Positions 1 through 64,000 of a stretch of 64,000 nucleotides of DNA are shown in pieces. Location: assembly GCF_006716125.1 (NCBI RefSeq), contig NZ_VFOM01000001.1, positions 1,550,001-1,614,000 of the forward strand, in the 5' to 3' direction. Each line of letters begins with the position of its first letter. Positions within the stretch are counted from its first letter, which is position 1. Under the pieces are notes generated by a model. That model was given only the letters and a program-made list of their open reading frames with translations. It was not told the DNA's origin and ran no database searches. A program made the translations under genes and the position numbers. This DNA is from Homoserinimonas aerilata. Its GTDB lineage: Bacteria; Actinomycetota; Actinomycetes; Actinomycetales; Microbacteriaceae.

Positions 1-240
1 GATGCTCCGGTCGCCGAGGAACACCTTTCCCTCGGAGGGTTGGATCAGGCCGGAGAGGAGCCTCAGGAGCGTGGTCTTGCCCACTCCGGACGGCCCGACG
101 AGGCAGGTCACGTCGCCCGGCGTCAGCTCGAGGTCGAGGTCCGCGATGATCGTGTTCGCCGCCGAGCCGGTGCCGAAGGTCTTCTGCACACCGACGGCAC
201 GCAGGGTACCGACGTCCTTGATCGGGGAGGAAGTGCTCAT
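1..240 (-). CDS. ABC transporter ATP-binding protein, SsuB/TauB type (partial)
   Basis: Beginning of an ABC-transporter ATPase that runs off the left edge, so only the first 80 codons are present. The Walker A motif GPSGVGKTT lies at residues 49-57. An AAGGAG ribosome site stands 8 bases before the ATG. It is the last visible gene of a leftward operon (binding lipoprotein, two permeases, ATPase), with a 20-base gap to the preceding stop. By family, this cytoplasmic subunit hydrolyses ATP to drive import of a small organic solute such as a sulfonate or aromatic acid; the substrate cannot be read from the sequence. Confidence 0.9.
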   Translation of the reverse strand, partial: MSTSSPIKDVGTLRAVGVQKTFGTGSAANTIIADLDLELTPGDVTCLVGPSGVGKTTLLRLLSGLIQPSEGKVFLGDRSI

Positions 241-260
241 GGTCGAATCTCCTTGACCTG

Positions 261-1136
261 TCATGGTTGGCTGTTTCGCACTCGCTGGGCCGCCTCGCCC
301 TGGATCTCGGCCATGAGGCCATCCATCCGCCTGGTCCGCCGCCGGGACAGCGGCACCGCCTCGTTGCGGTACCAGCGGAGGATCCTGTGCTCGAACATCG
401 CGAAGAGGGCGGTGAACACGTAGCCGACGATTCCGATGAAGATCGTGCCCGCCCAGGTGTCGGCCAGAGCGAAACTCATGCCGCTCTGGAGGATGAAGAA
501 GCCGACACCCTGGGTTGATCCGTACATCTCGCTGACGATGAGCATGACGATGCCGATCGTGATCGCGATCCGCACACCGACCACGATCTGGGGCAGCGCA
601 CCGGGAAGGATGACCTTCGCCACCCGGAAGTGCACTGGGATACGGTACGCTCGCGCGGTCTCGATGACGCTCGCCGGAATCGCCCGCACCCCCTCCACCG
701 TGTTCAACAGGATCGGCCACACGCATCCGAAGGCGATGAGGAAGATCTTCGGCTCGGGGCCGATGCCCAAGGCGAGGATGATGATCGGCACGAACACCAC
801 GGGTGGGGATGCGCGGGCGAAGTCGAGGAACGGCATGAATATGTTTCGGAGCACAGCGCTCGACCCCACCGCGATACCGACGGTGAGACCGATCACGAGT
901 GCGATCGCGAGCCCGATGAAATAGTTCGTGAAGCTGTAGATGATGTCGCCCCACAGGCGACCCCCGAATATCCCGTCGACCAGGTTCGTGGCGATGCGCT
1001 CCAGAGGAGGCCAGTACGCCGAGGTCGACGACGCCGAGGCGAAGAACCAGAGGAGGACAAGCAGGATGGGAAGCCAGGCCTGGATGAGGAGCGACTTCAT
1101 GACGCCTCGTCCGGCGCCGCTGCGTGAAGAGGTCAT
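261..1136 (-). CDS. ABC transporter permease, SsuC/TauC type (second permease)
   Basis: 291-residue integral membrane protein with about six hydrophobic segments, the first at residues 16-35. The cytoplasmic coupling region near ETARAYRIP corresponds to the EAA loop of SsuC/TauC permeases (BPD_transp_1 family). The ATG lies one base after the stop of the preceding permease, with GAGG six bases upstream inside that gene, so this start is well supported. Together with the neighbouring permease it probably forms a heterodimeric channel. That is unusual, because most SsuC/TauC-type importers use one permease as a homodimer. Confidence 0.9.
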   Translation of the reverse strand: MTSSRSGAGRGVMKSLLIQAWLPILLVLLWFFASASSTSAYWPPLERIATNLVDGIFGGRLWGDIIYSFTNYFIGLAIALVIGLTVGIAVGSSAVLRNIFMPFLDFARASPPVVFVPIIILALGIGPEPKIFLIAFGCVWPILLNTVEGVRAIPASVIETARAYRIPVHFRVAKVILPGALPQIVVGVRIAITIGIVMLIVSEMYGSTQGVGFFILQSGMSFALADTWAGTIFIGIVGYVFTALFAMFEHRILRWYRNEAVPLSRRRTRRMDGLMAEIQGEAAQRVRNSQP

Positions 1137-1137
1137 G

Positions 1138-1923
1138 TCAGTCCTCGTTCCCCTCTGTCTGCCAACGGATGAGCCGGTCCTGCGCGAAGCTGACGACCGC
1201 GCTCACGGCGAAACCGAGGATGCATGCCGTGAGAAGGAAGACATAGGCGAGCGGGGTGTCGCCTCCCTGCTGCGCCTCCCCGAGCTCCGCGCCGACGCCG
1301 GCCGCTCCCGTCAACACTTCTGTTCCGAGGGACACCAGGACCGCGATCGTCGCTCCCAGCCGGAACCCGGTCGCCAGGAAGGGCGCCGCCGAGGGGAGCA
1401 TGACCTTCAGCACCACCAGATGAGGGGGGATGCGAAAACTGCGCACCGTCTCCTCGATGCTGGCGGTCACGCTGCGCACGCCGTGCTGTGCCTGGACGAT
1501 GATGGGGAACACGACGGCAGTGAAGACGACGACCGCCTTCATGTCGGTCGTGCGCCCCAGCAGGAGGATGAGCACGGGGATGAGGGCGATCGCGGGGAAG
1601 GCGCGGCCGAAGTCGAAGAGGAACCGGGTCGACAGTTCGATGAGGGGCCGGCGGCCCGTGAGCATGCCGACCGGGACCCCGACGATGATTCCGAAGGCGA
1701 GACCGAGCAGTGCCCCGGCGAAGGTGTCGCCGATCGCCTTCCAATAGTCGGGCGAGATGATCTGGGTCGCGAAGCTCTCGACGACGCTGAACGGCGCCGG
1801 AAGGACATTCGCGGGAAGCAATGTCGTCGAGACGGCGAGCTGCCAGCACCCGATGGCGAGTAGCGCCACGATGAGGCGGGCCACCACTACGCCCGTTCTT
1901 GTCCGTACTGCTCGGGAGAGCAT
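1138..1923 (-). CDS. ABC transporter permease, SsuC/TauC type (first permease)
   Basis: 261-residue membrane protein beginning MLSRAVRTRTG. The frame extends 21 codons further upstream, but AAAGGAG five bases before this ATG makes 1923 the better start. It has about six hydrophobic segments and an EAA-like loop around ETVRSFRIPPHL. It resembles its downstream partner only distantly, so the two look like an old duplication rather than a recent copy. Family knowledge: inner-membrane channel of an NMT1/SsuA-type importer. It sits 74 bases after the lipoprotein gene in the same operon. Confidence 0.9.
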   Translation of the reverse strand: MLSRAVRTRTGVVVARLIVALLAIGCWQLAVSTTLLPANVLPAPFSVVESFATQIISPDYWKAIGDTFAGALLGLAFGIIVGVPVGMLTGRRPLIELSTRFLFDFGRAFPAIALIPVLILLLGRTTDMKAVVVFTAVVFPIIVQAQHGVRSVTASIEETVRSFRIPPHLVVLKVMLPSAAPFLATGFRLGATIAVLVSLGTEVLTGAAGVGAELGEAQQGGDTPLAYVFLLTACILGFAVSAVVSFAQDRLIRWQTEGNED

Positions 1924-1997
1924 CCGATCTCCTTTGAATCGTGTGCTGTGAGCGATGCGGTGGAGGCTCTCACGCCCCCACCGCATCGTCGTGCGTC

Positions 1998-3020
1998 CTA
2001 CGGTGCGGAGTCGAGGAGGACGTCGGACACCGAGACCTCATGATCGAGGTCACCGAGTTCGAACTGGGCATCGAGCATCTTCGTCCACGCGTCGCGGTAC
2101 GAGACCACGGTCAGCGGTTCGAGGACCATGCGGTTCGCGATGAAGTCCTCGGGGAACTTGCTGTACTCACGGTACACATCGCGCACGGCCTCAGGGTTCT
2201 CGCCGGCGAACTGGCTCGCCTCGTCCATCGCCGCGACGAAGGCCTCGATGACGCCGGGGTTCGCGGCGATATAGCTGTCGCTCGCCGCCCACACGATTTG
2301 CGGCGCACCGGGAAGGAACTCCCGCGCTCCCATGCCCATCTTCTCGAAGCCCTGGTCGACCGCGTTCAGGAAGAACACCGAGAAGGGAAGGATCGCATCG
2401 ACGGTTCCGCTCTTCGCAGCCTCCATGAGGGTGTCCACGGGGAGGTTGACGTAGCTGACCGTCGCGGGGTCCACGCCGTTCTCGGTGAGCGCGATGTTGT
2501 TGACGAGCTGCGGAAGACTGCCCAGACCCTGGATGCCCACGGTCTTGCCCTCGAGGTCGGACCAGTCCTTGATGGGGCTGCCCGGGGGAAGGAGGAGACC
2601 GTCGGTGGGCTCACCGTCGAAGTCGGGCTCGGCGCTCTTGGCCCCCGAGATGACCGAGACGGGGATTCCCTGGGCCACCGCACGCGCGATGTCGGGCCCG
2701 CCGGTCATCGCGATGTCGAGATCACCCGACACGAGCGACGCGATCTGAGTCGTGGGGTCACCACCGAGGCTGATCTCGGCCTTCAGCCCGTGCTTCTCGA
2801 AGAAGCCCTCGGTGTCGGCCAGGATGGTCGCCTCGAAGCCGCCCGGATTGCGACCGACCTTGATGTCTGTGATCTCCGCGCCACCGTCGCCTGCGCCTGC
2901 TCCGCCGTCACTGCTGGCCGTGTCGGGGCTGCACCCGACGAGGGCGATCGCGGCCGCTGAGACCGCGAGGGCGGCAACGAGAGTGCGGCCGATTCCTCGA
3001 GATGGTTGTGTCTTTCTCAC
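1998..3020 (-). CDS. ABC transporter substrate-binding lipoprotein, NMT1/SsuA-like
   Basis: 340 residues, GTG start with AAAGGAG six bases upstream. The N terminus is a lipoprotein signal (basic MRKTQPSRGIGR, hydrophobic core, lipobox LVGC with Cys30), followed by a Ser/Gly-rich linker. The mature part (DIKVGRNPGGFEATILADTE onward) matches the NMT1/SsuA/TauA binding-protein fold used for sulfonates, pyrimidines and some aromatic acids. First gene of the importer operon, behind a promoter carrying the motif shared by the island (3100-3146). The ligand is not known; the shared promoter suggests it is the substrate of the catabolic genes to the right. Confidence 0.9.
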   Translation of the reverse strand: MRKTQPSRGIGRTLVAALAVSAAAIALVGCSPDTASSDGGAGAGDGGAEITDIKVGRNPGGFEATILADTEGFFEKHGLKAEISLGGDPTTQIASLVSGDLDIAMTGGPDIARAVAQGIPVSVISGAKSAEPDFDGEPTDGLLLPPGSPIKDWSDLEGKTVGIQGLGSLPQLVNNIALTENGVDPATVSYVNLPVDTLMEAAKSGTVDAILPFSVFFLNAVDQGFEKMGMGAREFLPGAPQIVWAASDSYIAANPGVIEAFVAAMDEASQFAGENPEAVRDVYREYSKFPEDFIANRMVLEPLTVVSYRDAWTKMLDAQFELGDLDHEVSVSDVLLDSAP

Positions 3021-3099
3021 TGTGTACTCCTTTGTACGAAGGTGTGGACTTGCTCGGTGCGTGCTGCCGGGCGGATGCGTGCTGCCTCCTGGTGTGCCC

Positions 3100-3146
3100 A
3101 GCGTATTGAGAGCGGCAGTGGCGCAGAAATCAGGAATCGGAATACC
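3100..3146 (-). promoter_or_regulatory. Island-type promoter of the ABC importer operon
   Basis: Read on the minus strand: GGTAT (from 3146), 15 bases later GATTTCTG (from 3131), 26 bases later the -10 hexamer TACGCT (3105-3100). Four other promoters of the island show the same elements at the same distances. The 14 bases GATTTCTGCGCCAC nearly match TATTTCCGCGCCAC of the promoter at 15022-15068. Likely a LysR-type activator site overlapping the -35 region; the transcript would start near 3093. Confidence 0.6.
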
Positions 3147-3181
3147 AGCTACTGGCCCGCCGCGATGCTGACGACGACACC

Positions 3182-3610
3182 TCAGTGCGGGATCCCGAGG
3201 TCACGGGAGTGACCGTCTGAGTCGGTGTGGACGAAGCTGTTGTAGGCGACGAGGATGTCCTTGAAACGTCCGGTCGCGTCGAATTCATACATGATGACGC
3301 CGTCGAATTCGAAGGTCTCGCCCTTCTTCACCGGGCCGAAGAGCGAGTCCTCACGGTCATGCCTCGCGGTGAAGAGTGTGTGCATCTGGATGGCCGCACC
3401 GTGGTCATCCGAGACGAAGCGGGGCACCGTCAGCTGCTCCACGAAATCTGGCCAGATCTTGTTCCGGTAGTGATCCTTCATCCCGTCGATTCCGGTGAAC
3501 TCGAGGGTTCCGTTCTTGACGTGCACATCGGCTGCCAGGAAATCGTCGAAGGTCGTGTCGTCCTCGGCATTGAAGCGGCTGATGTATTCGTCGAATCGCT
3601 CTCTGAGCAT
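3182..3610 (-). CDS. SnoaL-like / NTF2-fold small protein
   Basis: 142 residues. The frame reaches 15 codons further up, but AGGAGG eight bases before the ATG at 3610 fixes this start. The sequence (MLRERFDEYISRFNAEDD, then alternating hydrophobic strands and IDGMKDHYRNK) fits the SnoaL-like polyketide-cyclase/nuclear-transport-factor-2 fold, a cone-shaped pocket protein that can be an isomerase, hydratase or simple ligand binder. It precedes the importer operon on the same strand and has its own copy of the island promoter (3676-3722), which ties it to the catabolic regulon. No catalytic residues can be assigned with confidence. Confidence 0.75.
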   Translation of the reverse strand: MLRERFDEYISRFNAEDDTTFDDFLAADVHVKNGTLEFTGIDGMKDHYRNKIWPDFVEQLTVPRFVSDDHGAAIQMHTLFTARHDREDSLFGPVKKGETFEFDGVIMYEFDATGRFKDILVAYNSFVHTDSDGHSRDLGIPH

Positions 3611-3675
3611 TATCCGATCCTCCTGTTTCTCGCCGGTGTCGCAGACCGTATACACCTTTGTCGGCGGTGTTTTCG

Positions 3676-3722
3676 AGGCTATCCAGACCCTGAAGACACG
3701 GGAAATGGCATCCCCCCATACG
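3676..3722 (-). promoter_or_regulatory. Island-type promoter of the SnoaL-like gene
   Basis: Minus strand: CGTAT from 3722, 15 bases later CATTTCCC from 3707, 26 bases later the -10 hexamer TAGCCT (3681-3676). Spacing is identical to the promoters at 3100-3146 and 15022-15068. The site lies between divergent genes and could also influence the formylglycine-generating enzyme on the other strand. Confidence 0.55.
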
Positions 3723-3778
3723 TCCTATGCGTCCGGGCTATGTCAGGTCGGCGGCGTACCCGGCCGTCGTGTGCGAGC

Positions 3779-4660
3779 ATGGGGGCGATGACGATGATCA
3801 CCCTGCCCGGCGGCCGATTCCTGATGGGTTCGACTGCCTTCTACGACGATGAGGGGCCCGTTCGGGAGGTGACGGTCGAGCCGTTCGCCATCGACCGGGC
3901 ACCCGTCACGAACGCGCAGTTCGCCCTGTTCATCGAAGACACCGCATATGTCACAGTCGCCGAACAACGGCCGCGCCCCGAGGACTTCCCGGATGCGCCG
4001 ACCGCAATGCTCGTCCCGGGAGCGCTCGTCTTCACCGGCACGCGCGGCCCCGTCGATCTCCGCGACTGGCAGCAGTGGTGGTCGTGGGTTCCGGGAGCGC
4101 AGTGGCGCCACCCCTACGGCCCCGACAGCTCTATCACCGACCGCGATGGGCATCCCGTCGTGCAGGTGGCCTTCGCGGATGCCGTCGCCTACGCATCCTG
4201 GGCGGGCAAGAGACTCCCCACGGAGGCGGAGTGGGAGTTCGCGGCGCGCGGCGGCCTCGAGGGAGCCACCTACACCTGGGGGGAGGATGCCAAGCCCGAC
4301 GGCCACCCGCTGGCCAACACCTGGCAGGGGTCGTTCCCGTACCGCAACACGGGTGCGCGCGGCTGGGTGGGAACCTCGCCTGTCGGTGCCTTCCCTCCCA
4401 ACGGCTACGGTCTGCTGGACATGTGCGGAAACACCTGGGAGTGGACCGACGGCTTCTACGACACCCCTCCTCCCATGTCGAGCTGCGGCTGCTCCCCCGT
4501 CACCGAGGTGACCGGGTCGAGACGGGTGCTCAAGGGCGGATCCCACCTCTGCGCGCCCGAGTACTGCCTGCGCTACCGTCCCGCGGCCCGCTCGCCCCAG
4601 ACGGAGGACACGTCAACGACTCACATCGGGTTCCGATGTGTGCGCTCTGTTCGGCCCTAG
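3779..4660 (+). CDS. Formylglycine-generating enzyme (sulfatase-modifying factor)
   Basis: About 293 residues, one FGE-sulfatase domain. The start is uncertain: ATG codons at 3779, 3788 and 3794 are all possible, and GGGGG sits eight bases before the last. The C-terminal block GGSHLCAPEYCLRYRPAARS has both active-site cysteines (residues 258 and 263) in the HxCxxxYC setting of true aerobic, copper-dependent FGEs, unlike the many paralogues that lack them. By family it oxidises the Cys of a CxPxR motif in a sulfatase to formylglycine. No sulfatase is encoded in this window, so its client lies elsewhere. It is divergent from the SnoaL-like gene. Confidence 0.88.
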   Translation: MGAMTMITLPGGRFLMGSTAFYDDEGPVREVTVEPFAIDRAPVTNAQFALFIEDTAYVTVAEQRPRPEDFPDAPTAMLVPGALVFTGTRGPVDLRDWQQWWSWVPGAQWRHPYGPDSSITDRDGHPVVQVAFADAVAYASWAGKRLPTEAEWEFAARGGLEGATYTWGEDAKPDGHPLANTWQGSFPYRNTGARGWVGTSPVGAFPPNGYGLLDMCGNTWEWTDGFYDTPPPMSSCGCSPVTEVTGSRRVLKGGSHLCAPEYCLRYRPAARSPQTEDTSTTHIGFRCVRSVRP

Positions 4661-4684
4661 TCCACGCGCGACGCGCTCCCCGCT

Positions 4685-5482
4685 CTACCTCTGCTGGGAG
4701 CGCCGGATCGTGTCTGACATGTATTTGACGCCGCCCGACGACGAGAACCCACCATCGATGGGGATCTCGGCGCCTGTCACGTATGAGGCGAGATCGGAGA
4801 CCAGGAACCCGACGACGGCCGCGACCTCCTCCGGCTGCGCGGTGCGCTCGAGCGGGGTGAGGGCCAGCTGTGCCTCCGTCATGATCGCCGGCGCGTTCGC
4901 CATCATGGGGGTCTCGATGTAGCCGGGGTGCACGATGTTGACCCGGATGCCGCGGCCACCGTATTCGGTCGCGGCGACGTGTGTCAGCCCGCGCAGCCCC
5001 CACTTGCTCGCCGTGTACGACACCGTGTGGTGCGCGTTGAGGGCGGCAAGGGAGCCGACGTTGACGATCGAGCCGCCGTCGACCATGAGGGGTGCGAGCG
5101 ACTGGATGCCGAGCATCGGCCCGGTCAGGTTGATGCCGATGACGCGATTCCAGTCGTCGACGGCCATCTCGCCGAGCCTCGCGCGGAACGGGATGCCTGC
5201 GTTGTTGACGAGGCCGTGGACGGCGCCGCGCGCGGAGAGCTCCGCGACGAGCGCGGACCACTCCGCCTCGCTCGACACGTCGAGCCTGCGGAAGAGCACC
5301 TCGCCGGGCAGTCCCGCCGCGCTCTCGAGAAGCTCTGCGGCACCGTCGGTGATGTCCGTCGCGAAGACGGTTGCGCCGGATGCCGCGAGCAGCAGGCTCT
5401 CGGCGGCACCCTGACCCCCTGCCGCACCCGTGACGATGACGGTCTTGCCGGCGAGGCCGGGCAGCACCACTGGCGCGCTCAT
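4685..5482 (-). CDS. SDR family oxidoreductase
   Basis: 265-residue classical short-chain dehydrogenase. The nucleotide-binding motif TGAAGGQG lies near residues 19-26, NNAG follows, and the active site is YTASK with the preceding Ser in NVGSLAA, so it should be catalytically complete. DGGFSSSGG near the end is the usual C-terminal signature. The ATG overlaps the stop of the VOC gene (ATGA), making it the last gene of the leftward operon monooxygenase-cupin-VOC-SDR. It probably oxidises an alcohol or dihydrodiol intermediate with NAD(P); the substrate is unknown. Confidence 0.9.
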   Translation of the reverse strand: MSAPVVLPGLAGKTVIVTGAAGGQGAAESLLLAASGATVFATDITDGAAELLESAAGLPGEVLFRRLDVSSEAEWSALVAELSARGAVHGLVNNAGIPFRARLGEMAVDDWNRVIGINLTGPMLGIQSLAPLMVDGGSIVNVGSLAALNAHHTVSYTASKWGLRGLTHVAATEYGGRGIRVNIVHPGYIETPMMANAPAIMTEAQLALTPLERTAQPEEVAAVVGFLVSDLASYVTGAEIPIDGGFSSSGGVKYMSDTIRRSQQR

Positions 5483-5895
5483 GAGCCGACCGCCCCGCTG
5501 CGGTCGAGGAGTTCGATGAGGTTGCCCTCGGGATCGGCGACGAACGACATGCGCACGCCCGCCTCCGGGGACTGCTGGGGAGGCATCCGCTCGCTCGCAC
5601 CGGCCGCGAGCAGCGCGGCATGCGTGCCCTCGACGTCGGCGATGCGGAGCGCGATGTGGCCGTAGCCACGAGTCAGCAGGGCGGTCGCCGTGTCGGGCGC
5701 CTGCAGGCCGGGCTGCGAGCCCTCTCGTTCGAGGAGCTCGATCGCGAAGCCGTCGTCGCCTATGACGAATGTGCCGCGCAGCCCGATCGCGTCGATCGTG
5801 AACGGTGCGGATTCGCGCAGCCCGAGCGTGTCGCAGTACCAGCGCGTCATGGCCTCCAGGTCGGCGACGCTGAGCCCCACATGATCGAGGTGCAT
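5479..5895 (-). CDS. VOC family protein (glyoxalase/bleomycin-resistance fold)
   Basis: 138 residues starting MHLDHVGLSVADLEAM. An in-frame ATG 15 bases upstream exists, but AGGA six bases before 5895 favours the shorter form. The two beta-alpha-beta-beta-beta repeats of a vicinal-oxygen-chelate protein are visible, with possible metal ligands His in LDHVG, His in YGHIAL and Glu in NLIELLD. It could be a small extradiol-type dioxygenase, an epimerase or a lyase. Translationally coupled (four-base overlap) to the SDR gene and in the same operon as the flavin monooxygenase, so a role in the same pathway is likely. Confidence 0.82.
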   Translation of the reverse strand: MHLDHVGLSVADLEAMTRWYCDTLGLRESAPFTIDAIGLRGTFVIGDDGFAIELLEREGSQPGLQAPDTATALLTRGYGHIALRIADVEGTHAALLAAGASERMPPQQSPEAGVRMSFVADPEGNLIELLDRSGAVGS

Positions 5896-5917
5896 TCTGT
5901 GTCCTTTCATGGCATGC

Positions 5918-6472
5918 CTAGTCGTGCGGCCCGCCGTGCATGATGCCGGCGTGGATGTCGGGCAGCAGGTCGAGAAGCTCCCTGCCGAACTCGGCGTCGA
6001 TCAGGATGAACGCCACGCGCGCGACGGAATCGCTGCGGTTGGCCCAGGCGTGATCGGTTCCGCGCTGCACGACGACGTCGCCGGCCCTCAGCGTGACCTC
6101 GCTGTCGTCGAGCACGAGCACGATCTCACCCTCGAGCACGATGCCGTAGTCGATCGACTCGGTTCGGTGCACGGGCGACTGGTTGCCGAGCTCATTGATG
6201 TGGCCGGGGAAGAACTCGTTGATGCGGATCTTCGTGCCGAGCGCCGGAGGCGGAACCCTCAGCGTGCGCTGCGTCGGCTCCGACGGCTCCTCGGGCAGGA
6301 GAACGGCGGGCGCACCCTCGGTCTGCCAGATCTCGTAGAAACCGACGCCATCCTGCGGCATGACCTTGTGCACCGGAACGGGCCCGTCGGAGAGCACAAC
6401 GGAGACACCGTTCTCGTCATGACCGGTGACGACCCGTCGCGGGATCGTTCCCTCGGGCAGCTGCTCGCTCAT
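5918..6472 (-). CDS. Cupin domain protein
   Basis: 184 residues. One cupin_2 barrel occupies the C-terminal half: SIDYGIVLEGEIVLVLDD then LRAGDVVVQRGTDHAWANRS, which are cupin motifs 1 and 2. His in GTDHAW is present, but motif 1 lacks the usual HxH and reads EST-like, so metal binding is uncertain. Similar one-barrel cupins accompany flavin monooxygenases in several actinobacterial aromatic-degradation clusters, where their job is unclear (isomerase, dioxygenase or sensor). The ATG overlaps the monooxygenase stop by four bases. Confidence 0.82.
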   Translation of the reverse strand: MSEQLPEGTIPRRVVTGHDENGVSVVLSDGPVPVHKVMPQDGVGFYEIWQTEGAPAVLLPEEPSEPTQRTLRVPPPALGTKIRINEFFPGHINELGNQSPVHRTESIDYGIVLEGEIVLVLDDSEVTLRAGDVVVQRGTDHAWANRSDSVARVAFILIDAEFGRELLDLLPDIHAGIMHGGPHD

Positions 6473-7587
6473 ACGGGCTCCGCCACCTTCGCGAGCGACG
6501 ACTCCATGAGCTTCGCCGGGTCCGCGCCGGGCGTGCCGGGGTGCAGCTCCCAGTCGACCATCTTCATGGAGGCGTCGACGACCATCTTCACGCGCGGCAG
6601 ACGGCGCCCCTCGAACTCGGTGAGCAGCTGCTCGAGCTCTCCATCGCGGGTCACATAGTCGGCGAGCAGCACCGCATCCTCAGCACACATCGCCGCACCC
6701 TGCGCGATGAGCGGCGGGCAGGCGTGCACGGCGTCGCCGATCGCGATCACGCGGCCGCGGTGCCACGAGCCCTCAACAAGCAGCCACTCGATGGGCTGGA
6801 AATTCATGTAGGTGTCTTCTGTGATGCTCTCGCGCAGGTGATCCCACGGGCCGTGGTAACCCTCGGCGAGCTCGCGGACGATCTCGGCGTTCGTGCGCCC
6901 GTCGTCCGGCCTGACCGGATCGGTGAGGATGTACGCGTAGCACTCGGTCGCGGAGATGGGCGCATACCCCGCCTTGTACCAGGGGCCGTGGTAGAACACT
7001 GCGGCGCCGTCCATGTCGGGGGTGCGCGATGTCACGAAACGCCAGATCCCCATGCCGCTGGGCCCGGGGCGCTCCGACATGCCGAGAACCTCGCGAGTGG
7101 CAGAACGGATGCCGTCGGCCGCGATCACCAGGTCGAATGTCTCAGTCTCGCCGGTCGACAGGCTTGCCTCGACCCCCGCATCCGTCTCAGCGAACGCGGT
7201 GGCCGTGACGCCGAGGCGCACATCAATGCCGAGGGCGCGGATCTCGTCGACGAGCACCGTCTGCAGGTCGGCGCGCAGCGTGCCGAGCGTCGCCGGCAGG
7301 TCAGGGCCGCCCGTGCGGGGCGTCGGGACCTTGACGAGCGTGTGGCCATCCGCGTGGCGCACATCGATGTCGTAGAACGGCACGCCGCCCGCGATGATCT
7401 TGTCGGCGAGGCCGATCTGCTCGAAGGCCCGCAGCGCGTTGCCGTGCACGGTGATGCCGTGGCCCACACCGAACCACTGCGGTGAGATCTCGACGAGCGT
7501 CACATCGACACCCTTCTGGGCCAGGGCGATGGAGACGACCGAGCCGGTCACTCCCCCGCCGATCACGAGGACTCTCTTCACGGTCAT
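6469..7587 (-). CDS. FAD-dependent (class A) aromatic-type monooxygenase
   Basis: 372 residues from MTVKRVLVIGGG; an upstream extension of 20 codons is less likely, since GGAG lies 11 bases before this ATG. It has the full set of class A flavoprotein hydroxylase motifs: GGGVTG at residues 10-15 for ADP, the DG motif ADGIRSATR near 158, and GDAVHACPP near 284-292. By family it uses NAD(P)H and O2 to hydroxylate an activated ring. It heads the leftward operon behind the island-type promoter at 7648-7695, so it probably makes the first or second attack on the imported compound. The substrate cannot be inferred. Confidence 0.9.
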   Translation of the reverse strand: MTVKRVLVIGGGVTGSVVSIALAQKGVDVTLVEISPQWFGVGHGITVHGNALRAFEQIGLADKIIAGGVPFYDIDVRHADGHTLVKVPTPRTGGPDLPATLGTLRADLQTVLVDEIRALGIDVRLGVTATAFAETDAGVEASLSTGETETFDLVIAADGIRSATREVLGMSERPGPSGMGIWRFVTSRTPDMDGAAVFYHGPWYKAGYAPISATECYAYILTDPVRPDDGRTNAEIVRELAEGYHGPWDHLRESITEDTYMNFQPIEWLLVEGSWHRGRVIAIGDAVHACPPLIAQGAAMCAEDAVLLADYVTRDGELEQLLTEFEGRRLPRVKMVVDASMKMVDWELHPGTPGADPAKLMESSLAKVAEPV

Positions 7588-7647
7588 CTGTGCACCGTCT
7601 CCAATCAAGGCATGCGTCGTTGCAGCGCTGTCGTGCCGCTCCAGCAC

Positions 7648-7695
7648 ACGCTACGGATGCACGACCGGATGGGGGAAGTAAGCGAACGTGATGCC
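7648..7695 (-). promoter_or_regulatory. Island-type promoter of the monooxygenase operon
   Basis: Minus strand: GGCAT from 7695, 15 bases later TACTTCCC from 7680, 27 bases later the -10 hexamer TAGCGT (7653-7648), identical to the -10 at 15063-15068. The transcript would start near 7641, giving a leader of about 54 bases. Probable binding site of one of the two LysR regulators. Confidence 0.58.
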
Positions 7696-7735
7696 AGCCA
7701 TAGCCGGGAGCCATACCGCGCGCGGCGACCGCAGA

Positions 7736-8635
7736 TCAGGCGGGGACGCCCTCGAGCAGGGTCTCGCGCAACCAGACGTGCGCTGGGTCGCTGTCGTGGG
7801 CCGGATGCCACCACAGGGTCTCGATGATCTCCACCTCGCCGAACGGCGTCGGAACGCCGATCGTGCCCGTCGTCGGCCCGAGTCGCTCAGCGAGCCGGCG
7901 CGGCACCACCGCCACGAGGTCGGTCCCGGCGATCGCGCTCGGCAGCGGCAGAAAGCTGTTCGTCGTGACCCGGGCCACCCGCGGGAAGCCCAGCTCCCGG
8001 AGTCGGCGGTCCGCCGGTGTGTGATGGGCCTGCCCGAAGTTGGCCACCGCCTGCGGCAGCCCTCTGAACGCATCCCAACTGAGCTGCCCGTCGATGAGGG
8101 CCGGGTTGTTGCTGTCGACGAGGCAGACGTAGACATCCCGGAACAGAGTGCGGCTGTTGCCCTCTATGCCGATTCCGGGAACGGCGGCCACGAAGTCGCT
8201 CTTGAGCAGGTCGCGTTCACTCGAGGTCGGCTGGGCCGGCAGCGGCAGCATGTCGATGCGGATGCCGGGGGCCGCGTCGAGCGCCCGGGTCACCATGGGC
8301 TGCAGCTCGGTCATCGCGAAGTCCGAGCCGCGGATCGTGTAGCTGCGATACGAGGTCAGGGGGTCGAACGGCCCCTCACTGCCGAGGGCGCGTTCGATGA
8401 GCGGGATGGTGCGCTGCACCTGGGGCAGCAGCAGCCGGGCGAGTGGCGTCAGCTCGTAGTCACGCCCCACCCGCACGAGGAGCTCGTCGTTGTACTGCTG
8501 ACGAAGGCGGGCGAGGGCAGAACTCATTGCCGACTGCCCCACCTGCAGCCTGTCCCCTGCGCGCGTGACGTTCGTCTCCTCTAGCAGTGCGCGCAGCGCC
8601 ACGAGGAGGTTGAGATCTTTGCCTGCCAGATTCAT
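7736..8635 (-). CDS. LysR-family transcriptional regulator
   Basis: 299 residues: winged helix-turn-helix at residues 5-65 (LNLLVALRALLEETNVTRAG then LARLRQQY), followed by a LysR substrate-binding domain. Ribosome site GAGAGG precedes the ATG. It shares a recognisable block (LARLRQQY, LLVR.GR.YELTP) with the second LysR gene at 17851-18780, so the two are paralogues of one NodD-like branch. It lies just upstream of the monooxygenase operon and divergent from the exporter. It is a candidate for the protein that reads the shared island promoter motif; the inducer is unknown. Confidence 0.92.
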   Translation of the reverse strand: MNLAGKDLNLLVALRALLEETNVTRAGDRLQVGQSAMSSALARLRQQYNDELLVRVGRDYELTPLARLLLPQVQRTIPLIERALGSEGPFDPLTSYRSYTIRGSDFAMTELQPMVTRALDAAPGIRIDMLPLPAQPTSSERDLLKSDFVAAVPGIGIEGNSRTLFRDVYVCLVDSNNPALIDGQLSWDAFRGLPQAVANFGQAHHTPADRRLRELGFPRVARVTTNSFLPLPSAIAGTDLVAVVPRRLAERLGPTTGTIGVPTPFGEVEIIETLWWHPAHDSDPAHVWLRETLLEGVPA

Positions 8636-8763
8636 GCGGGCCTCTCTCCCTCGTCGGCGGTGACATCAGGCTAGCAAGCGGCGACGGTGCCGGATGCCCA
8701 CAGATACGAGGTATCGAAGCGGCCGCTTGTCTCCTTCCGCCCGCAGACGGCACAATGTCTCGC

Positions 8764-10032
8764 ATGCCCACCACGGTCGATGCGTCGACGCCCTCGACCG
8801 ACCGCCGCCTCCCCGTCGTGCTGCTCGTACTCATCGGATCGTTGGGCGCGGTGGGACCGCTGGGCACAGACCTCTATCTGCCCGCGCTGCCGGAGATGGC
8901 CTCCGATCTCGTCACATCCGCCGCTCTCATCCAGGCGACGCTCATGTCGTTCACGATCGGGCTCGCGGCCGGTCAGCTTCTGCTCGGTGCGCTCTCCGAC
9001 CGCTTCGGACGGCGCCGCCTGCTCATCGCGGGTGCCGTCATCTCGGTCGTGAGCTGCGCGCTCTCCGCCCTCGCCCCCACGATCGGACTGCTCATCCTGT
9101 GGCGGGCCGTGGCCGGGGCGAGTGCCGCCGCGGGACTCGTGATCGGCCGTGCCGTCGCCACCGATCTGACGACGGGCCACGAGACGACCAGAATATTCAG
9201 CATCCTCGGCCTGATCACGGGAATCGGCCCGATAGCCGGTCCGCTGCTCGGCGCGCTCGTGCTCGAGGTCAGCGACTGGCGCACCATCTTCTGGGTACTG
9301 ACCACCATCTGCGCCGCGCTGCTCATCGGCGTCATCATCCTGTTGCCCGAGACGCTGCCCGCCGAGCGGAGGCACAGCGGTGGGATCACAGACCTGCTAC
9401 GTACGGGCGGCCGGATTCTGGCGACCCGAGGATTCACGACGCATGCCGCAGCACTCTGCCTCGGCTTCGCCGCGATCTTTGGCTACATCTCCGCCTCACC
9501 GTTCGTGCTGCAGACGATGCTCGGCTTCAGCCCGACCGCCTACACCGTCGTCTTCGCGGTCAACGGTGTCGGCCTCATGATCACGGGCACGATCGCATCC
9601 GTTCTGGCGCGAAGGGTCGCGGCCGCCCGGATCGCTGCGGTGGGCATCGCGATCCTGCTGCTCGGCGGCGGGGCGCTGTGCGCCATCGCAGCGACAGGCG
9701 CGATCACGCCGTTCACCGTTCTGCCCGCCCTGTTCCTCGTCGGGTCGTCGATGGGGCTCGTCTTCGGGCCTGCGACAGCGCTCGCCATAGCGCAGGTGCG
9801 TCACGCATCCGGTACTGCCCTCGCCCTTCTCGGCTGCGGACAGTTCGTGCTCGCCGGGATCGCGGCACCGCTCGTCGGAATCGCCGGGGAGGCGTCGATC
9901 GTGCCGCTCGCCGTCGTCGTCACCGTCGGCGGCCTCGGCGCCGCAGTCTGCCTTGCCGCAGGGCGCGGGCACCGTGGCGAGCAGGAGGCCACTGCGGCCT
10001 CCCCCGAACACGAGGCAACGATTCCGGAATGA
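8764..10032 (+). CDS. MFS transporter, Bcr/CflA drug-resistance type
   Basis: 422 residues, twelve predicted membrane segments. The N-terminal LGTDLYLPALPEMA and the loop GALSDRFGRRRLL are signatures of the Bcr/CflA proton-driven exporter family. CACAAT seven bases before ATG 8764 suggests a leaderless message; ATG 8755 in the same frame is the alternative. The hydrophilic tail carries the Glu-rich EQEATAASPEHEATIPE. Set between the two catabolic operons, it may export the toxic substrate or an intermediate, or act as an uptake route. Confidence 0.9.
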   Translation: MPTTVDASTPSTDRRLPVVLLVLIGSLGAVGPLGTDLYLPALPEMASDLVTSAALIQATLMSFTIGLAAGQLLLGALSDRFGRRRLLIAGAVISVVSCALSALAPTIGLLILWRAVAGASAAAGLVIGRAVATDLTTGHETTRIFSILGLITGIGPIAGPLLGALVLEVSDWRTIFWVLTTICAALLIGVIILLPETLPAERRHSGGITDLLRTGGRILATRGFTTHAAALCLGFAAIFGYISASPFVLQTMLGFSPTAYTVVFAVNGVGLMITGTIASVLARRVAAARIAAVGIAILLLGGGALCAIAATGAITPFTVLPALFLVGSSMGLVFGPATALAIAQVRHASGTALALLGCGQFVLAGIAAPLVGIAGEASIVPLAVVVTVGGLGAAVCLAAGRGHRGEQEATAASPEHEATIPE

Positions 10033-10034
10033 GT

Positions 10035-10082
10035 GGTATCCCCCACGGCTATTTCCGGACCGCCACCGCCCGAACCTACGAT
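10035..10082 (+). promoter_or_regulatory. Island-type promoter of the dioxygenase operon
   Basis: GGTAT at 10035-10039, 15 bases later TATTTCCG at 10050-10057, 27 bases later the -10 hexamer TACGAT at 10077-10082. Same architecture as four other promoters in 3.1-15.1 kb. Starts immediately after the exporter stop codon, so the dioxygenase operon has its own promoter. Confidence 0.6.
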
Positions 10083-10135
10083 CGAGAGTGCCGGCAGGCG
10101 CAGGGTTGCGCCGTCGCAGGAGAAGGAGCCCCACG

Positions 10136-11074
10136 ATGACCGACCGCCTCATCACCCATTTGCGATACCTCGCGCTGGCGATGCCGAACCTCGACACCGA
10201 GCTCGAGTTCTTCACGAAGTACTGGGGGCTCACCCAGGTCGACCGCGTCGATGACACCGTGTACCTGGCCGCGGAGGGTTCCCCCGAGCAGTTCATCGTG
10301 CGCCTGCGCAAGGCCGAGAAGCGCATCGATGTCATCGCCTTCGGCGCGGCGAACCGCGACGACGTGCACGCCCTGCATGACAGCCTCGCAGCGAAGGGTG
10401 TGCAGATCGTTCACGAGCCGCGCGAACTCACCCAGCCGGGCGGCGGCTACGGTTTCAGGTTCTTCGACCTCGACGGTCGCACGATCGAGATCTCGTCTGA
10501 CGTCGCCGTACGCGCGCACCGCAGGATCGAGTCACGCGAGCCCATCCCGGTGCGCCTCTCGCACGTCGTCGTCAACTCGGCCAACGCATCCGCCCTGCGC
10601 GAATGGTACGAGGAGCACCTCGGCTTCGCGCTGAGCGATGTGCTGTTCAGCCAGAAGATGGGCGACCTCATGTACTTCATGCGCTGCAACGAGCACCACC
10701 ACTCGTTCGCGATCGCTCAGGGCCCCCACAACTCTCTTCACCACGCATCGTTCGAGATGCGCGGAATCGAGGAGTGGATGCGCGGCACCGGCAAGATCCT
10801 GCGCAGCGGCGCCCGCATGGTGTGGGGCCCCGGCCGGCACAACGCCGGCGACAACACCTTCGCCTACTTCATCGACCCGGCAGGCAACACGCTCGAATAC
10901 ACGACCGAGTTGGCGATCATCCAGGACGAGGACAACTGGCACCCCAGCCGCCTCGACGTGGACCTGACGACGACGCAGGATCAGTGGGGCACCGCCAACG
11001 AGATGAACGAGTACGTCGCGAGGGAGTCGTTCAACGACATCGACAAGGGCATGTTCGTCGCACCGCCCGTCTGA
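10136..11074 (+). CDS. Extradiol ring-cleavage dioxygenase, type I (VOC)
   Basis: 312 residues, ATG with AAGGAG seven bases upstream. Two-domain vicinal-oxygen-chelate protein like 2,3-dihydroxybiphenyl 1,2-dioxygenase. The C-terminal domain keeps the iron triad: His143 (LSHVVV), His203 (LHHASFE) and Glu254 (NTLEYTTEL), so Fe(II) binding and ring cleavage are expected. The N-terminal domain (HLRYLALAMPNLD) is the usual degenerate copy. First gene of the rightward operon. Known family reaction: meta-cleavage of a catechol-type ring; which catechol is not visible. Confidence 0.9.
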   Translation: MTDRLITHLRYLALAMPNLDTELEFFTKYWGLTQVDRVDDTVYLAAEGSPEQFIVRLRKAEKRIDVIAFGAANRDDVHALHDSLAAKGVQIVHEPRELTQPGGGYGFRFFDLDGRTIEISSDVAVRAHRRIESREPIPVRLSHVVVNSANASALREWYEEHLGFALSDVLFSQKMGDLMYFMRCNEHHHSFAIAQGPHNSLHHASFEMRGIEEWMRGTGKILRSGARMVWGPGRHNAGDNTFAYFIDPAGNTLEYTTELAIIQDEDNWHPSRLDVDLTTTQDQWGTANEMNEYVARESFNDIDKGMFVAPPV

Positions 11075-11134
11075 TCTGGCTCTGTCACACCCTTCAGCGC
11101 AGCACGACTGCACCCACTCGATGAGGAGGACGCC

Positions 11135-11899
11135 TTGGCACGACTCGATGGAAAGATCGCGCTCATCACCGGAATCGGCGGAGGCATGGGCCGCGCCGCA
11201 GCACTCCGTTTCACTCAGGAGGGCGCCCGCGTCGTCGGCTGCGACCTCTTCGAGGAGGGTGCCGCCGAGACGGTGCGCCTCGTGCGCGAGGCCGGCGGGG
11301 AGATCGAGAACTTCGCGCCCGTCGATCTGTCGGATGCCGCGGCGTCAGCCGAATGGGTGGATGCTGCGGCGGCCGTGTACGGCGGCATCGACATCCTCTA
11401 CAACAACGCCTCGACCCCCCGCTTCGGAGCCGTCGACGAGATCTCGATCGAGGACTGGGACTTCACGATCGACAACGAGCTCAACCTCGTCTTCTACGCC
11501 TGCAGGGCGGCCTGGCCCCATCTGAAGAAGCGCGGCGGCGTCATCGTCAACGTCGGGTCGATCGCGGGCACGCGCGGCGTCGAGTTCATGCCCCAGAACG
11601 CGCACGGCACCGCGAAGGCCGGCGTCATCAACCTGACCCAGCAACTCGCCGTCGAGGGTGGCCCGCACGGCATCCGCGTCGTCTGCGTCAGCCCGGGCTT
11701 CACCGTCACCCCGTCGACGGCCTGGCTCGTCGAGTCGGGGCCGCAACCACTGCTGGACAATCTCGCCCGCATCCCGCTCGGACGGGTGGGCCAACCGGAG
11801 GACATCGTGAACGCAAGCCTCTTTCTCGCCTCAGACGAGGCATCCTGGATCACCGGCATCAATGTCGTCGTCGACGGCGGAGGGTCGGTGCTGGGATGA
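11135..11899 (+). CDS. SDR family oxidoreductase with His in place of the catalytic Tyr
   Basis: 254 residues, TTG start after a near-perfect AGGAGG six bases upstream. NAD-binding motif TGIGGGMG at residues 12-19, YNNAS near 89-93, Ser142 in GSIAG. The active-site motif reads HGTAK (His157, Lys161) where classical SDRs have YxxxK. I recall a recurring actinobacterial subfamily with AHGxAK, so this is probably a functional variant rather than decay; that is memory, not a search. The last four bases overlap the start of the flavin oxidase gene. Confidence 0.88.
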   Translation: MARLDGKIALITGIGGGMGRAAALRFTQEGARVVGCDLFEEGAAETVRLVREAGGEIENFAPVDLSDAAASAEWVDAAAAVYGGIDILYNNASTPRFGAVDEISIEDWDFTIDNELNLVFYACRAAWPHLKKRGGVIVNVGSIAGTRGVEFMPQNAHGTAKAGVINLTQQLAVEGGPHGIRVVCVSPGFTVTPSTAWLVESGPQPLLDNLARIPLGRVGQPEDIVNASLFLASDEASWITGINVVVDGGGSVLG

Positions 11900-13287
11900 T
11901 CATCGACACGGATCTCGAGTTCACGGGCCGCATCGTCACGCCGGATGCCCCGGACTGGGACGACGCCCGCGTCGGACGCATGTTCAACGGGCGCCGCCCG
12001 GGCCGCCAGCCTGCAGCGGTTCTCGTCGCCGAGAACGAGCAGGACATCGTCAACGGCGTCAGGCTCGCGCGTGCCAACGGCTGGTCGGTCGTGACCCGCT
12101 CCGGCGGTCACTCCTGGGCAGGCTGGACGGTTCAGGACGGAACCCTGCTGATCGACATCGGCAATCTGCAGGACATCCGCTACGACGACGAGACCAAGAT
12201 CGTGAGCGCGCAGCCCGCGGTCAAGGGCGGCGACGTTCTCTCCCCCTTCCTCGAGGAGCGCGGCCGCTTCTTCAACGGTGGCCACTGCCCCTCCGTCGGC
12301 ATCGGCGGCTTCCTGCTCCAGGGCGGCCAGGGCTGGAACCAGCGCGGATGGGGCTGGGCTGCCGAAAGCGTCGTCGCAATCGATGTCGTCACGGCAGAGG
12401 GCATCCTCGTGCGTGCCGACGAGAAGGAGAACAGCGACCTGTTCTGGGCCGCCCGCGGTGCGGGCCCCGCCTTCCCTGGCGTCGTCACCCGTTTCCACCT
12501 CGCGACGCGGGAGAAGTTCGGGTTCCTCGGCCACACGGTGCAGGCCTTCGAGCTCGATGACTTCAGCCCCGTCATGACGTGGCTGTACGAGACGCACAAG
12601 AGCGTGTCGACGGATGTCGAGATCGTCGCCGTCAGCACCCCGACTCCCCTGCCCGACGGCACGGAGCGCCGAGTGCTGCTCGTCACCGCGGTCGCGCTCG
12701 TCGCCGACAGGGCAGCCGCGGAGGAGGCGCTCGCCCCGTTCGCCGCGAATCCGTATCTCGATCGCGCCGTCTTCTCCTTCCACTGCAAGGAGTCGTCGCT
12801 CGCCGAGCAGCGAGCACAGCAGGAGCTGCAGAACCCCGAGCACTGGCAGTACCTCACCGACAACGCGTGGGTTCAGGGCGACGACCATGCCGACGTCGTC
12901 GAGCACATCCGCCCGCTGTTCGCCGACATCCCGACCGAGCGCGGCTTTGCGATCTGGATGAGCAACGGGCCGACGCGCGAGCTGCCCGACATGGCCTTCT
13001 CGCTGCAGACAGAGGCCTACGTCGCCTCGTACACCGTCTACGAGGACCCGACCGAGTTCCAACGCAACCGCGACTGGCTGAACGGTGCCTTCGAACACGC
13101 CCAGCCGGTCACCGCCGGTCAGTACCTGGGCGACAGCGACATGACCAACCGCCAGCTCAAGTTCATGGGCACCGAACAGTTCGCCAAGCTTCAGCAGATC
13201 TGGGCTGATCGCGACCCCGACGGCCGCTTCGTGAGATACCTTGCGAAGGACCCCGCAACCGTCAACCGCAACCACTGGCAGCTCTAA
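11896..13287 (+). CDS. FAD-binding oxidoreductase, berberine-bridge-enzyme-like
   Basis: 463 residues. An FAD_binding_4 (PP-loop) domain spans roughly residues 35-205, followed by a substrate domain and a C-terminal BBE segment ending NRNHWQL. His72 in TRSGGHSW and Cys131 in NGGHCPSVG sit where bicovalent flavoproteins (8alpha-histidyl, 6-S-cysteinyl FAD) anchor their cofactor, so bicovalent attachment is predicted. Relatives include 6-hydroxy-D-nicotine oxidase and oligosaccharide oxidases. Coupled to the SDR by an ATGA overlap. A likely O2-dependent oxidation of a bulky alcohol, amine or sugar part of the substrate. Confidence 0.9.
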   Translation: MIIDTDLEFTGRIVTPDAPDWDDARVGRMFNGRRPGRQPAAVLVAENEQDIVNGVRLARANGWSVVTRSGGHSWAGWTVQDGTLLIDIGNLQDIRYDDETKIVSAQPAVKGGDVLSPFLEERGRFFNGGHCPSVGIGGFLLQGGQGWNQRGWGWAAESVVAIDVVTAEGILVRADEKENSDLFWAARGAGPAFPGVVTRFHLATREKFGFLGHTVQAFELDDFSPVMTWLYETHKSVSTDVEIVAVSTPTPLPDGTERRVLLVTAVALVADRAAAEEALAPFAANPYLDRAVFSFHCKESSLAEQRAQQELQNPEHWQYLTDNAWVQGDDHADVVEHIRPLFADIPTERGFAIWMSNGPTRELPDMAFSLQTEAYVASYTVYEDPTEFQRNRDWLNGAFEHAQPVTAGQYLGDSDMTNRQLKFMGTEQFAKLQQIWADRDPDGRFVRYLAKDPATVNRNHWQL

Positions 13288-13297
13288 GGAGAATCGG

Positions 13298-13804
13298 ATG
13301 CGCATCCATCTGGCCGCAGACCACGCCGGCTATCAGCTGGGCCGGGCCCTTGAGGCCTCGCTCAGCGCATCCGGTCATGACGTCCTCTGGCACGGGGCAG
13401 CCGCCTACGACGAGGGCGACGACTACCCGCCGTTCGCGATCGCTGTGGCCCACGCGGTCATAGAAGACGAGGATGCCGGAGTCGAGGCCCGCGGCGTCGT
13501 CGTCGGTGCCACGGGCGCAGGCGAGAACATCGCAGCCAACAAGGTGAACGGTGCTCGGGCTGTGACCGGCCTCTCGATCGATTTCGTGACGGCCGCCCGC
13601 CTCCGCGTCGACGCGAACATCGTCACGCTCGGCGTCGACTTCGTCGACGAGGCGCTGGCGACCTCGCTTGTGGCCACACTCGTGGATGCCCCCTTCGGGG
13701 TCGAGACCGGTGACGTTCGCCGCATCATGAACACCGCCGAATACGAGAATGCCGGCACGATCGAAGGCTGGAACGCCCAAGAGTTCGACAACATCGCCGA
13801 CTAG
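13298..13804 (+). CDS. RpiB/LacA/LacB-family isomerase (mycobacterial type)
   Basis: 168 residues, AAGGAG six bases before the ATG. N-terminal MRIHLAADHAGYQLG has the conserved Asp8/His9 of ribose-5-phosphate isomerase B. The phosphate loop reads GATGAGENIAANK: the Cys that serves as base in E. coli RpiB is Gly70 here, but Glu76 stands where mycobacterial RpiB uses Glu as the base, so activity is plausible. About ten bases behind the flavin oxidase and in front of an oxidoreductase, so it belongs to the catabolic operon. It probably isomerises an aldose/ketose-like intermediate rather than serving central metabolism. Confidence 0.88.
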   Translation: MRIHLAADHAGYQLGRALEASLSASGHDVLWHGAAAYDEGDDYPPFAIAVAHAVIEDEDAGVEARGVVVGATGAGENIAANKVNGARAVTGLSIDFVTAARLRVDANIVTLGVDFVDEALATSLVATLVDAPFGVETGDVRRIMNTAEYENAGTIEGWNAQEFDNIAD

Positions 13805-13849
13805 CCGCGATCATCTCCCACCGGCATCCACCTTCTGTAAGGAGACCCC

Positions 13850-14776
13850 ATGCCCCAGGCCGTTCGCTATGACGAGTTCGGACCGCGCGATGTCCTGTAC
13901 ATCGCAGAAGAAGCCCGCACGGAACCCGGAACGGGCGAGGTCTCCATCGCCGTGCAGGCAGTGGGGCTGAACCCGTTCGACATGAAGGCCCGAATGGGAG
14001 TCATTCCCTTCGCCGACCCGGGATTTCCGCGCGGCATCTGCAGTGACTTCGCCGGCGTGGTCGACGCCGCCGGTGCTGATGCACGCTACTTCGACGGAAC
14101 AGCCATCACCATCGGTGACGAGGTGCTCGGCTGGGGCGATGGCACGCTCCGCGAGCAACTTCTCGTGACGGCCGGCCACATCGTGAAGAAACCCGAAGGC
14201 GTGCCGTGGGAGGTCGCCGGCTCGCTGACGACGCCCGGGCTGACCGCGCAGGCGTCGATCGACACCCTCGACATCGGCGCGGGCGACACCGTGCTCGTCA
14301 GCGCCGCAGCCGGTGCCGTCGGCATCCTCTATTCACAGCTCGCCATCGCCCGCGGCGCCACCGTCGTCGGTACCGCGAGCGAACGCAACCACGAACTGCT
14401 GCGCTCCCTCGGCGTCATCCCCGTGACCTACGGCGACGGCCTCGTCGAGCGCGTGCGCGCGGCTGCCCCCGATGGCGTGACGGCGGCGCAGGACAACTTC
14501 GGTCGCGAGACCATCGACGCGGCCCTCGCCCTCGGCCTTCCGCCCCAGCGCATCTGCGGGATCGTCGACCATGCGGCCACGGCCGAGCTGGGACTCGCCA
14601 GCCCGGGACGCTACGTACGGTCGCCTGCGACGCTGCTGCGCCTGGCCGAGGCTTGTCGCTCCGGCGACCTCATGCTGCCTGTGCAGAAGGTGTTCGGCCT
14701 CGACGGGCTCGACGCGGCCTTCGAACTGCTCGAGGGTCGTCACCTGAGCGGCAAGGTCGTCATCGCGATGGCATAG
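13850..14776 (+). CDS. NADPH:quinone-oxidoreductase-like (zinc-free MDR) protein
   Basis: 308 residues, AAGGAG five bases before the ATG. An alcohol-dehydrogenase-like GroES domain (VQAVGLNPFDMKARMG, then GICSDFAGVV) is followed by a Rossmann domain with AAAGAVGILYSQLA, typical of quinone reductase/zeta-crystallin members of the medium-chain superfamily. The cysteines and histidines for structural and catalytic zinc are absent, as usual for this branch. Last gene of the first rightward operon; probably an NADPH-dependent enone or quinone reductase acting on a pathway intermediate. Confidence 0.87.
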   Translation: MPQAVRYDEFGPRDVLYIAEEARTEPGTGEVSIAVQAVGLNPFDMKARMGVIPFADPGFPRGICSDFAGVVDAAGADARYFDGTAITIGDEVLGWGDGTLREQLLVTAGHIVKKPEGVPWEVAGSLTTPGLTAQASIDTLDIGAGDTVLVSAAAGAVGILYSQLAIARGATVVGTASERNHELLRSLGVIPVTYGDGLVERVRAAAPDGVTAAQDNFGRETIDAALALGLPPQRICGIVDHAATAELGLASPGRYVRSPATLLRLAEACRSGDLMLPVQKVFGLDGLDAAFELLEGRHLSGKVVIAMA

Positions 14777-14798
14777 CTGCCGTGCATGACTTCCATCG

Positions 14799-15065
14799 AT
14801 GATCTCGCATGGCCCGGATGCGAGCCTCAGCGCTGAGGCGCAGACGGCACTTGACACGGCATACGAGGGCATCGGCAGCGACCTCGCCGACCTCACCGCG
14901 GTGACCCCCGAGTCGGGCAGGGTGCTCTACGTCGTCTCGTGCGGCGAGCAGGTTCCCAGCTGTGCGGTTCCCGCGGCGGGCGTCAAGTCAGCGGCTGACA
15001 GCGATGCATTCGGTGATGCCAGTCATCCACCGGGCCTATTTCCGCGCCACGCAGGCTCGCCATAG
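14799..15065 (+). pseudogene. Fossil of a periplasmic sugar-binding (Peripla_BP_4) protein gene
   Basis: An 88-codon frame whose middle reads like the start of the mature part of an ABC binding protein of the ribose/autoinducer type: SLSAEAQTALDTAYEG, then SGRVLYVVSCGEQVPSCA and PAAGVKSAADS. Signal peptide, ribosome site and the remaining 250 or so residues are missing, and the reading frame loses family character after SAADS, just where the next promoter begins. I interpret it as the remnant of a deleted transporter gene. Family recognition is from memory of the GxxVxxxSCG..xPxC pattern, so moderate confidence. Confidence 0.5.
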
Positions 15066-15068
15066 CGT
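15022..15068 (+). promoter_or_regulatory. Island-type promoter of the ABM-FAH-ALDH operon
   Basis: GTCAT at 15022-15026, 15 bases later TATTTCCG at 15037-15044, 26 bases later the -10 hexamer TAGCGT at 15063-15068. Matches four other island promoters in element order and spacing. The transcript would start near 15075, leaving a leader of about 42 bases with GAAAGGA before the ABM gene. Confidence 0.6.
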
Positions 15069-15116
15069 GGTGAACACGACGACGAGGATCGCCCCGTCAC
15101 CACGAAAGGACACACC

Positions 15117-15410
15117 ATGGCCATCGTTCTGAGCGCCACCTGGATCGCCAAAGAGGGCAGCGAGGAGACCGTTCGCGAAGCCCTCGAGCACCTCGCCCCC
15201 GCCTCACGCACCGAGGAGGGCAACATCTACTACCAGGCCTACCAGGACCCGGCAGAGCCCCGCGTGTTCCGCATCTTCGAGGTCTACAAGGACGACGCCG
15301 CAGTGAAGGCACACACCGAGTACGAGCACTTCACGCAGTGGGCGGCAGGCCAGGCCATCCCCGCCCTCGAGGAGCGCAAGCGCGACTTCTACGAGACCCT
15401 CGACTACTAA
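15117..15410 (+). CDS. Antibiotic-biosynthesis-monooxygenase (ABM) domain protein
   Basis: 97 residues, the full length of a single ABM/dimeric alpha-beta barrel domain. Features: MAIVLSATWIAKEGSEE, the helix-strand EEGNIYYQAYQDP, and FRIFEVYKDDAAVKAHTEYEHF, the usual F.ixe.w.d..a...H..s.hf pattern. Such proteins are cofactor-free quinol monooxygenases (YgiN type) or small intermediate-handling proteins. First gene of the second rightward unit, behind its own island promoter and 12 bases before the hydrolase gene. A role in oxidising or detoxifying a quinol intermediate fits the context but is inference. Confidence 0.85.
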   Translation: MAIVLSATWIAKEGSEETVREALEHLAPASRTEEGNIYYQAYQDPAEPRVFRIFEVYKDDAAVKAHTEYEHFTQWAAGQAIPALEERKRDFYETLDY

Positions 15411-15422
15411 GAAACCCTCACC

Positions 15423-16388
15423 ATGAAGATCGCCCGGTACGAGCACAACGGATTCCCACACGTGGGAATCGTGAACCACGGCAAGGTCAACTCCCTGCCG
15501 GACGGAACCGATGTCCTCGAGACGTTGAACCTTCCCCTGGATGCGCAGTACCGCCTCCAGGCGAGCGCGGGACGCCACCACCGGGTTCCCCTCGAGGATG
15601 TGCGCTTCCTGCCACCCATCGAGCCGCGGGCCATGCGCGACTTCGTGGCGTTCGAGGCGCACATCACGGGCATGAAGAAGGCAGAGCCGGGCGACGGCAG
15701 TGTTCCCGAGGCCTGGTACGAGGCCCCGGCCTTCCTCTTCATGAACCCGTGGTCGCTGACCGCACCGGGCGCCGACATCCCCATGCCGCCGCTCACGAAG
15801 GCGCTCGACTACGAGGTCGAGGTCGCCGCGATCGTGGGCACCGCAGCCCGTGACGTCACGCCAGAGCAGGCACGCGAGCACATCGTCGGCTACGCGATCT
15901 TCAACGACTGGTCTGCCCGCGACATCCAGGGCCGTGAGATGCAGGTCGGCCTCGGCCCGTCGAAGGGCAAGGACTTCGCGAACACGCTGGGCCCATGGAT
16001 CACGACGCCCGACGAGCTGGAGAAGTTCCGGCTCGCGGATGGGCGACTCGATCTCGAGATGAGCGTCACCATCAACGGCGTTCAGACCGGCAGCGACAGG
16101 CTCTCGAACCTGTCCTGGACCTTCGAAGAGCTCGTCTCGCACGCCTCCCGCGATGCCTGGGTCGGAGCGGGCGACGTGCTCGCGACCGGAACCTGCGCAT
16201 CCGGCTCCCTCGCGGAGCTGTGGGGTCGTGCCGGCAGGCAGGACCCGCCGCCCCTCACAGTCGGCGACGTCATCAGCATCACCGTTCAGGGCCTCGGAAC
16301 CCTCACCAACCGCATCAGCCCTCAGACCAGCACGGGAGTGCCCGTGCCGCCCGCATGGAGCCGGCGCCAGCCCAAGGAATCACCATGA
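15423..16388 (+). CDS. Fumarylacetoacetate hydrolase family protein
   Basis: 321 residues: a short N-terminal domain and a C-terminal FAH fold from about residue 75. The acidic metal ligands are present in DYEVEVAAIVG and FNDWSARD, and GKDFANTLGPWI is the family's active-site loop. This family hydrolyses or decarboxylates acylpyruvates and 2-hydroxy-dienoates made by meta ring cleavage. Together with the extradiol dioxygenase upstream and the aldehyde dehydrogenase downstream it gives the lower part of a meta-cleavage pathway. No clear ribosome site; probably translated by coupling. The stop overlaps the next ATG. Confidence 0.9.
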   Translation: MKIARYEHNGFPHVGIVNHGKVNSLPDGTDVLETLNLPLDAQYRLQASAGRHHRVPLEDVRFLPPIEPRAMRDFVAFEAHITGMKKAEPGDGSVPEAWYEAPAFLFMNPWSLTAPGADIPMPPLTKALDYEVEVAAIVGTAARDVTPEQAREHIVGYAIFNDWSARDIQGREMQVGLGPSKGKDFANTLGPWITTPDELEKFRLADGRLDLEMSVTINGVQTGSDRLSNLSWTFEELVSHASRDAWVGAGDVLATGTCASGSLAELWGRAGRQDPPPLTVGDVISITVQGLGTLTNRISPQTSTGVPVPPAWSRRQPKESP

Positions 16389-17776
16389 CCTCAGCATCCA
16401 TCGCCCTCATCGACCCCAGCACCGGCGATTCTCTCGGCAGCGTTCCCGCCCTCGACCGCGACGAACTCGACGCAGCCCTCAGCGAGACGCTCGCAGCCCA
16501 GCGCGCCTGGCGCACGACCTCACTCGCCGAACGCAGTGAACTGCTCAGAAACGTGGCCCGGATGCTGCGCGACGAGGTCGAAGACCATGCGACGCTGATC
16601 AGCCGAGAGATGGGCAAGCCCGTCACCGAGGCTCGGGCAGAAGTGCTCAAGTGCGCGACAACGTGCGACTTCTACGCCGATCATGCGGAGGAGTTCCTCT
16701 CCCCCAAGGCCGTCGAGACGGAGGCGGCGACCTCGTTCGTTGCCTACGAACCGCTCGGCGTCGTACTCGCCGTCATGCCCTGGAACTTCCCGTACTGGCA
16801 GGTCATCCGCTTCGCCGCGCCGACGCTGACCGCGGGCAACGGCGGGCTGCTCAAGCACGCCTCCAATGTGACGGGCTCCGCCCTCGCGATCGAGAGCCTG
16901 TTCGAGCGCGCCGGCTACCCGAAGGGCCTGCTGCGCACCCTCGTACTCGCCGACCACAGCCTCGTGAACGAGATCATCGCAGACGTCCGCGTCGCCGCCG
17001 TCACCCTCACCGGAAGTGAGAAGGCCGGAGCATCCGTCGCCGAAGCCGCAGGTCGCGCCCTCAAGAAGACGGTGCTCGAGCTGGGCGGATCCGACCCATT
17101 CGTCATCCTCGCCGACGCCGACATCGCCGCCGTGACACCGCTCGCCGTGCGCGCACGCTTCGTCAACACCGGCCAGAGCTGCCTGTGCGCCAAACGTTTC
17201 ATCGTCGAAGGCGACGTCATCGACAGGTTCGAGGCGGGTCTCAAGACCGCCGTCGAAGCGCTGAAGATCGGCGAACCGCTCGACGACGCGACCCAGATCG
17301 GCCCGCTCGCCAAGCCCTCGTTCATCGACGACATCGACCGCCAGGTACAGGAGTCGATCGCCATGGGCGCACGCCTCGTCACAGGTGGGTACCGCATCGA
17401 CGGACCGGGCAACTACTACGCGCCGACGGTGCTCGCCGACGTCACCCCCGACATGCCGGTATTCCGCGAGGAGACCTTCGGGCCCGTTCTCGCGCTCGTC
17501 AGAGCCGACAGCCCGGCACACGCGATCGAACTCGCCGACGACTCACAGTACGGGCTCGCCGCCAGCGTCTGGACCGCGGACATGCAGGCCGGCATCGACC
17601 TCGGCCTCGGCATCGAATCGGGAGCGCTCTTCGTCAACGGCGTCGTCGTCTCCGACCCGCGGCTGCCATTCGGTGGCGTCAAACTCAGCGGCTACGGCCG
17701 GGAGCTCTCGGTCGAGGGCATCCGCGAATTCACCAATGTGCGCTCGGTGTGGGCAGGAGCAATGCCGCGCGCCTGA
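16385..17776 (+). CDS. NAD(P)-dependent aldehyde dehydrogenase, SSADH-like
   Basis: 463 residues, ATG overlapping the FAH stop (ATGA). Catalytic Cys266 in NTGQSCLCAKRF and general base Glu232 in LELGGSDP are present, as is PWNFPYWQV in the cofactor domain. Length and the FVNTGQSC motif resemble succinate-semialdehyde and related short aldehyde dehydrogenases (GabD1 type). It likely oxidises an aldehyde released by ring cleavage and hydrolysis to the acid for central metabolism. Confidence 0.92.
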   Translation: MTSASIALIDPSTGDSLGSVPALDRDELDAALSETLAAQRAWRTTSLAERSELLRNVARMLRDEVEDHATLISREMGKPVTEARAEVLKCATTCDFYADHAEEFLSPKAVETEAATSFVAYEPLGVVLAVMPWNFPYWQVIRFAAPTLTAGNGGLLKHASNVTGSALAIESLFERAGYPKGLLRTLVLADHSLVNEIIADVRVAAVTLTGSEKAGASVAEAAGRALKKTVLELGGSDPFVILADADIAAVTPLAVRARFVNTGQSCLCAKRFIVEGDVIDRFEAGLKTAVEALKIGEPLDDATQIGPLAKPSFIDDIDRQVQESIAMGARLVTGGYRIDGPGNYYAPTVLADVTPDMPVFREETFGPVLALVRADSPAHAIELADDSQYGLAASVWTADMQAGIDLGLGIESGALFVNGVVVSDPRLPFGGVKLSGYGRELSVEGIREFTNVRSVWAGAMPRA

Positions 17777-17850
17777 GCATCCGCGACCTAGACTTGATGA
17801 GGCGGCACCAGCGGCAACACCACCGCGGCCGCAGAAGGAAGCGCAGCGCC

Positions 17851-18780
17851 GTGCCCGATCTCCACAGAGTCGATTCGAACCTGATCGTCGTGCTCGACGC
17901 GATCCTCAGCGAGAAGAACCTGACCAGGGCCGGCGAACTCATCGGCATGACCCAACCCGCCGTCAGCGGCGCACTGGCGCGGCTGCGGCAGCAGTACGAC
18001 GACCCGCTGCTCGTACGCACGGGTCGAAGCTATGAGCTCACGCCGAAGGCCGAAGCGCTCCTCCCCGTCGTCGAGGAGGCGATGGCCGAGATCGCCCGAA
18101 CACTCGAGGTGCTGCCGACGTTCGACCCCGAGACGAGCACCCGCACCTTCCTCGTCTCAGCCTCCGACTATGTGCTCTCCGTCATGACGGCGCCGCTGCT
18201 CGAGCTGCTGGGCCAGCAGGCGCCCGGCACGGGTGTGAGCTTCGAGGCGCTGCCAACGGAACAGATCGTCTCACCCAACGACCTCCTGCGCCGCGACGTC
18301 TTCGTCACAGGAACGGGGCGTGGGGTCCCCGGAAAACGCCAGTCACTGTTCAGCGATCGATTCGTCTGCATAGCGGATGCCCGCAATCCGCGACTACGCG
18401 AGGGCGCGCTCTCGCTCGCCGATCTGGCCGAACTGCGGCACGTCATGAGCAACTTCGGCGAACTCGCGCTCACCCACGTCGACGACATGCTCTCATCGGC
18501 GGGGATCGCGCCGAAGGTCGGGGTGAGTGTGCAGGGCTTCCTGCCCGTGCCGTTCATGGTGAGCGGAACCGCCATGATCGGTCACGTTCCGGAGCGGCTC
18601 GCGCTGCTGCACCGCGAGAGTCTCGGACTCACGATCGCCGAGACGCCTCTCAACGCGTCGACGCTCATCGAGGCGGCCCACTGGCATCCGTCGAAGAACG
18701 ACGACCCCGCCATCGAGTGGCTCGTGGGCGTGCTGCGCAAGGCCGCCGAACTCATCGAGTTCGGCGACGACGCGGAATAG
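17851..18780 (+). CDS. LysR-family transcriptional regulator (second of the island)
   Basis: 309 residues from GTG 17851, with AAGGAAG about nine bases upstream. The reading frame is open much further upstream, but that part overlaps the aldehyde dehydrogenase. DNA-binding domain VDSNLIVVLDAILSEKNLTRAGE then ALARLRQQYDDPLLVRTGR; effector domain behind. A paralogue of the regulator at 7736-8635. It closes the rightward gene series, a common place for the controller of the cluster. Either or both LysR proteins may bind the shared promoter motif. Confidence 0.92.
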   Translation: MPDLHRVDSNLIVVLDAILSEKNLTRAGELIGMTQPAVSGALARLRQQYDDPLLVRTGRSYELTPKAEALLPVVEEAMAEIARTLEVLPTFDPETSTRTFLVSASDYVLSVMTAPLLELLGQQAPGTGVSFEALPTEQIVSPNDLLRRDVFVTGTGRGVPGKRQSLFSDRFVCIADARNPRLREGALSLADLAELRHVMSNFGELALTHVDDMLSSAGIAPKVGVSVQGFLPVPFMVSGTAMIGHVPERLALLHRESLGLTIAETPLNASTLIEAAHWHPSKNDDPAIEWLVGVLRKAAELIEFGDDAE

Positions 18781-18782
18781 CT

Positions 18783-18963
18783 GCGGGCTGAGGTCGATCG
18801 CGGGCGAGGTTTCGAGACGCTCGTTCCTCGCTCCTCAACCAGCGAGGTTTCCCGCGGGCTGAGGTCGATCGCGGGCGAGGTTTCGAGACGCTCGTTCCTC
18901 GCTCCTCAACCAGCGAGGTTTCCCGCGGGTTGAGGAGCGAGGAACGAGGTCGTCTCGAAACCC
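18783..18963. repeat. Tandem and inverted copies of the GGTTTCGAGACG repeat
   Basis: Two perfect 71-base tandem units (18783-18853 and 18854-18924), each holding GGTTTCGAGACG ... CTCCTCAACC, followed at 18925-18963 by an inverted, slightly altered copy. The inverted part can pair with either unit to make a long hairpin between the convergent LysR and FMN reductase genes. Further members of this family lie at 59603-59635 and, inside a gene, at 54931-54964. Confidence 0.9.
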
Positions 18964-18978
18964 AGACCCCCCGACAAC

Positions 18979-19614
18979 TCAGTCGATGACGTACGCGCCT
19001 GTCGGGCTGAACGATGCGTCGAGCGCGAACGGGTCGCGCACCTCGGTGGAGCGGGTCGACACGGCGACGAGCGCTGAGAGCTCGCCCGCGGCGCGCTCGA
19101 CACGGTCGTGCAGCGTCTTGACCTTGTCTCCGCTGTCGCCCCAGTCGGCGGATGCCGCGAAGACGCCGGTCGGCGTGACGACCGAGTGCAGGTAGGTGAA
19201 CAGCGGGCGAAGGGCGTAGTCGAGCACAAGCGAATGCCGTGCCGTTCCCGCGGTCGCGCCGATGACGACCGGCATGTCGACGAGGGCCTGGTTGTCGATC
19301 ACGTCGAAGAACGACTTGAACAGGCCGTTGTAGCTCGTGGTGAAGACCGGCGTGACGACGATCAGGCCGTCGGCGGTGGTGACCTTCTCGATGACGTCCT
19401 CGAGCTTCGGGCTCGGGAAGCCGGTGAGCATGTTGTTGGTCACATCCTGTGCCGTGTCGCGCAGCTCGAAGGTGTCGACCGTGACATCGAAGCCCTGCTC
19501 CTCGAGCCTGGCGACGGTGGAGTCCGCGATCCTGTCTGCGAGCATCCGAGTCGACGACGGCTTGCTGAGCCCCGCCGATACGACGGCGATCCTGCGTGCT
19601 CTGTTCTCGGTCAT
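18979..19614 (-). CDS. NADPH-dependent FMN reductase, CE1759 type
   Basis: 211 residues, flavodoxin-like fold: RIAVVSAGLSKPSSTRML binds the FMN phosphate, and VVTPVFTTSYNGLFKSFFDV is the core of the NADPH_dep_FMN_red family. It overlaps the luciferase-like monooxygenase gene by four bases. The pair matches the CE1758/CE1759 gene pair widespread in Actinobacteria: the reductase supplies FMNH2 to the monooxygenase. Ends next to the repeat cluster. It need not belong to the island regulon, since its promoter lacks the shared motif. Confidence 0.88.
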   Translation of the reverse strand: MTENRARRIAVVSAGLSKPSSTRMLADRIADSTVARLEEQGFDVTVDTFELRDTAQDVTNNMLTGFPSPKLEDVIEKVTTADGLIVVTPVFTTSYNGLFKSFFDVIDNQALVDMPVVIGATAGTARHSLVLDYALRPLFTYLHSVVTPTGVFAASADWGDSGDKVKTLHDRVERAAGELSALVAVSTRSTEVRDPFALDASFSPTGAYVID

Positions 19615-20753
19615 CGCTGTGCCTCCACGGTCTCTTCTGCCTTCTCTGCTGCGTCGACGACTGCGGATGTTGCCGCCGCAGCCACGAGCGCGTCGTGCGT
19701 GGGCGCATCCGGAACATTCGTCGGACGGTTGTTCGCGAACTCCTTGCGCAGCACGGGAACGACCTCGCCGCCGAGCAGGTCGAGCTGCTCGAGCACGGTC
19801 TTCAGCGGAAGCCCGGCGTGGTCCATGAGCCAGAGCTGGCGCTGGTAGTCGCCGACGTAGTCGCGGAAGCCGAGTGTGCGGTCGATGACCTGCTGCGGGC
19901 TGCCGACGGTCAGCGGGGTCTGCGAGGAGAACTCCTCGAGGCTCGGCCCGTTGCCGTAGACCGGCGCCTGGTCGAAGTACGGGCGGAACTCGTTGACGGC
20001 GTCCTGCGAGTTCTTGCGCATGAACGCCTGCCCACCGAGGCCGACGATCGCCTGGGCCGCGGTGCCGTGACCGTAGTGCTCGAAGCGCTGACGGTAGAAG
20101 CCGACCATCTTGGCGGTGTGGCTGCCCGGCCAGAAGATGTGGTTCGAGAAGAAACCGTCACCGTAGTAGGCGGCCTGCTCGGCGATCTCGGGGCTGCGGA
20201 TGCTGCCGTGCCAGACGAAGGGCGGCACACCGTCGAGCGGGCGCGGCGTGGACTGGAAGCCCTGCAGCGGGGTGCGGAACTCGCCCTCCCAGTCGACGTA
20301 GTCCTCACGCCACAGGCGGCGCAGCAGCGCGTACTTCTCGAGCGCGAGCGGGATGCCCTGACGGATGTCCTCGCCGAACCAGGGGTAGACGGGGCCGGTG
20401 TTGCCGCGGCCGAGTGTGAGGTCCATGCGGCCACCAGAGAGGTGCTGCAGCACGGCGTAGTCCTCGGCGAGGCGCACGGGGTCGTTGGTGGTGATGAGCG
20501 TGGTCGCGGTCGAGAGGATGAGCTTCTCGGTCTTGGCGGCCAGCCAGCTGTTGATGGCGACGGGGCTGGAGGGGAAGAACGGCGGGTTGTGGTGCTCGCC
20601 CATCGCGAAGACGTCGAGTCCGACATCTTCTGCGTGCTGGGCGATGGTCAGCACGTCCTGCAGGCGCGAAGCGTCCGTCGGCGTGTGGCCTGTGGTCGGG
20701 TCGGTGGTGATGTCTCCGACACTGAAGATGCCGAACTGCATCGCGTTGGTCAT
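19611..20753 (-). CDS. LLM class FMN-dependent monooxygenase, CE1758 type
   Basis: 380 residues with the luciferase-like TIM barrel: MQFGIFSVGDI, VFAMGEHHNPPFFPSSP, STATTLITTNDPVRLAED, GGRMDLTLGRGNTGPVYPWF. The Ala/Glu-rich C-terminal tail is hydrophilic and probably disordered. AAGGAG precedes the ATG. Coupled to the FMN reductase by a four-base overlap, so a two-component monooxygenase is expected. Substrate unknown. The promoter region contains ATGCGTTTGCAT (20774-20785), a possible operator. Confidence 0.9.
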   Translation of the reverse strand: MTNAMQFGIFSVGDITTDPTTGHTPTDASRLQDVLTIAQHAEDVGLDVFAMGEHHNPPFFPSSPVAINSWLAAKTEKLILSTATTLITTNDPVRLAEDYAVLQHLSGGRMDLTLGRGNTGPVYPWFGEDIRQGIPLALEKYALLRRLWREDYVDWEGEFRTPLQGFQSTPRPLDGVPPFVWHGSIRSPEIAEQAAYYGDGFFSNHIFWPGSHTAKMVGFYRQRFEHYGHGTAAQAIVGLGGQAFMRKNSQDAVNEFRPYFDQAPVYGNGPSLEEFSSQTPLTVGSPQQVIDRTLGFRDYVGDYQRQLWLMDHAGLPLKTVLEQLDLLGGEVVPVLRKEFANNRPTNVPDAPTHDALVAAAATSAVVDAAEKAEETVEAQR

Positions 20754-20773
20754 CCTGGACTCCTTCTATTTCA

Positions 20774-20785
20774 ATGCGTTTGCAT
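20774..20785. promoter_or_regulatory. Possible operator upstream of the luciferase-like monooxygenase
   Basis: ATGCGTTTGCAT: arms ATGC/GCAT around GTTT, in an AT-rich patch between a plausible -10 (TATGCT on the minus strand, 20799-20794) and the ribosome site. Position fits a repressor site near the transcription start; the regulator is not evident. Confidence 0.3.
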
Positions 20786-20885
20786 GTATATCCAGCATAA
20801 CGCGCTCTGGCCGCGGTTATTCCCATGAATTTCAGACAGCCAGAACTCCCCGTGCATTGACAGCCGCAGGTGGCAGTATCAGGAC

Positions 20886-21944
20886 ATGCGCTGCGCGATC
20901 GTACCGCCCTATCTACTGGCCCGCATCGCCCAGGCCGGCGACTCCCGCTTCGGAGCGGCCGCCGAGGCGGCACGGCGCTCCCTCCTGCACGACGACCCCC
21001 TGCGGGCCGTGCGCTGCGAACAACTGCGCGAAGGCATCCGGCAGGCACCGGATGCCCCGGCGACCGTCACACGTGACGCCCGACCGCATCGCGTCGTCTT
21101 CGACGCGGGCAATCTGACGGAGCTGCCGGGCAGAGAGGTGCGCGCCGAAGCATCCGATCCCGTCGACGATGTGACCGTCAACGAGGCCTACGACGGCCTC
21201 GGCTCCTGCCACCGCTTCTTCTCGGATGCGCTCGGCCGGCTGTCGGTCGATGGCAGGAACATGCCCCTGCACGGAACAGTGCACTACGGCCGCGACTACG
21301 ACAACGCGTTCTGGGACGGCAGCCGAATGGTGTTCGGAGACGGCGACGGCGAGGTCTTCGGCCGCTTCACCGCATCCCTCAGCGTCATAGGCCACGAACT
21401 CGCGCACGGCGTCACCCAGCACACGGCCGGCCTCATCTACGAAGGGCAATCCGGGGCGTTGAACGAGTCGATCTCCGATGTGTTCGGCGCGCTCGTCGAA
21501 CAGTTCACGCTCGGACAGCAGGCGGATGCCGCGAGCTGGCTGATAGGAGAAGGCCTCTTCACCGAGGAGGTGCAGGGGCGTGCGCTGCGCTCCATGCTCG
21601 AGCCCGGCACCGCCTACGACGACGACGTCATCGGCCGAGACCCGCAGCCCGCGCACATGGACGGCTACATCGCGACGCGCGACGACAACGGAGGCGTGCA
21701 CCTCAACTCGGGCATCCCGAATCGCGCCTTCGCGCTCGCCGCTCTCGCTCTCGGCGGCAACGCCTGGGAGCGGGCGGGCACCATCTGGTACGCCACCCTC
21801 ACCGGCGGGCTGCCGAGCCGCACCGACTTCGTCGGCTTCGCATCCGCCACCGCCCAGGCGGCCCGCACACTGCACGGCGACGACTCCGCCGAGCATCGTG
21901 CCGTCGTCGAGGGCTGGCGTTCGGTGGGAGTCGATTTCGGATGA
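20886..21944 (+). CDS. Protealysin-like M4 metallopeptidase
   Basis: 352 residues, no signal peptide. The short N-terminal propeptide starts MRCAIVPPYLLARIAQAG and carries the PPL-like motif typical of protealysin-type intracellular precursors. Catalytic zinc site HELAH at 170-174 with Glu171, third ligand Glu194 in ALNESISDVF, and the transition-state His272 in GVHLNSGIPNRAF: a complete thermolysin-family active site. The next gene overlaps by four bases and encodes an emfourin-type inhibitor, the known partner of protealysins. A perfect -35 TTGACA lies at 20857-20862, but no -10 at ideal distance is visible. Confidence 0.93.
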   Translation: MRCAIVPPYLLARIAQAGDSRFGAAAEAARRSLLHDDPLRAVRCEQLREGIRQAPDAPATVTRDARPHRVVFDAGNLTELPGREVRAEASDPVDDVTVNEAYDGLGSCHRFFSDALGRLSVDGRNMPLHGTVHYGRDYDNAFWDGSRMVFGDGDGEVFGRFTASLSVIGHELAHGVTQHTAGLIYEGQSGALNESISDVFGALVEQFTLGQQADAASWLIGEGLFTEEVQGRALRSMLEPGTAYDDDVIGRDPQPAHMDGYIATRDDNGGVHLNSGIPNRAFALAALALGGNAWERAGTIWYATLTGGLPSRTDFVGFASATAQAARTLHGDDSAEHRAVVEGWRSVGVDFG

Positions 21945-22252
21945 TGACGATCACGATCACCCGCAGCGGCGGCTTCGCGGGCCTCACCAGGGTGTGGACG
22001 GTGCAGGTCGACACCCGCCCCGACGCCGATGAATGGCACCAGCTCATCGAGCGCCTGCCCTGGCAGGGCGACGACGCCGCCACAGGAGAGGCGGATCGCT
22101 ACATCTACAGGGTGCGCTGCAACGAGCGACAGACCACCATCCCCGAGACGAAACTCGTCGGCCCCTGGCGGGAACTGCTCGACCGCGTGCGCGACGCCGA
22201 CGACACCGGCGCGCGGAGAGAATCGCAGAAGAGGGCCGACGCGGGCGACTGA
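21941..22252 (+). CDS. Emfourin-type inhibitor of protealysin-like protease
   Basis: 103 residues. MMTITITRSGGFAGLTRVW is the characteristic N terminus of emfourin (M4 protease inhibitor) proteins, and the rest is a compact alpha-beta protein ending in a charged tail. The gene starts inside the stop of the M4 protease (ATGA), the arrangement described for protealysin/emfourin operons. Expected role: stoichiometric tight inhibitor that keeps the protease silent in the cytoplasm. Family assignment is by motif and context from memory. Confidence 0.85.
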   Translation: MMTITITRSGGFAGLTRVWTVQVDTRPDADEWHQLIERLPWQGDDAATGEADRYIYRVRCNERQTTIPETKLVGPWRELLDRVRDADDTGARRESQKRADAGD

Positions 22253-22295
22253 ATTCGTGCCCTGATTCCAGCTCCCGGCATCCGGGGAATGCGAA

Positions 22296-22325
22296 ACGGG
22301 CCGCCACCCGAAGGTGACGGCCCGT
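22296..22325. terminator. Bidirectional terminator between emfourin and rpsO
   Basis: ACGGGCCG at 22296-22303 pairs with CGGCCCGT at 22318-22325, with CCACC/GGTG extending the stem and a CGAA loop. On the minus strand it is followed by TTTCGCATT, fitting termination of rpsO; it also closes the rightward protease-inhibitor operon. Confidence 0.75.
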
Positions 22326-22392
22326 CCAAGAAGTTCGCGGTGTCATCGATGATCCCCTGTGCGGGGAATCGACGACTCGACTTCGGGAGGAG

Positions 22393-22662
22393 TTATCGAC
22401 GCAGGCCGAGACGCTCGATGAGCGAGCGGTAACGGTTGATGTCGACATCCTGCAGGTAGCCGAGCAGTCGGCGGCGCTGGCCGACCAGGAGAAGGAGCCC
22501 GCGGCGCGAGTGGTGGTCGTGCTTGTGGTCCTTGAGGTGCTCCGTGAGGTCCTTGATGCGACGCGTCAGCATCGCGACCTGAACCTCGGGGGAACCCGTG
22601 TCACCTGGGTGGGTTGCGTACTCGTCGATGATCGCCTTCTTGACGTCTGCTTCGAGTGCCAT
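22393..22662 (-). CDS. rpsO: 30S ribosomal protein S15
   Basis: 89 residues, the exact family length. Contains the S15 signature ([19 protein letters not shown], then RRRLLGYLQ) and ends [13 protein letters not shown]. It binds 16S rRNA in the platform of the small subunit. Transcribed alone here, with the hairpin 22296-22325 behind it. Its divergent neighbour is the acyltransferase gene. Confidence 0.98.
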
Positions 22663-22784
22663 AGATGGGATCCCCTTTCTCTCGTTGCGCGGTGCCGGTC
22701 ACAGGATGTGCCGGCTCTCTTTATCCGCGGCCGTCTTCACGGCAACCTCAAGAGTCTAGCAGTTACTCGGATTACGATTGAAGC

Positions 22785-23549
22785 GTGAAGAAGAGCGAAC
22801 CGATCTACACGAGCGCGATAGTCGCAGGCAGGAGCCTGTTCGGCTTCTGGAGGCTCAAGCCGAGCGTCACAGGGGCCGCGAACATCCCCGAGCAGGGCGG
22901 CGCCGTGCTCGCGATGACACACTTCGGCTATCTCGACTTCGCGCTCGTCGAATGGGTGACGTGGCTGCACAATCGCCGCCGCATCCGCTTCATGGCCAAG
23001 AAGGGTGCATTCGACAAGCCCGTCGTCGGCTGGTTGCTGCGCGGCATGCGCCACATCTCGGTCGACATGAAGGCGGGCGCCGCCGCCTACGCCGATGCCG
23101 TGGCCGCGCTGCGCTCCGGTGAACTGCTCGGCGTCTTTCCCGAGGCGGGCGTGAGCGCATCGTTCACGGTGCGCGAACTCAAGACGGGGGCGGCACGCCT
23201 CGCCGCGGAGGCGGGGGTGCCCATCATCCCGGTCGCCGTGTGGGGCGGCCACCGCCTGCTCACGAAGAATCGCAGGATCAGGGCATCCGAACGCTTCGGG
23301 GTTCCCATCAGCTTCACCTTCGGTGCGCCCATCAGCGTCGCGGCCGACAGTGACCCGCGCGAGGTCACCGCCGCACTGCGCACCCTGCTGCAGGGCATGG
23401 TCGACTCCGCGCAGGAGAACTACCCGGCAGACGGCGCAGGTGCCTGGTGGCAGCCACGTCACCTCGGCGGCACCGCGCCGACGCCCGACGAGGCCGCCGC
23501 ATCCGACGCCGAGCGCGACCAGCGACGCGCCGAGCGTGCCGACGGCTAA
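22785..23549 (+). CDS. Lysophospholipid acyltransferase (PlsC family)
   Basis: 254 residues, GTG start. The acyltransferase block I HFGYLD (HxxxxD type), block III FPEAGVS and block IV VPIIPVAVWGG are present, placing it among 1-acyl-glycerol-3-phosphate acyltransferases. No strong membrane anchor; likely peripheral on the membrane. TACGAT at 22773-22778 lies six bases before the GTG, so the message is probably leaderless. The C-terminal 40 residues are Ala/Glu/Arg-rich and probably disordered. Confidence 0.9.
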   Translation: MKKSEPIYTSAIVAGRSLFGFWRLKPSVTGAANIPEQGGAVLAMTHFGYLDFALVEWVTWLHNRRRIRFMAKKGAFDKPVVGWLLRGMRHISVDMKAGAAAYADAVAALRSGELLGVFPEAGVSASFTVRELKTGAARLAAEAGVPIIPVAVWGGHRLLTKNRRIRASERFGVPISFTFGAPISVAADSDPREVTAALRTLLQGMVDSAQENYPADGAGAWWQPRHLGGTAPTPDEAAASDAERDQRRAERADG

Positions 23550-23559
23550 CGTGGGCAGC

Positions 23560-24327
23560 ATGCACAGTCACCGCGATCTCGCACTCGTCACCGGCGCGAC
23601 CGCGGGTCTCGGCCTCGAATTCTGCCGCCAGCTCGCGGCATCCGGCCATGACCTCGTACTCGTCGCGCGCGATGCGCAGCGTCTGCAGCAGACGGCGGAT
23701 GCCCTGGCTGGCGAATTCGGCGTCGTCGCGCAGATCCTTCCCGCCGATCTGAGTGACAGGGCCCAGCTCGCCACCGTCGAGGCGCGGCTCTCGGCCACGG
23801 AGCATCCGGTGACCGTGCTCGTCAACAATGCCGGCTTCGGGCTCACCCCGCCGTTCGACGCGAACCCTGTCGGCGACGAGCAGCGGCACCTCGACCTCCT
23901 CGTCGCGGCGCCCATGCGGCTCGCGCATGCCGCCCTGCAGCAGATGCTCGCGCGTAGCAGCGGCACGATCATCTCCGTGGCGAGCGTCGCCGGCTACACG
24001 CCGCGCGGAACATACGGTGCAGCGAAGGCTTGGGTGCTGAGCTTCAGCCGCTGGGCGAACATCCACTATCGGCGCCGCGGCGTCACGGTGACGGCGGTCG
24101 CGCCGGGCTTCGTGCGCACCGAATTCCATCAGCGCATGAACGCCCGCACCGACAACATCCCCGAACCGCTGTGGCTGGACGCACCCCGTGTCGTACGCTC
24201 GGCCCTTCGGGCGGCATCCCGTGGCAGGGCCGTCGTGGTGCCGTCGCTGCGCTACAAGATCATCGTGTGGTTCGCTGGCTGGCTTCCGAAGCGACTCGTC
24301 GCTGCCGGCGCGCTACGAGGGCGCTGA
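23560..24327 (+). CDS. SDR family NAD(P)-dependent oxidoreductase (fatty-acyl reductase-like)
   Basis: 255 residues from ATG 23560. Nucleotide motif TGATAGLG at residues 11-18, NNAGFG, catalytic Ser in SVASVAG and TYGAAK (Tyr, Lys). Near the C terminus SLRYKIIVWFAGWLPKRL forms an amphipathic or membrane-touching helix seen in DltE/SadH-like lipid-associated SDRs. TAACGT (23547-23552), overlapping the stop of the acyltransferase gene, is seven bases before the ATG, so it can be made from its own leaderless message. The pairing with PlsC suggests lipid metabolism. Confidence 0.88.
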   Translation: MHSHRDLALVTGATAGLGLEFCRQLAASGHDLVLVARDAQRLQQTADALAGEFGVVAQILPADLSDRAQLATVEARLSATEHPVTVLVNNAGFGLTPPFDANPVGDEQRHLDLLVAAPMRLAHAALQQMLARSSGTIISVASVAGYTPRGTYGAAKAWVLSFSRWANIHYRRRGVTVTAVAPGFVRTEFHQRMNARTDNIPEPLWLDAPRVVRSALRAASRGRAVVVPSLRYKIIVWFAGWLPKRLVAAGALRGR

Positions 24328-24341
24328 CCCGCCCTCCACGC

Positions 24342-25172
24342 TCATCCGGCGGCGAGCTGGGCGAAGCCGACAGCGACGATCGCGCCGGTCACGAGCAGCG
24401 CCGCGGTGAGCAGCCACAGCTGCCGCACGAGCCGAGCCCGCACGACATCGCGACGCAGTGTCTCGAATCTCACGCGCTGTTCGGCGACCTCTCCGATGAC
24501 GGGCGGATGCTGCCGCCAGTGACGCTCCCCCGCCGCGGCCTGGGCCATCGCCTGGATGCTGTCCGCATCGAGCACGGTCGGCCTGCGCGACAGCCACCGC
24601 GACAGACGCGCAGAGTGGAGCACGACGACATCGCGGGGCAGTTCCCTCACGGCGAGCGTCTCCGGGTCGACGAGGGCGAGAATGCCGACGACCTCAACCT
24701 CCGAGCCGGTCGCGGCGGAGAGCAGGGCCTCCGCCCGCCCCATCCCCAGCTCGACGTCACGCACGAAGGGTTGGCGGTGGCCCGAGACGATCGCCGTGCG
24801 CCCCGAGATCCAGACGGACTGGCCGGAGGTGTTCTCCGTCATGATCGTGAAGACGCCGCCCGGGCCGATCGCCACATGGTCGACGCCGGCCCCATCGGCG
24901 GATTCCGGCACCGAGTAGAGCAGCGTCCACTCCGCGCCGAGCTCATCGAGGGCGCGCGCGACCTCGAGCTCGCCCAGCGCACCCCAGAAACGGGGGCGGC
25001 TCGCTTCGCTCAGCGGGCTGTGACCCACAAAGCGCGCCCAGCGTGATCGTGCAGGCACAGCATCCTGAGCTCTCAGGAACTCCTCTATGGCGCTCGCCGC
25101 GGGCGTTCCGCCGGCAGGGCGTCCACCCTGCTGATCACCCCGTCGACTGTTCAGCGCATCGCTGCCGCTCAT
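24342..25172 (-). CDS. NERD-domain membrane protein, probably nuclease-inactive
   Basis: About 276 residues from ATG 25172; an upstream ATG at 25274 with GAGG nine bases before it is a real alternative. The NERD (nuclease-related) domain starts near RFWGALGELEVARALDEL and continues DHVAIGPGGVFTIMTENTSG. The catalytic Lys of the usual TKNxSG motif is Glu here (TENTSG), so cleavage activity is doubtful. One membrane segment at the C terminus (LWLLTAALLVTGAIVAVGF) anchors it with the domain probably cytoplasmic. Function unknown. Confidence 0.8.
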   Translation of the reverse strand: MSGSDALNSRRGDQQGGRPAGGTPAASAIEEFLRAQDAVPARSRWARFVGHSPLSEASRPRFWGALGELEVARALDELGAEWTLLYSVPESADGAGVDHVAIGPGGVFTIMTENTSGQSVWISGRTAIVSGHRQPFVRDVELGMGRAEALLSAATGSEVEVVGILALVDPETLAVRELPRDVVVLHSARLSRWLSRRPTVLDADSIQAMAQAAAGERHWRQHPPVIGEVAEQRVRFETLRRDVVRARLVRQLWLLTAALLVTGAIVAVGFAQLAAG

Positions 25173-25274
25173 CGCGCCCTGTTCCGCCACCTGTCTGCGG
25201 CCGATCCCCGCCGCCCACCATGGGCACCGCTGCTTCAGCTTGCCTCTTCGCGGCCCCCAGCGCCATCCCCTCAT

Positions 25275-25545
25275 TGTGGGATGCCTCGGGTGACCGCTGC
25301 TCCGCTATGTGCGAATCCTAAGTCCGGCGAACAGGCCTTGACACCTGCGGGCGGTCGTCGCATGCTGGAGGCAGATCAACTCATCGCCCGGAAGTGCCGC
25401 ACCAAGTGCCGCGCCGGGCGATGAGTCCTTTAACCGGTCCTGTCACCGGATGCCCCGCATCCGCCGTCGCGAGTCGTTTTCGGCGGTCCGAGGATGCGAT
25501 TGCGGGCTCGAATCGCCGAAAACCCCTCAGAGCGACGGATGCGCT
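25275..25545. other. Gene-free stretch with hairpins and a promoter-like sequence
   Basis: 271 bases without a convincing gene. On the plus strand TTGACA (25338-25343), a 17-base spacer and CATGCT (25361-25366) resemble a sigma-A promoter. It is followed by an 11-base-pair hairpin (25381-25424), then CCGGT...ACCGG, a GGATGC/GCATCC hairpin (25447-25463) and GTTTTCGGCG...CGCCGAAAAC (25476-25485 with 25514-25523). A small RNA is possible. Confidence 0.6.
25373..25433 (+). ncRNA. Candidate small RNA with terminator-like hairpin
   Basis: Predicted from a TTGACA-N17-CATGCT promoter ending at 25366. The 60-base product would consist mainly of one stem, TCATCGCCCGG (25381-25391) pairing perfectly with CCGGGCGATGA (25414-25424), whose loop repeats AAGTGCCGC twice; GTCCTTTAACC follows. 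The T-run is short, so termination is uncertain and the call is tentative. Confidence 0.3.
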
Positions 25546-26205
25546 TCAGGCGCCGCCGGCCGGGAACAGGGTCGCCGCGAGGAACTCGCGCACATCGACG
25601 ATCTCGTCCGCCGAGATGCCGTGCCCCACTCCCGGGTACAGTTCCGCCCGAAGGGTGGAGTGACCCGGCAGCCACTGCTCGGTGAAGTCGATCGCGCCCG
25701 CCGTGATGACGGGGTCGGCGGCGTCACGCCCCCAGAACATGCGCGGGCGCAGCTCGGCCAGGCGGTCGTCGGCCGGAGCCTCCCCGCGCACGGCGAAGCC
25801 GGACAGGTTCACGAACGCGGCGAAGCGTTCCGGCTCAGTGCGCATGAGGTGGGTCGTCAATGCCCCACCCTGGCTGAAGCCGACGGATGCGACGCGGCCG
25901 ACGGGAGAGACACGGTCGAGCCAGGCGAGAATACCGCGCGTGGCGGCGAGCACCGCGGCCGGATCGGGCAGGCCGGGCTCCGCCGGAGGAAACCAGGTGT
26001 AGCCGTTGCCGCCCGGGAACGGATGGGGTGCCCGCAGCGATGCGTACACGGCTCCGGGCACGAGGTGGGGCACGAGGCTGAGCAGGTCGAGCTCGTGCGA
26101 TCCCCGCCCGTGCAGCAGCAGAACGAGGGGGCGCTCCCTCAGCGTCTCCTGCGGTTCCGACCAGGCGATCGCCGCCTCGTCGATCTCCACGATGTCGTCG
26201 CCCAT
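25546..26205 (-). CDS. Phospholipase/carboxylesterase (alpha/beta hydrolase)
   Basis: 219 residues. AAAGAGG six bases before ATG 26205 makes this start better than the ATG six bases upstream. Alpha/beta hydrolase of the abhydrolase_2 (carboxylesterase EstB/YpfH) type: LLLHGRGSHELDL forms the oxyanion loop, GFSQGGA carries the nucleophile Ser, an Asp follows in RDAADPV, and GVGHGIS holds the His. Cytoplasmic, no signal. 15 bases behind the flavoprotein gene in the same direction, so both are probably one operon of unknown purpose. Confidence 0.9.
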   Translation of the reverse strand: MGDDIVEIDEAAIAWSEPQETLRERPLVLLLHGRGSHELDLLSLVPHLVPGAVYASLRAPHPFPGGNGYTWFPPAEPGLPDPAAVLAATRGILAWLDRVSPVGRVASVGFSQGGALTTHLMRTEPERFAAFVNLSGFAVRGEAPADDRLAELRPRMFWGRDAADPVITAGAIDFTEQWLPGHSTLRAELYPGVGHGISADEIVDVREFLAATLFPAGGA

Positions 26206-26226
26206 GAGCATCCTCTTTCTGTCGTC

Positions 26227-27369
26227 TCAGTCTGCGATCGGCCCAAGCAGGGCTGTCGCCACGGTGGAGTGCACCGAATCTTCGTTGCTCGGGTGGAACC
26301 CGCCGGCGAGCACGTCACGGTAGAGCCTGCCGAGTTCGCTCGAGTTGCGGTAGGAGGAGCCGCCGGCCACCCGCACCGCCTGCTCGACCATGTAGCGGGC
26401 GTTCTGTGTGGCCCTCAGCTTCATGCCGGTGAGCGCCCGGAACCATTGGTCACCGCGGTCGGCCTTCTCGTCAACGTCGCGGGCGAGCGCGTCGAGCTGC
26501 GGCACGATCGCATCCTGCGCGATGGCGGCGTCGGCGAGCTTCCAGCGGGTGTCCGGGTTCTGGTCGCCGCTCTGGCCCGTTTTGGCGGAGCGGCGCGAGC
26601 GGGCCGCCTCCACCCCGAGCTCGAGCGCACGCTGGCCGACCCCCACATACACGGAGGAGACGAGCAGAAGAAAGTTGGTGAAGATGGCGAAGACCAGCGG
26701 ATGCCCGCTCGGTCCGGTCTCGCGGCGGCCGAACACGCGGTCTGCCGCGGCGACCGCCCCGTGCAGTCTCGTGGTGTTGCTCTGGGTGGCGCGCATGCCG
26801 ATCGTGTCCCAGTCGTCGAGCGTCTCGATGCCGTCACCGCGTTCGAGGAAGGCGTGCACGAGTTTGGGCGCGTCTGCCGATTCGCTGTCGAGGCCGAAGA
26901 CCCCGAGCCGGGTCCAGACGGGGGCGAGACTGGTGAAGATCTTTGTTCCGGTGAACGCGTAGCCGCCGTCGGGCAGCGGTCGTGCCTCCGTCGAGCTGCC
27001 GAAGAGCACCAGGTCGTTGCCGGGCTCGCTGATGCCGAAGGCGAAGATCTCCCCCTCTGCGGCCTCCGTGAGCACGTGGTCGAGGCTGGTGTCGCCCCTG
27101 TCGCGCAGCACCTTCGCGACGCCCGTCCAGATGAGGTGCATGTTCACGGCGAGGGCCGTCGCGGGGGCTGCCGCCGCGAGGCGCGCCTGCTCCCTGGTCG
27201 CCTCGACGAGCCCGAGGCCGAGCCCTCCGAGTTCGGCGGGCACGAGCATCCGAAGATAGCCGGCCTGTTTCAGTTCGGCGAGGTCTTCGTGCGGAAACGC
27301 GTTCGCGCGGTCGTATCCCGCGGCGCGTTCCCGGATCCTGGTCAGCAGCTCATCGCTCAGCACGGTCAC
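26227..27369 (-). CDS. Acyl-CoA dehydrogenase-like flavoprotein
   Basis: 380 residues, GTG start. Three-domain acyl-CoA dehydrogenase fold: N-terminal helical part, beta domain with GISEPGNDLVLFGSS and FTGTKIFTSLAP, and a C-terminal helical bundle. The usual catalytic Glu context is not seen; the corresponding C-terminal region reads AGGFHPSNEDSVH, as in group D flavin monooxygenases/SfnB-like proteins. It may therefore be a desaturase or a flavin-dependent monooxygenase needing reduced FMN. Pairs with the esterase downstream. Confidence 0.85.
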   Translation of the reverse strand: MTVLSDELLTRIRERAAGYDRANAFPHEDLAELKQAGYLRMLVPAELGGLGLGLVEATREQARLAAAAPATALAVNMHLIWTGVAKVLRDRGDTSLDHVLTEAAEGEIFAFGISEPGNDLVLFGSSTEARPLPDGGYAFTGTKIFTSLAPVWTRLGVFGLDSESADAPKLVHAFLERGDGIETLDDWDTIGMRATQSNTTRLHGAVAAADRVFGRRETGPSGHPLVFAIFTNFLLLVSSVYVGVGQRALELGVEAARSRRSAKTGQSGDQNPDTRWKLADAAIAQDAIVPQLDALARDVDEKADRGDQWFRALTGMKLRATQNARYMVEQAVRVAGGSSYRNSSELGRLYRDVLAGGFHPSNEDSVHSTVATALLGPIAD

Positions 27370-27422
27370 CCGTCCAGCATGTCACGCTTCGCGGGGGCGC
27401 GCCGAGCCGACAGAATGGTGCC

Positions 27423-28448
27423 GTGACGCCCTCCATCGACTACTCCGCCCTCTTCGTCCCTGTCACTCGGGAGGAGGTCACGGCGTTTCGTCGCGACGCC
27501 CGGCAGCGCGGCGGCTCGGCGAGCGCCAACACGGCGCGTGTGGCCGGCTACGTCTTCATCGGCGTGTTCATCGCTGTCTGGGCGGTCATCATGTATTCGA
27601 TGATCGGCTCGGCCGGTCAGGCCGCGATTCCCATGTTCGTGGTTGTGGCGATCTTCGGCGTCATCGTCGGCGCTGTCTGGTTCCTCGGCCGCGGCCGCCA
27701 CTGGGAGAGGACGATGCGGCGCACCCGCTTCGCTGCCGCCAACGGGCTCGTCTATGTCGCCGCATCCGCTGCCCCCTCCTATCCGGGCGTCATCTTCGGA
27801 ATCGGATCGTCCCGGCAGGCGACGGGCGGCTACAGGCGAGCGGATGCCTCGGGGCTCGACATCAGCGGGTACCGCTACACGACCGGCTCCGACAAGAACA
27901 AGACGACGCACAACTGGGGTTACGTCGCGCTGCGCCTGCCGCGCAAGCTGCCCCACATGCTCCTCGACGCTCGCAGCAACAACGGCATCTTTGGGGCATC
28001 CAATCTGCCGATCTCCTTCTCACGCAACCAGGTGCTCTCGCTCGAGGGCGACTTCGACAGGTACTTCACGCTGTACTGCCCCGCCGAATATGAGCGGGAC
28101 GCCCTCTACGTGTTCACCCCGGACCTCATGGCGCGGCTCATCGATGAGAGCGCCGCGTTCGATGTGGAGATCATCGACGACTGGATGTTCCTGTACGCGC
28201 ACGGGGGAATCGACATCGACGACCCCGCCATCATGCAGCGCGTGTTCACGATCCTCGACACCGTCGGGGAGAAGGCGCAGCGGCAGACCCGCCGCTACGC
28301 GGACGAGCGCATCGGCGACCCCGGCGTCGACTATGTGGCGCCGCGCGGCCAGCGGCTGCGCCGCACCCCGCTCTGGCTGGGCGTGGGCGGGGTCGTCGTC
28401 GTCGCCTGGGTGGCCTTCACGATCATCACGCAGTTCGTGCTGCGCTGA
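27423..28448 (+). CDS. Membrane protein of unknown function
   Basis: 341 residues, GTG start preceded by CAGAAT (27411-27416) six bases away, so probably leaderless. Two membrane segments near the N terminus (about residues 41-60 and 69-88), a soluble middle of some 220 residues, and one C-terminal segment (LWLGVGGVVVVAWVAFTII). The soluble part has SLEGDFDRYFTLYCPAEYERDALYVFTPDLMARL, a pattern common in actinobacterial hypothetical membrane proteins. No catalytic motif seen. Divergent from the flavoprotein gene. Confidence 0.75.
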   Translation: MTPSIDYSALFVPVTREEVTAFRRDARQRGGSASANTARVAGYVFIGVFIAVWAVIMYSMIGSAGQAAIPMFVVVAIFGVIVGAVWFLGRGRHWERTMRRTRFAAANGLVYVAASAAPSYPGVIFGIGSSRQATGGYRRADASGLDISGYRYTTGSDKNKTTHNWGYVALRLPRKLPHMLLDARSNNGIFGASNLPISFSRNQVLSLEGDFDRYFTLYCPAEYERDALYVFTPDLMARLIDESAAFDVEIIDDWMFLYAHGGIDIDDPAIMQRVFTILDTVGEKAQRQTRRYADERIGDPGVDYVAPRGQRLRRTPLWLGVGGVVVVAWVAFTIITQFVLR

Positions 28449-28472
28449 CCCGACGCTCGCGCCGGAGCCGGT

Positions 28473-30692
28473 CTAGGCGGGGGCCGGCGGCAGCTCACCC
28501 ACGAGCGTGAGGCGCTGCGTCGCCCGCGTCATGGCCACATACAGGGCACTCGCGCCGCGCGGCTCCCCTGCGACGATTCCGGTCGGGTCGACGATGATGA
28601 CGGAGTCGAATTCGAGACCCTTCGACTCCTGGGCGGTGAGCACGACGACGGCCGACAGCAGGCTGTCCTCCCCGTAGGCCACGTCACCGCCGAACTCCTG
28701 CCGCAGCTGGTCGTGCACCTGCCGCAGCGAGTCGGGGCGCACGATGACGGCGATGGTTCCCGCAGCATCCGCCTCCCGTGCCTCGGCGACTGCGGCCACG
28801 ACGTCGTCGACGACGGTGACGGGCCACTCGCTGGCTCGCACCGACGATGACGGCGTCACCGGCAGGCCGTGCGCGAGGGCGAACTCCTGGGCCGCATCCG
28901 CGATCTGGCTGGGGGTGCGGTAGTTGACGGTGAGTTCCTCGAGTCGCCAGCGATCGGTCTCCGGCGAGCGCCCCAGAAGCGGCCGCAGGGCACGCTTCCA
29001 GCTGGGGGCTGCGGATGCGGCGCTCGCCTGGGCGATGTCGCCGACGATCGTGAAGGAGCGCAGGGGCCCGCGGCGCAGCAGCACGCGCCACTGCATGGGC
29101 GAGAGCTCCTGGGCCTCATCTACGACGATGTGACCGTAGCTCCAGCTGCGGTCGGCGGCGGCGCGTTCTGCCGTGGAGCGGCTCGCGCCGGTCTCGGCGA
29201 AGTTCGAGGCGAGCGTCTTCGCGTCGACGATGCCGCCGACCTGCATGTTCTCGATGGCCGCCTCGGCATTCTCGATGTCGCGCTTGCGCTGCGCCTTGTC
29301 CTCGCGTTGGCGGGCCGCGTCGACGTCGTCGTATTCGCCAAGGTGCTCTGCGGCCTCGTCGAGCAGGGGCACGTCATCGACGGTGAAGGGGGCGCTGCGC
29401 TCGCGGAACAGCAGCGCACGCTGCTCCGGAGACCAGCCGGGCGTGAGCTCGGCCAGCCACTGCCGCCTCGCGTAGAGATCCTGCACCAGCTTCTGCGGCG
29501 TCAACGGCAGCCAGGCCGTGTTGAGCGCCACCCGCACGTCGTACGCCGTGCGCAGATCCTCGCGCAGCATGGGGTGGTCACTGTCGTCGATCGAGTTGCC
29601 CTGGTCGCGCAGCTGCTCTGCCCATTGCCGGGTGAGCTGCGAGAGCGCGTTCTTGACGAAGACGACGCGGGCCTCGTTGTACGGTTTGCGGGAGTCGCGG
29701 GCCTTCTGGATGGCGCTTGCGATCGTCGCAGGGTCGAGCACGAGGGTGTCGCCGTTCACGTTCATCGGCTGCGGTTCTGCGGGAACCCGTTGCCGGGAGC
29801 GCACCGCCCGGGCCACGAGATCGGCCATCGAGGCTCGGCCCTTGATCTCGGCGACGGCAGGTGCATCGTGGGCTGTCGCCTCCTCATCGGGGAACAGCTG
29901 CCCGAGACTGGCCAGCACGACGCCGGTCTCGCCGAGCGACGGAAGCACGGCCTCGATGTAGTGCAGGAAGGAGCGCGACGGGCCGACGATGAGCACACCG
30001 GAGTTGCGCAGCCTGTCCCTGTGCGAATAGAGCAGATAGGCCGCTCGGTGCAGCGCCACGGCCGTCTTGCCTGTTCCGGGGCCTCCCTGCACGACCAGAA
30101 CACCGGCCAGGGGCGAGCGGATGATGCGGTCCTGTTCCGCCTGGATGGTCGCGACGATGTCGGCCATGCGACCGGTGCGCTGCGCCCTCAGCGCCGCGAG
30201 CAGCGCGCCCTCACCCTGATGCTCCGAACCGTCGGTGAGGAGCGTCTCGTCGAAGATCTCGTCCTCGATGCGTACGACATCGCGACCCTTGGAGATGATG
30301 TGGCGGCGCGCGCGGGCGCCCATGGGGGTGGCCGCTGTCGCCTGGTAGAAGGCGCTCGCCTGCGGCACCCGCCAGTCGAGCAGCACGGGCCGCTGCTCCT
30401 CGTCGCGCAGGCCGATCCGGCCGATGTAGCGGTGCGGTGCGTCATCGTCGGGCGCCCCGTCGAGCTCGAGCCGGCCGAAGGCGAGCCGCTCCGTGACGTC
30501 GCGCAGCTGCGCTATGCGGTCCTCGTAGAGCCGGGCGAAGGTGTCTCGCTCGGTGCGGCTCTGATGCGTGCCGCCCACACTCTGGCGGCGCACGGCGGCG
30601 AGTTGTTCCTCCGCCTCCGCACGCAGTTCGTCGAGTCGCGCATAGAGCGCGGCGACGTACCGCTGCTCATGCTCCAGTCCGTTGTCGATCAC
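28473..30692 (-). CDS. HelD/HelR-type RNA-polymerase-associated ATPase
   Basis: 739 residues from GTG 30692, preceded by AAAGGGG eight bases upstream; a TTG ten codons earlier is less likely. UvrD-like superfamily 1 fold with an N-terminal antiparallel coiled coil (residues 1-80) that in HelD enters the polymerase channel. Walker A GGPGTGKT at 203-210, Walker B VVDEAQE, motif QESKGLEFDSVIIVDP and YVAMTRATQRL near the end. Family role: releases stalled RNA polymerase from DNA and, in actinobacterial HelR, protects against rifampicin. No clear rifampicin-associated element was seen upstream. Confidence 0.9.
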   Translation of the reverse strand: MIDNGLEHEQRYVAALYARLDELRAEAEEQLAAVRRQSVGGTHQSRTERDTFARLYEDRIAQLRDVTERLAFGRLELDGAPDDDAPHRYIGRIGLRDEEQRPVLLDWRVPQASAFYQATAATPMGARARRHIISKGRDVVRIEDEIFDETLLTDGSEHQGEGALLAALRAQRTGRMADIVATIQAEQDRIIRSPLAGVLVVQGGPGTGKTAVALHRAAYLLYSHRDRLRNSGVLIVGPSRSFLHYIEAVLPSLGETGVVLASLGQLFPDEEATAHDAPAVAEIKGRASMADLVARAVRSRQRVPAEPQPMNVNGDTLVLDPATIASAIQKARDSRKPYNEARVVFVKNALSQLTRQWAEQLRDQGNSIDDSDHPMLREDLRTAYDVRVALNTAWLPLTPQKLVQDLYARRQWLAELTPGWSPEQRALLFRERSAPFTVDDVPLLDEAAEHLGEYDDVDAARQREDKAQRKRDIENAEAAIENMQVGGIVDAKTLASNFAETGASRSTAERAAADRSWSYGHIVVDEAQELSPMQWRVLLRRGPLRSFTIVGDIAQASAASAAPSWKRALRPLLGRSPETDRWRLEELTVNYRTPSQIADAAQEFALAHGLPVTPSSSVRASEWPVTVVDDVVAAVAEAREADAAGTIAVIVRPDSLRQVHDQLRQEFGGDVAYGEDSLLSAVVVLTAQESKGLEFDSVIIVDPTGIVAGEPRGASALYVAMTRATQRLTLVGELPPAPA

Positions 30693-30801
30693 CCAGGTAG
30701 CCCCTTTAAATCCGGCCTTCAATCCTACGCGATCCCGGATGCCGTCGCCCGCCGCATCCTGTGGGGTCCGGTACCACCGGGGAAGGTCGGGGCCTTCGAG
30801 C

Positions 30802-31983
30802 TCAGCGCGGGCCGATTAGCAGCGAGCGGGCGTCGGCCACCTCGGCGAGCAGTATGCCCTCGTCGTATCTGGCCGCAGCACGGTCACGCCCCAGCACGAT
30901 GCGGTGCCGGGCGAAGGCGAGCCGCGTCGCCGCGCGAGAGAAGCGCGAGAAGGCCGCACCGACGCCGTGACCGCGCGCCCAGGCGGTGGCCGCCCTTCTG
31001 CCGGCGCCCGTGGAGAGCATCCGCACCTCGTCGTCTGTGAACCAGCCGACCGCGGCGTACTCCTGCAGGTGTCGGAGGGTGATGATGCGTTCCTGCCTGC
31101 GCAGGAAGAAGACGATGGCGAAGCCGATCGCGAACAGCGGCACCTGCACAAGGAAGTAGTAGCCGTAGAAGTCGGCGATGAACAGCGCCGAGCCGTTCCA
31201 GAAGGCGTGCAACAGCACCGCCGGAAGCAGCCCGAGCAGGAACCAGCCCACGATCCCCCACGCCGACGCCCTGCGGGAAGCCCACCCGATGACGAGGCCC
31301 GTGCAGGCCGTGAACATGACGTGCGCGAACGGCGACATGAGTCCCCGCATCACGAAGATCTCCCCCACATCGCCCGGAACCTGGGCGTCACCGATCGCGA
31401 GGCCGAAGTACTGGATGTTCTCGATGAATGCGAAGCCGACGGCGATCATCGCCCCATAGACGACCCCATCGACGGGGCCGTCGAACTGTCGGCGCACCAC
31501 CCAGAACAGCAGCAGCAGGCCGAGCCCCTTGCCGAACTCCTCCACGAGCGGCGCCTGCACGACGAGCCCGAACAGCAGCGACGGGAACCCATCGTCGATC
31601 CCCATGACGGCGCCCACGATGTGCGCCCCCACGTCGAAGAGCAGCGCGATCGCGATCGACGCGGCCGCCCCCCACAGGAACGCGAAGACCAGCGCGCCGG
31701 GCGGCTCCGGCTCCCAGCGGTCTATCCAGCGGATGCCCAGAAGCACGATCGCGAGAGGAACCATCGCCATGACACTGGCCGAGACGAGCGCCACCGGCCC
31801 CAGCAGCGACAGCAGATACACGAGCAGAACCAGAAGCAGAAGCGACAGGATGGCGTAACCCACGATCGCCAGAACGAACACCAGATGGTCGCCCCGCGGT
31901 CTGCCCGCGACGACCGGCTCAGCGGATTCGGCGACCGGGTTCGGGTTGAGCGCCGGCGCAGCCCCGCCGGGCCGTGCCGTCAC
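30802..31983 (-). CDS. PrsW-family intramembrane metalloprotease
   Basis: 393 residues, about eight membrane segments. The conserved PrsW motifs are all present: EExxK as LVEEFGK (Glu148, Glu149), FAFIENIQYF (Glu188), SPFAHVMFT and LLHAFWN (His). These residues bind the metal that cuts peptide bonds inside the membrane, classically anti-sigma factors. The Arg-rich C-terminal 90 residues are soluble. The GTG start overlaps the stop of the upstream membrane-protein gene (GTGA), so the two are co-translated. Substrate unknown. Confidence 0.92.
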   Translation of the reverse strand: MTARPGGAAPALNPNPVAESAEPVVAGRPRGDHLVFVLAIVGYAILSLLLLVLLVYLLSLLGPVALVSASVMAMVPLAIVLLGIRWIDRWEPEPPGALVFAFLWGAAASIAIALLFDVGAHIVGAVMGIDDGFPSLLFGLVVQAPLVEEFGKGLGLLLLFWVVRRQFDGPVDGVVYGAMIAVGFAFIENIQYFGLAIGDAQVPGDVGEIFVMRGLMSPFAHVMFTACTGLVIGWASRRASAWGIVGWFLLGLLPAVLLHAFWNGSALFIADFYGYYFLVQVPLFAIGFAIVFFLRRQERIITLRHLQEYAAVGWFTDDEVRMLSTGAGRRAATAWARGHGVGAAFSRFSRAATRLAFARHRIVLGRDRAAARYDEGILLAEVADARSLLIGPR

Positions 31984-32780
31984 AGCTGCTGCTCGCGCAG
32001 GATCTGCAGGGCCCTGTTCACACGGTCACTCAGCCCCGCGACGCCCCTGTTCGTGCGCCGCTCCAACTCATCGAGCGACTGCACGAGCTGCTCACGCTGG
32101 CGACCGTTCAGCATCGCCCACTCGGCGCGCGCACGCAGCGACAGTCGCGCACTCCGCGCCGCCATCAGGATGCTCGCCGCCGGCGGCACAACCGAGACCA
32201 CCAGAATCGCCGGCCACCCTGTGGGCAGCGGGCCCACCAGCACCGCCACCCAGACCGCGGCGAACGCCAACACGGCCAGCCCGACCGGGATCAGCCGCAG
32301 CATCCGGGCGATGCGCTCATGACGCACCGCCTCACGACGATCGATCACCTCGAGCTCGGCCCGCCAGCCCTCGACATCCACCCTGCTGACCTTGCGCGAC
32401 TTCGAATCGCTGACGCGCAGCCGCAACACCCCGTAGCTGAGCACATCGCGCGTGAGCAGGCGCACCAGAATGACGACGGCGATCGTGGACACGATGGCCG
32501 TCACGGCGAGACTCAGCAGCAGGCCCGCCGTCAGCTGCCAGCCGGTGTCGATCACGAGGGCGGCACTGAGCGCGATGGCGAAGGCGAGCGCCACGGCGAG
32601 GAGCGCCGCCAGCGGCAACACCCAGAAGATCTCGTGCACGCGACGGCGGGCCAGCTGCCCCCGGCCGGTGCGGGCGGAGCGCAGATCGAACCACGCGGTG
32701 CCGATGTCTGCGATCTGGAAGATCAGCGCGCCCAGCCACAGCACCAGCAGCCACAGTGCGGCATCCCACCAAATGTTCAC
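31980..32780 (-). CDS. Membrane protein of unknown function, coupled to PrsW
   Basis: About 266 residues from GTG 32780 (start uncertain, no good ribosome site). Four hydrophobic segments in two pairs: LWLLVLWLGALIFQIADIG, FWVLPLAALLAVALAFAIAL and one more before residue 105, then a pair near residues 170-215. The C terminus is a charged helix (LVQSLDELERRTNRGVAG). No known domain recognised. It overlaps the PrsW protease gene by four bases; it could be a substrate or partner of that protease. Confidence 0.75.
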   Translation of the reverse strand: MNIWWDAALWLLVLWLGALIFQIADIGTAWFDLRSARTGRGQLARRRVHEIFWVLPLAALLAVALAFAIALSAALVIDTGWQLTAGLLLSLAVTAIVSTIAVVILVRLLTRDVLSYGVLRLRVSDSKSRKVSRVDVEGWRAELEVIDRREAVRHERIARMLRLIPVGLAVLAFAAVWVAVLVGPLPTGWPAILVVSVVPPAASILMAARSARLSLRARAEWAMLNGRQREQLVQSLDELERRTNRGVAGLSDRVNRALQILREQQL

Positions 32781-32912
32781 GTCGCACAAGGTACCCGCCC
32801 CCGTGCCCCAAGTCGAGCCGGGCGCACCGGATGACACGGAATCCGTACCGCTGCGAGTGTTGCCCCGAGCAGCCATAGGGCGAGCAGTCACGGCGCCAGT
32901 ACTGACAAGGAA

Positions 32913-32944
32913 CGGGCGGAGAGGCTCCTGTGCCCCTCCGCCCG
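32913..32944. terminator. Terminator of aspA
   Basis: CGGGCGGAG (32913-32921) pairs perfectly with CTCCGCCCG (32936-32944), loop of 14 bases, followed on the minus strand by TTCCTTGTC. It lies seven bases behind the aspA stop. Confidence 0.65.
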
Positions 32945-32950
32945 CCGCCG

Positions 32951-34486
32951 TCACCGCTGTTCGGCTGCCGCCGCGTCGAGATCGTCCTGCGTGATCACAT
33001 CGATCACGCCCGTCGCGGGCACGAGGCCGCTGAGACGCTCCGGCCGCAGCACGCGCCGCACCTCCTCCTCCGTCATGTAGCCGTTCTCGATGACGAGATC
33101 GGCGATCGACGCATTCGTGGTGAGCGCCGTGTGGGCGAGGGTCGCGGATGCCGCATAGCCGATGTAGGGAGTCAGCGCCGTGACGACACTCACCGAGGTC
33201 TCCACCTGCGCTGCGAGCCGCTGCACATTCGGGGTGATGCCGTCGATGCAGTTCACCCTGAGCGTGCGGCATCCGTTCGTCAGCCAGGCGAGGGACTGCA
33301 GGATGCTGTGGGCGATGACCGGCTCGAAGGCGTTGAGCTGCAACTGGCCGGCCTCCGCGGCGGCCGTCACCGTGGCATCCGCCCCGATGATGCTGTACGC
33401 GATCTGGTTGACGACCTCGGGGATGACAGGGTTGACCTTGCCCGGCATGATCGAGGAACCCGCCTGCTTCGCCGGCAGGTTGATCTCGCCGAAGCCAGCC
33501 TGCGGGCCCGAGCTGAGCAGGCGAAGGTCGTTGCAGATCTTGGAGAGCTTGACCGCGGCACGCTTGAGGTTGCTGCTCACCGTCATGAACACGCCCACGT
33601 CGCTTGTGGCCTCGATGAGGTCCTTCGCGGTGACGGTGTCGATGCCCGTGATCTCGGCCAGGTGACGGCAGACCGCCTCCGCGTAGCGCGGATCGGTCGT
33701 GATGCCCGTTCCGATGGCCGTGGCACCCATGTTGATCTCACTGAGCAGCGGGATGGTCTCGCGCAGGCGGTCGTGGTCCTCGACGAGGGTGTGCGAGAAG
33801 CCGTTGAACTCCTGACCGAGCGTCATGGGCACGGCATCCTGCAGCTGGGTGCGGCCGACCTTGAGGATGCCGGCGAACTCATGACCCTTGCGGGCGAAGC
33901 TCTGCGCCAGAAGTGCGTGCTCCTCGAGCAGGCGGTTGATGCCGAACACGAGCGAGAGCTTCACGGCCGTCGGGTAGACGTCGTTGGTGCTCTGGCTGCG
34001 GTTCACGTCATCGATCGGATGCATGAACTGGTACTCGCCACGACGGTGCCCCATGATCTCGAGGGCGCGATTGGCGATCACCTCGTTCGTGTTCATATTG
34101 GTCGAGGTGCCGGCGCCGCCCTGGATGACCCCGACGATGAACTGATCGTGCAGCTCCCCGGCGATGATCTCCTCACACACCCGCTCGATCACATCCGCCT
34201 TGGCTGCGTCGAGCACGCCGATCTCCCGGTTGGCGCGTGCCGCGGCCTGCTTCACCCGCGCGAGAGCCCTGACCAGGTCGGGATAGACCGAGATGGGCCT
34301 GCGCGTGATCGGGAAGTTCTCGAGTGCACGAGCGGTGTGGATGCCCCAATAGGCGTCCTCGGGCACCTGCATCGTGCCGAGGGAGTCGCTGTCAGGCCGC
34401 GTGGGCCCTCCCCCAATTGTGGTGACAGGTACCGTCATTGCGGGCTTCTCAGGAACTTCAGTGCTGTTCACGGGTAGTGACTCCAT
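32951..34486 (-). CDS. aspA: Aspartate ammonia-lyase
   Basis: 511 residues from ATG 34486 or 495 from ATG 34438; neither has a strong ribosome site. Fumarase/aspartase superfamily: GAGTSTNMNTNEVIANRA, HPIDDVNRSQSTND, and the signature loop GSSIMPGKVNP that contributes the catalytic Ser. Family length and sequence favour aspartase over fumarase C. It converts L-aspartate to fumarate and ammonia in the cytoplasm. The N-terminal 20-30 residues are extra compared with E. coli AspA. Confidence 0.92.
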   Translation of the reverse strand: MESLPVNSTEVPEKPAMTVPVTTIGGGPTRPDSDSLGTMQVPEDAYWGIHTARALENFPITRRPISVYPDLVRALARVKQAAARANREIGVLDAAKADVIERVCEEIIAGELHDQFIVGVIQGGAGTSTNMNTNEVIANRALEIMGHRRGEYQFMHPIDDVNRSQSTNDVYPTAVKLSLVFGINRLLEEHALLAQSFARKGHEFAGILKVGRTQLQDAVPMTLGQEFNGFSHTLVEDHDRLRETIPLLSEINMGATAIGTGITTDPRYAEAVCRHLAEITGIDTVTAKDLIEATSDVGVFMTVSSNLKRAAVKLSKICNDLRLLSSGPQAGFGEINLPAKQAGSSIMPGKVNPVIPEVVNQIAYSIIGADATVTAAAEAGQLQLNAFEPVIAHSILQSLAWLTNGCRTLRVNCIDGITPNVQRLAAQVETSVSVVTALTPYIGYAASATLAHTALTTNASIADLVIENGYMTEEEVRRVLRPERLSGLVPATGVIDVITQDDLDAAAAEQR

Positions 34487-34836
34487 CGTCTGATCTGGTG
34501 GTGGCGGATCTGCCTCCAACAGCCTAACAAGCCCCGCAATTTCGGGAGTTCGGGCACATATTCGCCGTCGCGACGCATCCGCCAGATCTCGACTCGAAGC
34601 CGCCCGGAGAGCGCCTCGCCCCCCTCTCACCCCCGGGAGTGATTCACGGGGTGAACAAAAACAACCATGTCGCTGCGCCACCTGATGCCGCTACTATTCT
34701 CGAAGACGCAAATCTAGTCTTTCTCATTCCCGTGAAGGGAGTGTGAAGTCAGGATGTGCTCATTCAGTTCTACTGGGGGAAGAATGCGTGCACATGGCCG
34801 ATATCGGTCGTGCGCACAGAGGAGAGGGTTAGCGCC
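34487..34836. promoter_or_regulatory. Divergent intergenic region aspA / DUF2510 gene
   Basis: About 350 bases without a supported gene. Moving right, TACTAT at 34692-34697 is the best -10 for the rightward gene, leaving a leader of about 130 bases with GAAGGGAG. Moving left, TAGGCT upstream of GGAGG may serve aspA. A 29-codon frame at 34754-34843 overlaps the next start but has unusual codons. Confidence 0.4.
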
Positions 34837-36258
34837 TTGCTAGAGGATGAAACCGTGACAGTGCCCGCTGGGTGGTACCCGGACCCTATGGGTCTGCCCC
34901 AGCTGCGCTGGTGGGACAATCATTCGTGGACCGAGTTCACCTCGGCCGCGCGCACTCCGCTCATCATGCAGGACCAGCCGCCGCTGGCCTACGCAGACGA
35001 CGACCTGCCGTCCCGTCGCTCCCAGAGGGAGCAGCGCGACCGCGAGGAGCAGTACGTGCGCCTCGCCACGGAGGGCGCCGCCGAGCAGCCGCCGATGTCG
35101 AAGGCGGAGCTCATCTCCACGCTTCGCCAGCTCGAGCCGCCGAAGCCGCAGCACATCGAGCGCAACCAGCCGTCGCCGTTCGGCTCGCAGGACGAGCAGG
35201 ACCGCATGGCCCGCGAGCAGGCACAGGCCGCTCAGCAGGCAGCAGCCCAGGAGCACTTCGCCCGTGAGCAGGCTGCCCAGCAGCAGCGGGAGGCGCAGTT
35301 CCGCGCCCAGCAGCAGGCAGCAGCGCAGGCTCGTGCCGCCCAGCAGGCAGCAGAAGAGCAGGCACGCGCCGCGCAGCAGGGATTCGGCGCCGCACCCGAA
35401 GCCGACCCCTTCGCCGAGTTCATCTCGCCGTCGGCTCCCCAGGAGCCGCGCCCGGCGCGCAGCTCCGTCAACTACTCGGACGGCCCCAGCTTCCCGCAGG
35501 CGCCCGCATCCGAGCCCGGCTTCGCCGCAGCAGGACAGAGCGGCTACGGAGGCAACCCCTCGGCGCAGTATGTGCCACAGGATGCCGAATACGGTCGTCG
35601 CACCGAGTACGCGCGCCCTCAGCGCCGCATCACCGACCCCTCGCAGCAGATCTACACGCCCGCCGCCTGGGCGATCGCGATCATTCCGCTCGTGCAGATG
35701 GTGATCATCCTTCTGGGGGTCTCCTCGGGTGCCGCCGCGATCCCCGTCTGGGTTCCGGCGCTCATCATGGGCCTGCCCTACGTGGCCTCGATCGTGCTCG
35801 CCTACTTCGATCACAAGGCGCTCCTGCAGGCAGGCCACCGCGCACCGGCCCACTGGGCCTGGGCGTTCCTGACTCCGCTCGTGTACCTGATCGTCCGCTC
35901 GGTGGCCACCAACCGCGAGTTCGGCAAGGGAATGACCCCGGTGCTCATCTGGGCGTCGCTGGCCATCCTCCAGGTGCTCTCGATCGTCGCCGTCCCCGGC
36001 ATCCTGATCGCCGCAGTGCCTGATGTGTTCAAGGCAGAGGTCGAGCAGTCGATCACCGATGACGCCGCGATCGTCGGAACGGCACTCGACGTGACCTGCC
36101 CGAACCCCGCCGTGCAGATCGGCGTACAGTTCACCTGCCTCGGGGTCACCCAGACCGGCAACCAGGTCGAGATCAACGTCAGCCTGCAGCGCGCCAACGG
36201 CTGGATCGACTGGCGCGTCGACTCCCAGGTCTGGCAGTCGGGCGCGCTCACCAAGTAG
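34837..36258 (+). CDS. DUF2510 / DUF4333 membrane protein
   Basis: 473 residues from TTG 34837 (GAGGAGAGGG upstream); GTG 34855 is an alternative. Order of parts: DUF2510 (PAGWYPDPMGLPQLRWWD), a long Gln/Ala/Glu-rich coiled-coil stretch (residues about 110-205), a Pro/Ser-rich linker, three or four membrane segments (AWAIAIIPLVQMVIILLGVS onward), and a C-terminal extracellular DUF4333-like domain starting ALDVTCPNP with two cysteines. A typical actinobacterial envelope protein; function unknown. Ends in a strong terminator. Confidence 0.85.
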   Translation: MLEDETVTVPAGWYPDPMGLPQLRWWDNHSWTEFTSAARTPLIMQDQPPLAYADDDLPSRRSQREQRDREEQYVRLATEGAAEQPPMSKAELISTLRQLEPPKPQHIERNQPSPFGSQDEQDRMAREQAQAAQQAAAQEHFAREQAAQQQREAQFRAQQQAAAQARAAQQAAEEQARAAQQGFGAAPEADPFAEFISPSAPQEPRPARSSVNYSDGPSFPQAPASEPGFAAAGQSGYGGNPSAQYVPQDAEYGRRTEYARPQRRITDPSQQIYTPAAWAIAIIPLVQMVIILLGVSSGAAAIPVWVPALIMGLPYVASIVLAYFDHKALLQAGHRAPAHWAWAFLTPLVYLIVRSVATNREFGKGMTPVLIWASLAILQVLSIVAVPGILIAAVPDVFKAEVEQSITDDAAIVGTALDVTCPNPAVQIGVQFTCLGVTQTGNQVEINVSLQRANGWIDWRVDSQVWQSGALTK

Positions 36259-36276
36259 CGCACGCACAGCCCTTCA

Positions 36277-36312
36277 GAAAGCGGCCGCATCCTCCGGGGT
36301 GCGGCCGCTTTC
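36277..36312 (+). terminator. Strong terminator of the DUF2510 gene
   Basis: GAAAGCGGCCGC (36277-36288) pairs perfectly over 12 bases with GCGGCCGCTTTC (36301-36312), loop of 12 bases. Lies 18 bases after the stop codon. Its A/T ends make it effective mainly rightward. Confidence 0.85.
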
Positions 36313-36968
36313 GTATGTGCCGGCGGGATCCGTTCTCGTCGTCTCCAAGCGCTGGACGAGACATGCGCGGGGCGGCAGAGCTGTGGCAGCCCGGGAGCGT
36401 CTCATGCACTCTCAGGCATGCATACGGTCTGCTGCGGCGGCTCGGAAGGACTCAAGCCTGCACGCACGCTGGCGGGCCGGTAAGCGCACGCTTGACGGGT
36501 CGATGGTGCGCAGTGGCGCGCGGGTGTCGCCCTAGCGGCAGGACTCGCGGTGGATGTCTCCACACCACGAGGCCGCTATGGCGACACCGCACAAACCCCC
36601 TGCAGCCCTACCCGGGACACGTTATGTGATCGGGGAGAGTCGGGCCTCGTCCCTGACTGCAGCGAAACACGGTTCCGAGCGGCGGTGCCGTATCGCAGGA
36701 TTCCACCAGCCGGTATACCCCCGTATCCCAACCGTTTCGGCCTGCAGGCCTCGCCGCCCGGGTTGCCCCGTGTTGCGTGTTTGAAACGATAGACCCTCGC
36801 GTCCACCCCTGCATGCCCCCAGTTGGGGGCCCCCCCGAAGGGGGATCGGCATTAAGGGGGACACGGCTGATCTCGAGAAGAAAGGCCGCCAGACAGCCGC
36901 CGGAGCATCCAGCGGCCGCCTGACGGCCTTTTGTTGCGCCGACGTACATTCTGCCGCCGGCATGGCTC
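36313..36968. other. Structured gene-free region
   Basis: About 650 bases with no reading frame showing the local codon pattern. It has lower GC and more T/A-rich words than its neighbours. Back-to-back hairpins CCCCC-AGTT-GGGGG (36816-36829) and CCCCC-GAA-GGGGG (36832-36844) precede a terminator at 36881-36932. CTCGTC/GACGAG (36335-36360) is another stem. No tmRNA, RNase P RNA or SRP RNA signature found. Possibly a non-coding RNA locus. Confidence 0.5.
36881..36932. terminator. Terminator behind the SNF2 helicase gene (bidirectional)
   Basis: AAAGGCCGCCAG (36881-36892) pairs, with one mismatch, with CTGACGGCCTTT (36920-36931), and the inner CCGC/GCGG continues the stem. On the minus strand TTTCTTCTC follows; on the plus strand TTTTGTTG follows. 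Confidence 0.75.
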
Positions 36969-39146
36969 CTAGTCGCCCAGGGCGTCGCGCAGCAGCGCCA
37001 CGAGCGCCTCCAACTGCACTTCGGAGGCGTCGACGATATCAGCATCGCTTCCGTCGAGCGCGCGGGCGGCGAGGCCGGCCTTGCTGTCGATGAGTTCCGC
37101 GATCTTGGCGTCGATGGTCTGGGCCGCGATGATGCGCCACGCGGTCACCGGTTCGGCCTGGCCGATGCGGTGAACCCGGTCGATCGCCTGGGTCTGCTCC
37201 GCAGAGGTCCAGCTCAGCTCGGCGAGCACCACGTTCGACGCCGCCTGCAGGTTGAGGCCGACGCCCGCGGCGGTCAGCGAGGCGACCACGACGGAGACCT
37301 GCGGATCGTTGTTGAAGGCGTCGACCTGCGCCTGACGGAACGCCGCGGTCTGGTCTCCGCGGATCGACACCGTCGTCAGGCCGCGACGTGCGAGGGTCTC
37401 CTCCGCGGCATCCATGACATCAATGTGCTTCGCGAAGAACACGACCTTGCCCACCGAGCGGGCCAGCTGAGCCGTGTAGTCGGCGGCTAGCACGGCCTTG
37501 GCCTGCCCGATCCTGCGCAGCATCGTGAACACGTTGTCGCCGGACTTGGAGGCCTTCGACTCCTCCAGCTCGGCGCGAGCGACCATGCGCATGAGTTCCT
37601 CGCTGTGGCCCTCGCCGATCTCGGCACCCGTGCGGGAGGCCCGCAGCGACAGGTACCGCGACCTGAGGCGCGCCCCCAGCTCGCGTTCGGCGTCGCGGAT
37701 GCTGCGCCCCAGATCGTCGTCGAGTTCGACAGGAAGATCGGCGATGCGCTTCGACGGCAGATTGGATGCCACGTCGAGCTTCTTGCGCCGCACGATGCCC
37801 ATGTCGATGACCGTCTGCCTGGCCTCGGCGAAGAAGCCGAAATCGGCGGGTGTGAGGCCGTTCTCCTCGAGGTGCGCCATCAGCTCGGCGGTCGGCTTCT
37901 CGCCGTCGATCCAGCCGAGGAACTGCCAGATCGCCCTGAAGTCCTCGATCGTGTTGATGAGCGGCGTTCCCGTGAGGGCGATCATGAGCGCGCGCGGGCG
38001 AAGCGCCCGGATGCTCTCGGCGAGCGCGAGCACATGCTTCGAACGCTGCGACTCGCGGTTCTTGATGAAGTGGGCCTCATCGACGACCATGCCCTTGAAG
38101 CCGAGGGTGCGAAGCCAGCCGACGTGGCGGTCGAGAACGTCGTAGTTGACGATGACGACGTCGGCGTAGGCGTCGAGGTCCTCCCCCGAGCCGTGGATGA
38201 CCGTGGCGGACTTGTTCGGAGTCCAGCGTTCGACCTCACGCGCCCAGTTCATCTTGACGACATTGGGCACAACGACGAGCAGCGGGTAGGAGTTGGTGAC
38301 GGATGCGGCGAGCAGCGCCTGCGCCGTCTTGCCGAGGCCCGGCTCGTCGGCGAGCAGATAGCTGCGGTGCCCCTCGCGGGCGCTCGCCACGAACTCGGCC
38401 TGGTGGTGGAACAGTTCGAGGCCGCCCGGAACGCGCCTGTCGGCATCGCTGGGCTCGGGAAGCCCCATGCTGGCGACATTGCCGCCCGAACCGTACTCGA
38501 AGGCACGGAAGAGCGGCTCGAGCAGCTCCCAGTTGGCGAGGCGGTGCGTCGCGGGCTTCGCCGCGACCGGCTGGCTGAAGTCCGGGGCCAGGAAGGGGTT
38601 GCTCAGCTGCCGGGAGATGACAGACTTCGGCACGACCTGCTTCTCGGCCACGGGGGCGAGCGTGGGCGCCTCGACCGCGATGATGAGCTCGTCGGGGCTG
38701 AGCTCGGCACCCGAGGCCATCAGCATGTCCCTGCGAAGCTTGCGCGCAGCATCCGACACGGGGGCGTCCTCCGCGAGGAGCGCGATCAGCGACGTGTCGC
38801 GCGCGGCCGTCTTGGCGAGGATCGTGGCGACCCCGTCGAGCCGCTTGAGCAGCTCGGCGCGCTCGGCGTCGCTGACATCCGGATCGCTCTTGGCGTGGGC
38901 ACGCTCCTCCCGCATGAGCAGGGCGATGACCTGGAACTTGGTGCGGTTCGACGGCCCCACCTTGCCGCGCTCGGCCGCCCCCTCGATCTCGCGCACAGCA
39001 CGCGCGAGCACGGGGATCATGCCGGCGTCGTCGCCGGGCCGGCTGCGATGCTTCGAGCCGCGACGGGATGCCGACTTCGCGGCCGTCCTGCTGCGCGACG
39101 AAGCGCCGTTGATGGTGTTGCCTTCCGAACGAGCGGAGCGGGCCAT
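36969..39146 (-). CDS. SNF2-family DEAD/DEAH-box helicase
   Basis: 725 residues. After a basic, Ser/Arg-rich disordered N terminus (1-40) and a helical region, the SNF2 ATPase core begins: motif I ADEPGLGKTAQ (266-275), motif II DEAH (356-359), TGTPLINT (motif III), then the helicase C lobe with TAAGVGLNLQAASNVVL and HRIGQ (motifs V and VI). Such bacterial SNF2 proteins translocate on DNA or act on RNA polymerase (RapA-like); no extra domain reveals the role. AGGAGG precedes the ATG closely. Single-gene unit ending in the terminator 36881-36932. Confidence 0.9.
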   Translation of the reverse strand: MARSARSEGNTINGASSRSRTAAKSASRRGSKHRSRPGDDAGMIPVLARAVREIEGAAERGKVGPSNRTKFQVIALLMREERAHAKSDPDVSDAERAELLKRLDGVATILAKTAARDTSLIALLAEDAPVSDAARKLRRDMLMASGAELSPDELIIAVEAPTLAPVAEKQVVPKSVISRQLSNPFLAPDFSQPVAAKPATHRLANWELLEPLFRAFEYGSGGNVASMGLPEPSDADRRVPGGLELFHHQAEFVASAREGHRSYLLADEPGLGKTAQALLAASVTNSYPLLVVVPNVVKMNWAREVERWTPNKSATVIHGSGEDLDAYADVVIVNYDVLDRHVGWLRTLGFKGMVVDEAHFIKNRESQRSKHVLALAESIRALRPRALMIALTGTPLINTIEDFRAIWQFLGWIDGEKPTAELMAHLEENGLTPADFGFFAEARQTVIDMGIVRRKKLDVASNLPSKRIADLPVELDDDLGRSIRDAERELGARLRSRYLSLRASRTGAEIGEGHSEELMRMVARAELEESKASKSGDNVFTMLRRIGQAKAVLAADYTAQLARSVGKVVFFAKHIDVMDAAEETLARRGLTTVSIRGDQTAAFRQAQVDAFNNDPQVSVVVASLTAAGVGLNLQAASNVVLAELSWTSAEQTQAIDRVHRIGQAEPVTAWRIIAAQTIDAKIAELIDSKAGLAARALDGSDADIVDASEVQLEALVALLRDALGD

Positions 39147-39421
39147 GATCCTCCTGAATCAGCACAAGCTGGGGATACCTGCCGGGGGCGTCTCTGCCCG
39201 GCTGCGTCACATCCGTGGGAATGCATCCGCGGAACCGACACCACGAACTCGGTGCCTGCCCCTCAGGCGACGACCCCAGACTCAAGCAACGTGCGAACAC
39301 GGTCGAGACGGTGAACGGAATCGTCAACGCACGGCAAGTTTAGCGCACAATCCCGGATGTTCCCAGAAATTCGATCCGCAGGCCCCGAACCAGCCGGGTG
39401 AACTGCGAAATCACCCGCAGC

Positions 39422-39766
39422 TCACCTCCGGGCCGTGTCGCCCTCCTCGGGCACCTTGATGAACACACCGGCAAGGAGGAACAGCAGGGCCGCAAGATAC
39501 TGCCCGGCCACCCAGCCCTGCCCGTGCAGCTCGATGATCCACGCGGGGTTCCACAGTACGGCGACGGGCGCGAGCCCCAGGAGCCACCACCACTGCCCCG
39601 CCTTCACCGCGAACACCGCCACGATGACCGCGAGGATGCACACGCCGAAACGCACGAACAGGTAGGCGTCGACCTCGAGCAGGGCGAGACCCACGAGAAC
39701 GACGATGACGCCGAGGATGCCCGGGGCGAGCGCGGGGCGGGTGAAGTCGGGAGTGGGCTTGGCCAT
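39422..39766 (-). CDS. Small four-helix membrane protein
   Basis: 114 residues with four hydrophobic segments in tight succession: ILGVIVVLVGLALLEV, LFVRFGVCILAVIVAVFAV, WWWLLGLAPVAVLW and AGQYLAALLFLLAGVFI, and a conserved-looking NPAWIIELHGQGW loop between the last two. It resembles the DUF6804 family of small actinobacterial membrane proteins (from memory). No function known. The 275 bases between it and the SNF2 gene hold no gene I can support. Confidence 0.75.
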   Translation of the reverse strand: MAKPTPDFTRPALAPGILGVIVVLVGLALLEVDAYLFVRFGVCILAVIVAVFAVKAGQWWWLLGLAPVAVLWNPAWIIELHGQGWVAGQYLAALLFLLAGVFIKVPEEGDTARR

Positions 39767-39888
39767 GCTCCAAGGCTAGAGCAGCCTCCACGGCTGGATC
39801 AGCACGGTTGCGCCGATGATCCAGGCGGCCGACATGCCGACATGCCGACACGGCCAAGATTTGACCCCCGGACGGGGGCGATAGATTA

Positions 39889-40965
39889 ATGAATTCTCAA
39901 TATCGCTCGCTCGAAAGGCCGACTGCTCCCGTGAAGCCCCTCCCCGATTCAGGCAGCCCCGATCCCGATCCGGTCGATGAGAATGAGGGTTCCGCCGATA
40001 CGGCGGTCACGACGACACGATGGCTGACCCGCCCGCGCCTGATCGTCGGCATCCTGTGCGCGAGCGCGCTTGTGCTCGCCGTCGGGATCCCGATCACCAT
40101 CGCGCAGGTGCGCTCGGCATCGATCAGCAGCGCGGCAGCCGACGACGCCGACAGAGTGCGTTCGGCTGCGGCGAGCGCAGAAGCGACGCTGGCGACATTC
40201 ACTTCCTCCGTGGCGTTGGCCGAGCAGCACGAGAGCGTGTTCGTCACTCCCCTGTCCGTCGTGCTGAACGACAACGGCTCCGATTTCGATGCCGACACCA
40301 TCGCGCTGTTCACGCAGTCCGCCGAGAGCATGCGGGTTCTTCTCTCCGACGTGCCGTCAGCCTCGGGCCTGTCGAGTGACTATCGGTCGCCGGAACTGTC
40401 ACAGAAACTCGCGCAACGGTATCTCGCAGTCGACGACGATTTCCGCGAGGTCATGCGATCACAGGCGCAGGATGAGATCGATCGCCTGTCGAAGCAGCCG
40501 CGACTGCTCGAGGACTGGATGGATGCATACAACCTCGCCGCGCAGGACCTCGACGCCGTCGTATCCCAGCTCACATCATCCGCCGCCACCGTCAGAGAAC
40601 AGACCCTGGCGGCAAACGCGCAGGCCTCAGCCGACTCGGTGGCTGCGCTGAACGCGGCCATCGCGGCTGTTCCGCCGCTGGACGCTCTCGCCATCCATGA
40701 GCAGAGACTGTTGGCGCTGGGCGACAGCGACACATCCGCCGAGCTGGCAGCGCTGCTCGAGTCGGTGCCGACAAGCCTCAGCGGTTACGCCAGCGCAGCC
40801 GCCGAGGTGCGGAACAGCCATCAGGCCGCGATCGCGCCTCCTCCCCCGCCTGCGGCAGGCGGCGGCGGAGGAGGAGGTAGCGGAGGCTGGTGCACATGGA
40901 CCCGCTTCTATGCCGGTTTCCCCGTCTGGGAGTGGGGCCCCTGCTCGCAGAGGCCCGGTGGCTGA
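39889..40965 (+). CDS. Membrane-anchored protein with coiled coil and Cys/Trp tail
   Basis: 358 residues from ATG 39889; GTG 39931 with GAAAGG upstream is an alternative. Short acidic cytoplasmic part, one membrane helix (LIVGILCASALVLAVGIPITI), then about 230 extracellular residues rich in Ala/Ser/Asp with heptad-like helices, a PPPPP and GGGGGGG linker, and a final 26-residue module GGWCTWTRFYAGFPVWEW...PC with two Cys and four Trp. The tail looks like a disulfide-closed surface motif. No family recognised. Cell-surface sensing or adhesion is a guess. Confidence 0.75.
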   Translation: MNSQYRSLERPTAPVKPLPDSGSPDPDPVDENEGSADTAVTTTRWLTRPRLIVGILCASALVLAVGIPITIAQVRSASISSAAADDADRVRSAAASAEATLATFTSSVALAEQHESVFVTPLSVVLNDNGSDFDADTIALFTQSAESMRVLLSDVPSASGLSSDYRSPELSQKLAQRYLAVDDDFREVMRSQAQDEIDRLSKQPRLLEDWMDAYNLAAQDLDAVVSQLTSSAATVREQTLAANAQASADSVAALNAAIAAVPPLDALAIHEQRLLALGDSDTSAELAALLESVPTSLSGYASAAAEVRNSHQAAIAPPPPPAAGGGGGGGSGGWCTWTRFYAGFPVWEWGPCSQRPGG

Positions 40966-41006
40966 CGAACCCAACCTCGAGCCGGAAGCTCCAATAGAGT
41001 CGTGGC

Positions 41007-42359
41007 GTGAGCATTCCAGCGCCCCACCGCGACGACGCGGAGGCCGTGGCCGCCCTGCAGGCCCTCGTCCGCATCCCGACCGTCTCGCGCGTCAACGAGT
41101 CTGAGACGGAATGGGAGCAGTTCGAGCTGTTCATCGAGACGCTGCCGGGGCTGTTCCCCCTCGTTCACGAGAACCTGCCCTTCGAGCGCGTGGCAGGGCA
41201 TTCGCTGCTGTACCGGTGGAAGGGGCGAGGCGATGGGGCGCCAGCCGTTCTCATGGCTCACTACGACGTCGTGCCGGCGGAGGACGAAGGCTGGGAGCAT
41301 CCGCCGTTCTCGGCCACACTCACGGGAGACGGCGCCGAACAGCTCATGTGGGGTCGCGGCACGCTCGACGACAAGGGCAGCATGGCGGCCATTCTCGAAG
41401 CCGTCGAGACACGACTGGCCGAGGGCTTCGTTCCCGAGAACGACGTGCTGCTCAGCTTCGGCCACAACGAGGAGACCGCGGGCGACGGCGCCCGTGCGAT
41501 CGTCGACCTGCTCGAATCGCGCGGGATACGCCCGGCCCTCGTCAGCGATGAAGGCGGCGCCGTTGTCGAGGGCATATTCCCCGGGGTCGACACCCCGATC
41601 GCCGTCATCGGCGTCGCAGAGAAGGGCATCATGACGCTCACCCTGACGGTCGATCAGGATGGCGGACACGCATCCACACCGCCAGCCACGACCGCGACGG
41701 TGCGGCTCGCTAAGGCCATCGTCGCACTGAACCGGCGCCCATTCCGTGCAGCGTTCTCGGCCACCAACCTCGAGATGATCCGCACCATCGGCGCGCACGC
41801 GCGCCAGCCGCTCCGTTTCGCATTCACCCAGCTGTGGCTGACCAAACCGCTGCTGCTGGGGCTGTTCCGGCGCCTCAGCGATGAGACGGCGGCGATGACC
41901 CGCACCACGCAGGCCGTCACCCGCCTGTCGGGCAGCATGGCCGACAACGCGCTGGCCGAACGCGCAGTCGCGACCGTGAACATCCGCATCGCCATCGGGT
42001 CGTCCGTCGCCGAGGCGGTCGAGCATGTGCGCGCCGCCGTGGCCGACCCGCTCGTGCGCATCGATGTGCAGTCGCCGTCGGAGCCCTCCCCCGTATCGCC
42101 CACCGACGGCCGCGCCTGGCAGCTCATGCGCGACGCCATCGAACACAGCCACCCCGGAACGATCGTCACGCCCTACGTGATGATGGCGGCCAGCGACGCC
42201 AGGCACTTCACGCGCATCAGCGACAACGTCTACCGCTTCAGCCCCTTCGAGATGTCGACGGAGGAACGCGGCACCCTGCACGCGAAGAACGAGCGGATGC
42301 ATGTGGCCACCTACCTGCGCGGCATCGAGTTCTACCGCAGCCTCATCGGGTCGCTGTAG
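41007..42359 (+). CDS. M20/M25/M40 family metallopeptidase
   Basis: 450 residues, GTG start exactly six bases after the -10 hexamer TAGAGT (40995-41000): a leaderless message. Two-zinc peptidase of the carboxypeptidase S/ArgE type: MAHYDVVP (His, Asp), GRGTLDDKG (bridging Asp), GHNEETAGDG (Glu, Glu), DEGG, and HAKNE near the end for the last His ligand. A lid/dimerisation domain lies between. No signal peptide, so a cytoplasmic exopeptidase or amidase. Substrate cannot be told. Confidence 0.9.
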   Translation: MSIPAPHRDDAEAVAALQALVRIPTVSRVNESETEWEQFELFIETLPGLFPLVHENLPFERVAGHSLLYRWKGRGDGAPAVLMAHYDVVPAEDEGWEHPPFSATLTGDGAEQLMWGRGTLDDKGSMAAILEAVETRLAEGFVPENDVLLSFGHNEETAGDGARAIVDLLESRGIRPALVSDEGGAVVEGIFPGVDTPIAVIGVAEKGIMTLTLTVDQDGGHASTPPATTATVRLAKAIVALNRRPFRAAFSATNLEMIRTIGAHARQPLRFAFTQLWLTKPLLLGLFRRLSDETAAMTRTTQAVTRLSGSMADNALAERAVATVNIRIAIGSSVAEAVEHVRAAVADPLVRIDVQSPSEPSPVSPTDGRAWQLMRDAIEHSHPGTIVTPYVMMAASDARHFTRISDNVYRFSPFEMSTEERGTLHAKNERMHVATYLRGIEFYRSLIGSL

Positions 42360-42391
42360 CGGCGCATCCGCTTCGCAGGCGTGTGCTGCGG

Positions 42392-42991
42392 TTAGTGCGA
42401 GCCGAGGGTCTCGCGGCCGATCACCGGGATGGGGCGGCTCATCGGCGGGAGCCCGCGCAGCGCCTCGAGCGCTGGGCGCAGCTCATCGAGCCAGGCGTCG
42501 TAACCGGCCTGGTTCAGGTGCAGCCCGTCAGAGCTGAGCTGCGGGTCGAGGCTGCCGTCCGCGAGCGCGAATCGCGGCCACAGATCCAGATACTGGGCGC
42601 GCACCGTTGCGCAGAACTGGCGCAGGTGGATGTTGGCGGTCTGGATGTCGGAGGAGAATTCGCGCGTGCGGGGCAGAATCGACTGCAACAGCAGACGGGT
42701 GCCGGGCAGTTCGCGCCGTAGCTCCACGAGGGCCGACTCGATGTTGCGGACCATGTGCTCGACCGAGCGCCGCAGGCCCAGATCGTTGGTGCCGATGAGC
42801 ATGAGGATCTCATGCGGCGCCGCCTGCACGATGTCTCCGATGCTCGCCAGAACATCGTCACTCGTGTAGCCGCTGACGCCGAAGTTCAGAACATCGGCGT
42901 CACTGAACCACGCGGCCCAGTCACCGGATGCCGTGAGGCTGTCGCCGACGAAGGCGATCGTCTGCGGGTGGTCAGAATCGGGATTCTCCAT
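42392..42991 (-). CDS. SGNH/GDSL-family hydrolase
   Basis: 199 residues. All blocks of the SGNH fold: GDSLTASG (block I, Ser), Gly in NFGVSGYTSDD (block II), GTNDLG (block III, Asn), and DGLHLNQAG (block V, Asp-x-x-His). No signal peptide, so it acts inside the cell on an ester or thioester, or on an acetylated sugar. Convergent with the peptidase and followed by the phosphodiesterase gene in the same direction with an 87-base gap. Confidence 0.9.
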   Translation of the reverse strand: MENPDSDHPQTIAFVGDSLTASGDWAAWFSDADVLNFGVSGYTSDDVLASIGDIVQAAPHEILMLIGTNDLGLRRSVEHMVRNIESALVELRRELPGTRLLLQSILPRTREFSSDIQTANIHLRQFCATVRAQYLDLWPRFALADGSLDPQLSSDGLHLNQAGYDAWLDELRPALEALRGLPPMSRPIPVIGRETLGSH

Positions 42992-43051
42992 GCCTGCTCC
43001 TCACTGTGCGGTTCACTCCATCATGCGCCGCATCGCTGGGAGAATGCCATA

Positions 43052-43065
43052 CCCGAGGGCTCGGG
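43052..43065 (-). terminator. Hairpin behind the phosphodiesterase gene
   Basis: CCCGAGGGCTCGGG, a perfect 6-base-pair stem with a 2-base loop (or tighter), 14 bases behind the stop of the phosphodiesterase. No T-run follows, so a weak terminator or processing site at best. Confidence 0.35.
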
Positions 43066-43078
43066 GCGGGCCTCGCGC

Positions 43079-44023
43079 TCAGGTTCCGGGAGCAGATTCG
43101 GCGAGCCAGCCGTCGAGCGTGCTCGGCTTGTCCGTGATGATCCCGTCGACGCCGAGGGCGAGCGCCTCGCTCCAGTTGCGCGTCTTGTTGAGCGTGTAGA
43201 GCAGCACCCCCAGACCGGCCTTGTGCAGTTCGTCGACGACCTCCGGGCGCGACTCGATCGCATCCGGATTGGTGATCAGGGCGATCGCGCCGAAGTCGCT
43301 CACCGTGGCGACGGCGTCGGGCGGCAACTCGCGGCACAGCAGCACTCTCGGTAGCTCGACCGCCTCCTGCAGCGCCATCATCGTCTCCTCCTCGAAGCTC
43401 GCGAGGATGATGCGGGATTCCACGCCATGGGCGCGGATGAGCTCGTCGACGATCGTGACTGTTTCGACCGCCCATACCCCCTTGAGTTCGATCATCGCCT
43501 TCTTGCGGGAATCGACGAGGAGGTCGAGGAACTCGTCGAGGGTGGGGATGCGGGTGTTGGCGAAATGCGTGTCGTACCAGGTGCCCGCATCGAGCAATTT
43601 CAGTTCGGCCAGCGTGAGTTCGGCGACAGCGCCCGCGCCGTCGGTGGTGCGGTCGACCGTGGCGTCGTGCATGAGCACGGGCACGCCATCTGCGCTGAGG
43701 CGCACGTCGGTCTCAACAAAAGTCATGGGTCCTGCGAGCGCGCTCTCGAAGGACGGGAGGGTGTTCTCGGGTGCCGTTGCCCGGTCGCCGCGATGGCCGG
43801 CGATGAGCGCGGGCTCGCCCGGAGCTCGCAGCGTTCCGAACATGCTCGCCGCATGGCTGCGACTCGCGGCCGGGCCAAGCACGAGAACCAGCACGAGTCC
43901 GAGTGTGAGCGAGGCGGCGATCAAACCGCGCTGGAAGCCGTCACTCCCCCATGCCCGAAACGGCATGAACAACACATCGGGGGCATCGGGACCTAAGCCC
44001 GTCCGGTGCCGCGTAGTCGCCAT
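43079..44023 (-). CDS. Membrane-anchored glycerophosphodiester phosphodiesterase
   Basis: 314 residues from ATG 44023 (AGGAG about ten bases upstream). The N-terminal membrane segment GLIAASLTLGLVLVLVLG may be a signal anchor, with the domain outside. GDPD motif: AGHRGDRATAPENTLPSFESAL, then VETDVRLSADGVPVLMHDATVDRT, giving His/Arg, Glu/Asp metal ligands and the second catalytic His. Family reaction: glycerophosphodiester to glycerol-3-phosphate and alcohol. Upstream lies TAGAGT (44082-44077) and the palindrome CCCGTGAACACGGG. Confidence 0.92.
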   Translation of the reverse strand: MATTRHRTGLGPDAPDVLFMPFRAWGSDGFQRGLIAASLTLGLVLVLVLGPAASRSHAASMFGTLRAPGEPALIAGHRGDRATAPENTLPSFESALAGPMTFVETDVRLSADGVPVLMHDATVDRTTDGAGAVAELTLAELKLLDAGTWYDTHFANTRIPTLDEFLDLLVDSRKKAMIELKGVWAVETVTIVDELIRAHGVESRIILASFEEETMMALQEAVELPRVLLCRELPPDAVATVSDFGAIALITNPDAIESRPEVVDELHKAGLGVLLYTLNKTRNWSEALALGVDGIITDKPSTLDGWLAESAPGT

Positions 44024-44054
44024 AGACCCGCCACTCCTGTTGCAGTCGTCACGG

Positions 44055-44068
44055 CCCGTGAACACGGG
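44055..44068. promoter_or_regulatory. Palindrome at the phosphodiesterase transcription start
   Basis: CCCGTGAACACGGG: arms CCCGTG/CACGGG around AA. It lies just behind the predicted start set by the -10 TAGAGT (minus strand, 44082-44077), where a repressor or leader hairpin would act. Confidence 0.35.
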
Positions 44069-44159
44069 TTGACGCCACTCTAGCGGCAGTCGTTACCTTT
44101 TTGTTACATATAGTCGCGTCCCCATTCAGGGGGACAAACCGGGGTTCAGCGAAACAGGG

Positions 44160-46283
44160 TCACAGCACGCCAGTGCCGACAGCATCCACGCGATACAGCA
44201 CCGCCTGCCCCGGGAGTAGCAGCCTGCCCGCGATGCCGAGCTCGACCAGCGCCCTACCCGGCAACACGATCGCTGCAGCGGCCGAAGGAGGCATGGCGGC
44301 CTCGATCACCCCCAGCGTCAATTGCGCATCCGGGACGCCTCCCGCCGACAGCTCCTGCACCCTGTAGCGCCGATCCGGGTCGAGGCCCGGAAACCGAAGC
44401 CGTTCAGGCAGCGCCGAGCGCGCGGCCGCCAGCGAAACATCCGCGAACAGTGCGCTTTTTTGGTCAAGGGAGACAACGCCGTGCAGGATGCGCGACTCGT
44501 CAACGGCATCACCGCGAACAACTGTGCCGCTGTGCAAAAGCGGACGCATGCGTTTGACGAAGGAGAGCCAGCCGGCCACCGCGGCGCGCTCCCCCGCATC
44601 CGCTCTGCTGAGATCCCATTCGATGCCCGCGCTGCCGAAGAGCGCCGTCGCGAAGCGGAAGGCCAGCGCCGAGGCGCGACCACTCGTGTGCGCGGGAGAG
44701 TCGCCGAGGTGACTGCCCAGATACTCGGGTGGCACGAGCACACCCGTGTGGCGCTGGATCAGCTGCCGCTCGAGCGGGTCGTTGCTGTCACTCGTCCAGA
44801 CCCTGTGCACGCGGCGCAGCACCCCGAGATCAATGCGGGCACCGCCCGAGGCGCACGACTCGATGTCGAGCAGCGGATGCCGCGCGCGCAGCTCGTCGAT
44901 GAGCCGATACAGAGCAGCGACATGGGCGTGCGAGCCGTCGATGAGCAGGTCACGGTTCATATCCCACTTGATGTAGTTGATCGCGTACTCGCTGACGAGG
45001 GCGTCGAGCCTCGAGAGTACGAAGTCGAACGCCTGCGGGTTGGCAAGGTCGATGACCCGTTGATCTCGCCATTCGAGGGCGTCGTGTGAGCCGAGCACCC
45101 ACTCGGGGTGCTCGCGCGCGACATGCGAGTCGGCGCTGATCATCTCCGGTTCAAACCAGAGCCCGAAGTCCATGCCCGCCGAACGTACCCGCTCCACGAG
45201 CAGCGCAAGCCCCTGCGGCCACTTGATCGGGTCGACAAACCAGTCGCCAAGCGCGGTCGTGGCATCGTTGCGGCCCGCAAACCAGCCGTCGTCGAGGACG
45301 AAGCGCTCGACCCCCGCCTCGGCTGCCGCATCAACGAGCTCGTCGAGCCTGCCCTGCTCGTGATCGAAGTAGACAGCCTCCCAGGTGTTGAGCACGACAG
45401 GCTGGACCCCGCGGATGATGCTCCACGAGCGAATCCACGGATGCAGCCGCCCCGACAGGCCATCCAGGCCTGCATCAGACCACGTGGCCACCGTAAGGGG
45501 TGACTCGTACGACTCCGCCGGCTCAAGCCTGATCTCGCCCGGGGCGAGAAGCTCACCCGCGCCCAGAACGGATGCGCCGAGAGACTGACCCTCCGCCCAC
45601 AGACGCTTGTCGCCGCTCCAGGCCAGATGCACCGCCCACACCTCGCCGTGGCGAAACCCGAATCCTGGTATTCCCGCAACCATGAGCATGGGGTCGTCGT
45701 GGCCGGGGCGACCGTGCCGCGTCTCGCGGCTCCAGGCGCCGTGACCCAGCGGATGGCGCTGCGGTCGACGCTCCTGCCCCCACAGACCAGTGAAGTCGAG
45801 CAGTTCACTCGCCCTTCCCGGAACGGGCAGGATCGCATCCAATGATGCAAGTTCGAAAGGATGGTGCGAGCGGTTCAGGAGGGTGTGACGAAGCTGCAGC
45901 ACACCCTCGGGGCTGAGCTCGATGCGGATGACTACCGATAGCCCCACCGCAGCATCCTGCAGCCGCACGTCAACGCCGAGCATGGAGACCTCGTCGACAC
46001 CGGCCAGACTGAAACGGAGCTCCCTACGGGCCTCGCCCGGATGATGCCCAGCCACTCCCGGCCGCCCCGACCAACCCTCGGCGATCGTGGGGAGGACCGA
46101 GAGCCGCAGCGGCGTATCGGTCGAACTCGGCGGAATCGCCGGCACCGCGGCATCCGCCACAGCCTCCAGCTCCTCCGGGGAAAGCTCACCGAGGTCACGA
46201 CCCCAGTGGACTATGGCAGGAACCTCCGTGCCGCGGGCATCCAACAACAGGCCGGTGCCCGCGGCACGAAGGTTCACAATCAC
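44160..46283 (-). CDS. Alpha-galactosidase, glycoside hydrolase family 36
   Basis: 707 residues, GTG start behind AGGAG. N-terminal beta-supersandwich, central TIM barrel, C-terminal beta domain. Catalytic features: YIKWDMNRD with the nucleophile Asp, ESCASGGARID, and RVWTSDSNDP with the acid/base Asp; also LDDGWF and WEAVYFD. No signal peptide, so it acts on galactosides after import. Last gene of the leftward galactoside operon, nine bases behind the binding-protein gene. Confidence 0.93.
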   Translation of the reverse strand: MIVNLRAAGTGLLLDARGTEVPAIVHWGRDLGELSPEELEAVADAAVPAIPPSSTDTPLRLSVLPTIAEGWSGRPGVAGHHPGEARRELRFSLAGVDEVSMLGVDVRLQDAAVGLSVVIRIELSPEGVLQLRHTLLNRSHHPFELASLDAILPVPGRASELLDFTGLWGQERRPQRHPLGHGAWSRETRHGRPGHDDPMLMVAGIPGFGFRHGEVWAVHLAWSGDKRLWAEGQSLGASVLGAGELLAPGEIRLEPAESYESPLTVATWSDAGLDGLSGRLHPWIRSWSIIRGVQPVVLNTWEAVYFDHEQGRLDELVDAAAEAGVERFVLDDGWFAGRNDATTALGDWFVDPIKWPQGLALLVERVRSAGMDFGLWFEPEMISADSHVAREHPEWVLGSHDALEWRDQRVIDLANPQAFDFVLSRLDALVSEYAINYIKWDMNRDLLIDGSHAHVAALYRLIDELRARHPLLDIESCASGGARIDLGVLRRVHRVWTSDSNDPLERQLIQRHTGVLVPPEYLGSHLGDSPAHTSGRASALAFRFATALFGSAGIEWDLSRADAGERAAVAGWLSFVKRMRPLLHSGTVVRGDAVDESRILHGVVSLDQKSALFADVSLAAARSALPERLRFPGLDPDRRYRVQELSAGGVPDAQLTLGVIEAAMPPSAAAAIVLPGRALVELGIAGRLLLPGQAVLYRVDAVGTGVL

Positions 46284-46291
46284 TTCTGTAT

Positions 46292-47614
46292 CTACTCCTT
46301 GACAGGGATCGACTGCGCCTTCAGCGCTTCGATCGTGGACTTCTGCGCCGACTCGAGCGCGCCGAGCAGGGTGCCCGAGCCACTGACAGCAGCCTTGAAT
46401 CCGTCAGACGTGTCGTTGTACGTCTGCGTCATCGTGGGGCCCCACGCAAAGTTCGGCGCCACCTGACCAGAAGCCTCGGCGAACACATCGTAGATCGGCT
46501 GGCCACCATAGAACTCAACGCCCTCCTTGAGCGCAGGCAGGCTGAGGCCCTCCTTCGTTGCCGGGTACAGGTTCGCAGCCTTGTTCAAGGCGGTGAGCGC
46601 CTCATCCGAGGTGTTGAGCCACAGCGCGAACTTCGCAGCCTCGTAGACGTGGTCAGACCCCTTGAAGACCGCGGTCGACGATCCGCCCCAGTTGCCCGCG
46701 ACCTCGTCGCCGGCCTTCCACTGCGGCTGCGGTGCCACCGACCAGTTGCCTGCCGTGTCGGGCGCGCCACTCGCGATCGAGTTGGCTCCCCACACCGCCG
46801 ATACCCACGTCCAGACCTCGCCCGAGTTGTAGGCGTTATCCCACTCGCTCGTCCACGCCGGGTAGCTCGCCACCAGGTCGCGGTCGATGAGATCCTGCCA
46901 GTAGTCGGCGACCGTGGTCGACTCAGTACCGGTCAGATCGACCGTCCACTCGTCGCCTGAGGTGCTGAACCAGCTCCCACCGGCCTGCCACACGAAGCCA
47001 GCGAACTGGTTGATGTCGACCTGCGAGAAGTTGGTGATATAGCCGCCCAGCGCGCGAACCTTCTCCGCGGCATCCGCGTACTCAGCCCAGGTGGTCGGAA
47101 TCGGGATCCCATTCGCCTCGAACAGGTCTGAGCGGTAGAACATCGCCATCGGGCCGGCATCCTGCGGCACGCCGTAGGCCGAGCCGTCTTCGCCGAAGCT
47201 GACCTGGTTCCAGGTCCAGTCAACGAAGTCGTCCTTGGCGTCGAGCACAAAGTCGCAGGCGCCCAGGTCGACGAGGCCATCCTGAACACGGAAGTTCGGC
47301 AGGGCGTCATACTCGATCTGGCCGAGGTCTGGCGCGTTGCCTGCCTTCAGCTGGTTGAAGAAGTTCTGGTAAGTGCCGCCGTTACCGTTGGGGCCCGTCT
47401 GCACCTTGACCTGAATGTCGGGGTTCTCCTCATTCCAGATCGAGACCACGTCTTCAATGCCGGGGATCCACGACGTGAAATCGAGGGTGACGGCACCGTC
47501 AGCGGGCGCGCACTCGGCAGCATCGCCGGTACCTCCCGAGGTCGTGCCGGAGCATCCCGTGAGGGCGACGGCGGTGAGCAGGACGACGGCGGCCGCTCCA
47601 TGTTTGATTGCCAT
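46292..47614 (-). CDS. Sugar ABC transporter substrate-binding lipoprotein
   Basis: 440 residues. Lipoprotein signal MAIKHGAAAVVLLTAVALTGC (lipobox LTGC), then a Ser/Gly/Thr linker and the extracellular solute-binding family 1 fold: DFTSWIPGIEDVVSIWNEENP, PDLGQIEYDALP, YGVPQDAGPMAMFYR. Placed 73 bases behind the second permease, which is unusual since the binding protein normally comes first. AAAGGA precedes the ATG. With GH42 and GH36 neighbours the likely ligands are galactosides such as galacto-oligosaccharides. Confidence 0.92.
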   Translation of the reverse strand: MAIKHGAAAVVLLTAVALTGCSGTTSGGTGDAAECAPADGAVTLDFTSWIPGIEDVVSIWNEENPDIQVKVQTGPNGNGGTYQNFFNQLKAGNAPDLGQIEYDALPNFRVQDGLVDLGACDFVLDAKDDFVDWTWNQVSFGEDGSAYGVPQDAGPMAMFYRSDLFEANGIPIPTTWAEYADAAEKVRALGGYITNFSQVDINQFAGFVWQAGGSWFSTSGDEWTVDLTGTESTTVADYWQDLIDRDLVASYPAWTSEWDNAYNSGEVWTWVSAVWGANSIASGAPDTAGNWSVAPQPQWKAGDEVAGNWGGSSTAVFKGSDHVYEAAKFALWLNTSDEALTALNKAANLYPATKEGLSLPALKEGVEFYGGQPIYDVFAEASGQVAPNFAWGPTMTQTYNDTSDGFKAAVSGSGTLLGALESAQKSTIEALKAQSIPVKE

Positions 47615-47687
47615 TACTGTGTTCCTTTTCTCTCGTGGTGCATTCTCGGATGGTGCTGCGTCAGGTGATGAGCTTTCAGAAAAACGG

Positions 47688-48572
47688 TCATTTCACCGCT
47701 CCCGCGCCGAGCCCGTTACGCCAGAAGCGCTGGAGCAGCAGGAAGGTGATGATGAGCGGGATGATCGACAGGAGTGCGCCGACGAGGACGTAGCCGCGCA
47801 GCTCCGGAATCTGGTTGACCTGAGAGTTCCAGGCATAGAGGCCGAGGGTCACCGGGAAGAAGGATTCATCCCTGAGCATGATCAGCGGCAGGAAGAAGTT
47901 GTTCCAGATGGCGACGAACTGGAACAGGAACACCGTCACCAGCGCCGGGAACATGAGCTTCAGCGACACCGTCGCGAAAGTGCGCAGCTCGCCTGAGCCG
48001 TCGAGTCGCGCAGCCTCGAGCAGTTCATCCGGCACGCTCGCCGCCGCATAGATACGGGTTAGATAGACCCCGAAAGGGCTCACGAGACTCGGCAGAAAGA
48101 CCGACCAGAAAGTGTTCGTGGCATTGATCTGACTGAAGATGAGGAACAGCGGCAAAGCCAGGGCCGTCGCCGGCACGAGCACCCCTCCGAGCACGACATT
48201 GAAGATGAGGTCGCGGCCCGGAAAGCTGTACTTGGCCAGCGCATATCCGCACGCCGCCGCGAGCACGGTCGCGATGAGCGCACCGCCCCCCGCGTAGGCA
48301 AGCGAGTTGACGAGCCACTTGATGAAGACGCCGTCACGATATGCGAGCACCCGGCCGATGTTCTCGAACAGCGTGAAATCTGAGAACCAGAGTGGATTCG
48401 TGGTAGTGAGCTGCGAGCGGTCCTTGGTGGAGGCGATGAACAGCCACCACAGCGGCACCAAGAAGTACAGGGTGAACACACCCATGATGAGCATGGCGCC
48501 GATTCGCGACATGATCGGCTCGCGAGGCGCCCTCGCGCGCTGTCGGGCCCTGCCCGCTGACACCGTGGTCAC
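47688..48572 (-). CDS. Sugar ABC transporter permease, MalG type
   Basis: 294 residues from GTG 48572, which overlaps the preceding permease stop (GTGA). Six membrane segments. EAA loop reads ELLEAARLDGSGELRTFATVSLKLM, typical of the MalG/carbohydrate uptake transporter 1 family; RYW-like QRFWRNGLGAGAVK is the usual C terminus. No ATPase is encoded in the operon, so it must share a general MsiK-type ATPase encoded elsewhere, as is common in Actinobacteria. Confidence 0.92.
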   Translation of the reverse strand: MTTVSAGRARQRARAPREPIMSRIGAMLIMGVFTLYFLVPLWWLFIASTKDRSQLTTTNPLWFSDFTLFENIGRVLAYRDGVFIKWLVNSLAYAGGGALIATVLAAACGYALAKYSFPGRDLIFNVVLGGVLVPATALALPLFLIFSQINATNTFWSVFLPSLVSPFGVYLTRIYAAASVPDELLEAARLDGSGELRTFATVSLKLMFPALVTVFLFQFVAIWNNFFLPLIMLRDESFFPVTLGLYAWNSQVNQIPELRGYVLVGALLSIIPLIITFLLLQRFWRNGLGAGAVK

Positions 48573-49492
48573 GAGGTGAACGCCTTCCGCTGGGTGAGTC
48601 TGAGGAACCCGAACGACAGGGCGAAGGTCGCCAGCGCCAACACGACGGACATGGCGGCCGCGAGGTTGAAGTTCGGGATGGCCGAAGTCGAATACACGGC
48701 CAGGTTCGGGGTGAAAGCACTCGTCACGGCCGAGCTGAACGTGCGGAACACCTGCGGCTCTGCCAGCAACTGCAGCGTGCCGATGATCGAGAAGATGGCG
48801 GTGAGAATGATCGCCGGCATCACGAGCGGGATCTTGATCGACCATGCGATCCGCACCTGGCCAGCACCGTCAAGCTTGGCCGCCTCATGCAACTCGGTCG
48901 GAATCGCCAGCAACGACGAGTAGATGATGAGCATGTTGTAGCCCACATAGACCCAGGTGACCACATTCGCCATCGCCCACAGCACAAGATCGGCGGAAAG
49001 GAAATCGACCGACTTCGTCACAGCGCTGAACGGCGACAGGTTCGGCGAATACAGGAAGCCCCACATGATGGCCGCGATGACGCCGGGCACCGCATACGGC
49101 ACGAAGAACGCAAGCCGGAAGAACCGTCTGCCCTTCACGAGCGGAGAATCGAGCAGAAGCGCGAACAGAAGCGCCAGACCCAGCATGACCGGCACCTGCA
49201 CGACACCGAACAGCAGCACCCGCCCGATCGACGTCAGGAATGCCTCATTCTGGAACACCGCCACATACTGGGAGAGGCCCCCGAAGACCTCACGTGCCGC
49301 ACCGAATGTGCCCTCACGCTCGATGACCAACAGCGACTGGTAGATCGCGTAGCCGATCGGCACCAGGTAGAAGAGAGCGAACAGGATGCCGAACGGAAGC
49401 ACGAACACGGCGATGGCTCCCGCATGCTGCCGGCGCCGCCCGCTGTTCGTGCGCTTCGGGCGCAGCTCCTGCGTCTCTACGACCGCTGTCAT
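48569..49492 (-). CDS. Sugar ABC transporter permease, MalF type
   Basis: 307 residues. Basic N terminus (RPKRTNSGRRRQH), first membrane segment AIAVFVLPFGILFALFYLVP, six segments in all. EAA loop ELHEAAKLDGAGQVRIAWSI. Start overlaps the beta-galactosidase stop by four bases. Forms the heterodimeric channel with the MalG-type partner. Confidence 0.92.
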   Translation of the reverse strand: MTAVVETQELRPKRTNSGRRRQHAGAIAVFVLPFGILFALFYLVPIGYAIYQSLLVIEREGTFGAAREVFGGLSQYVAVFQNEAFLTSIGRVLLFGVVQVPVMLGLALLFALLLDSPLVKGRRFFRLAFFVPYAVPGVIAAIMWGFLYSPNLSPFSAVTKSVDFLSADLVLWAMANVVTWVYVGYNMLIIYSSLLAIPTELHEAAKLDGAGQVRIAWSIKIPLVMPAIILTAIFSIIGTLQLLAEPQVFRTFSSAVTSAFTPNLAVYSTSAIPNFNLAAAMSVVLALATFALSFGFLRLTQRKAFTS

Positions 49493-51507
49493 GATGCGCT
49501 CTCCTGCCTGACGACGCGCACGGCGCCTGCCGGAACGGTGACGGAGCCCACAGCATCCGCACCAGTGATGAGTTCTCGCCCCGAGACCTGGACCTCAATG
49601 GCGGAATGTGAGTGGTTGATGACGAAGGCGTAACTGCGGCCCTCGGCGACACGACGCACGACCTCGACGTCGTGGCCCGCGGCATCCGAGAACGGCACGA
49701 CTCCCGCCTCGGAGGCGACTCGCCCGAAGAGCTCGCGGAGCGCATCCGCCTCAAGGACTGTTGCGAGATACCAGGCGACGCCGGCACCGTGCTCATTGCG
49801 AGTGAAAGCAGGGATGCCCGCAAGAGCACCCTCAGAGAAGCGCGAGACGACGGATGCCGTCGTGGTCGAGAGGCGCTCACCCCAGAGGCGCGCGCTCTCA
49901 CCCGAGTCGAGGGTGACACGAACCTCGGGCGGCAGCGGCACGAACTCCTCGACGCGCACGCCGAGCGCATCACGGAAAGCGCCCGGATACCCACCGAGGC
50001 GCACCCTGTCGTCTTCGTCGGCGATACCGCTGAAGAAGGTCACAAGGGCATGCCCGCCCTGCGCGATGTGCTCATTGACGACAGTCGCCTGGGCGTCGCT
50101 CACCATGTACAGGGCAGGAACGACGACAAGCCTGTACCCCTCGAGGCTCGCCCCTGGGGCGACGATGTCGACGGTGAGCCCCAGATCACGGAGAGCTCCA
50201 TAGGAGGCGTGCACCTGCTGCAGATAGTCGACACCCTGCGACGGCCTGCTCTCGCCATCGAAGGCCCACCACGACTCCCAGCTGAAGACGAGCGCCACAT
50301 CGGCGACAACCCTCGAGCCAGCGACCTCGCCAAGCCGATTCAGGATAGACCCCAGCTCGACGACCTCGCGCCACACCGCCGAATCCGTTCCAGCATGCGG
50401 CAACATCGCCGAATGGAATTTCTCGGATCCCTGCACCGAGGCGCGCCACTGGAAGAAACAGATACCGTCGGCGCCGCGTGCGACATGCGACAAGGAATTG
50501 CGAGTGAACTCGCCCGGCTCCTTCGCGATGTTGTACGGCTGCCAGTTGACCGCACTCGTCGCGCTCTCCATCAGGAGCCACGGCGCGCCGCCCGAAAGCC
50601 CCCGAGTGAGGTCAGCCGCGAACGACAGCTCCGTCACTGGCTCGCCGAGGCGGTGGTCGAGGTAGTGATCGTTGGCGATGACGTCCATCTCGGGCGCCCA
50701 GCTCCAGTAGTCGAGGTTACGGATATGCGCCGTGACCATGAAGTTCGTCGTCACAGGCACCGAACTGTGCCTGCGGATGGCCGTGACCTCCCCGCGGTAG
50801 TAGTCGAGCAGCTCGTCTGAGCTGAAGCGGTGGAAGTCGATTGTCTGCATCGGGTTGCGGCTCGAGAGAGTCAGCAACGGGGGCAGTATCTCGGCCCAGT
50901 CACCATATCGCTGACTCCAGAACGATGTGCCCCACGCCGCGTTGAGCGCATCGATGGTGATGTAGCGACGCTGCAGCCAGGAGCGGAACGCGGCGGCGCT
51001 TGCTTCGTCGTAGCAGAGCGCATTGTGGCATCCGAGTTCATTGGAAACATGCCACAGCGCAATCGCCGGATGCGATCCGTATCGTTCTGCGACAGCATCG
51101 ACGAGGGCGAGCGCGTGCTCGCGGAACACCGGCGAGCTGGGGCACCAGGCCTGGCGACCGCCCGGATAGCGGGTCGTTCCATCGGCCACGACAGGCAGGA
51201 TCTCCGGATGCGCATGGCTCAGCCAAGGTGGCGCCGACGCGGTGCCGGTGCCGAGATTGATGCGGATGCCTGCCCCGTGGAGCAGCTCAATGACGGTGTC
51301 GAGGTCGGCGAAGTCGAACTCACCCGGCCCTCGCTGGAGCTGCGACCATCCGAAGATGTTGACGGCTACCAGATCGACGCCCGCCTGGCGCATGAGCTCG
51401 ACGTCTTCGCGCCACACCTCGGGGCTCCACTGCTCGGGGTTGTAGTCGCAGCCGAATGCGATGCCCGCGTGGACGAAGGGGGTTTCTCCGCCTGTGGTGG
51501 CGTTCAT
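49489..51507 (-). CDS. Beta-galactosidase, glycoside hydrolase family 42
   Basis: 672 residues, AGGAG just before the ATG. GH42 features: GCDYNPEQWSPEVW at the start of the barrel, HVSNELGCHN with the acid/base Glu, WLLMESATSAVNW with the nucleophile Glu, then a trimerisation domain and a small C-terminal beta domain. Cytoplasmic. First gene of the galactoside operon, behind two LacI-type operators. Hydrolyses beta-galactosides brought in by the linked transporter. Confidence 0.94.
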   Translation of the reverse strand: MNATTGGETPFVHAGIAFGCDYNPEQWSPEVWREDVELMRQAGVDLVAVNIFGWSQLQRGPGEFDFADLDTVIELLHGAGIRINLGTGTASAPPWLSHAHPEILPVVADGTTRYPGGRQAWCPSSPVFREHALALVDAVAERYGSHPAIALWHVSNELGCHNALCYDEASAAAFRSWLQRRYITIDALNAAWGTSFWSQRYGDWAEILPPLLTLSSRNPMQTIDFHRFSSDELLDYYRGEVTAIRRHSSVPVTTNFMVTAHIRNLDYWSWAPEMDVIANDHYLDHRLGEPVTELSFAADLTRGLSGGAPWLLMESATSAVNWQPYNIAKEPGEFTRNSLSHVARGADGICFFQWRASVQGSEKFHSAMLPHAGTDSAVWREVVELGSILNRLGEVAGSRVVADVALVFSWESWWAFDGESRPSQGVDYLQQVHASYGALRDLGLTVDIVAPGASLEGYRLVVVPALYMVSDAQATVVNEHIAQGGHALVTFFSGIADEDDRVRLGGYPGAFRDALGVRVEEFVPLPPEVRVTLDSGESARLWGERLSTTTASVVSRFSEGALAGIPAFTRNEHGAGVAWYLATVLEADALRELFGRVASEAGVVPFSDAAGHDVEVVRRVAEGRSYAFVINHSHSAIEVQVSGRELITGADAVGSVTVPAGAVRVVRQESAS

Positions 51508-51552
51508 CGATCTCCTGTCAGAACCTCATCGGAGTCGATTGCGACGCCGATG

Positions 51553-51570
51553 TCTGTGAACGTGCACAGA
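51553..51570. promoter_or_regulatory. LacI-type operator 1 of the galactoside operon
   Basis: TCTGTGAACGTGCACAGA: arms TCTGTG/CACAGA around AACGTG. Near-identical to operator 2, 46 bases away (same face after about 4.4 turns). Lies 45 bases before the beta-galactosidase start. Confidence 0.75.
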
Positions 51571-51598
51571 TAAGGACGACGAACTGCACGACATCTAT

Positions 51599-51616
51599 TC
51601 TGTGAACGTACACAGA
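51599..51616. promoter_or_regulatory. LacI-type operator 2 of the galactoside operon
   Basis: TCTGTGAACGTACACAGA, differing from operator 1 in one base. It lies 41 bases before the -10 hexamer of the lacI-type gene, so it can control both directions. Confidence 0.75.
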
Positions 51617-51668
51617 TTAGGGAGAACCGGGGGCACATGTCAAGATGCCGTGGCGTTAGAGTAAGGCA

Positions 51669-52691
51669 ATGGGCAGCACCTCGCAGAGGAGAAAACGGGC
51701 GACGATTCATGACGTCGCTGTCGAAGCGGGTATCTCCCGCGGCACCGTCAGCAGGGTCGTCAATGGCGAGAGATACGTCTCAGAGGCCGCCCGAACGGCC
51801 ATAGAAGACGCCATCGCCAAGGTGGGCTACGTGCCCAACACCGCTGCGAGAAATCTGGTCATGCAGAAGACCCAGGCCGTCGGCTTCATCGTGCACGAGC
51901 CACACTCCCTCTTCCTCAACGACCCCAACATCGGCGAGATCCTGCTCGGCGCCAACGCGAGCCTCTCCGACGCCGACTACCAGATGGTGTGCCTCGTCAT
52001 CGACTCCGACCGCGACACCGACCGGGTCGCCCGCTACCTCAGCGGCGGCTTCGTCGACGGCGCCATCATCGTCTCAGCCCGCAAGAACGACCCCATAACG
52101 CGAGTTGTCTCCGGGCTGGACCTGCCCGCCGTCTTCGTAGGACATCCGCCAGAGTTAGATGACGTACCCTTCGTCGGAATCGACAACAGGGGCTCGGCCG
52201 CCGCCATCACCTCACGCCTGCTGGAAACGGGACGCAGGCGCGTCGGAATGATCGCGGCCGCCCTCGACCGCGACTCTGGCGCCGACCGGCTCGCCGGCTT
52301 CACTGACGCGCTCGGCGATCACTTCGACCCTCGCCTCGTCGTCGAGGTCCCCCTGTATGAGTACTCGGCGGGCGTCACCGGCATGCGCGAGCTGCTCGCG
52401 CGGGAGCCGAACATCGACGGTGTCTTCGCGGCATCCGACGCCGTCGCAGCCGGCGCGCTTGAGGCCATCCGCGAGGCGGGGCTCAGCGTGCCAGGCGACA
52501 TCGGCATCGTCGGTTTCGACGACAGTTCGTGGGCCGCGCGCTGCTCTCCGCAACTCTCGACCATCCACCAGCCCGCGGGGAGTCTCGGGCGCCGCGCTGC
52601 CGAAACCGTTCTCGCCCAACTGCGCGGTGACGAAGTGAAGTTGGGCGGCATCCTGCTCGACACGCCCATCATCTGGCGCGACTCCGCCTGA
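51669..52691 (+). CDS. LacI-family transcriptional regulator of the galactoside operon
   Basis: 340 residues. Helix-turn-helix and hinge: TIHDVAVEAGISRGTVSRVVN then YVPNTAARNLVMQKTQ. Effector domain of the periplasmic-binding type with GFDDSSWAARCSPQLSTIHQP near the C terminus. TAGAGT (51657-51662) six bases before the ATG marks a leaderless message. Divergent from the GH42 operon; the twin operators between them are the likely binding sites, with galactose or a galactoside as inducer. Confidence 0.94.
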   Translation: MGSTSQRRKRATIHDVAVEAGISRGTVSRVVNGERYVSEAARTAIEDAIAKVGYVPNTAARNLVMQKTQAVGFIVHEPHSLFLNDPNIGEILLGANASLSDADYQMVCLVIDSDRDTDRVARYLSGGFVDGAIIVSARKNDPITRVVSGLDLPAVFVGHPPELDDVPFVGIDNRGSAAAITSRLLETGRRRVGMIAAALDRDSGADRLAGFTDALGDHFDPRLVVEVPLYEYSAGVTGMRELLAREPNIDGVFAASDAVAAGALEAIREAGLSVPGDIGIVGFDDSSWAARCSPQLSTIHQPAGSLGRRAAETVLAQLRGDEVKLGGILLDTPIIWRDSA

Positions 52692-52719
52692 GCCCGCGCG
52701 ACCCCACCCCGAACAGCAG

Positions 52720-52781
52720 CGGCTGCAGTTTGTCGCGACGGCGGCTGAACATTCCGCAGCCGTCGCGACAAACTGCAGCCG
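52720..52781. repeat. 23-base perfect inverted repeat
   Basis: CGGCTGCAGTTTGTCGCGAC... (52720-52742) and its exact complement at 52759-52781, separated by 16 bases. Lies between the convergent lacI-type and CAP genes. No T-run on either side. The stem is much longer than a normal terminator, so it may be a small interspersed element as well as a transcription barrier. Confidence 0.85.
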
Positions 52782-52815
52782 TCGAGCGGTTCAGGTGTGC
52801 GGGCCGCGCGGTGGC

Positions 52816-53907
52816 TCAGCTCCGGATGAAGCGAGCCCGCACACGCGGGAACACGGCGGCCCCCAGCAACAGGATGGCCGCAGCCAGCGAGGCCAGCACG
52901 GCCGGCTGCAGAGGAACAGCCATGATGGCCTGCTCCCCGCCCGCGGACGCAAGGCCTCGGACCTGACCGGTGGCGTGGGCATCCGCACCCCTGCCAGCAG
53001 TCGCGGCGTCATCGGCCGTCGGCAGCTGGGCCGCGAAGCCCGCAAACACCGGGCTCTTCGTCGGAGTCGGTGTCGGTGACGGCTCCTCAGCCGCCGGGGC
53101 ACCGTCGTGTGACGGGGCCGCAGCCGCAGCGGCCTTCGCCGTAGAGCCACCCCTCGCCGACGACACGGGCGCCGAGGCCGGGCCTGCGCCGCCCCTCGCC
53201 GGTGCCGCAGCCGCAACAGGAACGGGTGCCGCCGCGACCGGCGCGGGAGCCGGGGCCGGAGCGGGCGCAGGCGCCGGAGCTGGGGCCGGCGCAGGCGCCG
53301 GAGCTGGGGCCGGCGCAGGCGCCGGAGCCGGGGCTGGCGCCGGAGCGGGCGCTCCGTATTTGGCGAACACCTCGACCGACCAGGTCGTGCCGCCCGCGCT
53401 GATGTGCGCGATTCCGATGTCGGTGAAGTCGCCGAGCACATTCTTCTGGTGCCCAGGGGACGCCATCCAGGCGGCGTGCACATCGGCACCCGTCGCGTAG
53501 CCGTTGCCGACGTTCTCGCCGGCACCGGTCCATCCGCCGGGGATCTGCGCCGAATAGGACGGGTTGTGCGAGAGCACGTTGTTGGCCGCCATCTGGTTCG
53601 CCCAGGCGAGCGCAACGGCGTTCAGCGAGCCGTTCATCGTGAGCGCGCCCTTGCCCGCCGCGGCACGCGACTGGTTGACGAGCGCCTGGATGGTGCCCTC
53701 GTCGAAGGCCGAGGCCGGGCCTGCACCGAGCGGCACGAGAGCAAGCCCCAACAGGAGCGCACCGGCGGCCGCGAGCAGCCGCTGCGGCGCAGAACGCCCC
53801 CGCGCCCGACGCACCCCAGCCGCACGCTCGATCGTTGTCTCCGCGGCATACGCACGCGCTGTCACCAGACGCACGTAGCGTCTGGACTCCCCCCGAAGTC
53901 CCCACAT
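52816..53907 (-). CDS. Secreted CAP-domain (SCP) protein with Pro-Ala tail
   Basis: 363 residues from ATG 53907; TAATGT seven bases upstream marks a leaderless start. Long basic N-region, signal core LLAAAGALLLGLALVPLGAG and cleavage after ASA. CAP domain with the His-Glu-Glu-His set: SHNPSY, AGENVG, SVEVFAK and SPGHQKNVL. Then about 19 Pro-Ala repeats, a Ser/Thr/Pro/Ala-rich stalk and a C-terminal membrane segment with RVRARF, as in wall-spanning anchored proteins. The repeat is built from 24-base DNA units. Function of bacterial CAP proteins is not settled. Confidence 0.9.
   Translation of the reverse strand: MWGLRGESRRYVRLVTARAYAAETTIERAAGVRRARGRSAPQRLLAAAGALLLGLALVPLGAGPASAFDEGTIQALVNQSRAAAGKGALTMNGSLNAVALAWANQMAANNVLSHNPSYSAQIPGGWTGAGENVGNGYATGADVHAAWMASPGHQKNVLGDFTDIGIAHISAGGTTWSVEVFAKYGAPAPAPAPAPAPAPAPAPAPAPAPAPAPAPAPAPAPAPVAAAPVPVAAAAPARGGAGPASAPVSSARGGSTAKAAAAAAPSHDGAPAAEEPSPTPTPTKSPVFAGFAAQLPTADDAATAGRGADAHATGQVRGLASAGGEQAIMAVPLQPAVLASLAAAILLLGAAVFPRVRARFIRS
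53270..53317. repeat. 24-base tandem repeat coding for Ala-Pro pairs
   Basis: Two exact 24-base units (53270-53293, 53294-53317) and degenerate flanking copies within the CAP gene, from about 53236 to 53352. Each unit codes for four Ala-Pro pairs, so copy number can change without a frameshift. Confidence 0.75.
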
Positions 53908-53950
53908 GGTGATCACATTAGCGTCCCGGGAGGGCAATGAGAAGAGAAAA

Positions 53951-53991
53951 GGTCACAATCGCGCGATATACCGTAGCGCGCGATTGTGACC
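53951..53991 (-). terminator. Rho-independent terminator of the deoxyribose operon
   Basis: GGTCACAATCGCGCG (53951-53965) and CGCGCGATTGTGACC (53977-53991) form a perfect 15-base-pair stem with an 11-base loop. On the minus strand TTTTCTCTTCTC follows directly. It is 45 bases behind the last gene of the leftward operon. Confidence 0.92.
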
Positions 53992-54036
53992 CCTGCGCGG
54001 CCTCCCCCAGACGGCGGGCGAGGCCACCGAAACACC

Positions 54037-54891
54037 TCAGATAAGACTCTTCGGATGCCAGACCGTCTTCGTCTCCGTGAAGAAGGTCACGCGGTCGAGC
54101 GATGCGGTCGGGATGCCCGACTCCGGCGGCAGAACGCGCTTCAGCGTGTCGGCGGCCGCGATCTGCAGCTCCACCCAGTCGAGGCCCTCGGCCCCGGCCA
54201 GATCGATCGCGTTCACATCGGCATGGCCCGCGAGCCACGGTGCGACCTCCGCAGCGGAACCGGTGAGCACATTGACCACCCCGCCGGGAACATCGCTCGT
54301 CGCCAGCACCTCGGCGAGGCTGATCGCGCTCAGCGGCGCAGACTCGCTCGCCAACACGACCACCGTGTTGCCGCTCACCAGCACCGGCGCGACGACGCTC
54401 GCCAGCCCCAGAAGCGAGGAACCCTGCGGCGCGACGACGGCCACAACACCCGTCGGCTCCGGGGTCGAGATGTTGAAGAACGGGCCACTCACGCCGTTGC
54501 CGTTTCCGGCCACCTGAATGTACTTGTCAGCCCAGCCCGCGTACCAGACCCACACATCGATGGCGGCGTCCACCTGGCGCTGAGCCACAGCATCCGTCAC
54601 ACCCTCCTGGCTGCGGATCTCGTCGACGAACTGCGCCCGACGACCCTCCAACAGCTCTGCGATGCGGTACAGAACCTGCCCGCGGTTGTAGCCCGTCGCC
54701 CCCGACCAGCCAGGGAATGCCTTGCGGGCGGCGACGACCGCGTCACGGGCATCCTTGCGCGACGCCTTCGCCGCATTCGCCAGGAACGCGCCCTTCGCGG
54801 TCGCCACCTCGTAGGTACGACCCGACTCGCTGCGCGGGAACTTACCGCCGATGAACAGCTTGTAGGTCTTGGGAATGGTGAGGTGTGACAT
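54037..54891 (-). CDS. Truncated, non-catalytic aldehyde-dehydrogenase-like protein
   Basis: 284 residues that match only the NAD-binding half of aldehyde dehydrogenases (YKLFIGGKFPRSESGRTYEV, VLYRIAELLEGRRAQFVDEI, GNTVVVLASESAPLSAISLAEVL). The catalytic domain with the active Cys and the ELGG Glu is missing: after GLDWVELQIAAADTLKRVL the protein turns to an unrelated short tail. Frame and codon use are intact, so it is not simple decay. It follows the full-length enzyme directly and may be a structural partner of it. Confidence 0.85.
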   Translation of the reverse strand: MSHLTIPKTYKLFIGGKFPRSESGRTYEVATAKGAFLANAAKASRKDARDAVVAARKAFPGWSGATGYNRGQVLYRIAELLEGRRAQFVDEIRSQEGVTDAVAQRQVDAAIDVWVWYAGWADKYIQVAGNGNGVSGPFFNISTPEPTGVVAVVAPQGSSLLGLASVVAPVLVSGNTVVVLASESAPLSAISLAEVLATSDVPGGVVNVLTGSAAEVAPWLAGHADVNAIDLAGAEGLDWVELQIAAADTLKRVLPPESGIPTASLDRVTFFTETKTVWHPKSLI

Positions 54892-56418
54892 CTACTTGGC
54901 ACCCTTCTTGATGGACTTGCGGGGAGTCTTGGTTTCGAGACGGCCGCGGACGGCCTCCTCAACCCGCGGGGTACTGCTCAACCCGCTCGACTGGAGGTAC
55001 GCGGCGAGGCCGTGGCGGCCGCCCTCGCGACCGTAACCCGACTCCTTGTAGCCACCGAAGGGGCTGGCCGGGTCGAAACGGTTGAACGTGTTCGCCCACA
55101 CCACACCGGCGCGCAGCTGATCGGCAACGGCGAGGATGCGGCTGCCCTTGTCGCTCCAGATGCCCGCAGACAGCCCGTACGGCGTGTTGTTCGCCTTCGC
55201 GATCGCCTCCGCCGGGGTGCGGAATGTCAGCACCGACAGCACGGGGCCGAAGATCTCGTCACGCGCGATGCGGTGGCTCTGCGACACATTCGTGAAGATC
55301 GTCGGCGCGAACCAGAAACCCTTCTCCGGCAGATCGCACGCCGGCGACCAGCGCTCAGCACCCTCCTGCTCACCGATCGCGCTCAGTTCGCGGATGCGGT
55401 CGAGCTGCTCCCGCGAATTGATCGCACCGATGTCGGTGTTCTTGTCGAGCGGATCGCCCACGCGCAGCGTCTCGAGGCGCGACTTGAGCCGGGAGACGAC
55501 GTCGTCGTGGATGTTCTCCTGCACGAGCAGGCGGCTGCCAGCGCAGCAGACATGCCCCTGATTGAAGAAGATGCCGTTGACGATGCCCTCGATCGCCTGA
55601 TCGATGGGGGCGTCGTCGAAGACGATGTTCGCCGCCTTGCCGCCCAGCTCGAGGGTGAGCTTCTTGCCCGTGCCCGCCGTCGACTTCGCGATGGCGCGAC
55701 CCACCGCGGTCGACCCTGTGAAGGCGACCTTGTTGACATCCGTGTGATTCACGAGCGCAGCGCCCGTGTCACCGGCACCCGTGATGATGTTGACCACGCC
55801 CGGCGGAAGCTCCGCCTGCTGCAGGATCTCGGCGAAGATGAGCGCCGACAGCGGCGTCGTCTCGGCCGGCTTGATCACGACCGTGTTGCCCGCGGCGAGC
55901 GCCGGGGCGATCTTCCAGGCGAGCATCAGCAGAGGGAAGTTCCACGGGATGACCTGCGCGGCCACACCCAGAGCGCGAGGGTTCGCGCCCAGCCCGGCAT
56001 GATCGAGCTTGTCGGCCCAGCCCGCGTAGTAGAAGAACCAGGCTGCGACAAGAGGAACATCGACGTCGCGGCTCTCCTTGATCGGCTTGCCGTTGTCGAG
56101 GCTCTCCGCGACGGCCAGCTCGCGCGCCCGCTCCTGCACCAGACGGGCGATGCGGAACAGGTACTTGCCGCGGTCGCTGCCGCTCATGCGCGACCAGGTG
56201 CGATGGTAGGCGCGGCGCGCGGCCGCAACCGCCAGATCGACGTCGGCGGCGTTCGCGTTCGAGATCTCGGCGATGTGCTCCTCCGTCGCCGGAGAGATCG
56301 TCGAGAAGCCCTCACCGCGGCCGTCGACGAACTCGCCGTCGATGAAGAGGCCATAGGAGGGGCGGAGGTTCAGGATCGCCTTCGACTCGGGAGCCGGGGC
56401 GTATTCGAGAAATGACAT
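54892..56418 (-). CDS. NAD-dependent aldehyde dehydrogenase of the deoxyribose operon
   Basis: 508 residues, AAGGAG seven bases before the ATG. Catalytic Cys291 in FFNQGHVCCAGSR, base Glu257 in LELGGKAA, PWNFPLLMLAWKIAPALAAG in the cofactor domain. In a deoC operon the expected job is oxidation of the acetaldehyde released from deoxyribose-5-phosphate. The C-terminal residues 485-496 (VEEAVRGRLET) are encoded by a 34-base interspersed repeat, giving an extra tail KTPRKSIKKGAK. The stop abuts the ATG of the truncated partner. Confidence 0.92.
   Translation of the reverse strand: MSFLEYAPAPESKAILNLRPSYGLFIDGEFVDGRGEGFSTISPATEEHIAEISNANAADVDLAVAAARRAYHRTWSRMSGSDRGKYLFRIARLVQERARELAVAESLDNGKPIKESRDVDVPLVAAWFFYYAGWADKLDHAGLGANPRALGVAAQVIPWNFPLLMLAWKIAPALAAGNTVVIKPAETTPLSALIFAEILQQAELPPGVVNIITGAGDTGAALVNHTDVNKVAFTGSTAVGRAIAKSTAGTGKKLTLELGGKAANIVFDDAPIDQAIEGIVNGIFFNQGHVCCAGSRLLVQENIHDDVVSRLKSRLETLRVGDPLDKNTDIGAINSREQLDRIRELSAIGEQEGAERWSPACDLPEKGFWFAPTIFTNVSQSHRIARDEIFGPVLSVLTFRTPAEAIAKANNTPYGLSAGIWSDKGSRILAVADQLRAGVVWANTFNRFDPASPFGGYKESGYGREGGRHGLAAYLQSSGLSSTPRVEEAVRGRLETKTPRKSIKKGAK
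54931..54964. repeat. GGTTTCGAGACG repeat inside the aldehyde dehydrogenase gene
   Basis: 34 bases beginning GGTTTCGAGACGGCC and ending CGGCCTCCTCAACC, the same ends as the copies at 18.8 kb and 59.6 kb but with a GGCC-rich palindromic centre. It keeps the reading frame open and is translated near the C terminus. Confidence 0.8.
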
Positions 56419-56429
56419 GGTGGCGCTCC

Positions 56430-57443
56430 TTAAGCGACGGTGACGTAGTCGGGGCCCGAGTAGCGGCCGGTCGACAGTTTCTGGCGCTGCAGCAGCACAT
56501 CGTTGAGCAGGCTCGACGCGCCGAAACGGAACAGGTGCGGCTGCAGCCACTCCTCCCCCACGACCTCCGCCACCGCGACCAGATACTTGATGGCATCCTT
56601 CGTCGTGCTGATGCCGCCGGCAGGTTTCACACCGACGCGCTCGCCCGTGAGCCTGTACCAGTCACGCACGACCTCCAGCATGAGCACCGTCACCGGCAGC
56701 GTCGCCGCCGGCTGCACCTTGCCCGTGCTGGTCTTGATGAAGTCACCGCCGGCGAGAATCGACAGCCAGGATGCGCGACGCACATTGTCGTAGGTGTTCA
56801 GCTCGCCCGTCTCCAGAATGACCTTCAGGTGCGCGTAGCTGCCATCCGCCTTTCGGCACGCCTCCTTCACGGCGACGATCTGGTCGAAGACCAGCCCGTA
56901 GCGACCCGAGAGGAATGCGCCGCGGTCGATGACCATGTCGATCTCGTCCGCGCCGGCGGCAACAGCATCCGCCGTGTCGGCCAGCTTCACCGCGAGCGAC
57001 GCACGACCGCTCGGGAATGCCGTCGCGACAGCAGCCACATTGACGCCGCCCTCGTCGGGATCGCCATGGTTGGCGCCCAGCGCGGTCACGGCATCCGCAA
57101 CCATGTCGCCGTACACGCAGACGGCCGCGACACGCGGGGTCGACGGATCGGACGGGTCGGGCGTGACCGCCTTCGACACGAGCGAATGCACCTTGCCGGG
57201 GGTGTCGGCGCCCTCGAGGGTCGTCAGGTCGATGAGCGAGATGATCTTGTCGATCGCCCACACCTTCGACGTCGTCTTGATGGAGCGCGACGCCAGACCG
57301 GCAGCGCGCGCCTCCAGGCCGACGGCGTCGACACCGGGGATGCCGTCCAGATGGCGTTTGAGGCTCGTCTCGGTGAGATCAGCCCCGATCAGCTGGATGG
57401 CCCGCTCGGCGGGCGCCAGGGCGACGGGTCGTTCTATCGTCAT
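56430..57443 (-). CDS. deoC: Deoxyribose-phosphate aldolase (long form)
   Basis: 337 residues, longer than the 220-260 of most bacterial enzymes and close to the animal-type DERA. Class I aldolase TIM barrel: DEIDMVIDRGAFLSG, LKVILETGEL, DFIKTSTGK with the Schiff-base Lys, and VGVKPAGGIS with the second Lys. Splits 2-deoxyribose-5-phosphate to glyceraldehyde-3-phosphate and acetaldehyde. The start overlaps the regulator stop by four bases; the aldehyde dehydrogenase follows after 11 bases. Confidence 0.95.
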   Translation of the reverse strand: MTIERPVALAPAERAIQLIGADLTETSLKRHLDGIPGVDAVGLEARAAGLASRSIKTTSKVWAIDKIISLIDLTTLEGADTPGKVHSLVSKAVTPDPSDPSTPRVAAVCVYGDMVADAVTALGANHGDPDEGGVNVAAVATAFPSGRASLAVKLADTADAVAAGADEIDMVIDRGAFLSGRYGLVFDQIVAVKEACRKADGSYAHLKVILETGELNTYDNVRRASWLSILAGGDFIKTSTGKVQPAATLPVTVLMLEVVRDWYRLTGERVGVKPAGGISTTKDAIKYLVAVAEVVGEEWLQPHLFRFGASSLLNDVLLQRQKLSTGRYSGPDYVTVA

Positions 57444-58462
57444 GATGCTGTTCCTTCTGTCGAGGCTGCTGCTGTCGAATTCTGTGCTGTCGGTTCGTGG
57501 GGCGCACCCGCCGTGGCATCTGCCGCGCCATCCGTCATTGCATCTGCCGTGAGCGCCTGCGCCGTCGCCTCGTCGGTGACGATCACGGAGCAGAGCCCGC
57601 TCGTGACGACCGCCCTGGCCACAGCGTGTTTGGCCTGGCCGGCGATCACGAGCACTGAGGTCTCCGCGCTCCTGAGCCGATCGAGCCCGATTCCCACGGT
57701 ACGCGCATCCAGCGCGGGGTCAACAGGCTCTCCGTCAGCCCCGATGTAGCGGCCGAGGACATCGCCCACGGCGCCACGGCGCACGAGCGCGGCGACCTCA
57801 TCAGCGCTCAGATAGCCGCTGTCGACGAGCACGCTGTCGGCGTCGGCCGCGCCGGCGCTGAAGAGATAGGCGGATGCGGATGCCGCGAGCTCGAGAACAG
57901 CCGCGACGGTGCGATCCGATTCGATGGCGGCCTTCGTCTCGGCACGCTCCAGAATGGCAGGGCTCGGAAGCAGCGTCGCCTGGCCGCCCGCCTTCGCCGC
58001 GATCGCGACAGCGGTTGCCGCCGCGCCATCGGGAGACCTGGTGAGTGAGACGCCGCCGTTGACCTGCACGACGCGCACGCCATCGGCCCAGCCGTCGTCG
58101 AGCCGCGCGGCGACATCGGAGAGCGTGCGGCCCCAGCTGATGCCGAGGATGCGCGGCACCGGGCGCAGCGCCGCAAGATAGTCGGCTGCTGCGCGGGCGA
58201 CTGCCGCCTGCGCGTCATCTGCGGCGGGCACCACGACGGCATCGGTGAGCCCGTAGCGCTCCCTCAGCGCCCGCTCGAGGCCCAGCCTTCGAGCGGCCGG
58301 GTGCACGATCTCGATGCGAACGATGCCCTGCTCGCGAGCACGGGCCAGAAGCCTGCCCACCTTCCAGCGGGTCGTGCGCAGAAGCGCGCCGATCTCATCC
58401 TGGGTTCGGCCGTCCTCGTAGTAGAGCTCGGCGGCGCGCACCATCATCAACTCCTGGGACAT
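57440..58462 (-). CDS. SorC/DeoR-type regulator of the deoxyribose operon
   Basis: 340 residues from ATG 58462; an upstream extension of 19 codons is unlikely because it crosses the predicted leader. N-terminal helix-turn-helix LYYEDGRTQDEIGALLRTTRWKVGRLLARA (typical SorC family), then the sugar-binding domain with ILGISWGRTLSDVAARL and VVQVNGGVS. The Ala/Thr-rich C terminus is disordered. Co-transcribed with deoC, so likely autoregulated; the expected effector is deoxyribose-5-phosphate or a related sugar phosphate. Confidence 0.9.
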   Translation of the reverse strand: MSQELMMVRAAELYYEDGRTQDEIGALLRTTRWKVGRLLARAREQGIVRIEIVHPAARRLGLERALRERYGLTDAVVVPAADDAQAAVARAAADYLAALRPVPRILGISWGRTLSDVAARLDDGWADGVRVVQVNGGVSLTRSPDGAAATAVAIAAKAGGQATLLPSPAILERAETKAAIESDRTVAAVLELAASASAYLFSAGAADADSVLVDSGYLSADEVAALVRRGAVGDVLGRYIGADGEPVDPALDARTVGIGLDRLRSAETSVLVIAGQAKHAVARAVVTSGLCSVIVTDEATAQALTADAMTDGAADATAGAPHEPTAQNSTAAASTEGTAS

Positions 58463-58523
58463 ACCACCACCAAGTTCACTGTCGTCGACGCATCCGCGAG
58501 CGGCTGGTGTGCCGCTCACCCAA

Positions 58524-58552
58524 GGCTAGATGCAACTGCACGCTTGTGCAAT
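58524..58552 (-). promoter_or_regulatory. Promoter of the deoxyribose operon with operator over the -35
   Basis: Minus strand: -35 TTGCAC (58552-58547), a 17-base spacer, -10 TAGCCT (58529-58524). TGCACGCTTGTGCA (58538-58551), arms TGCAC/GTGCA, overlaps the -35, a natural place for the SorC-type regulator. The transcript starts near 58517, 55 bases before the ATG. Confidence 0.65.
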
Positions 58553-58564
58553 CCATAGTCACTG

Positions 58565-58584
58565 TTCTGCTCATATGAGCAGAA
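58565..58584. promoter_or_regulatory. 20-base perfect palindrome upstream of the deo operon
   Basis: TTCTGCTCATATGAGCAGAA, perfect dyad symmetry, 13 bases upstream of the -35 of the deo promoter. A strong candidate operator, either a second site for the SorC-type regulator or one for the ROK kinase gene on the other side. Confidence 0.7.
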
Positions 58585-58659
58585 TCTGAGCATCCGGATG
58601 CCGGCCGAGCGCTTCACATCCGCCGCCGGGCCACACCCCCGCGCCGCTACGCTTGGCCC

Positions 58660-59574
58660 ATGCCACTCGCACTCGCCGTCGACTTCGGCGGCACCAAGGT
58701 CGAGGCCGCACTCGTCGACGAGAACGGCGCAGTACTGCCCGAAAGCCGCTTCCGCGCGCCCACGGGTGCCGCATCCGACTCGCAGACCCTCGCCGACGCC
58801 GTCGACGGCGTCGCCACCCGGGCACTCGCCACCCTCCCCGCAGGCGCCGAACTCGCCGGCGTCGGAATCGGCAGCGCAGGCCCCATCGAAGTCGGGCCCG
58901 GGCTCGTCAGCCCACTCAACGTGCCCGCCTGGCGCGGCCACCCACTGCGCACACAACTCGAAACCCTCGTACCCGGCCTGCCCGTGCGACTGCAGATGGA
59001 CGGCCTCTGCATCACCATCGCCGAACACTGGATCGGCGCCGGCCGCGGAATCGACAACCTCATGGGGATGGTCGTCTCCACAGGAGTCGGCGGCGGGCTC
59101 ATCCTCGGCGGGCGCCCCCAACCCGGCCCCACCGGCAACGCCGGCCACATCGGCCACATCGAGGTCGGCGGATACGACGAACCCTGCCTCTGCGGCGGCA
59201 CCGGATGCCTCGAAGCCGTCGCATCCGGGCCCAAGACCGTCGAATGGGCCCGCCGACAGGGCTGGCAGGGCAGCACAGGAGAAGAACTCGCGGCCGCCTA
59301 CGAGGCGGGCGACCAGATCGCACGCGCCGCCATCGAACGCTGCGGCCGCGCGCTCGGCCAGGCACTCGCATCCGCCACCGCACTCGCCGACCTCGAACTC
59401 ATCGCCATCGGAGGAGGATTCTCGAAGGCGACACCAGAACTGTTCACCATCATCCGCGAGACCATGGCGGCCCGCGCCGGCTGGGACTTCGTCGCCAAGG
59501 TTCGCGTCGTACCGTCAGCGCTCTCGGGCGACGGCCCGCTCGCGGGCGCGGCAGCACTCATCCACCTCGGCTGA
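58660..59574 (+). CDS. ROK-family sugar kinase
   Basis: 304 residues. ATP-binding VDFGGTKVEAALVDENG, sugar site GNAGHIGHIEV and the zinc motif PCLCGGTGCLEAVASGP (CxCGxxGCxE). ROK kinases phosphorylate glucose, fructose, N-acetylmannosamine and related sugars; the specificity is not decidable here. TACGCT (58648-58653) six bases before the ATG indicates a leaderless message. Divergent from the deo operon. Confidence 0.92.
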   Translation: MPLALAVDFGGTKVEAALVDENGAVLPESRFRAPTGAASDSQTLADAVDGVATRALATLPAGAELAGVGIGSAGPIEVGPGLVSPLNVPAWRGHPLRTQLETLVPGLPVRLQMDGLCITIAEHWIGAGRGIDNLMGMVVSTGVGGGLILGGRPQPGPTGNAGHIGHIEVGGYDEPCLCGGTGCLEAVASGPKTVEWARRQGWQGSTGEELAAAYEAGDQIARAAIERCGRALGQALASATALADLELIAIGGGFSKATPELFTIIRETMAARAGWDFVAKVRVVPSALSGDGPLAGAAALIHLG

Positions 59575-59602
59575 GCGGCGCCGCCGGGTTGCTCGTGGGT
59601 GA

Positions 59603-59635
59603 GGTTTCGAGACGCTCGTACCTCGCTCCTCAACC
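59603..59635. repeat. GGTTTCGAGACG interspersed repeat
   Basis: 33 bases, GGTTTCGAGACGCTCG... to CTCCTCAACC, differing at one position from the units at 18783-18924. Located between the convergent ROK kinase and MFS genes. Confidence 0.85.
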
Positions 59636-59645
59636 AGCAGGTTCT

Positions 59646-60902
59646 TCAGCGGCGGGGTGCGGCCAGCTCGTCCTCCACGAACGACGGGTGCCGCAGCGCG
59701 AGGCCCGCGACCGCCGTGCCGAGCGCCAGCACGATCATGAACAGCATCGGCCACATCCAGCCGCCGGTCAGCTCGTGCAGCAACCCGAAGACGAAAGGGC
59801 CGGCCGCAGCCAGAAGGTACCCGACGCCCTGCACGAAGCCGCTCAGCGCGACAGCGCCCTGGTGCGTGCGCGAACGCAGGTTGATGAGAACGAGCGCCAA
59901 CGGGAACAGGAGCGGCCCGCAGCCGATCAGCAGAACCCACAACCACACGAGCGGCACAGGCGCGAGCAGGAGGCCCGCGTAGCCGACCAGGAGGAACCCG
60001 ATACCCGTGTAGACGAGCAGGCCGACATTGCGCATCCTCGCGGCCAGGATGGGGATGATGAGAGCGGATGGCACCCCCATGAGCGCGAAGACACCCAGCA
60101 TGATCCCGGCCTCGACCTGCCCCACGCCGGCGATGTCGGAGACCAGGAGCGGCAGCCAGGCGAAGGACGAGTATGCGACCGAGGATGACAGCGAGAACGT
60201 CAGCGCCACCGCCCAGGCCACACGCGACCGCCACACCCGCCAGATGAGACCCTGATCGGCCTCCTCGATCGGCGCGGCCTCGCCGTCGGCACGCATCCTC
60301 GCCGCCTCACGACGGTGTCGCAGCAGGATGACCAGCCACGGCAGCAGGCAGATGACGGCCACGACGGCCCACAGGCCCAGCGAGAAGCGCCAGCCCGCAG
60401 CATCCGTCACGGGCGCGGCGATCGCCGAGGGCACGGCGGCGCTCACCGAGACGAGGCTCACATAGAGCGCCGTCACGAGGCCGATGCGATCAGGGAAGTA
60501 CCGCTTCACGAGAGGCGGCAACAGCACATTGCCCACGCCCGCGCCCGCCAACGCGATCACGGTGCCCAGCAGAAGCGTCGCATAGGAGGTGCTGGTGGCG
60601 CGCAGCACATGGCCGACGATCATCGCCAGGATCGCAAGGGCAAGAAGACGCTCGATGCCGATGTGGCGCGCGATCGCCGCCCCGAACAGGGCAGAGAAGG
60701 CGAAGGCAAGGGCCGGGATCGTGCCGATGACGCCCAGTTCGAGGGCGCTCAACGGCAGCTCTGCCGTCAACGGGTCGACGATGGGCGAGATCGCCGACAC
60801 TGCCGTGCGCACGTTGAAGGCCACGAGCATGATGCCCAGGAAGGCCATCGAACGCCCGGCCCACAGAGGAAGCGGTGTGGGGCGTTCGGAGCCGGTCGTC
60901 AC
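59646..60902 (-). CDS. MFS transporter, CynX/NimT type
   Basis: 418 residues, twelve membrane segments. MAFLGIMLVAFNVRTAVSAISPIV and the loops typical of the cyanate/nitroimidazole (CynX/NimT) branch of the major facilitator superfamily. GTG start overlaps the ribF stop by four bases, so it is translated from the ribF message; a functional link to flavin synthesis is not evident. Substrate unknown. Confidence 0.88.
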   Translation of the reverse strand: MTTGSERPTPLPLWAGRSMAFLGIMLVAFNVRTAVSAISPIVDPLTAELPLSALELGVIGTIPALAFAFSALFGAAIARHIGIERLLALAILAMIVGHVLRATSTSYATLLLGTVIALAGAGVGNVLLPPLVKRYFPDRIGLVTALYVSLVSVSAAVPSAIAAPVTDAAGWRFSLGLWAVVAVICLLPWLVILLRHRREAARMRADGEAAPIEEADQGLIWRVWRSRVAWAVALTFSLSSSVAYSSFAWLPLLVSDIAGVGQVEAGIMLGVFALMGVPSALIIPILAARMRNVGLLVYTGIGFLLVGYAGLLLAPVPLVWLWVLLIGCGPLLFPLALVLINLRSRTHQGAVALSGFVQGVGYLLAAAGPFVFGLLHELTGGWMWPMLFMIVLALGTAVAGLALRHPSFVEDELAAPRR

Positions 60903-61843
60903 GGGCGCTGCGCCGATGAGAGCACGCGGCGGGTGTCGTCGACGTCCGCCGCCAGCTGCACGATGAGCTCGTCGACGGAGTCGAAGCGGACCATTCCGCG
61001 CAGCCGCTCCACGAACGCCACCTCGACGGTGCGACCGTACAGGTCGATGTCCTCATCGAGCACATAGGCCTCCACCTGGCGGGCGGGCACCCCCTCGAAC
61101 GTCGGATTGTTGCCGATCGAGATCGCCGCAGGATACGTCGTGCCGTCGACCGTCAGCCAGCCCGCGTACACGCCGTCGGCAGGAATCAGACCCTCCGGCT
61201 TCGGCCGCAGATTGGCCGTCGGAAAGCCGAGCTCCCTGCCCCGCCGCTCCCCCGGCACAACGACGGAGCGCACGACGGGCGCCGCCCCGAGAAGCTCGCG
61301 CGCAACCGCGATGTCGCCCGCCGCAAGTGCCTCACGAATCCAGGTCGATGAGGCGCGACGGCCTTCTTCTGCACGCACATCGTCGACGAGCACGACATCG
61401 AAGCCGTACTCACGGCCGGCCTCCGTGAGAGTCGCGACCGTGCCCTCACCGCGGATGCCGTACCTGAAGTCACTGCCGACCAGAACCGCCCTGGCATGCA
61501 GCGCGTTCACCAGCACGGAGCGCACGAACGCGTCTGGAGCCTGCGACCGAAAATCGTCGTCGAAGGTGATCATGAGGGTCGCGGCGACATCCGCGTCGCG
61601 CAGCTTCTCCACCTTCTGCTCGTTGCTCACCAGCGATTCGGGTGCGGCCGCAGGGTTGAACAGGGCGAGCGGATGCCTGTCAAAGGTCACGACCGTCGGC
61701 ACCAGGCCGTGAGCATCCGCCATCTCCAGCAGCTTCGCGATCACGGCGCGGTGGCCGCAGTGCACCCCGTCGAACTTGCCGATCGTGACCACGCTCGGCC
61801 CGAAATCGGCGGGAATCTGCCCCAGCTCGGTGAAGAACTCCAT
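60899..61843 (-). CDS. ribF: Bifunctional riboflavin kinase / FAD synthetase
   Basis: 314 residues from ATG 61843. N-terminal FAD synthetase domain with the nucleotidyltransferase motif GKFDGVHCGHR and SSTWIREALAAGD; C-terminal riboflavin kinase with GRELGFPTANL and PAAISIGNNPTF. Makes FMN and FAD from riboflavin. One base separates it from the upstream membrane-protein stop. Lies near truB as in many Actinobacteria, where truB and ribF are neighbours behind rbfA. Confidence 0.95.
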   Translation of the reverse strand: MEFFTELGQIPADFGPSVVTIGKFDGVHCGHRAVIAKLLEMADAHGLVPTVVTFDRHPLALFNPAAAPESLVSNEQKVEKLRDADVAATLMITFDDDFRSQAPDAFVRSVLVNALHARAVLVGSDFRYGIRGEGTVATLTEAGREYGFDVVLVDDVRAEEGRRASSTWIREALAAGDIAVARELLGAAPVVRSVVVPGERRGRELGFPTANLRPKPEGLIPADGVYAGWLTVDGTTYPAAISIGNNPTFEGVPARQVEAYVLDEDIDLYGRTVEVAFVERLRGMVRFDSVDELIVQLAADVDDTRRVLSSAQRP

Positions 61844-61844
61844 C

Positions 61845-62285
61845 TCAGGAAACCTGCCCCTCGCTCGCGGATGCGGCAACAAGTGCACCCGAACGGAGCC
61901 GGTACAGCCACAGCATGCCCAGGATGGGAAGAACAAGCGGGATGAAGGCGTAGCCGAGACCGAACCACGACCACACGGAGGGGTGCGCGAAAAGCTGCGG
62001 AACCGCCAGGCTCAGGATGCCCACCGCGAGCACGCCCACGAACTCGAACACGATCGCCGCCCAGGCCACCCCATACCAGACGCGCCCCCGGCCGAGCAGG
62101 GCCACCGTGGCGACGATGTACACGACAGCGGAGACGGCCGACAAGACGTAGGCCACCGGCGCCTCATCGAAGCGCTCCACGATCGTCACGACCGAACGCG
62201 CCGTCGCGGCGATCGCAAGGATGCCGTACACGGCGATGAGCACGCGGCCGACGCCGACGGCACGAGAAGAGGAGTTGGAAGCCAT
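61845..62285 (-). CDS. Small membrane protein, four segments
   Basis: 146 residues from ATG 62285, with TAATCT seven bases upstream (leaderless) and GAGGGG next to the start. Four hydrophobic segments: VLIAVYGILAIAATAR, YVLSAVSAVVYIVATVALL, WAAIVFEFVGVLAVGILSL and FIPLVLPILGMLWLYRL. Resembles the small actinobacterial membrane proteins commonly found beside ribF/truB. Function unknown; the stop is one base before the ribF start, so it is the lead gene of the ribF message. Confidence 0.8.
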   Translation of the reverse strand: MASNSSSRAVGVGRVLIAVYGILAIAATARSVVTIVERFDEAPVAYVLSAVSAVVYIVATVALLGRGRVWYGVAWAAIVFEFVGVLAVGILSLAVPQLFAHPSVWSWFGLGYAFIPLVLPILGMLWLYRLRSGALVAASASEGQVS

Positions 62286-62337
62286 CCCCTCAAGATTAGG
62301 CGATCGGATGCCCCATCCCGCCCCCGAGGCCACGCCG

Positions 62338-62706
62338 TCAGCCGATCTGGAAGAACCAGATCACCGACATCCGGTACAGCATGACCGCGACAGCAAGGCA
62401 GACGACGCCGAGGATGACATTGCTCCAGCGGTTGCGCTCCACCAGCGCCCAGAATCCGGCGAGCGGAGGCAGGAGCACCGCGGTGACCAGATATGTCCAG
62501 AACTCGAGCAGGCTGCCCGAAGAAAAATTGCCGACGAGAGGTGCGATGAGCGCCACAACCACCTGGCCGAGCAGCAGCGCGAACACGGCAGCGGTCGCGC
62601 CGAGCGTGAAATCGCTCGGCAGGCGCCCGAGCAGGCCGGCGACGACACAGAACAGCCCCGCCACGACGGCGACGCCCACCTGGATCATCATGTACCACTC
62701 GACCAT
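62338..62706 (-). CDS. Small membrane protein, four segments
   Basis: 122 residues, four hydrophobic segments: IQVGVAVVAGLFCVVAGLLG, LGATAAVFALLLGQVVVALIA, LVTAVLLPPLAGFWALV and ILGVVCLAVAVMLYRMSVIW. A conserved-looking ERNRWSNVILG lies between the third and fourth. Widespread actinobacterial type; no function known. Between truB and the previous small membrane protein, same direction, 40-50 base gaps. Confidence 0.8.
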   Translation of the reverse strand: MVEWYMMIQVGVAVVAGLFCVVAGLLGRLPSDFTLGATAAVFALLLGQVVVALIAPLVGNFSSGSLLEFWTYLVTAVLLPPLAGFWALVERNRWSNVILGVVCLAVAVMLYRMSVIWFFQIG

Positions 62707-62746
62707 GCAGACAATCCTGCCAGCATCAGACGTCTCCGCCGCGCGC

Positions 62747-63670
62747 TCAGGCCCCCGTCGGGAAATTCACGAGCACCTTCGCGCGCACGCCGTCGTACTG
62801 CACGAGCCCCACCAGGCGGCCATCCGGCGCGAGCGCCGCAACAGGGGCCTCGGATGCCGCCACCCCGTCGAGCGGGATGCGCTTGCCGTTCTCGAGATCC
62901 ACGACAGCGGCGGCATCCAGCTGTGCCGTCGCGAACAGGCGGCCGGCGACCGAGGCCGGGTGCAGCATCCGCTCCTCCACCTCGAAGCCTGCAGGCTGAT
63001 CGCGATCTGCGGGCAGCGGCACCGCATCCTCGACCGAGAAGGGCCCGATGCGCGTGCGCCGCAACGCCGTCAGATGCCCGCCCACACCCAGCGCGGCCCC
63101 CACATCGCGCGCGAGGGCACGAATGTACGTGCCAGACGAGCAGACCACCCGCACATCCACATCGAAGAAGCCGCCATCACGACGCGGCGGGCCCACGATC
63201 TCGAACTCCGAGACGGTCACGCGGCGAGACTTCAACTCGACCTGCTCCCCCGCCCGCACCAGCGCGTAGGCGCGCCGCCCGCCGACCTTGATCGCGCTCA
63301 CAGTGCTCGGAACCTGCTCGATCTCGCCCGTGAGGCTCGCGATCTCCCGCTCGACCGCAGCACGATCCACTGCGGAGGCGTCGACCGTCTCGACCGCCTC
63401 GCCCTCAGCGTCATCCGTCGTCGTCGAACGGCCGAGACGGATCGTCGCCAGATACTCCTTGTCGAGACCCACCAGATAGGTCAGCAGCCGCGTCGAACTG
63501 TTCACACCCAGCAACAGCAGGCCCGTCGCCATCGGGTCAAGCGTTCCCGCATGCCCCACCTTGCGTGTCTGCGCGAGGCGCCGCGTGCGGGAGACCACGT
63601 CATGACTCGTCAACCCCTGAGGCTTGTCGATCAACAGAATGCCGCTGCGCTCGCCGATGTCTGCCGTCAC
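62747..63670 (-). CDS. truB: tRNA pseudouridine(55) synthase
   Basis: 307 residues from GTG 63670; -10 TAGCGT (63683-63678) seven bases upstream marks a leaderless start. GILLIDKPQGLTSHDVV, the catalytic Asp in HAGTLDPMATG, YLATIRLGRSTTTDD, and RCSSGTYIR-like VVCSSGTYIRALARD are all classic TruB motifs, with a C-terminal PUA-like extension. Makes pseudouridine 55 in the T-loop of tRNAs. Confidence 0.96.
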   Translation of the reverse strand: MTADIGERSGILLIDKPQGLTSHDVVSRTRRLAQTRKVGHAGTLDPMATGLLLLGVNSSTRLLTYLVGLDKEYLATIRLGRSTTTDDAEGEAVETVDASAVDRAAVEREIASLTGEIEQVPSTVSAIKVGGRRAYALVRAGEQVELKSRRVTVSEFEIVGPPRRDGGFFDVDVRVVCSSGTYIRALARDVGAALGVGGHLTALRRTRIGPFSVEDAVPLPADRDQPAGFEVEERMLHPASVAGRLFATAQLDAAAVVDLENGKRIPLDGVAASEAPVAALAPDGRLVGLVQYDGVRAKVLVNFPTGA

Positions 63671-63738
63671 CCCACCAACGCTACCGTGCGGATGCGGGCA
63701 GGCCGGCCCGTCTGACGGAACGCGCGAGCACATGGCTA

Positions 63739-63808
63739 GACAGGAGATCCTCGCCGACACGCCGACCACGGCATCCGGTACCCGGCGCGCCGGGCAGAAT
63801 CTCCTGTC
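63739..63808. promoter_or_regulatory. Spaced 10-base inverted repeat between truB and the next gene
   Basis: GACAGGAGAT (63739-63748) and its exact complement ATCTCCTGTC (63799-63808), with 50 bases between holding a second GGTACC-centred dyad. May be a pair of operator half-sites or a cruciform; also possibly chance, since AGGAGAT is ribosome-site-like. Confidence 0.3.
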
Positions 63809-63853
63809 GACCACACGCAGTGCGACGCACCACGGCCCGCCTAGGCTGGCCCC

Positions 63854-63901
63854 ATGACGATCGAGGCGCGACGCAGGCGGGAAACAGCGCCATGCGGATA
63901 G
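63854..63901 (+). CDS. Leaderless 15-codon upstream ORF
   Basis: ATG 63854 lies six bases after the -10 hexamer TAGGCT (63842-63847) and opens a 15-residue frame, MTIEARRRRETAPCG, whose stop overlaps the start region of the following gene (ATG 63892). If transcription starts where predicted, ribosomes begin here and reach the next start by coupling. Four Arg codons in a row and a terminal Cys-Gly could allow regulation. Not tested; alternative is an untranslated leader. Confidence 0.35.
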   Translation: MTIEARRRRETAPCG

Positions 63902-64000
63902 CGGTGATCGGGGCGGGCGCGATGGGCGGCACCATCGCCGCACTGCTCGCGGTGGCCGGACACGACGTCGAGGTGACCGCCCGCCGGGCCGGCCTCGCCG
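63892..64000 (+). CDS. Ketopantoate-reductase-like protein (partial)
   Basis: First 36 codons of a gene that runs off the right edge. MRIAVIGAGAMGGTIAALLA is the N-terminal Rossmann motif (GxGxxG) of 2-dehydropantoate 2-reductase (PanE/ApbA) family proteins. Whether it is the pantothenate enzyme or a paralogue cannot be told from this part. It overlaps the short upstream frame by ten bases. Confidence 0.75.
   Translation, partial: MRIAVIGAGAMGGTIAALLAVAGHDVEVTARRAGLA

Follow-up and report, generated by a model that had tools for sequence, protein, structure and literature searches.

The gene block and its candidate sites

Are the operons of a putative catabolic gene block in Homoserinimonas aerilata controlled together and, if so, by which regulator? 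The block lies in a 64-kb window (the whole stretch of DNA analysed here) of the 2.84 Mb genome and probably serves to break down an aromatic compound. Its enzymes probably act by hydroxylation of an aromatic ring, meta cleavage of that ring and hydrolysis of what results. The cluster also occurs in several Microbacteriaceae and in some other Actinomycetes, and among the papers listed in literature searches none dealt, by its title or the opening lines of its abstract, with the pathway or its regulation. The genes are as follows.

261..3020, minus strand: ABC importer, with an NMT1/THI5-like binding protein and two permeases
3182..3610, minus strand: SnoaL-like gene (ATG at 3610)
4685..7587, minus strand: operon of FAD monooxygenase (ATG at 7587), cupin, VOC protein and SDR
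7736..8635, minus strand: LysR1, with a LysR winged HTH (PF00126, 2.9e-13) and a substrate-binding domain (PF03466, 3.7e-09)
8755..10032, plus strand: MFS transporter
10136..14776, plus strand: extradiol (VOC) dioxygenase, SDR, EncM-like FAD oxidase, RpiB-like protein and ADH
15117..17776, plus strand: ABM monooxygenase, FAH-family hydrolase and aldehyde dehydrogenase (ALDH)
about 17866..18780, plus strand: LysR2, behind the ALDH gene on the same strand (start codon provisional)

An earlier note on this DNA had described a bipartite motif before five of these transcription units, at 3146, 3722 and 7695 on the minus strand and at 10035 and 15022 on the plus strand. All five sites are present at these places and on these strands, with the 15-nt offset between the two boxes and the -10 hexamers that the note gave. 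The common sequence GKYAT holds for four sites only, the SnoaL site reading CGTAT, and a sixth site, between LysR1 and the MFS gene, had been missed. Of the two LysR genes that were placed inside the block, LysR1 lies within 3100-15068 but LysR2 just downstream. The sites, with their ranks and totals in the matrix scan described below, are listed here.

3141..3153, minus strand: candidate operator dyad AGTAGCTGGTATT of the ABC importer operon; -10 TACGCT at 3100-3105; rank 6, total 15.1
3717..3729, minus strand: candidate operator dyad CATAGGACGTATG of the SnoaL-like gene; -10 TAGCCT at 3676-3681; rank 2, total 20.3
7690..7702, minus strand: candidate operator dyad TATGGCTGGCATC of the FAD monooxygenase-cupin-VOC-SDR operon; -10 TAGCGT at 7648-7653; rank 3, total 20.1
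8703..8715, strand not assigned: dyad GATACGAGGTATC in the gap that separates LysR1 (minus) from the MFS gene (plus), the sixth site; its core score, 16.1, is the highest in the window
10028..10040, plus strand: candidate operator dyad AATGAGTGGTATC of the extradiol dioxygenase operon; -10 TACGAT at 10077-10082; rank 8, total 13.3
15015..15027, plus strand: candidate operator dyad GATGCCAGTCATC of the ABM-FAH-ALDH operon; -10 TAGCGT at 15063-15068; rank 1, total 21.8
10051..10056, plus strand: ATTTCC, downstream half-site and -35 box of the extradiol promoter, partly conserved in relatives
3125-3130, 3701-3706 and 7674-7679, minus strand, and 15038-15043, plus strand: equivalents of this downstream half-site

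The ABC importer site is the weakest, with an imperfect left half-site. The extradiol site overlaps the final bases of the MFS gene (stop at 10030-10032), and the sixth site has no -10 hexamer at 46-51 nt.

The shared element is a dyad upstream of the -35 box

Comparison with the promoters of relatives points to a 13-bp dyad, mostly (G/C)ATR-N5-YAT(C/T/G), as the main element. Its first base stands 48 nt (47-49) before a TANNNT -10 hexamer in the relatives' promoters and in the five promoters of the earlier note, three of which have the hexamer at +48 and two at +49. The shared element of the earlier note is therefore real, but GGTAT plus ATTTCC as the entire motif was rejected, since the relatives show a fuller dyad of which GGTAT is the right half, the only part noticed before. 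The ATTTCC box is a weaker and less conserved downstream half-site at the -35 position, its AT column being kept in 16 of 53 held-out promoters and the downstream AT being spread over three columns (5, 6 and 8) in the 28 training promoters. The outermost half-site was not enriched (4 of 53 held-out promoters), and on this ground a complete nod-box tetramer, in which all four half-sites are equal, was rejected; these counts of half-site conservation take distinct sequences from 22 loci, L119, which gave no matches, being excluded. The dyad centre is asymmetric: on one side, two positions prefer T and G. With a predicted transcription start about 7 nt past the -10 hexamer, the dyad would lie at about -60 to -48, a position that would fit a LysR recognition site near -65 combined with an activation half-site near -35.

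Of 29 promoters of relatives, 28 went into the matrix; the ABM promoter of L076, which has no convincing dyad, was omitted. The window and L034 served to define the dyad anchor, so that the presence of a dyad in the training promoters is partly circular; this circularity affects neither the spacing to the -10 nor the held-out sets. TANNNT stood at +48 in 23 of the 28 training promoters and at +47 to +49 in all 28, the dyads having been placed without using the -10; random pieces of the same loci, which are mostly coding, unlike intergenic DNA, showed both features in 171 of 20000 cases. With this matrix the block sites hold ranks 1-8 within the window. The best totals of ten Markov-1 resampled windows were 10.4-15.5, whereas the ABM, SnoaL and monooxygenase sites reach 20.1-21.8; the ABC (15.1) and extradiol (13.3) totals fall inside the resampled range, and two of the ten resampled windows gave a higher best match than the ABC site.

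The element might have been a chance resemblance found by scanning many promoters, and the first pattern was indeed chosen post hoc from five sites, only four of which fit it. We regard this as practically negligible. The strict pattern GKYAT-N10-NAYTTCYS-N18,19-TANNNT gave four matches in the window against 0.08 expected, and none of 100 shuffles reached four, in line with the earlier judgement that the spacing is unlikely to be accidental; a matrix trained on other genomes finds the sites again, and held-out loci agree. It is also very improbable that the element is a shared core promoter type, a -35/-10 pair with upstream sequence, and no operator. The second box does sit at the -35 position and the distance to the -10 is near constant, but conservation is highest 36-48 nt before the -10, beyond the core promoter, in bases that form the dyad, which moreover occurs upstream of LysR1 without a fixed -10 distance. 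Among the matches to one further pattern the full architecture was also seen in the block only: the dyad plus TTYC gave 10 matches in the whole genome, and TANNNT follows at 44-52 nt in just three of them, all within the block. Membership elsewhere in the genome, which the earlier note had predicted, thus found no example in the partial census given by this one further pattern.

The strict pattern itself had 13 matches in the 2.84 Mb genome, against two for a reversed control. Seven of the nine outside the block overlap ORFs of 110 aa or more and one (L006) lies within an 88-aa ORF; the ninth (L012), at the edge of a 119-aa ORF, has neither a left half-site nor, by eye, a fitting -10. Within the block, the extradiol site was likewise flagged as overlapping an ORF. 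A sequence-only promoter model built from relatives (R1) returned the ABM site at E 0.11 and a match on contig C2 at E 0.63 when 150 of 1255 first-look candidates in the genome were scored. In the window this model, which is too insensitive, found no site besides ABM at E up to 5.

The element is conserved with the cluster in relatives

The contig scan took the best 80 of 199 relatives, and 10 of 78 loci (L093-L098, L111, L112, L116 and L123), training contigs to judge by their length, were set aside. In 17 held-out loci we obtained 58 matches with a score of at least 17, and 47 of them fall 60-140 nt before a cluster gene; this zone makes up 15,200 of 660,490 strand-bases. A site was found before the monooxygenase gene in 13 of 14 cases, the extradiol gene in 13 of 14, FADox in 8 of 11, ALDH in 6 of 9 and ABM in 4 of 7, some sites, chiefly those of ALDH, being counted twice because L100/L127 and L102/L114 are overlapping pairs, each on a single contig. 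Other cluster genes often lack one (SDR2 carries it in 3 of 14 cases). The dyads before the monooxygenase and extradiol operons of the window thus have counterparts in orthologous promoters; many ABM operons, orthologs included, are likewise preceded by the dyad, and LysR1 itself has it upstream in many genomes.

The link between uptake and breakdown proposed earlier is a putative one, drawn from this genome alone: none of six SnoaL orthologs in the held-out loci has its own site, and the ABC importer site is known from the window. Importer and SnoaL gene were apparently added in this genome. Distant clusters with similar enzymes, whose LysR homologs share 34-46% identity, gave six matches in 45 loci, none of them placed before a cluster gene, so that similar enzymes are not in themselves a predictor of the site.

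LysR1 is the likely regulator

The earlier note had offered both LysR genes as candidates, and the evidence favours LysR1. Of 35 LysR1 orthologs, the window included (8703-8715, beside a divergent gene), 22 are preceded by a dyad with a score of at least 10, although many of these 22 dyads serve a divergent extradiol gene and are not independent evidence; for LysR2 the count is 1 of 18 orthologs. The 13 LysR1 upstream regions of this set without a dyad include most loci with a divergent MFS neighbour, the arrangement also seen in the window. Upstream of distant LysR1 homologs (43 of 45 far loci were used) a dyad with a score of at least 8 was found in 13 of 43, against 10 of 860 random places, which are mostly coding, unlike intergenic DNA. 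LysR1 also adjoins the monooxygenase and extradiol promoters in syntenic loci. As the dyad occurs upstream of LysR1 orthologs and distant homologs and rarely of LysR2, LysR1 (7736-8635) is likely the regulator of the shared element.

LysR2 may share the dyad site, and the two proteins may cooperate at one asymmetric operator, either in heteromers or as separate regulators. Consistent with this, LysR2 (55-66% identity) was present in all 10 genomes that were searched because their LysR1 stretch showed no copy, as well as in most syntenic loci; the DNA-binding domains of the two proteins look alike, and the dyad centre is asymmetric. The asymmetry is, however, equally expected from a tetramer reaching towards the -35 box, LysR2 almost never has the dyad upstream, some distant LysR1 homologs retain it at their own gene, and G173 showed just a weak LysR2 match (34%) in the stretch examined. 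Joint action is thus unlikely, though it keeps some weight; the bolder proposal, that LysR1 and LysR2, regularly found together, jointly read one asymmetric operator (e.g. as a hetero-oligomer) and so switch on a widespread aromatic pathway of Actinomycetes, seems more doubtful still. Short dyads are common to many regulator families, and a regulator encoded elsewhere, for example of the GntR or TetR type, might bind this one. We consider this improbable, the LysR genes being the sole regulators common to the clusters among the window and L034 genes compared, and the dyad recurring at LysR1 homologs of distant genomes.

We therefore favour the reading, with a probability of about 0.78, that LysR1 controls a local catabolic regulon and that the motif serves as its operator. 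That the LysR regulon supposed in the earlier note is real, and conserved, is supported at the level of sequence by the joint conservation of element, cluster and LysR1 in relatives; binding is predicted. LysR1 would occupy the dyad with high affinity, as a recognition site at about -60 to -48, and reach the weaker half-site at the -35 box, and binding of an aromatic inducer would activate the regulon promoters. LysR1 may also repress its own gene from 8703-8715, a site about 6 nt closer to a likely LysR1 -10. The result is a candidate transcription-factor/operator pair with exact sites for the pathway cluster. The operator could be used to ask, genome by genome, which genes belong to the pathway, and a reporter carrying it could identify the inducer.

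Comparison with known LysR systems

The best matches of the LysR1 profile to solved structures are 1uth, 2uyf, 2uye, 5ae5 and 1utb (E 7e-42), all of which we take to be DntR; the entries 1uth and 1utb are named LysR-type regulatory protein and 2uye regulatory protein. In the parts of the two papers that we drew on, the DntR/NagR/NahR branch consists of self-regulated, divergent activators of aromatic pathways (PMC3180648, PMC4730206). By profile match this branch holds the closest solved LysR structures to LysR1, and the predicted place of the dyad before the -35 box would suit a recognition site near -65, whereas here the host is an Actinomycete, the enzyme set is different and the operator is repeated before several operons. 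The operator sequence known for that branch differs from our dyad.

A fuller nod box also contains GAT-N7-ATC. The part of the source used here gives the NodD nod box as an ATC-N9-GAT motif (PMC5596368). All five downstream pairs in the window read AT(C/T/G)-N9-NA(T/C), which is the ATC-N9-GAT spacing, but here universal conservation is limited to the inner pair, GAT-N7-ATC, and the next half-site is kept in part of the relatives. A 47-bp nod box with ATC-N9-GAT palindromes was accordingly not recovered, the inner dyad alone being universally conserved. The general LysR consensus, in the excerpt consulted, is CTATA-n9-TATAG / T-n11-A (PMC5002191). The strongest dyad here, ATR-N5-YAT, has N7 and not N11 between T and A; T-N11-A is found in the window between the right half of the dyad and the -35-proximal half-site, a pair that is partly conserved in relatives.

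Gene content and candidate sites

By Pfam and NCBIfam, the block encodes an NMT1-type ABC importer, SnoaL, an FAD monooxygenase, a cupin, a VOC protein, an SDR, LysR1 and an MFS protein, followed by a VOC-type extradiol dioxygenase, an SDR, an FAD oxidase, an RpiB-like protein, an ADH, ABM, FAH, ALDH and LysR2. An aromatic meta-cleavage pathway would be the natural reading of this cluster. The best solved match by sequence is 3b59 for the extradiol enzyme; those of the FAH protein are FAH-family hydrolases, decarboxylases and isomerases. The features used here are:

3141-3153 (-), dyad before the ABC importer
3717-3729 (-), dyad before SnoaL
3788-4660, FGE-sulfatase-domain gene, between SnoaL and SDR and divergent from SnoaL
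7587, start of the FAD monooxygenase
7690-7702 (-), dyad before the monooxygenase
7736-8635 (-), LysR1
8703-8715, dyad between LysR1 and MFS
10028-10040 (+), dyad before the extradiol gene
about 11881-13287, EncM-like flavin oxidase (the FAD oxidase; best solved match by sequence, EncM)
15015-15027 (+), dyad before ABM
about 17866-18780 (+), LysR2

EncM is an antibiotic synthesis enzyme; the EncM-like oxidase sits in an apparently catabolic operon and is present in many related clusters. An RpiB-like sugar-phosphate isomerase (13298-13804) is likewise kept in the aromatic pathway operon, with a homolog in 12 of 17 close held-out loci. The SnoaL site occupies the gap common to SnoaL and the FGE-sulfatase-domain gene, and no -10 fits toward the latter.

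The motif is a dyad with a second box and a -10

The five sites of the earlier note, each a GGTAT-like element, a second box and a -10, are all present in the window. A strict form of its pattern, GKYAT-N11-AYTTCYS, matches the window four times (0.08 expected; at least 4 in 0/100 shuffles) and the own genome of 2,840,896 bases 13 times, versus 2 for the reversed control. Of the nine matches outside the block, seven overlap ORFs that are 110 aa or longer; match L006 lies within an 88-aa ORF, and L012, on the margin of a 119-aa ORF, has no left half-site and, by eye, no fitting -10. The SnoaL site reads CGTAT and escapes this pattern; the MFS gene ends within the extradiol site.

LysR1 matches at E <=1e-45 were found in 40 of 398 family genomes, own genome counted, and LysR1 of 57-73% identity in 12 genomes other than the own. 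Stretches of up to 20 kb from these contain the cluster, complete or partial. At L034, the first such locus, GATAGTTRCTATY stands 48 nt ahead of a -10 in both the monooxygenase and the extradiol promoter, which showed the GGTAT element to be the right half of a 13-bp dyad, mostly (G/C)ATR-N5-YAT(C/T/G). Once laid out on this dyad, the promoters of the monooxygenase, extradiol and ABM orthologs are concordant, except for ABM of locus L076. In the alignment of 28 promoters, no letters are invariant except one AT in each dyad half. L034 also encodes a hydrolase (9158-10315; best solved match, 2,6-dihydroxypseudooxynicotine hydrolase) for which tblastn found no clear counterpart in the window (best E 0.98). 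A Microbacterium cluster (L103) has two LysR1 copies, at 9992 and 17470, about 7.5 kb apart.

The dyad comes first, then a half-site in the -35 position and finally the -10. Conservation of the second box is partial, with T in 40/53 held-out promoters at column 45. AT at the position corresponding to ATC-N9-GAT, the nod box motif in PMC5596368, occurs in 16/53 held-out and 6/28 training promoters (neighbouring columns, 5 and 8), and the outermost half-site in 4/53 held-out promoters, equal to background. The layout would fit that of LysR promoters, for which PMC4730206 puts the recognition site around -65 and the sites of activation around -35 and -10. By contrast with the LysR rule T-n11-A, as given in PMC5002191, the main dyad is N7, and N11 occurs in the second pair only.

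Matrix scan of the window and genome

We built a matrix from 28 relatives' promoters (10 monooxygenase, 12 extradiol, 6 of 7 ABM), with dyads placed without use of the -10. The -10 nevertheless fell at +48 in 23/28 and at +47 to +49 in 28/28; with the same anchoring, random pieces reached a full dyad score in 1008/20000 cases and had a -10 as well in 171/20000. Scanning both strands of the window, the top eight were ABM, SnoaL, monooxygenase, the LysR1-MFS site (both strands), ABC and extradiol (both strands). Best totals in ten Markov-1 resampled windows were 10.4-15.5, so that neither ABC (15.1) nor extradiol (13.3) is significant by itself, and the LysR1-MFS site (16.4) is barely above this range. 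Orthologous promoters back the extradiol site; ABC is the site of lowest certainty among the six. A dyad-like AATGGGAGTCATT within the ADH gene (13993-14005; rank 10, without a -10) is probably a chance match.

A looser pattern, dyad + TTYC with one mismatch, gave 10 window matches versus 2.64 expected. In the genome, dyad + TTYC gave 10 matches versus 2 in the control, which is no complete census since neither the monooxygenase nor the ABC site fits this pattern. Only the three block matches have a TANNNT at 44-52 nt (0/7 elsewhere), and ORF overlap is seen for 6/7 matches outside the block and also for the extradiol site.

Held-out loci

A profile search of genome contigs with the LysR1 alignment yielded 78 loci from the best 80 of 199 relatives, in genera including Microbacterium, Agromyces, Demequina, Tersicoccus, Leucobacter, Actinospica and Nocardioides; excluding 10 that duplicate the training set left 17 close, 6 intermediate and 45 far loci. 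In the close loci, 47 of 58 matrix matches (>=17) precede a cluster gene by 60-140 nt. A site precedes the monooxygenase in 13/14 and the extradiol gene in 13/14, the single misses scoring 16.5 and 16.8; FADox has one in 8/11, ALDH in 6/9, ABM in 4/7 and SDR2 in 3/14. At this threshold, neither SnoaL (0/6) nor LysR1 (0/18) has its own site in the close loci, the LysR1 dyads lacking the -10 spacing. The intermediate loci gave 8 matches, 5 in place (none in L119), and the far loci 6, none in place. A site with a -10 is present both in Demequina, a Micrococcales genus outside Microbacteriaceae, and in Actinospica (Catenulisporales), where at L118 it precedes no cluster gene; at locus L120 one lies ahead of the extradiol gene.

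Which regulator may bind the dyad

Judged from sequence, the block forms a LysR regulon that is conserved and has a well-defined putative operator, for which we infer operator binding, activation and an inducer. The interpretation in the earlier note was correct in kind and incomplete in detail. Of the two LysR genes it placed in the block, only LysR1 lies within 3100-15068, and LysR2 lies downstream. A dyad scoring at least 10 was found upstream of LysR1 in 22/35 orthologs, window counted, versus 1/18 for LysR2; in many loci it is the same site that serves the divergent extradiol gene. Upstream of distant LysR1 homologs, scores of at least 8 occur in 13/43 (10/860 random places) and of at least 12 in 5/43 (0/860); the dyad here tracks LysR1, not the enzymes. 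We therefore consider the motif to be the operator of a local catabolic regulon under LysR1 control with a probability of about 0.78; the facts on LysR1's own promoter count slightly against this reading and slightly in favour of an outside regulator binding the dyad, a very improbable alternative. LysR2 was found in 10/10 genomes searched for it and in most syntenic loci, whereas the stretch examined of one relative's genome, G173, showed only a weak match (34%); the 10/10 presence leaves room for a joint role that LysR1 and LysR2 may play.

The 13/35 LysR1 genes without an upstream dyad include those of L034, L078-L080, L082, L084, L086 and L089, where LysR1 faces MFS, as in the window; in the window and in L076 the dyad is present. 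The 8703-8715 dyad lies about 42 nt ahead of TAGCCT, the candidate LysR1 -10, a distance some 6 nt shorter than that of the other promoters and one that would suit self-repression by LysR1.
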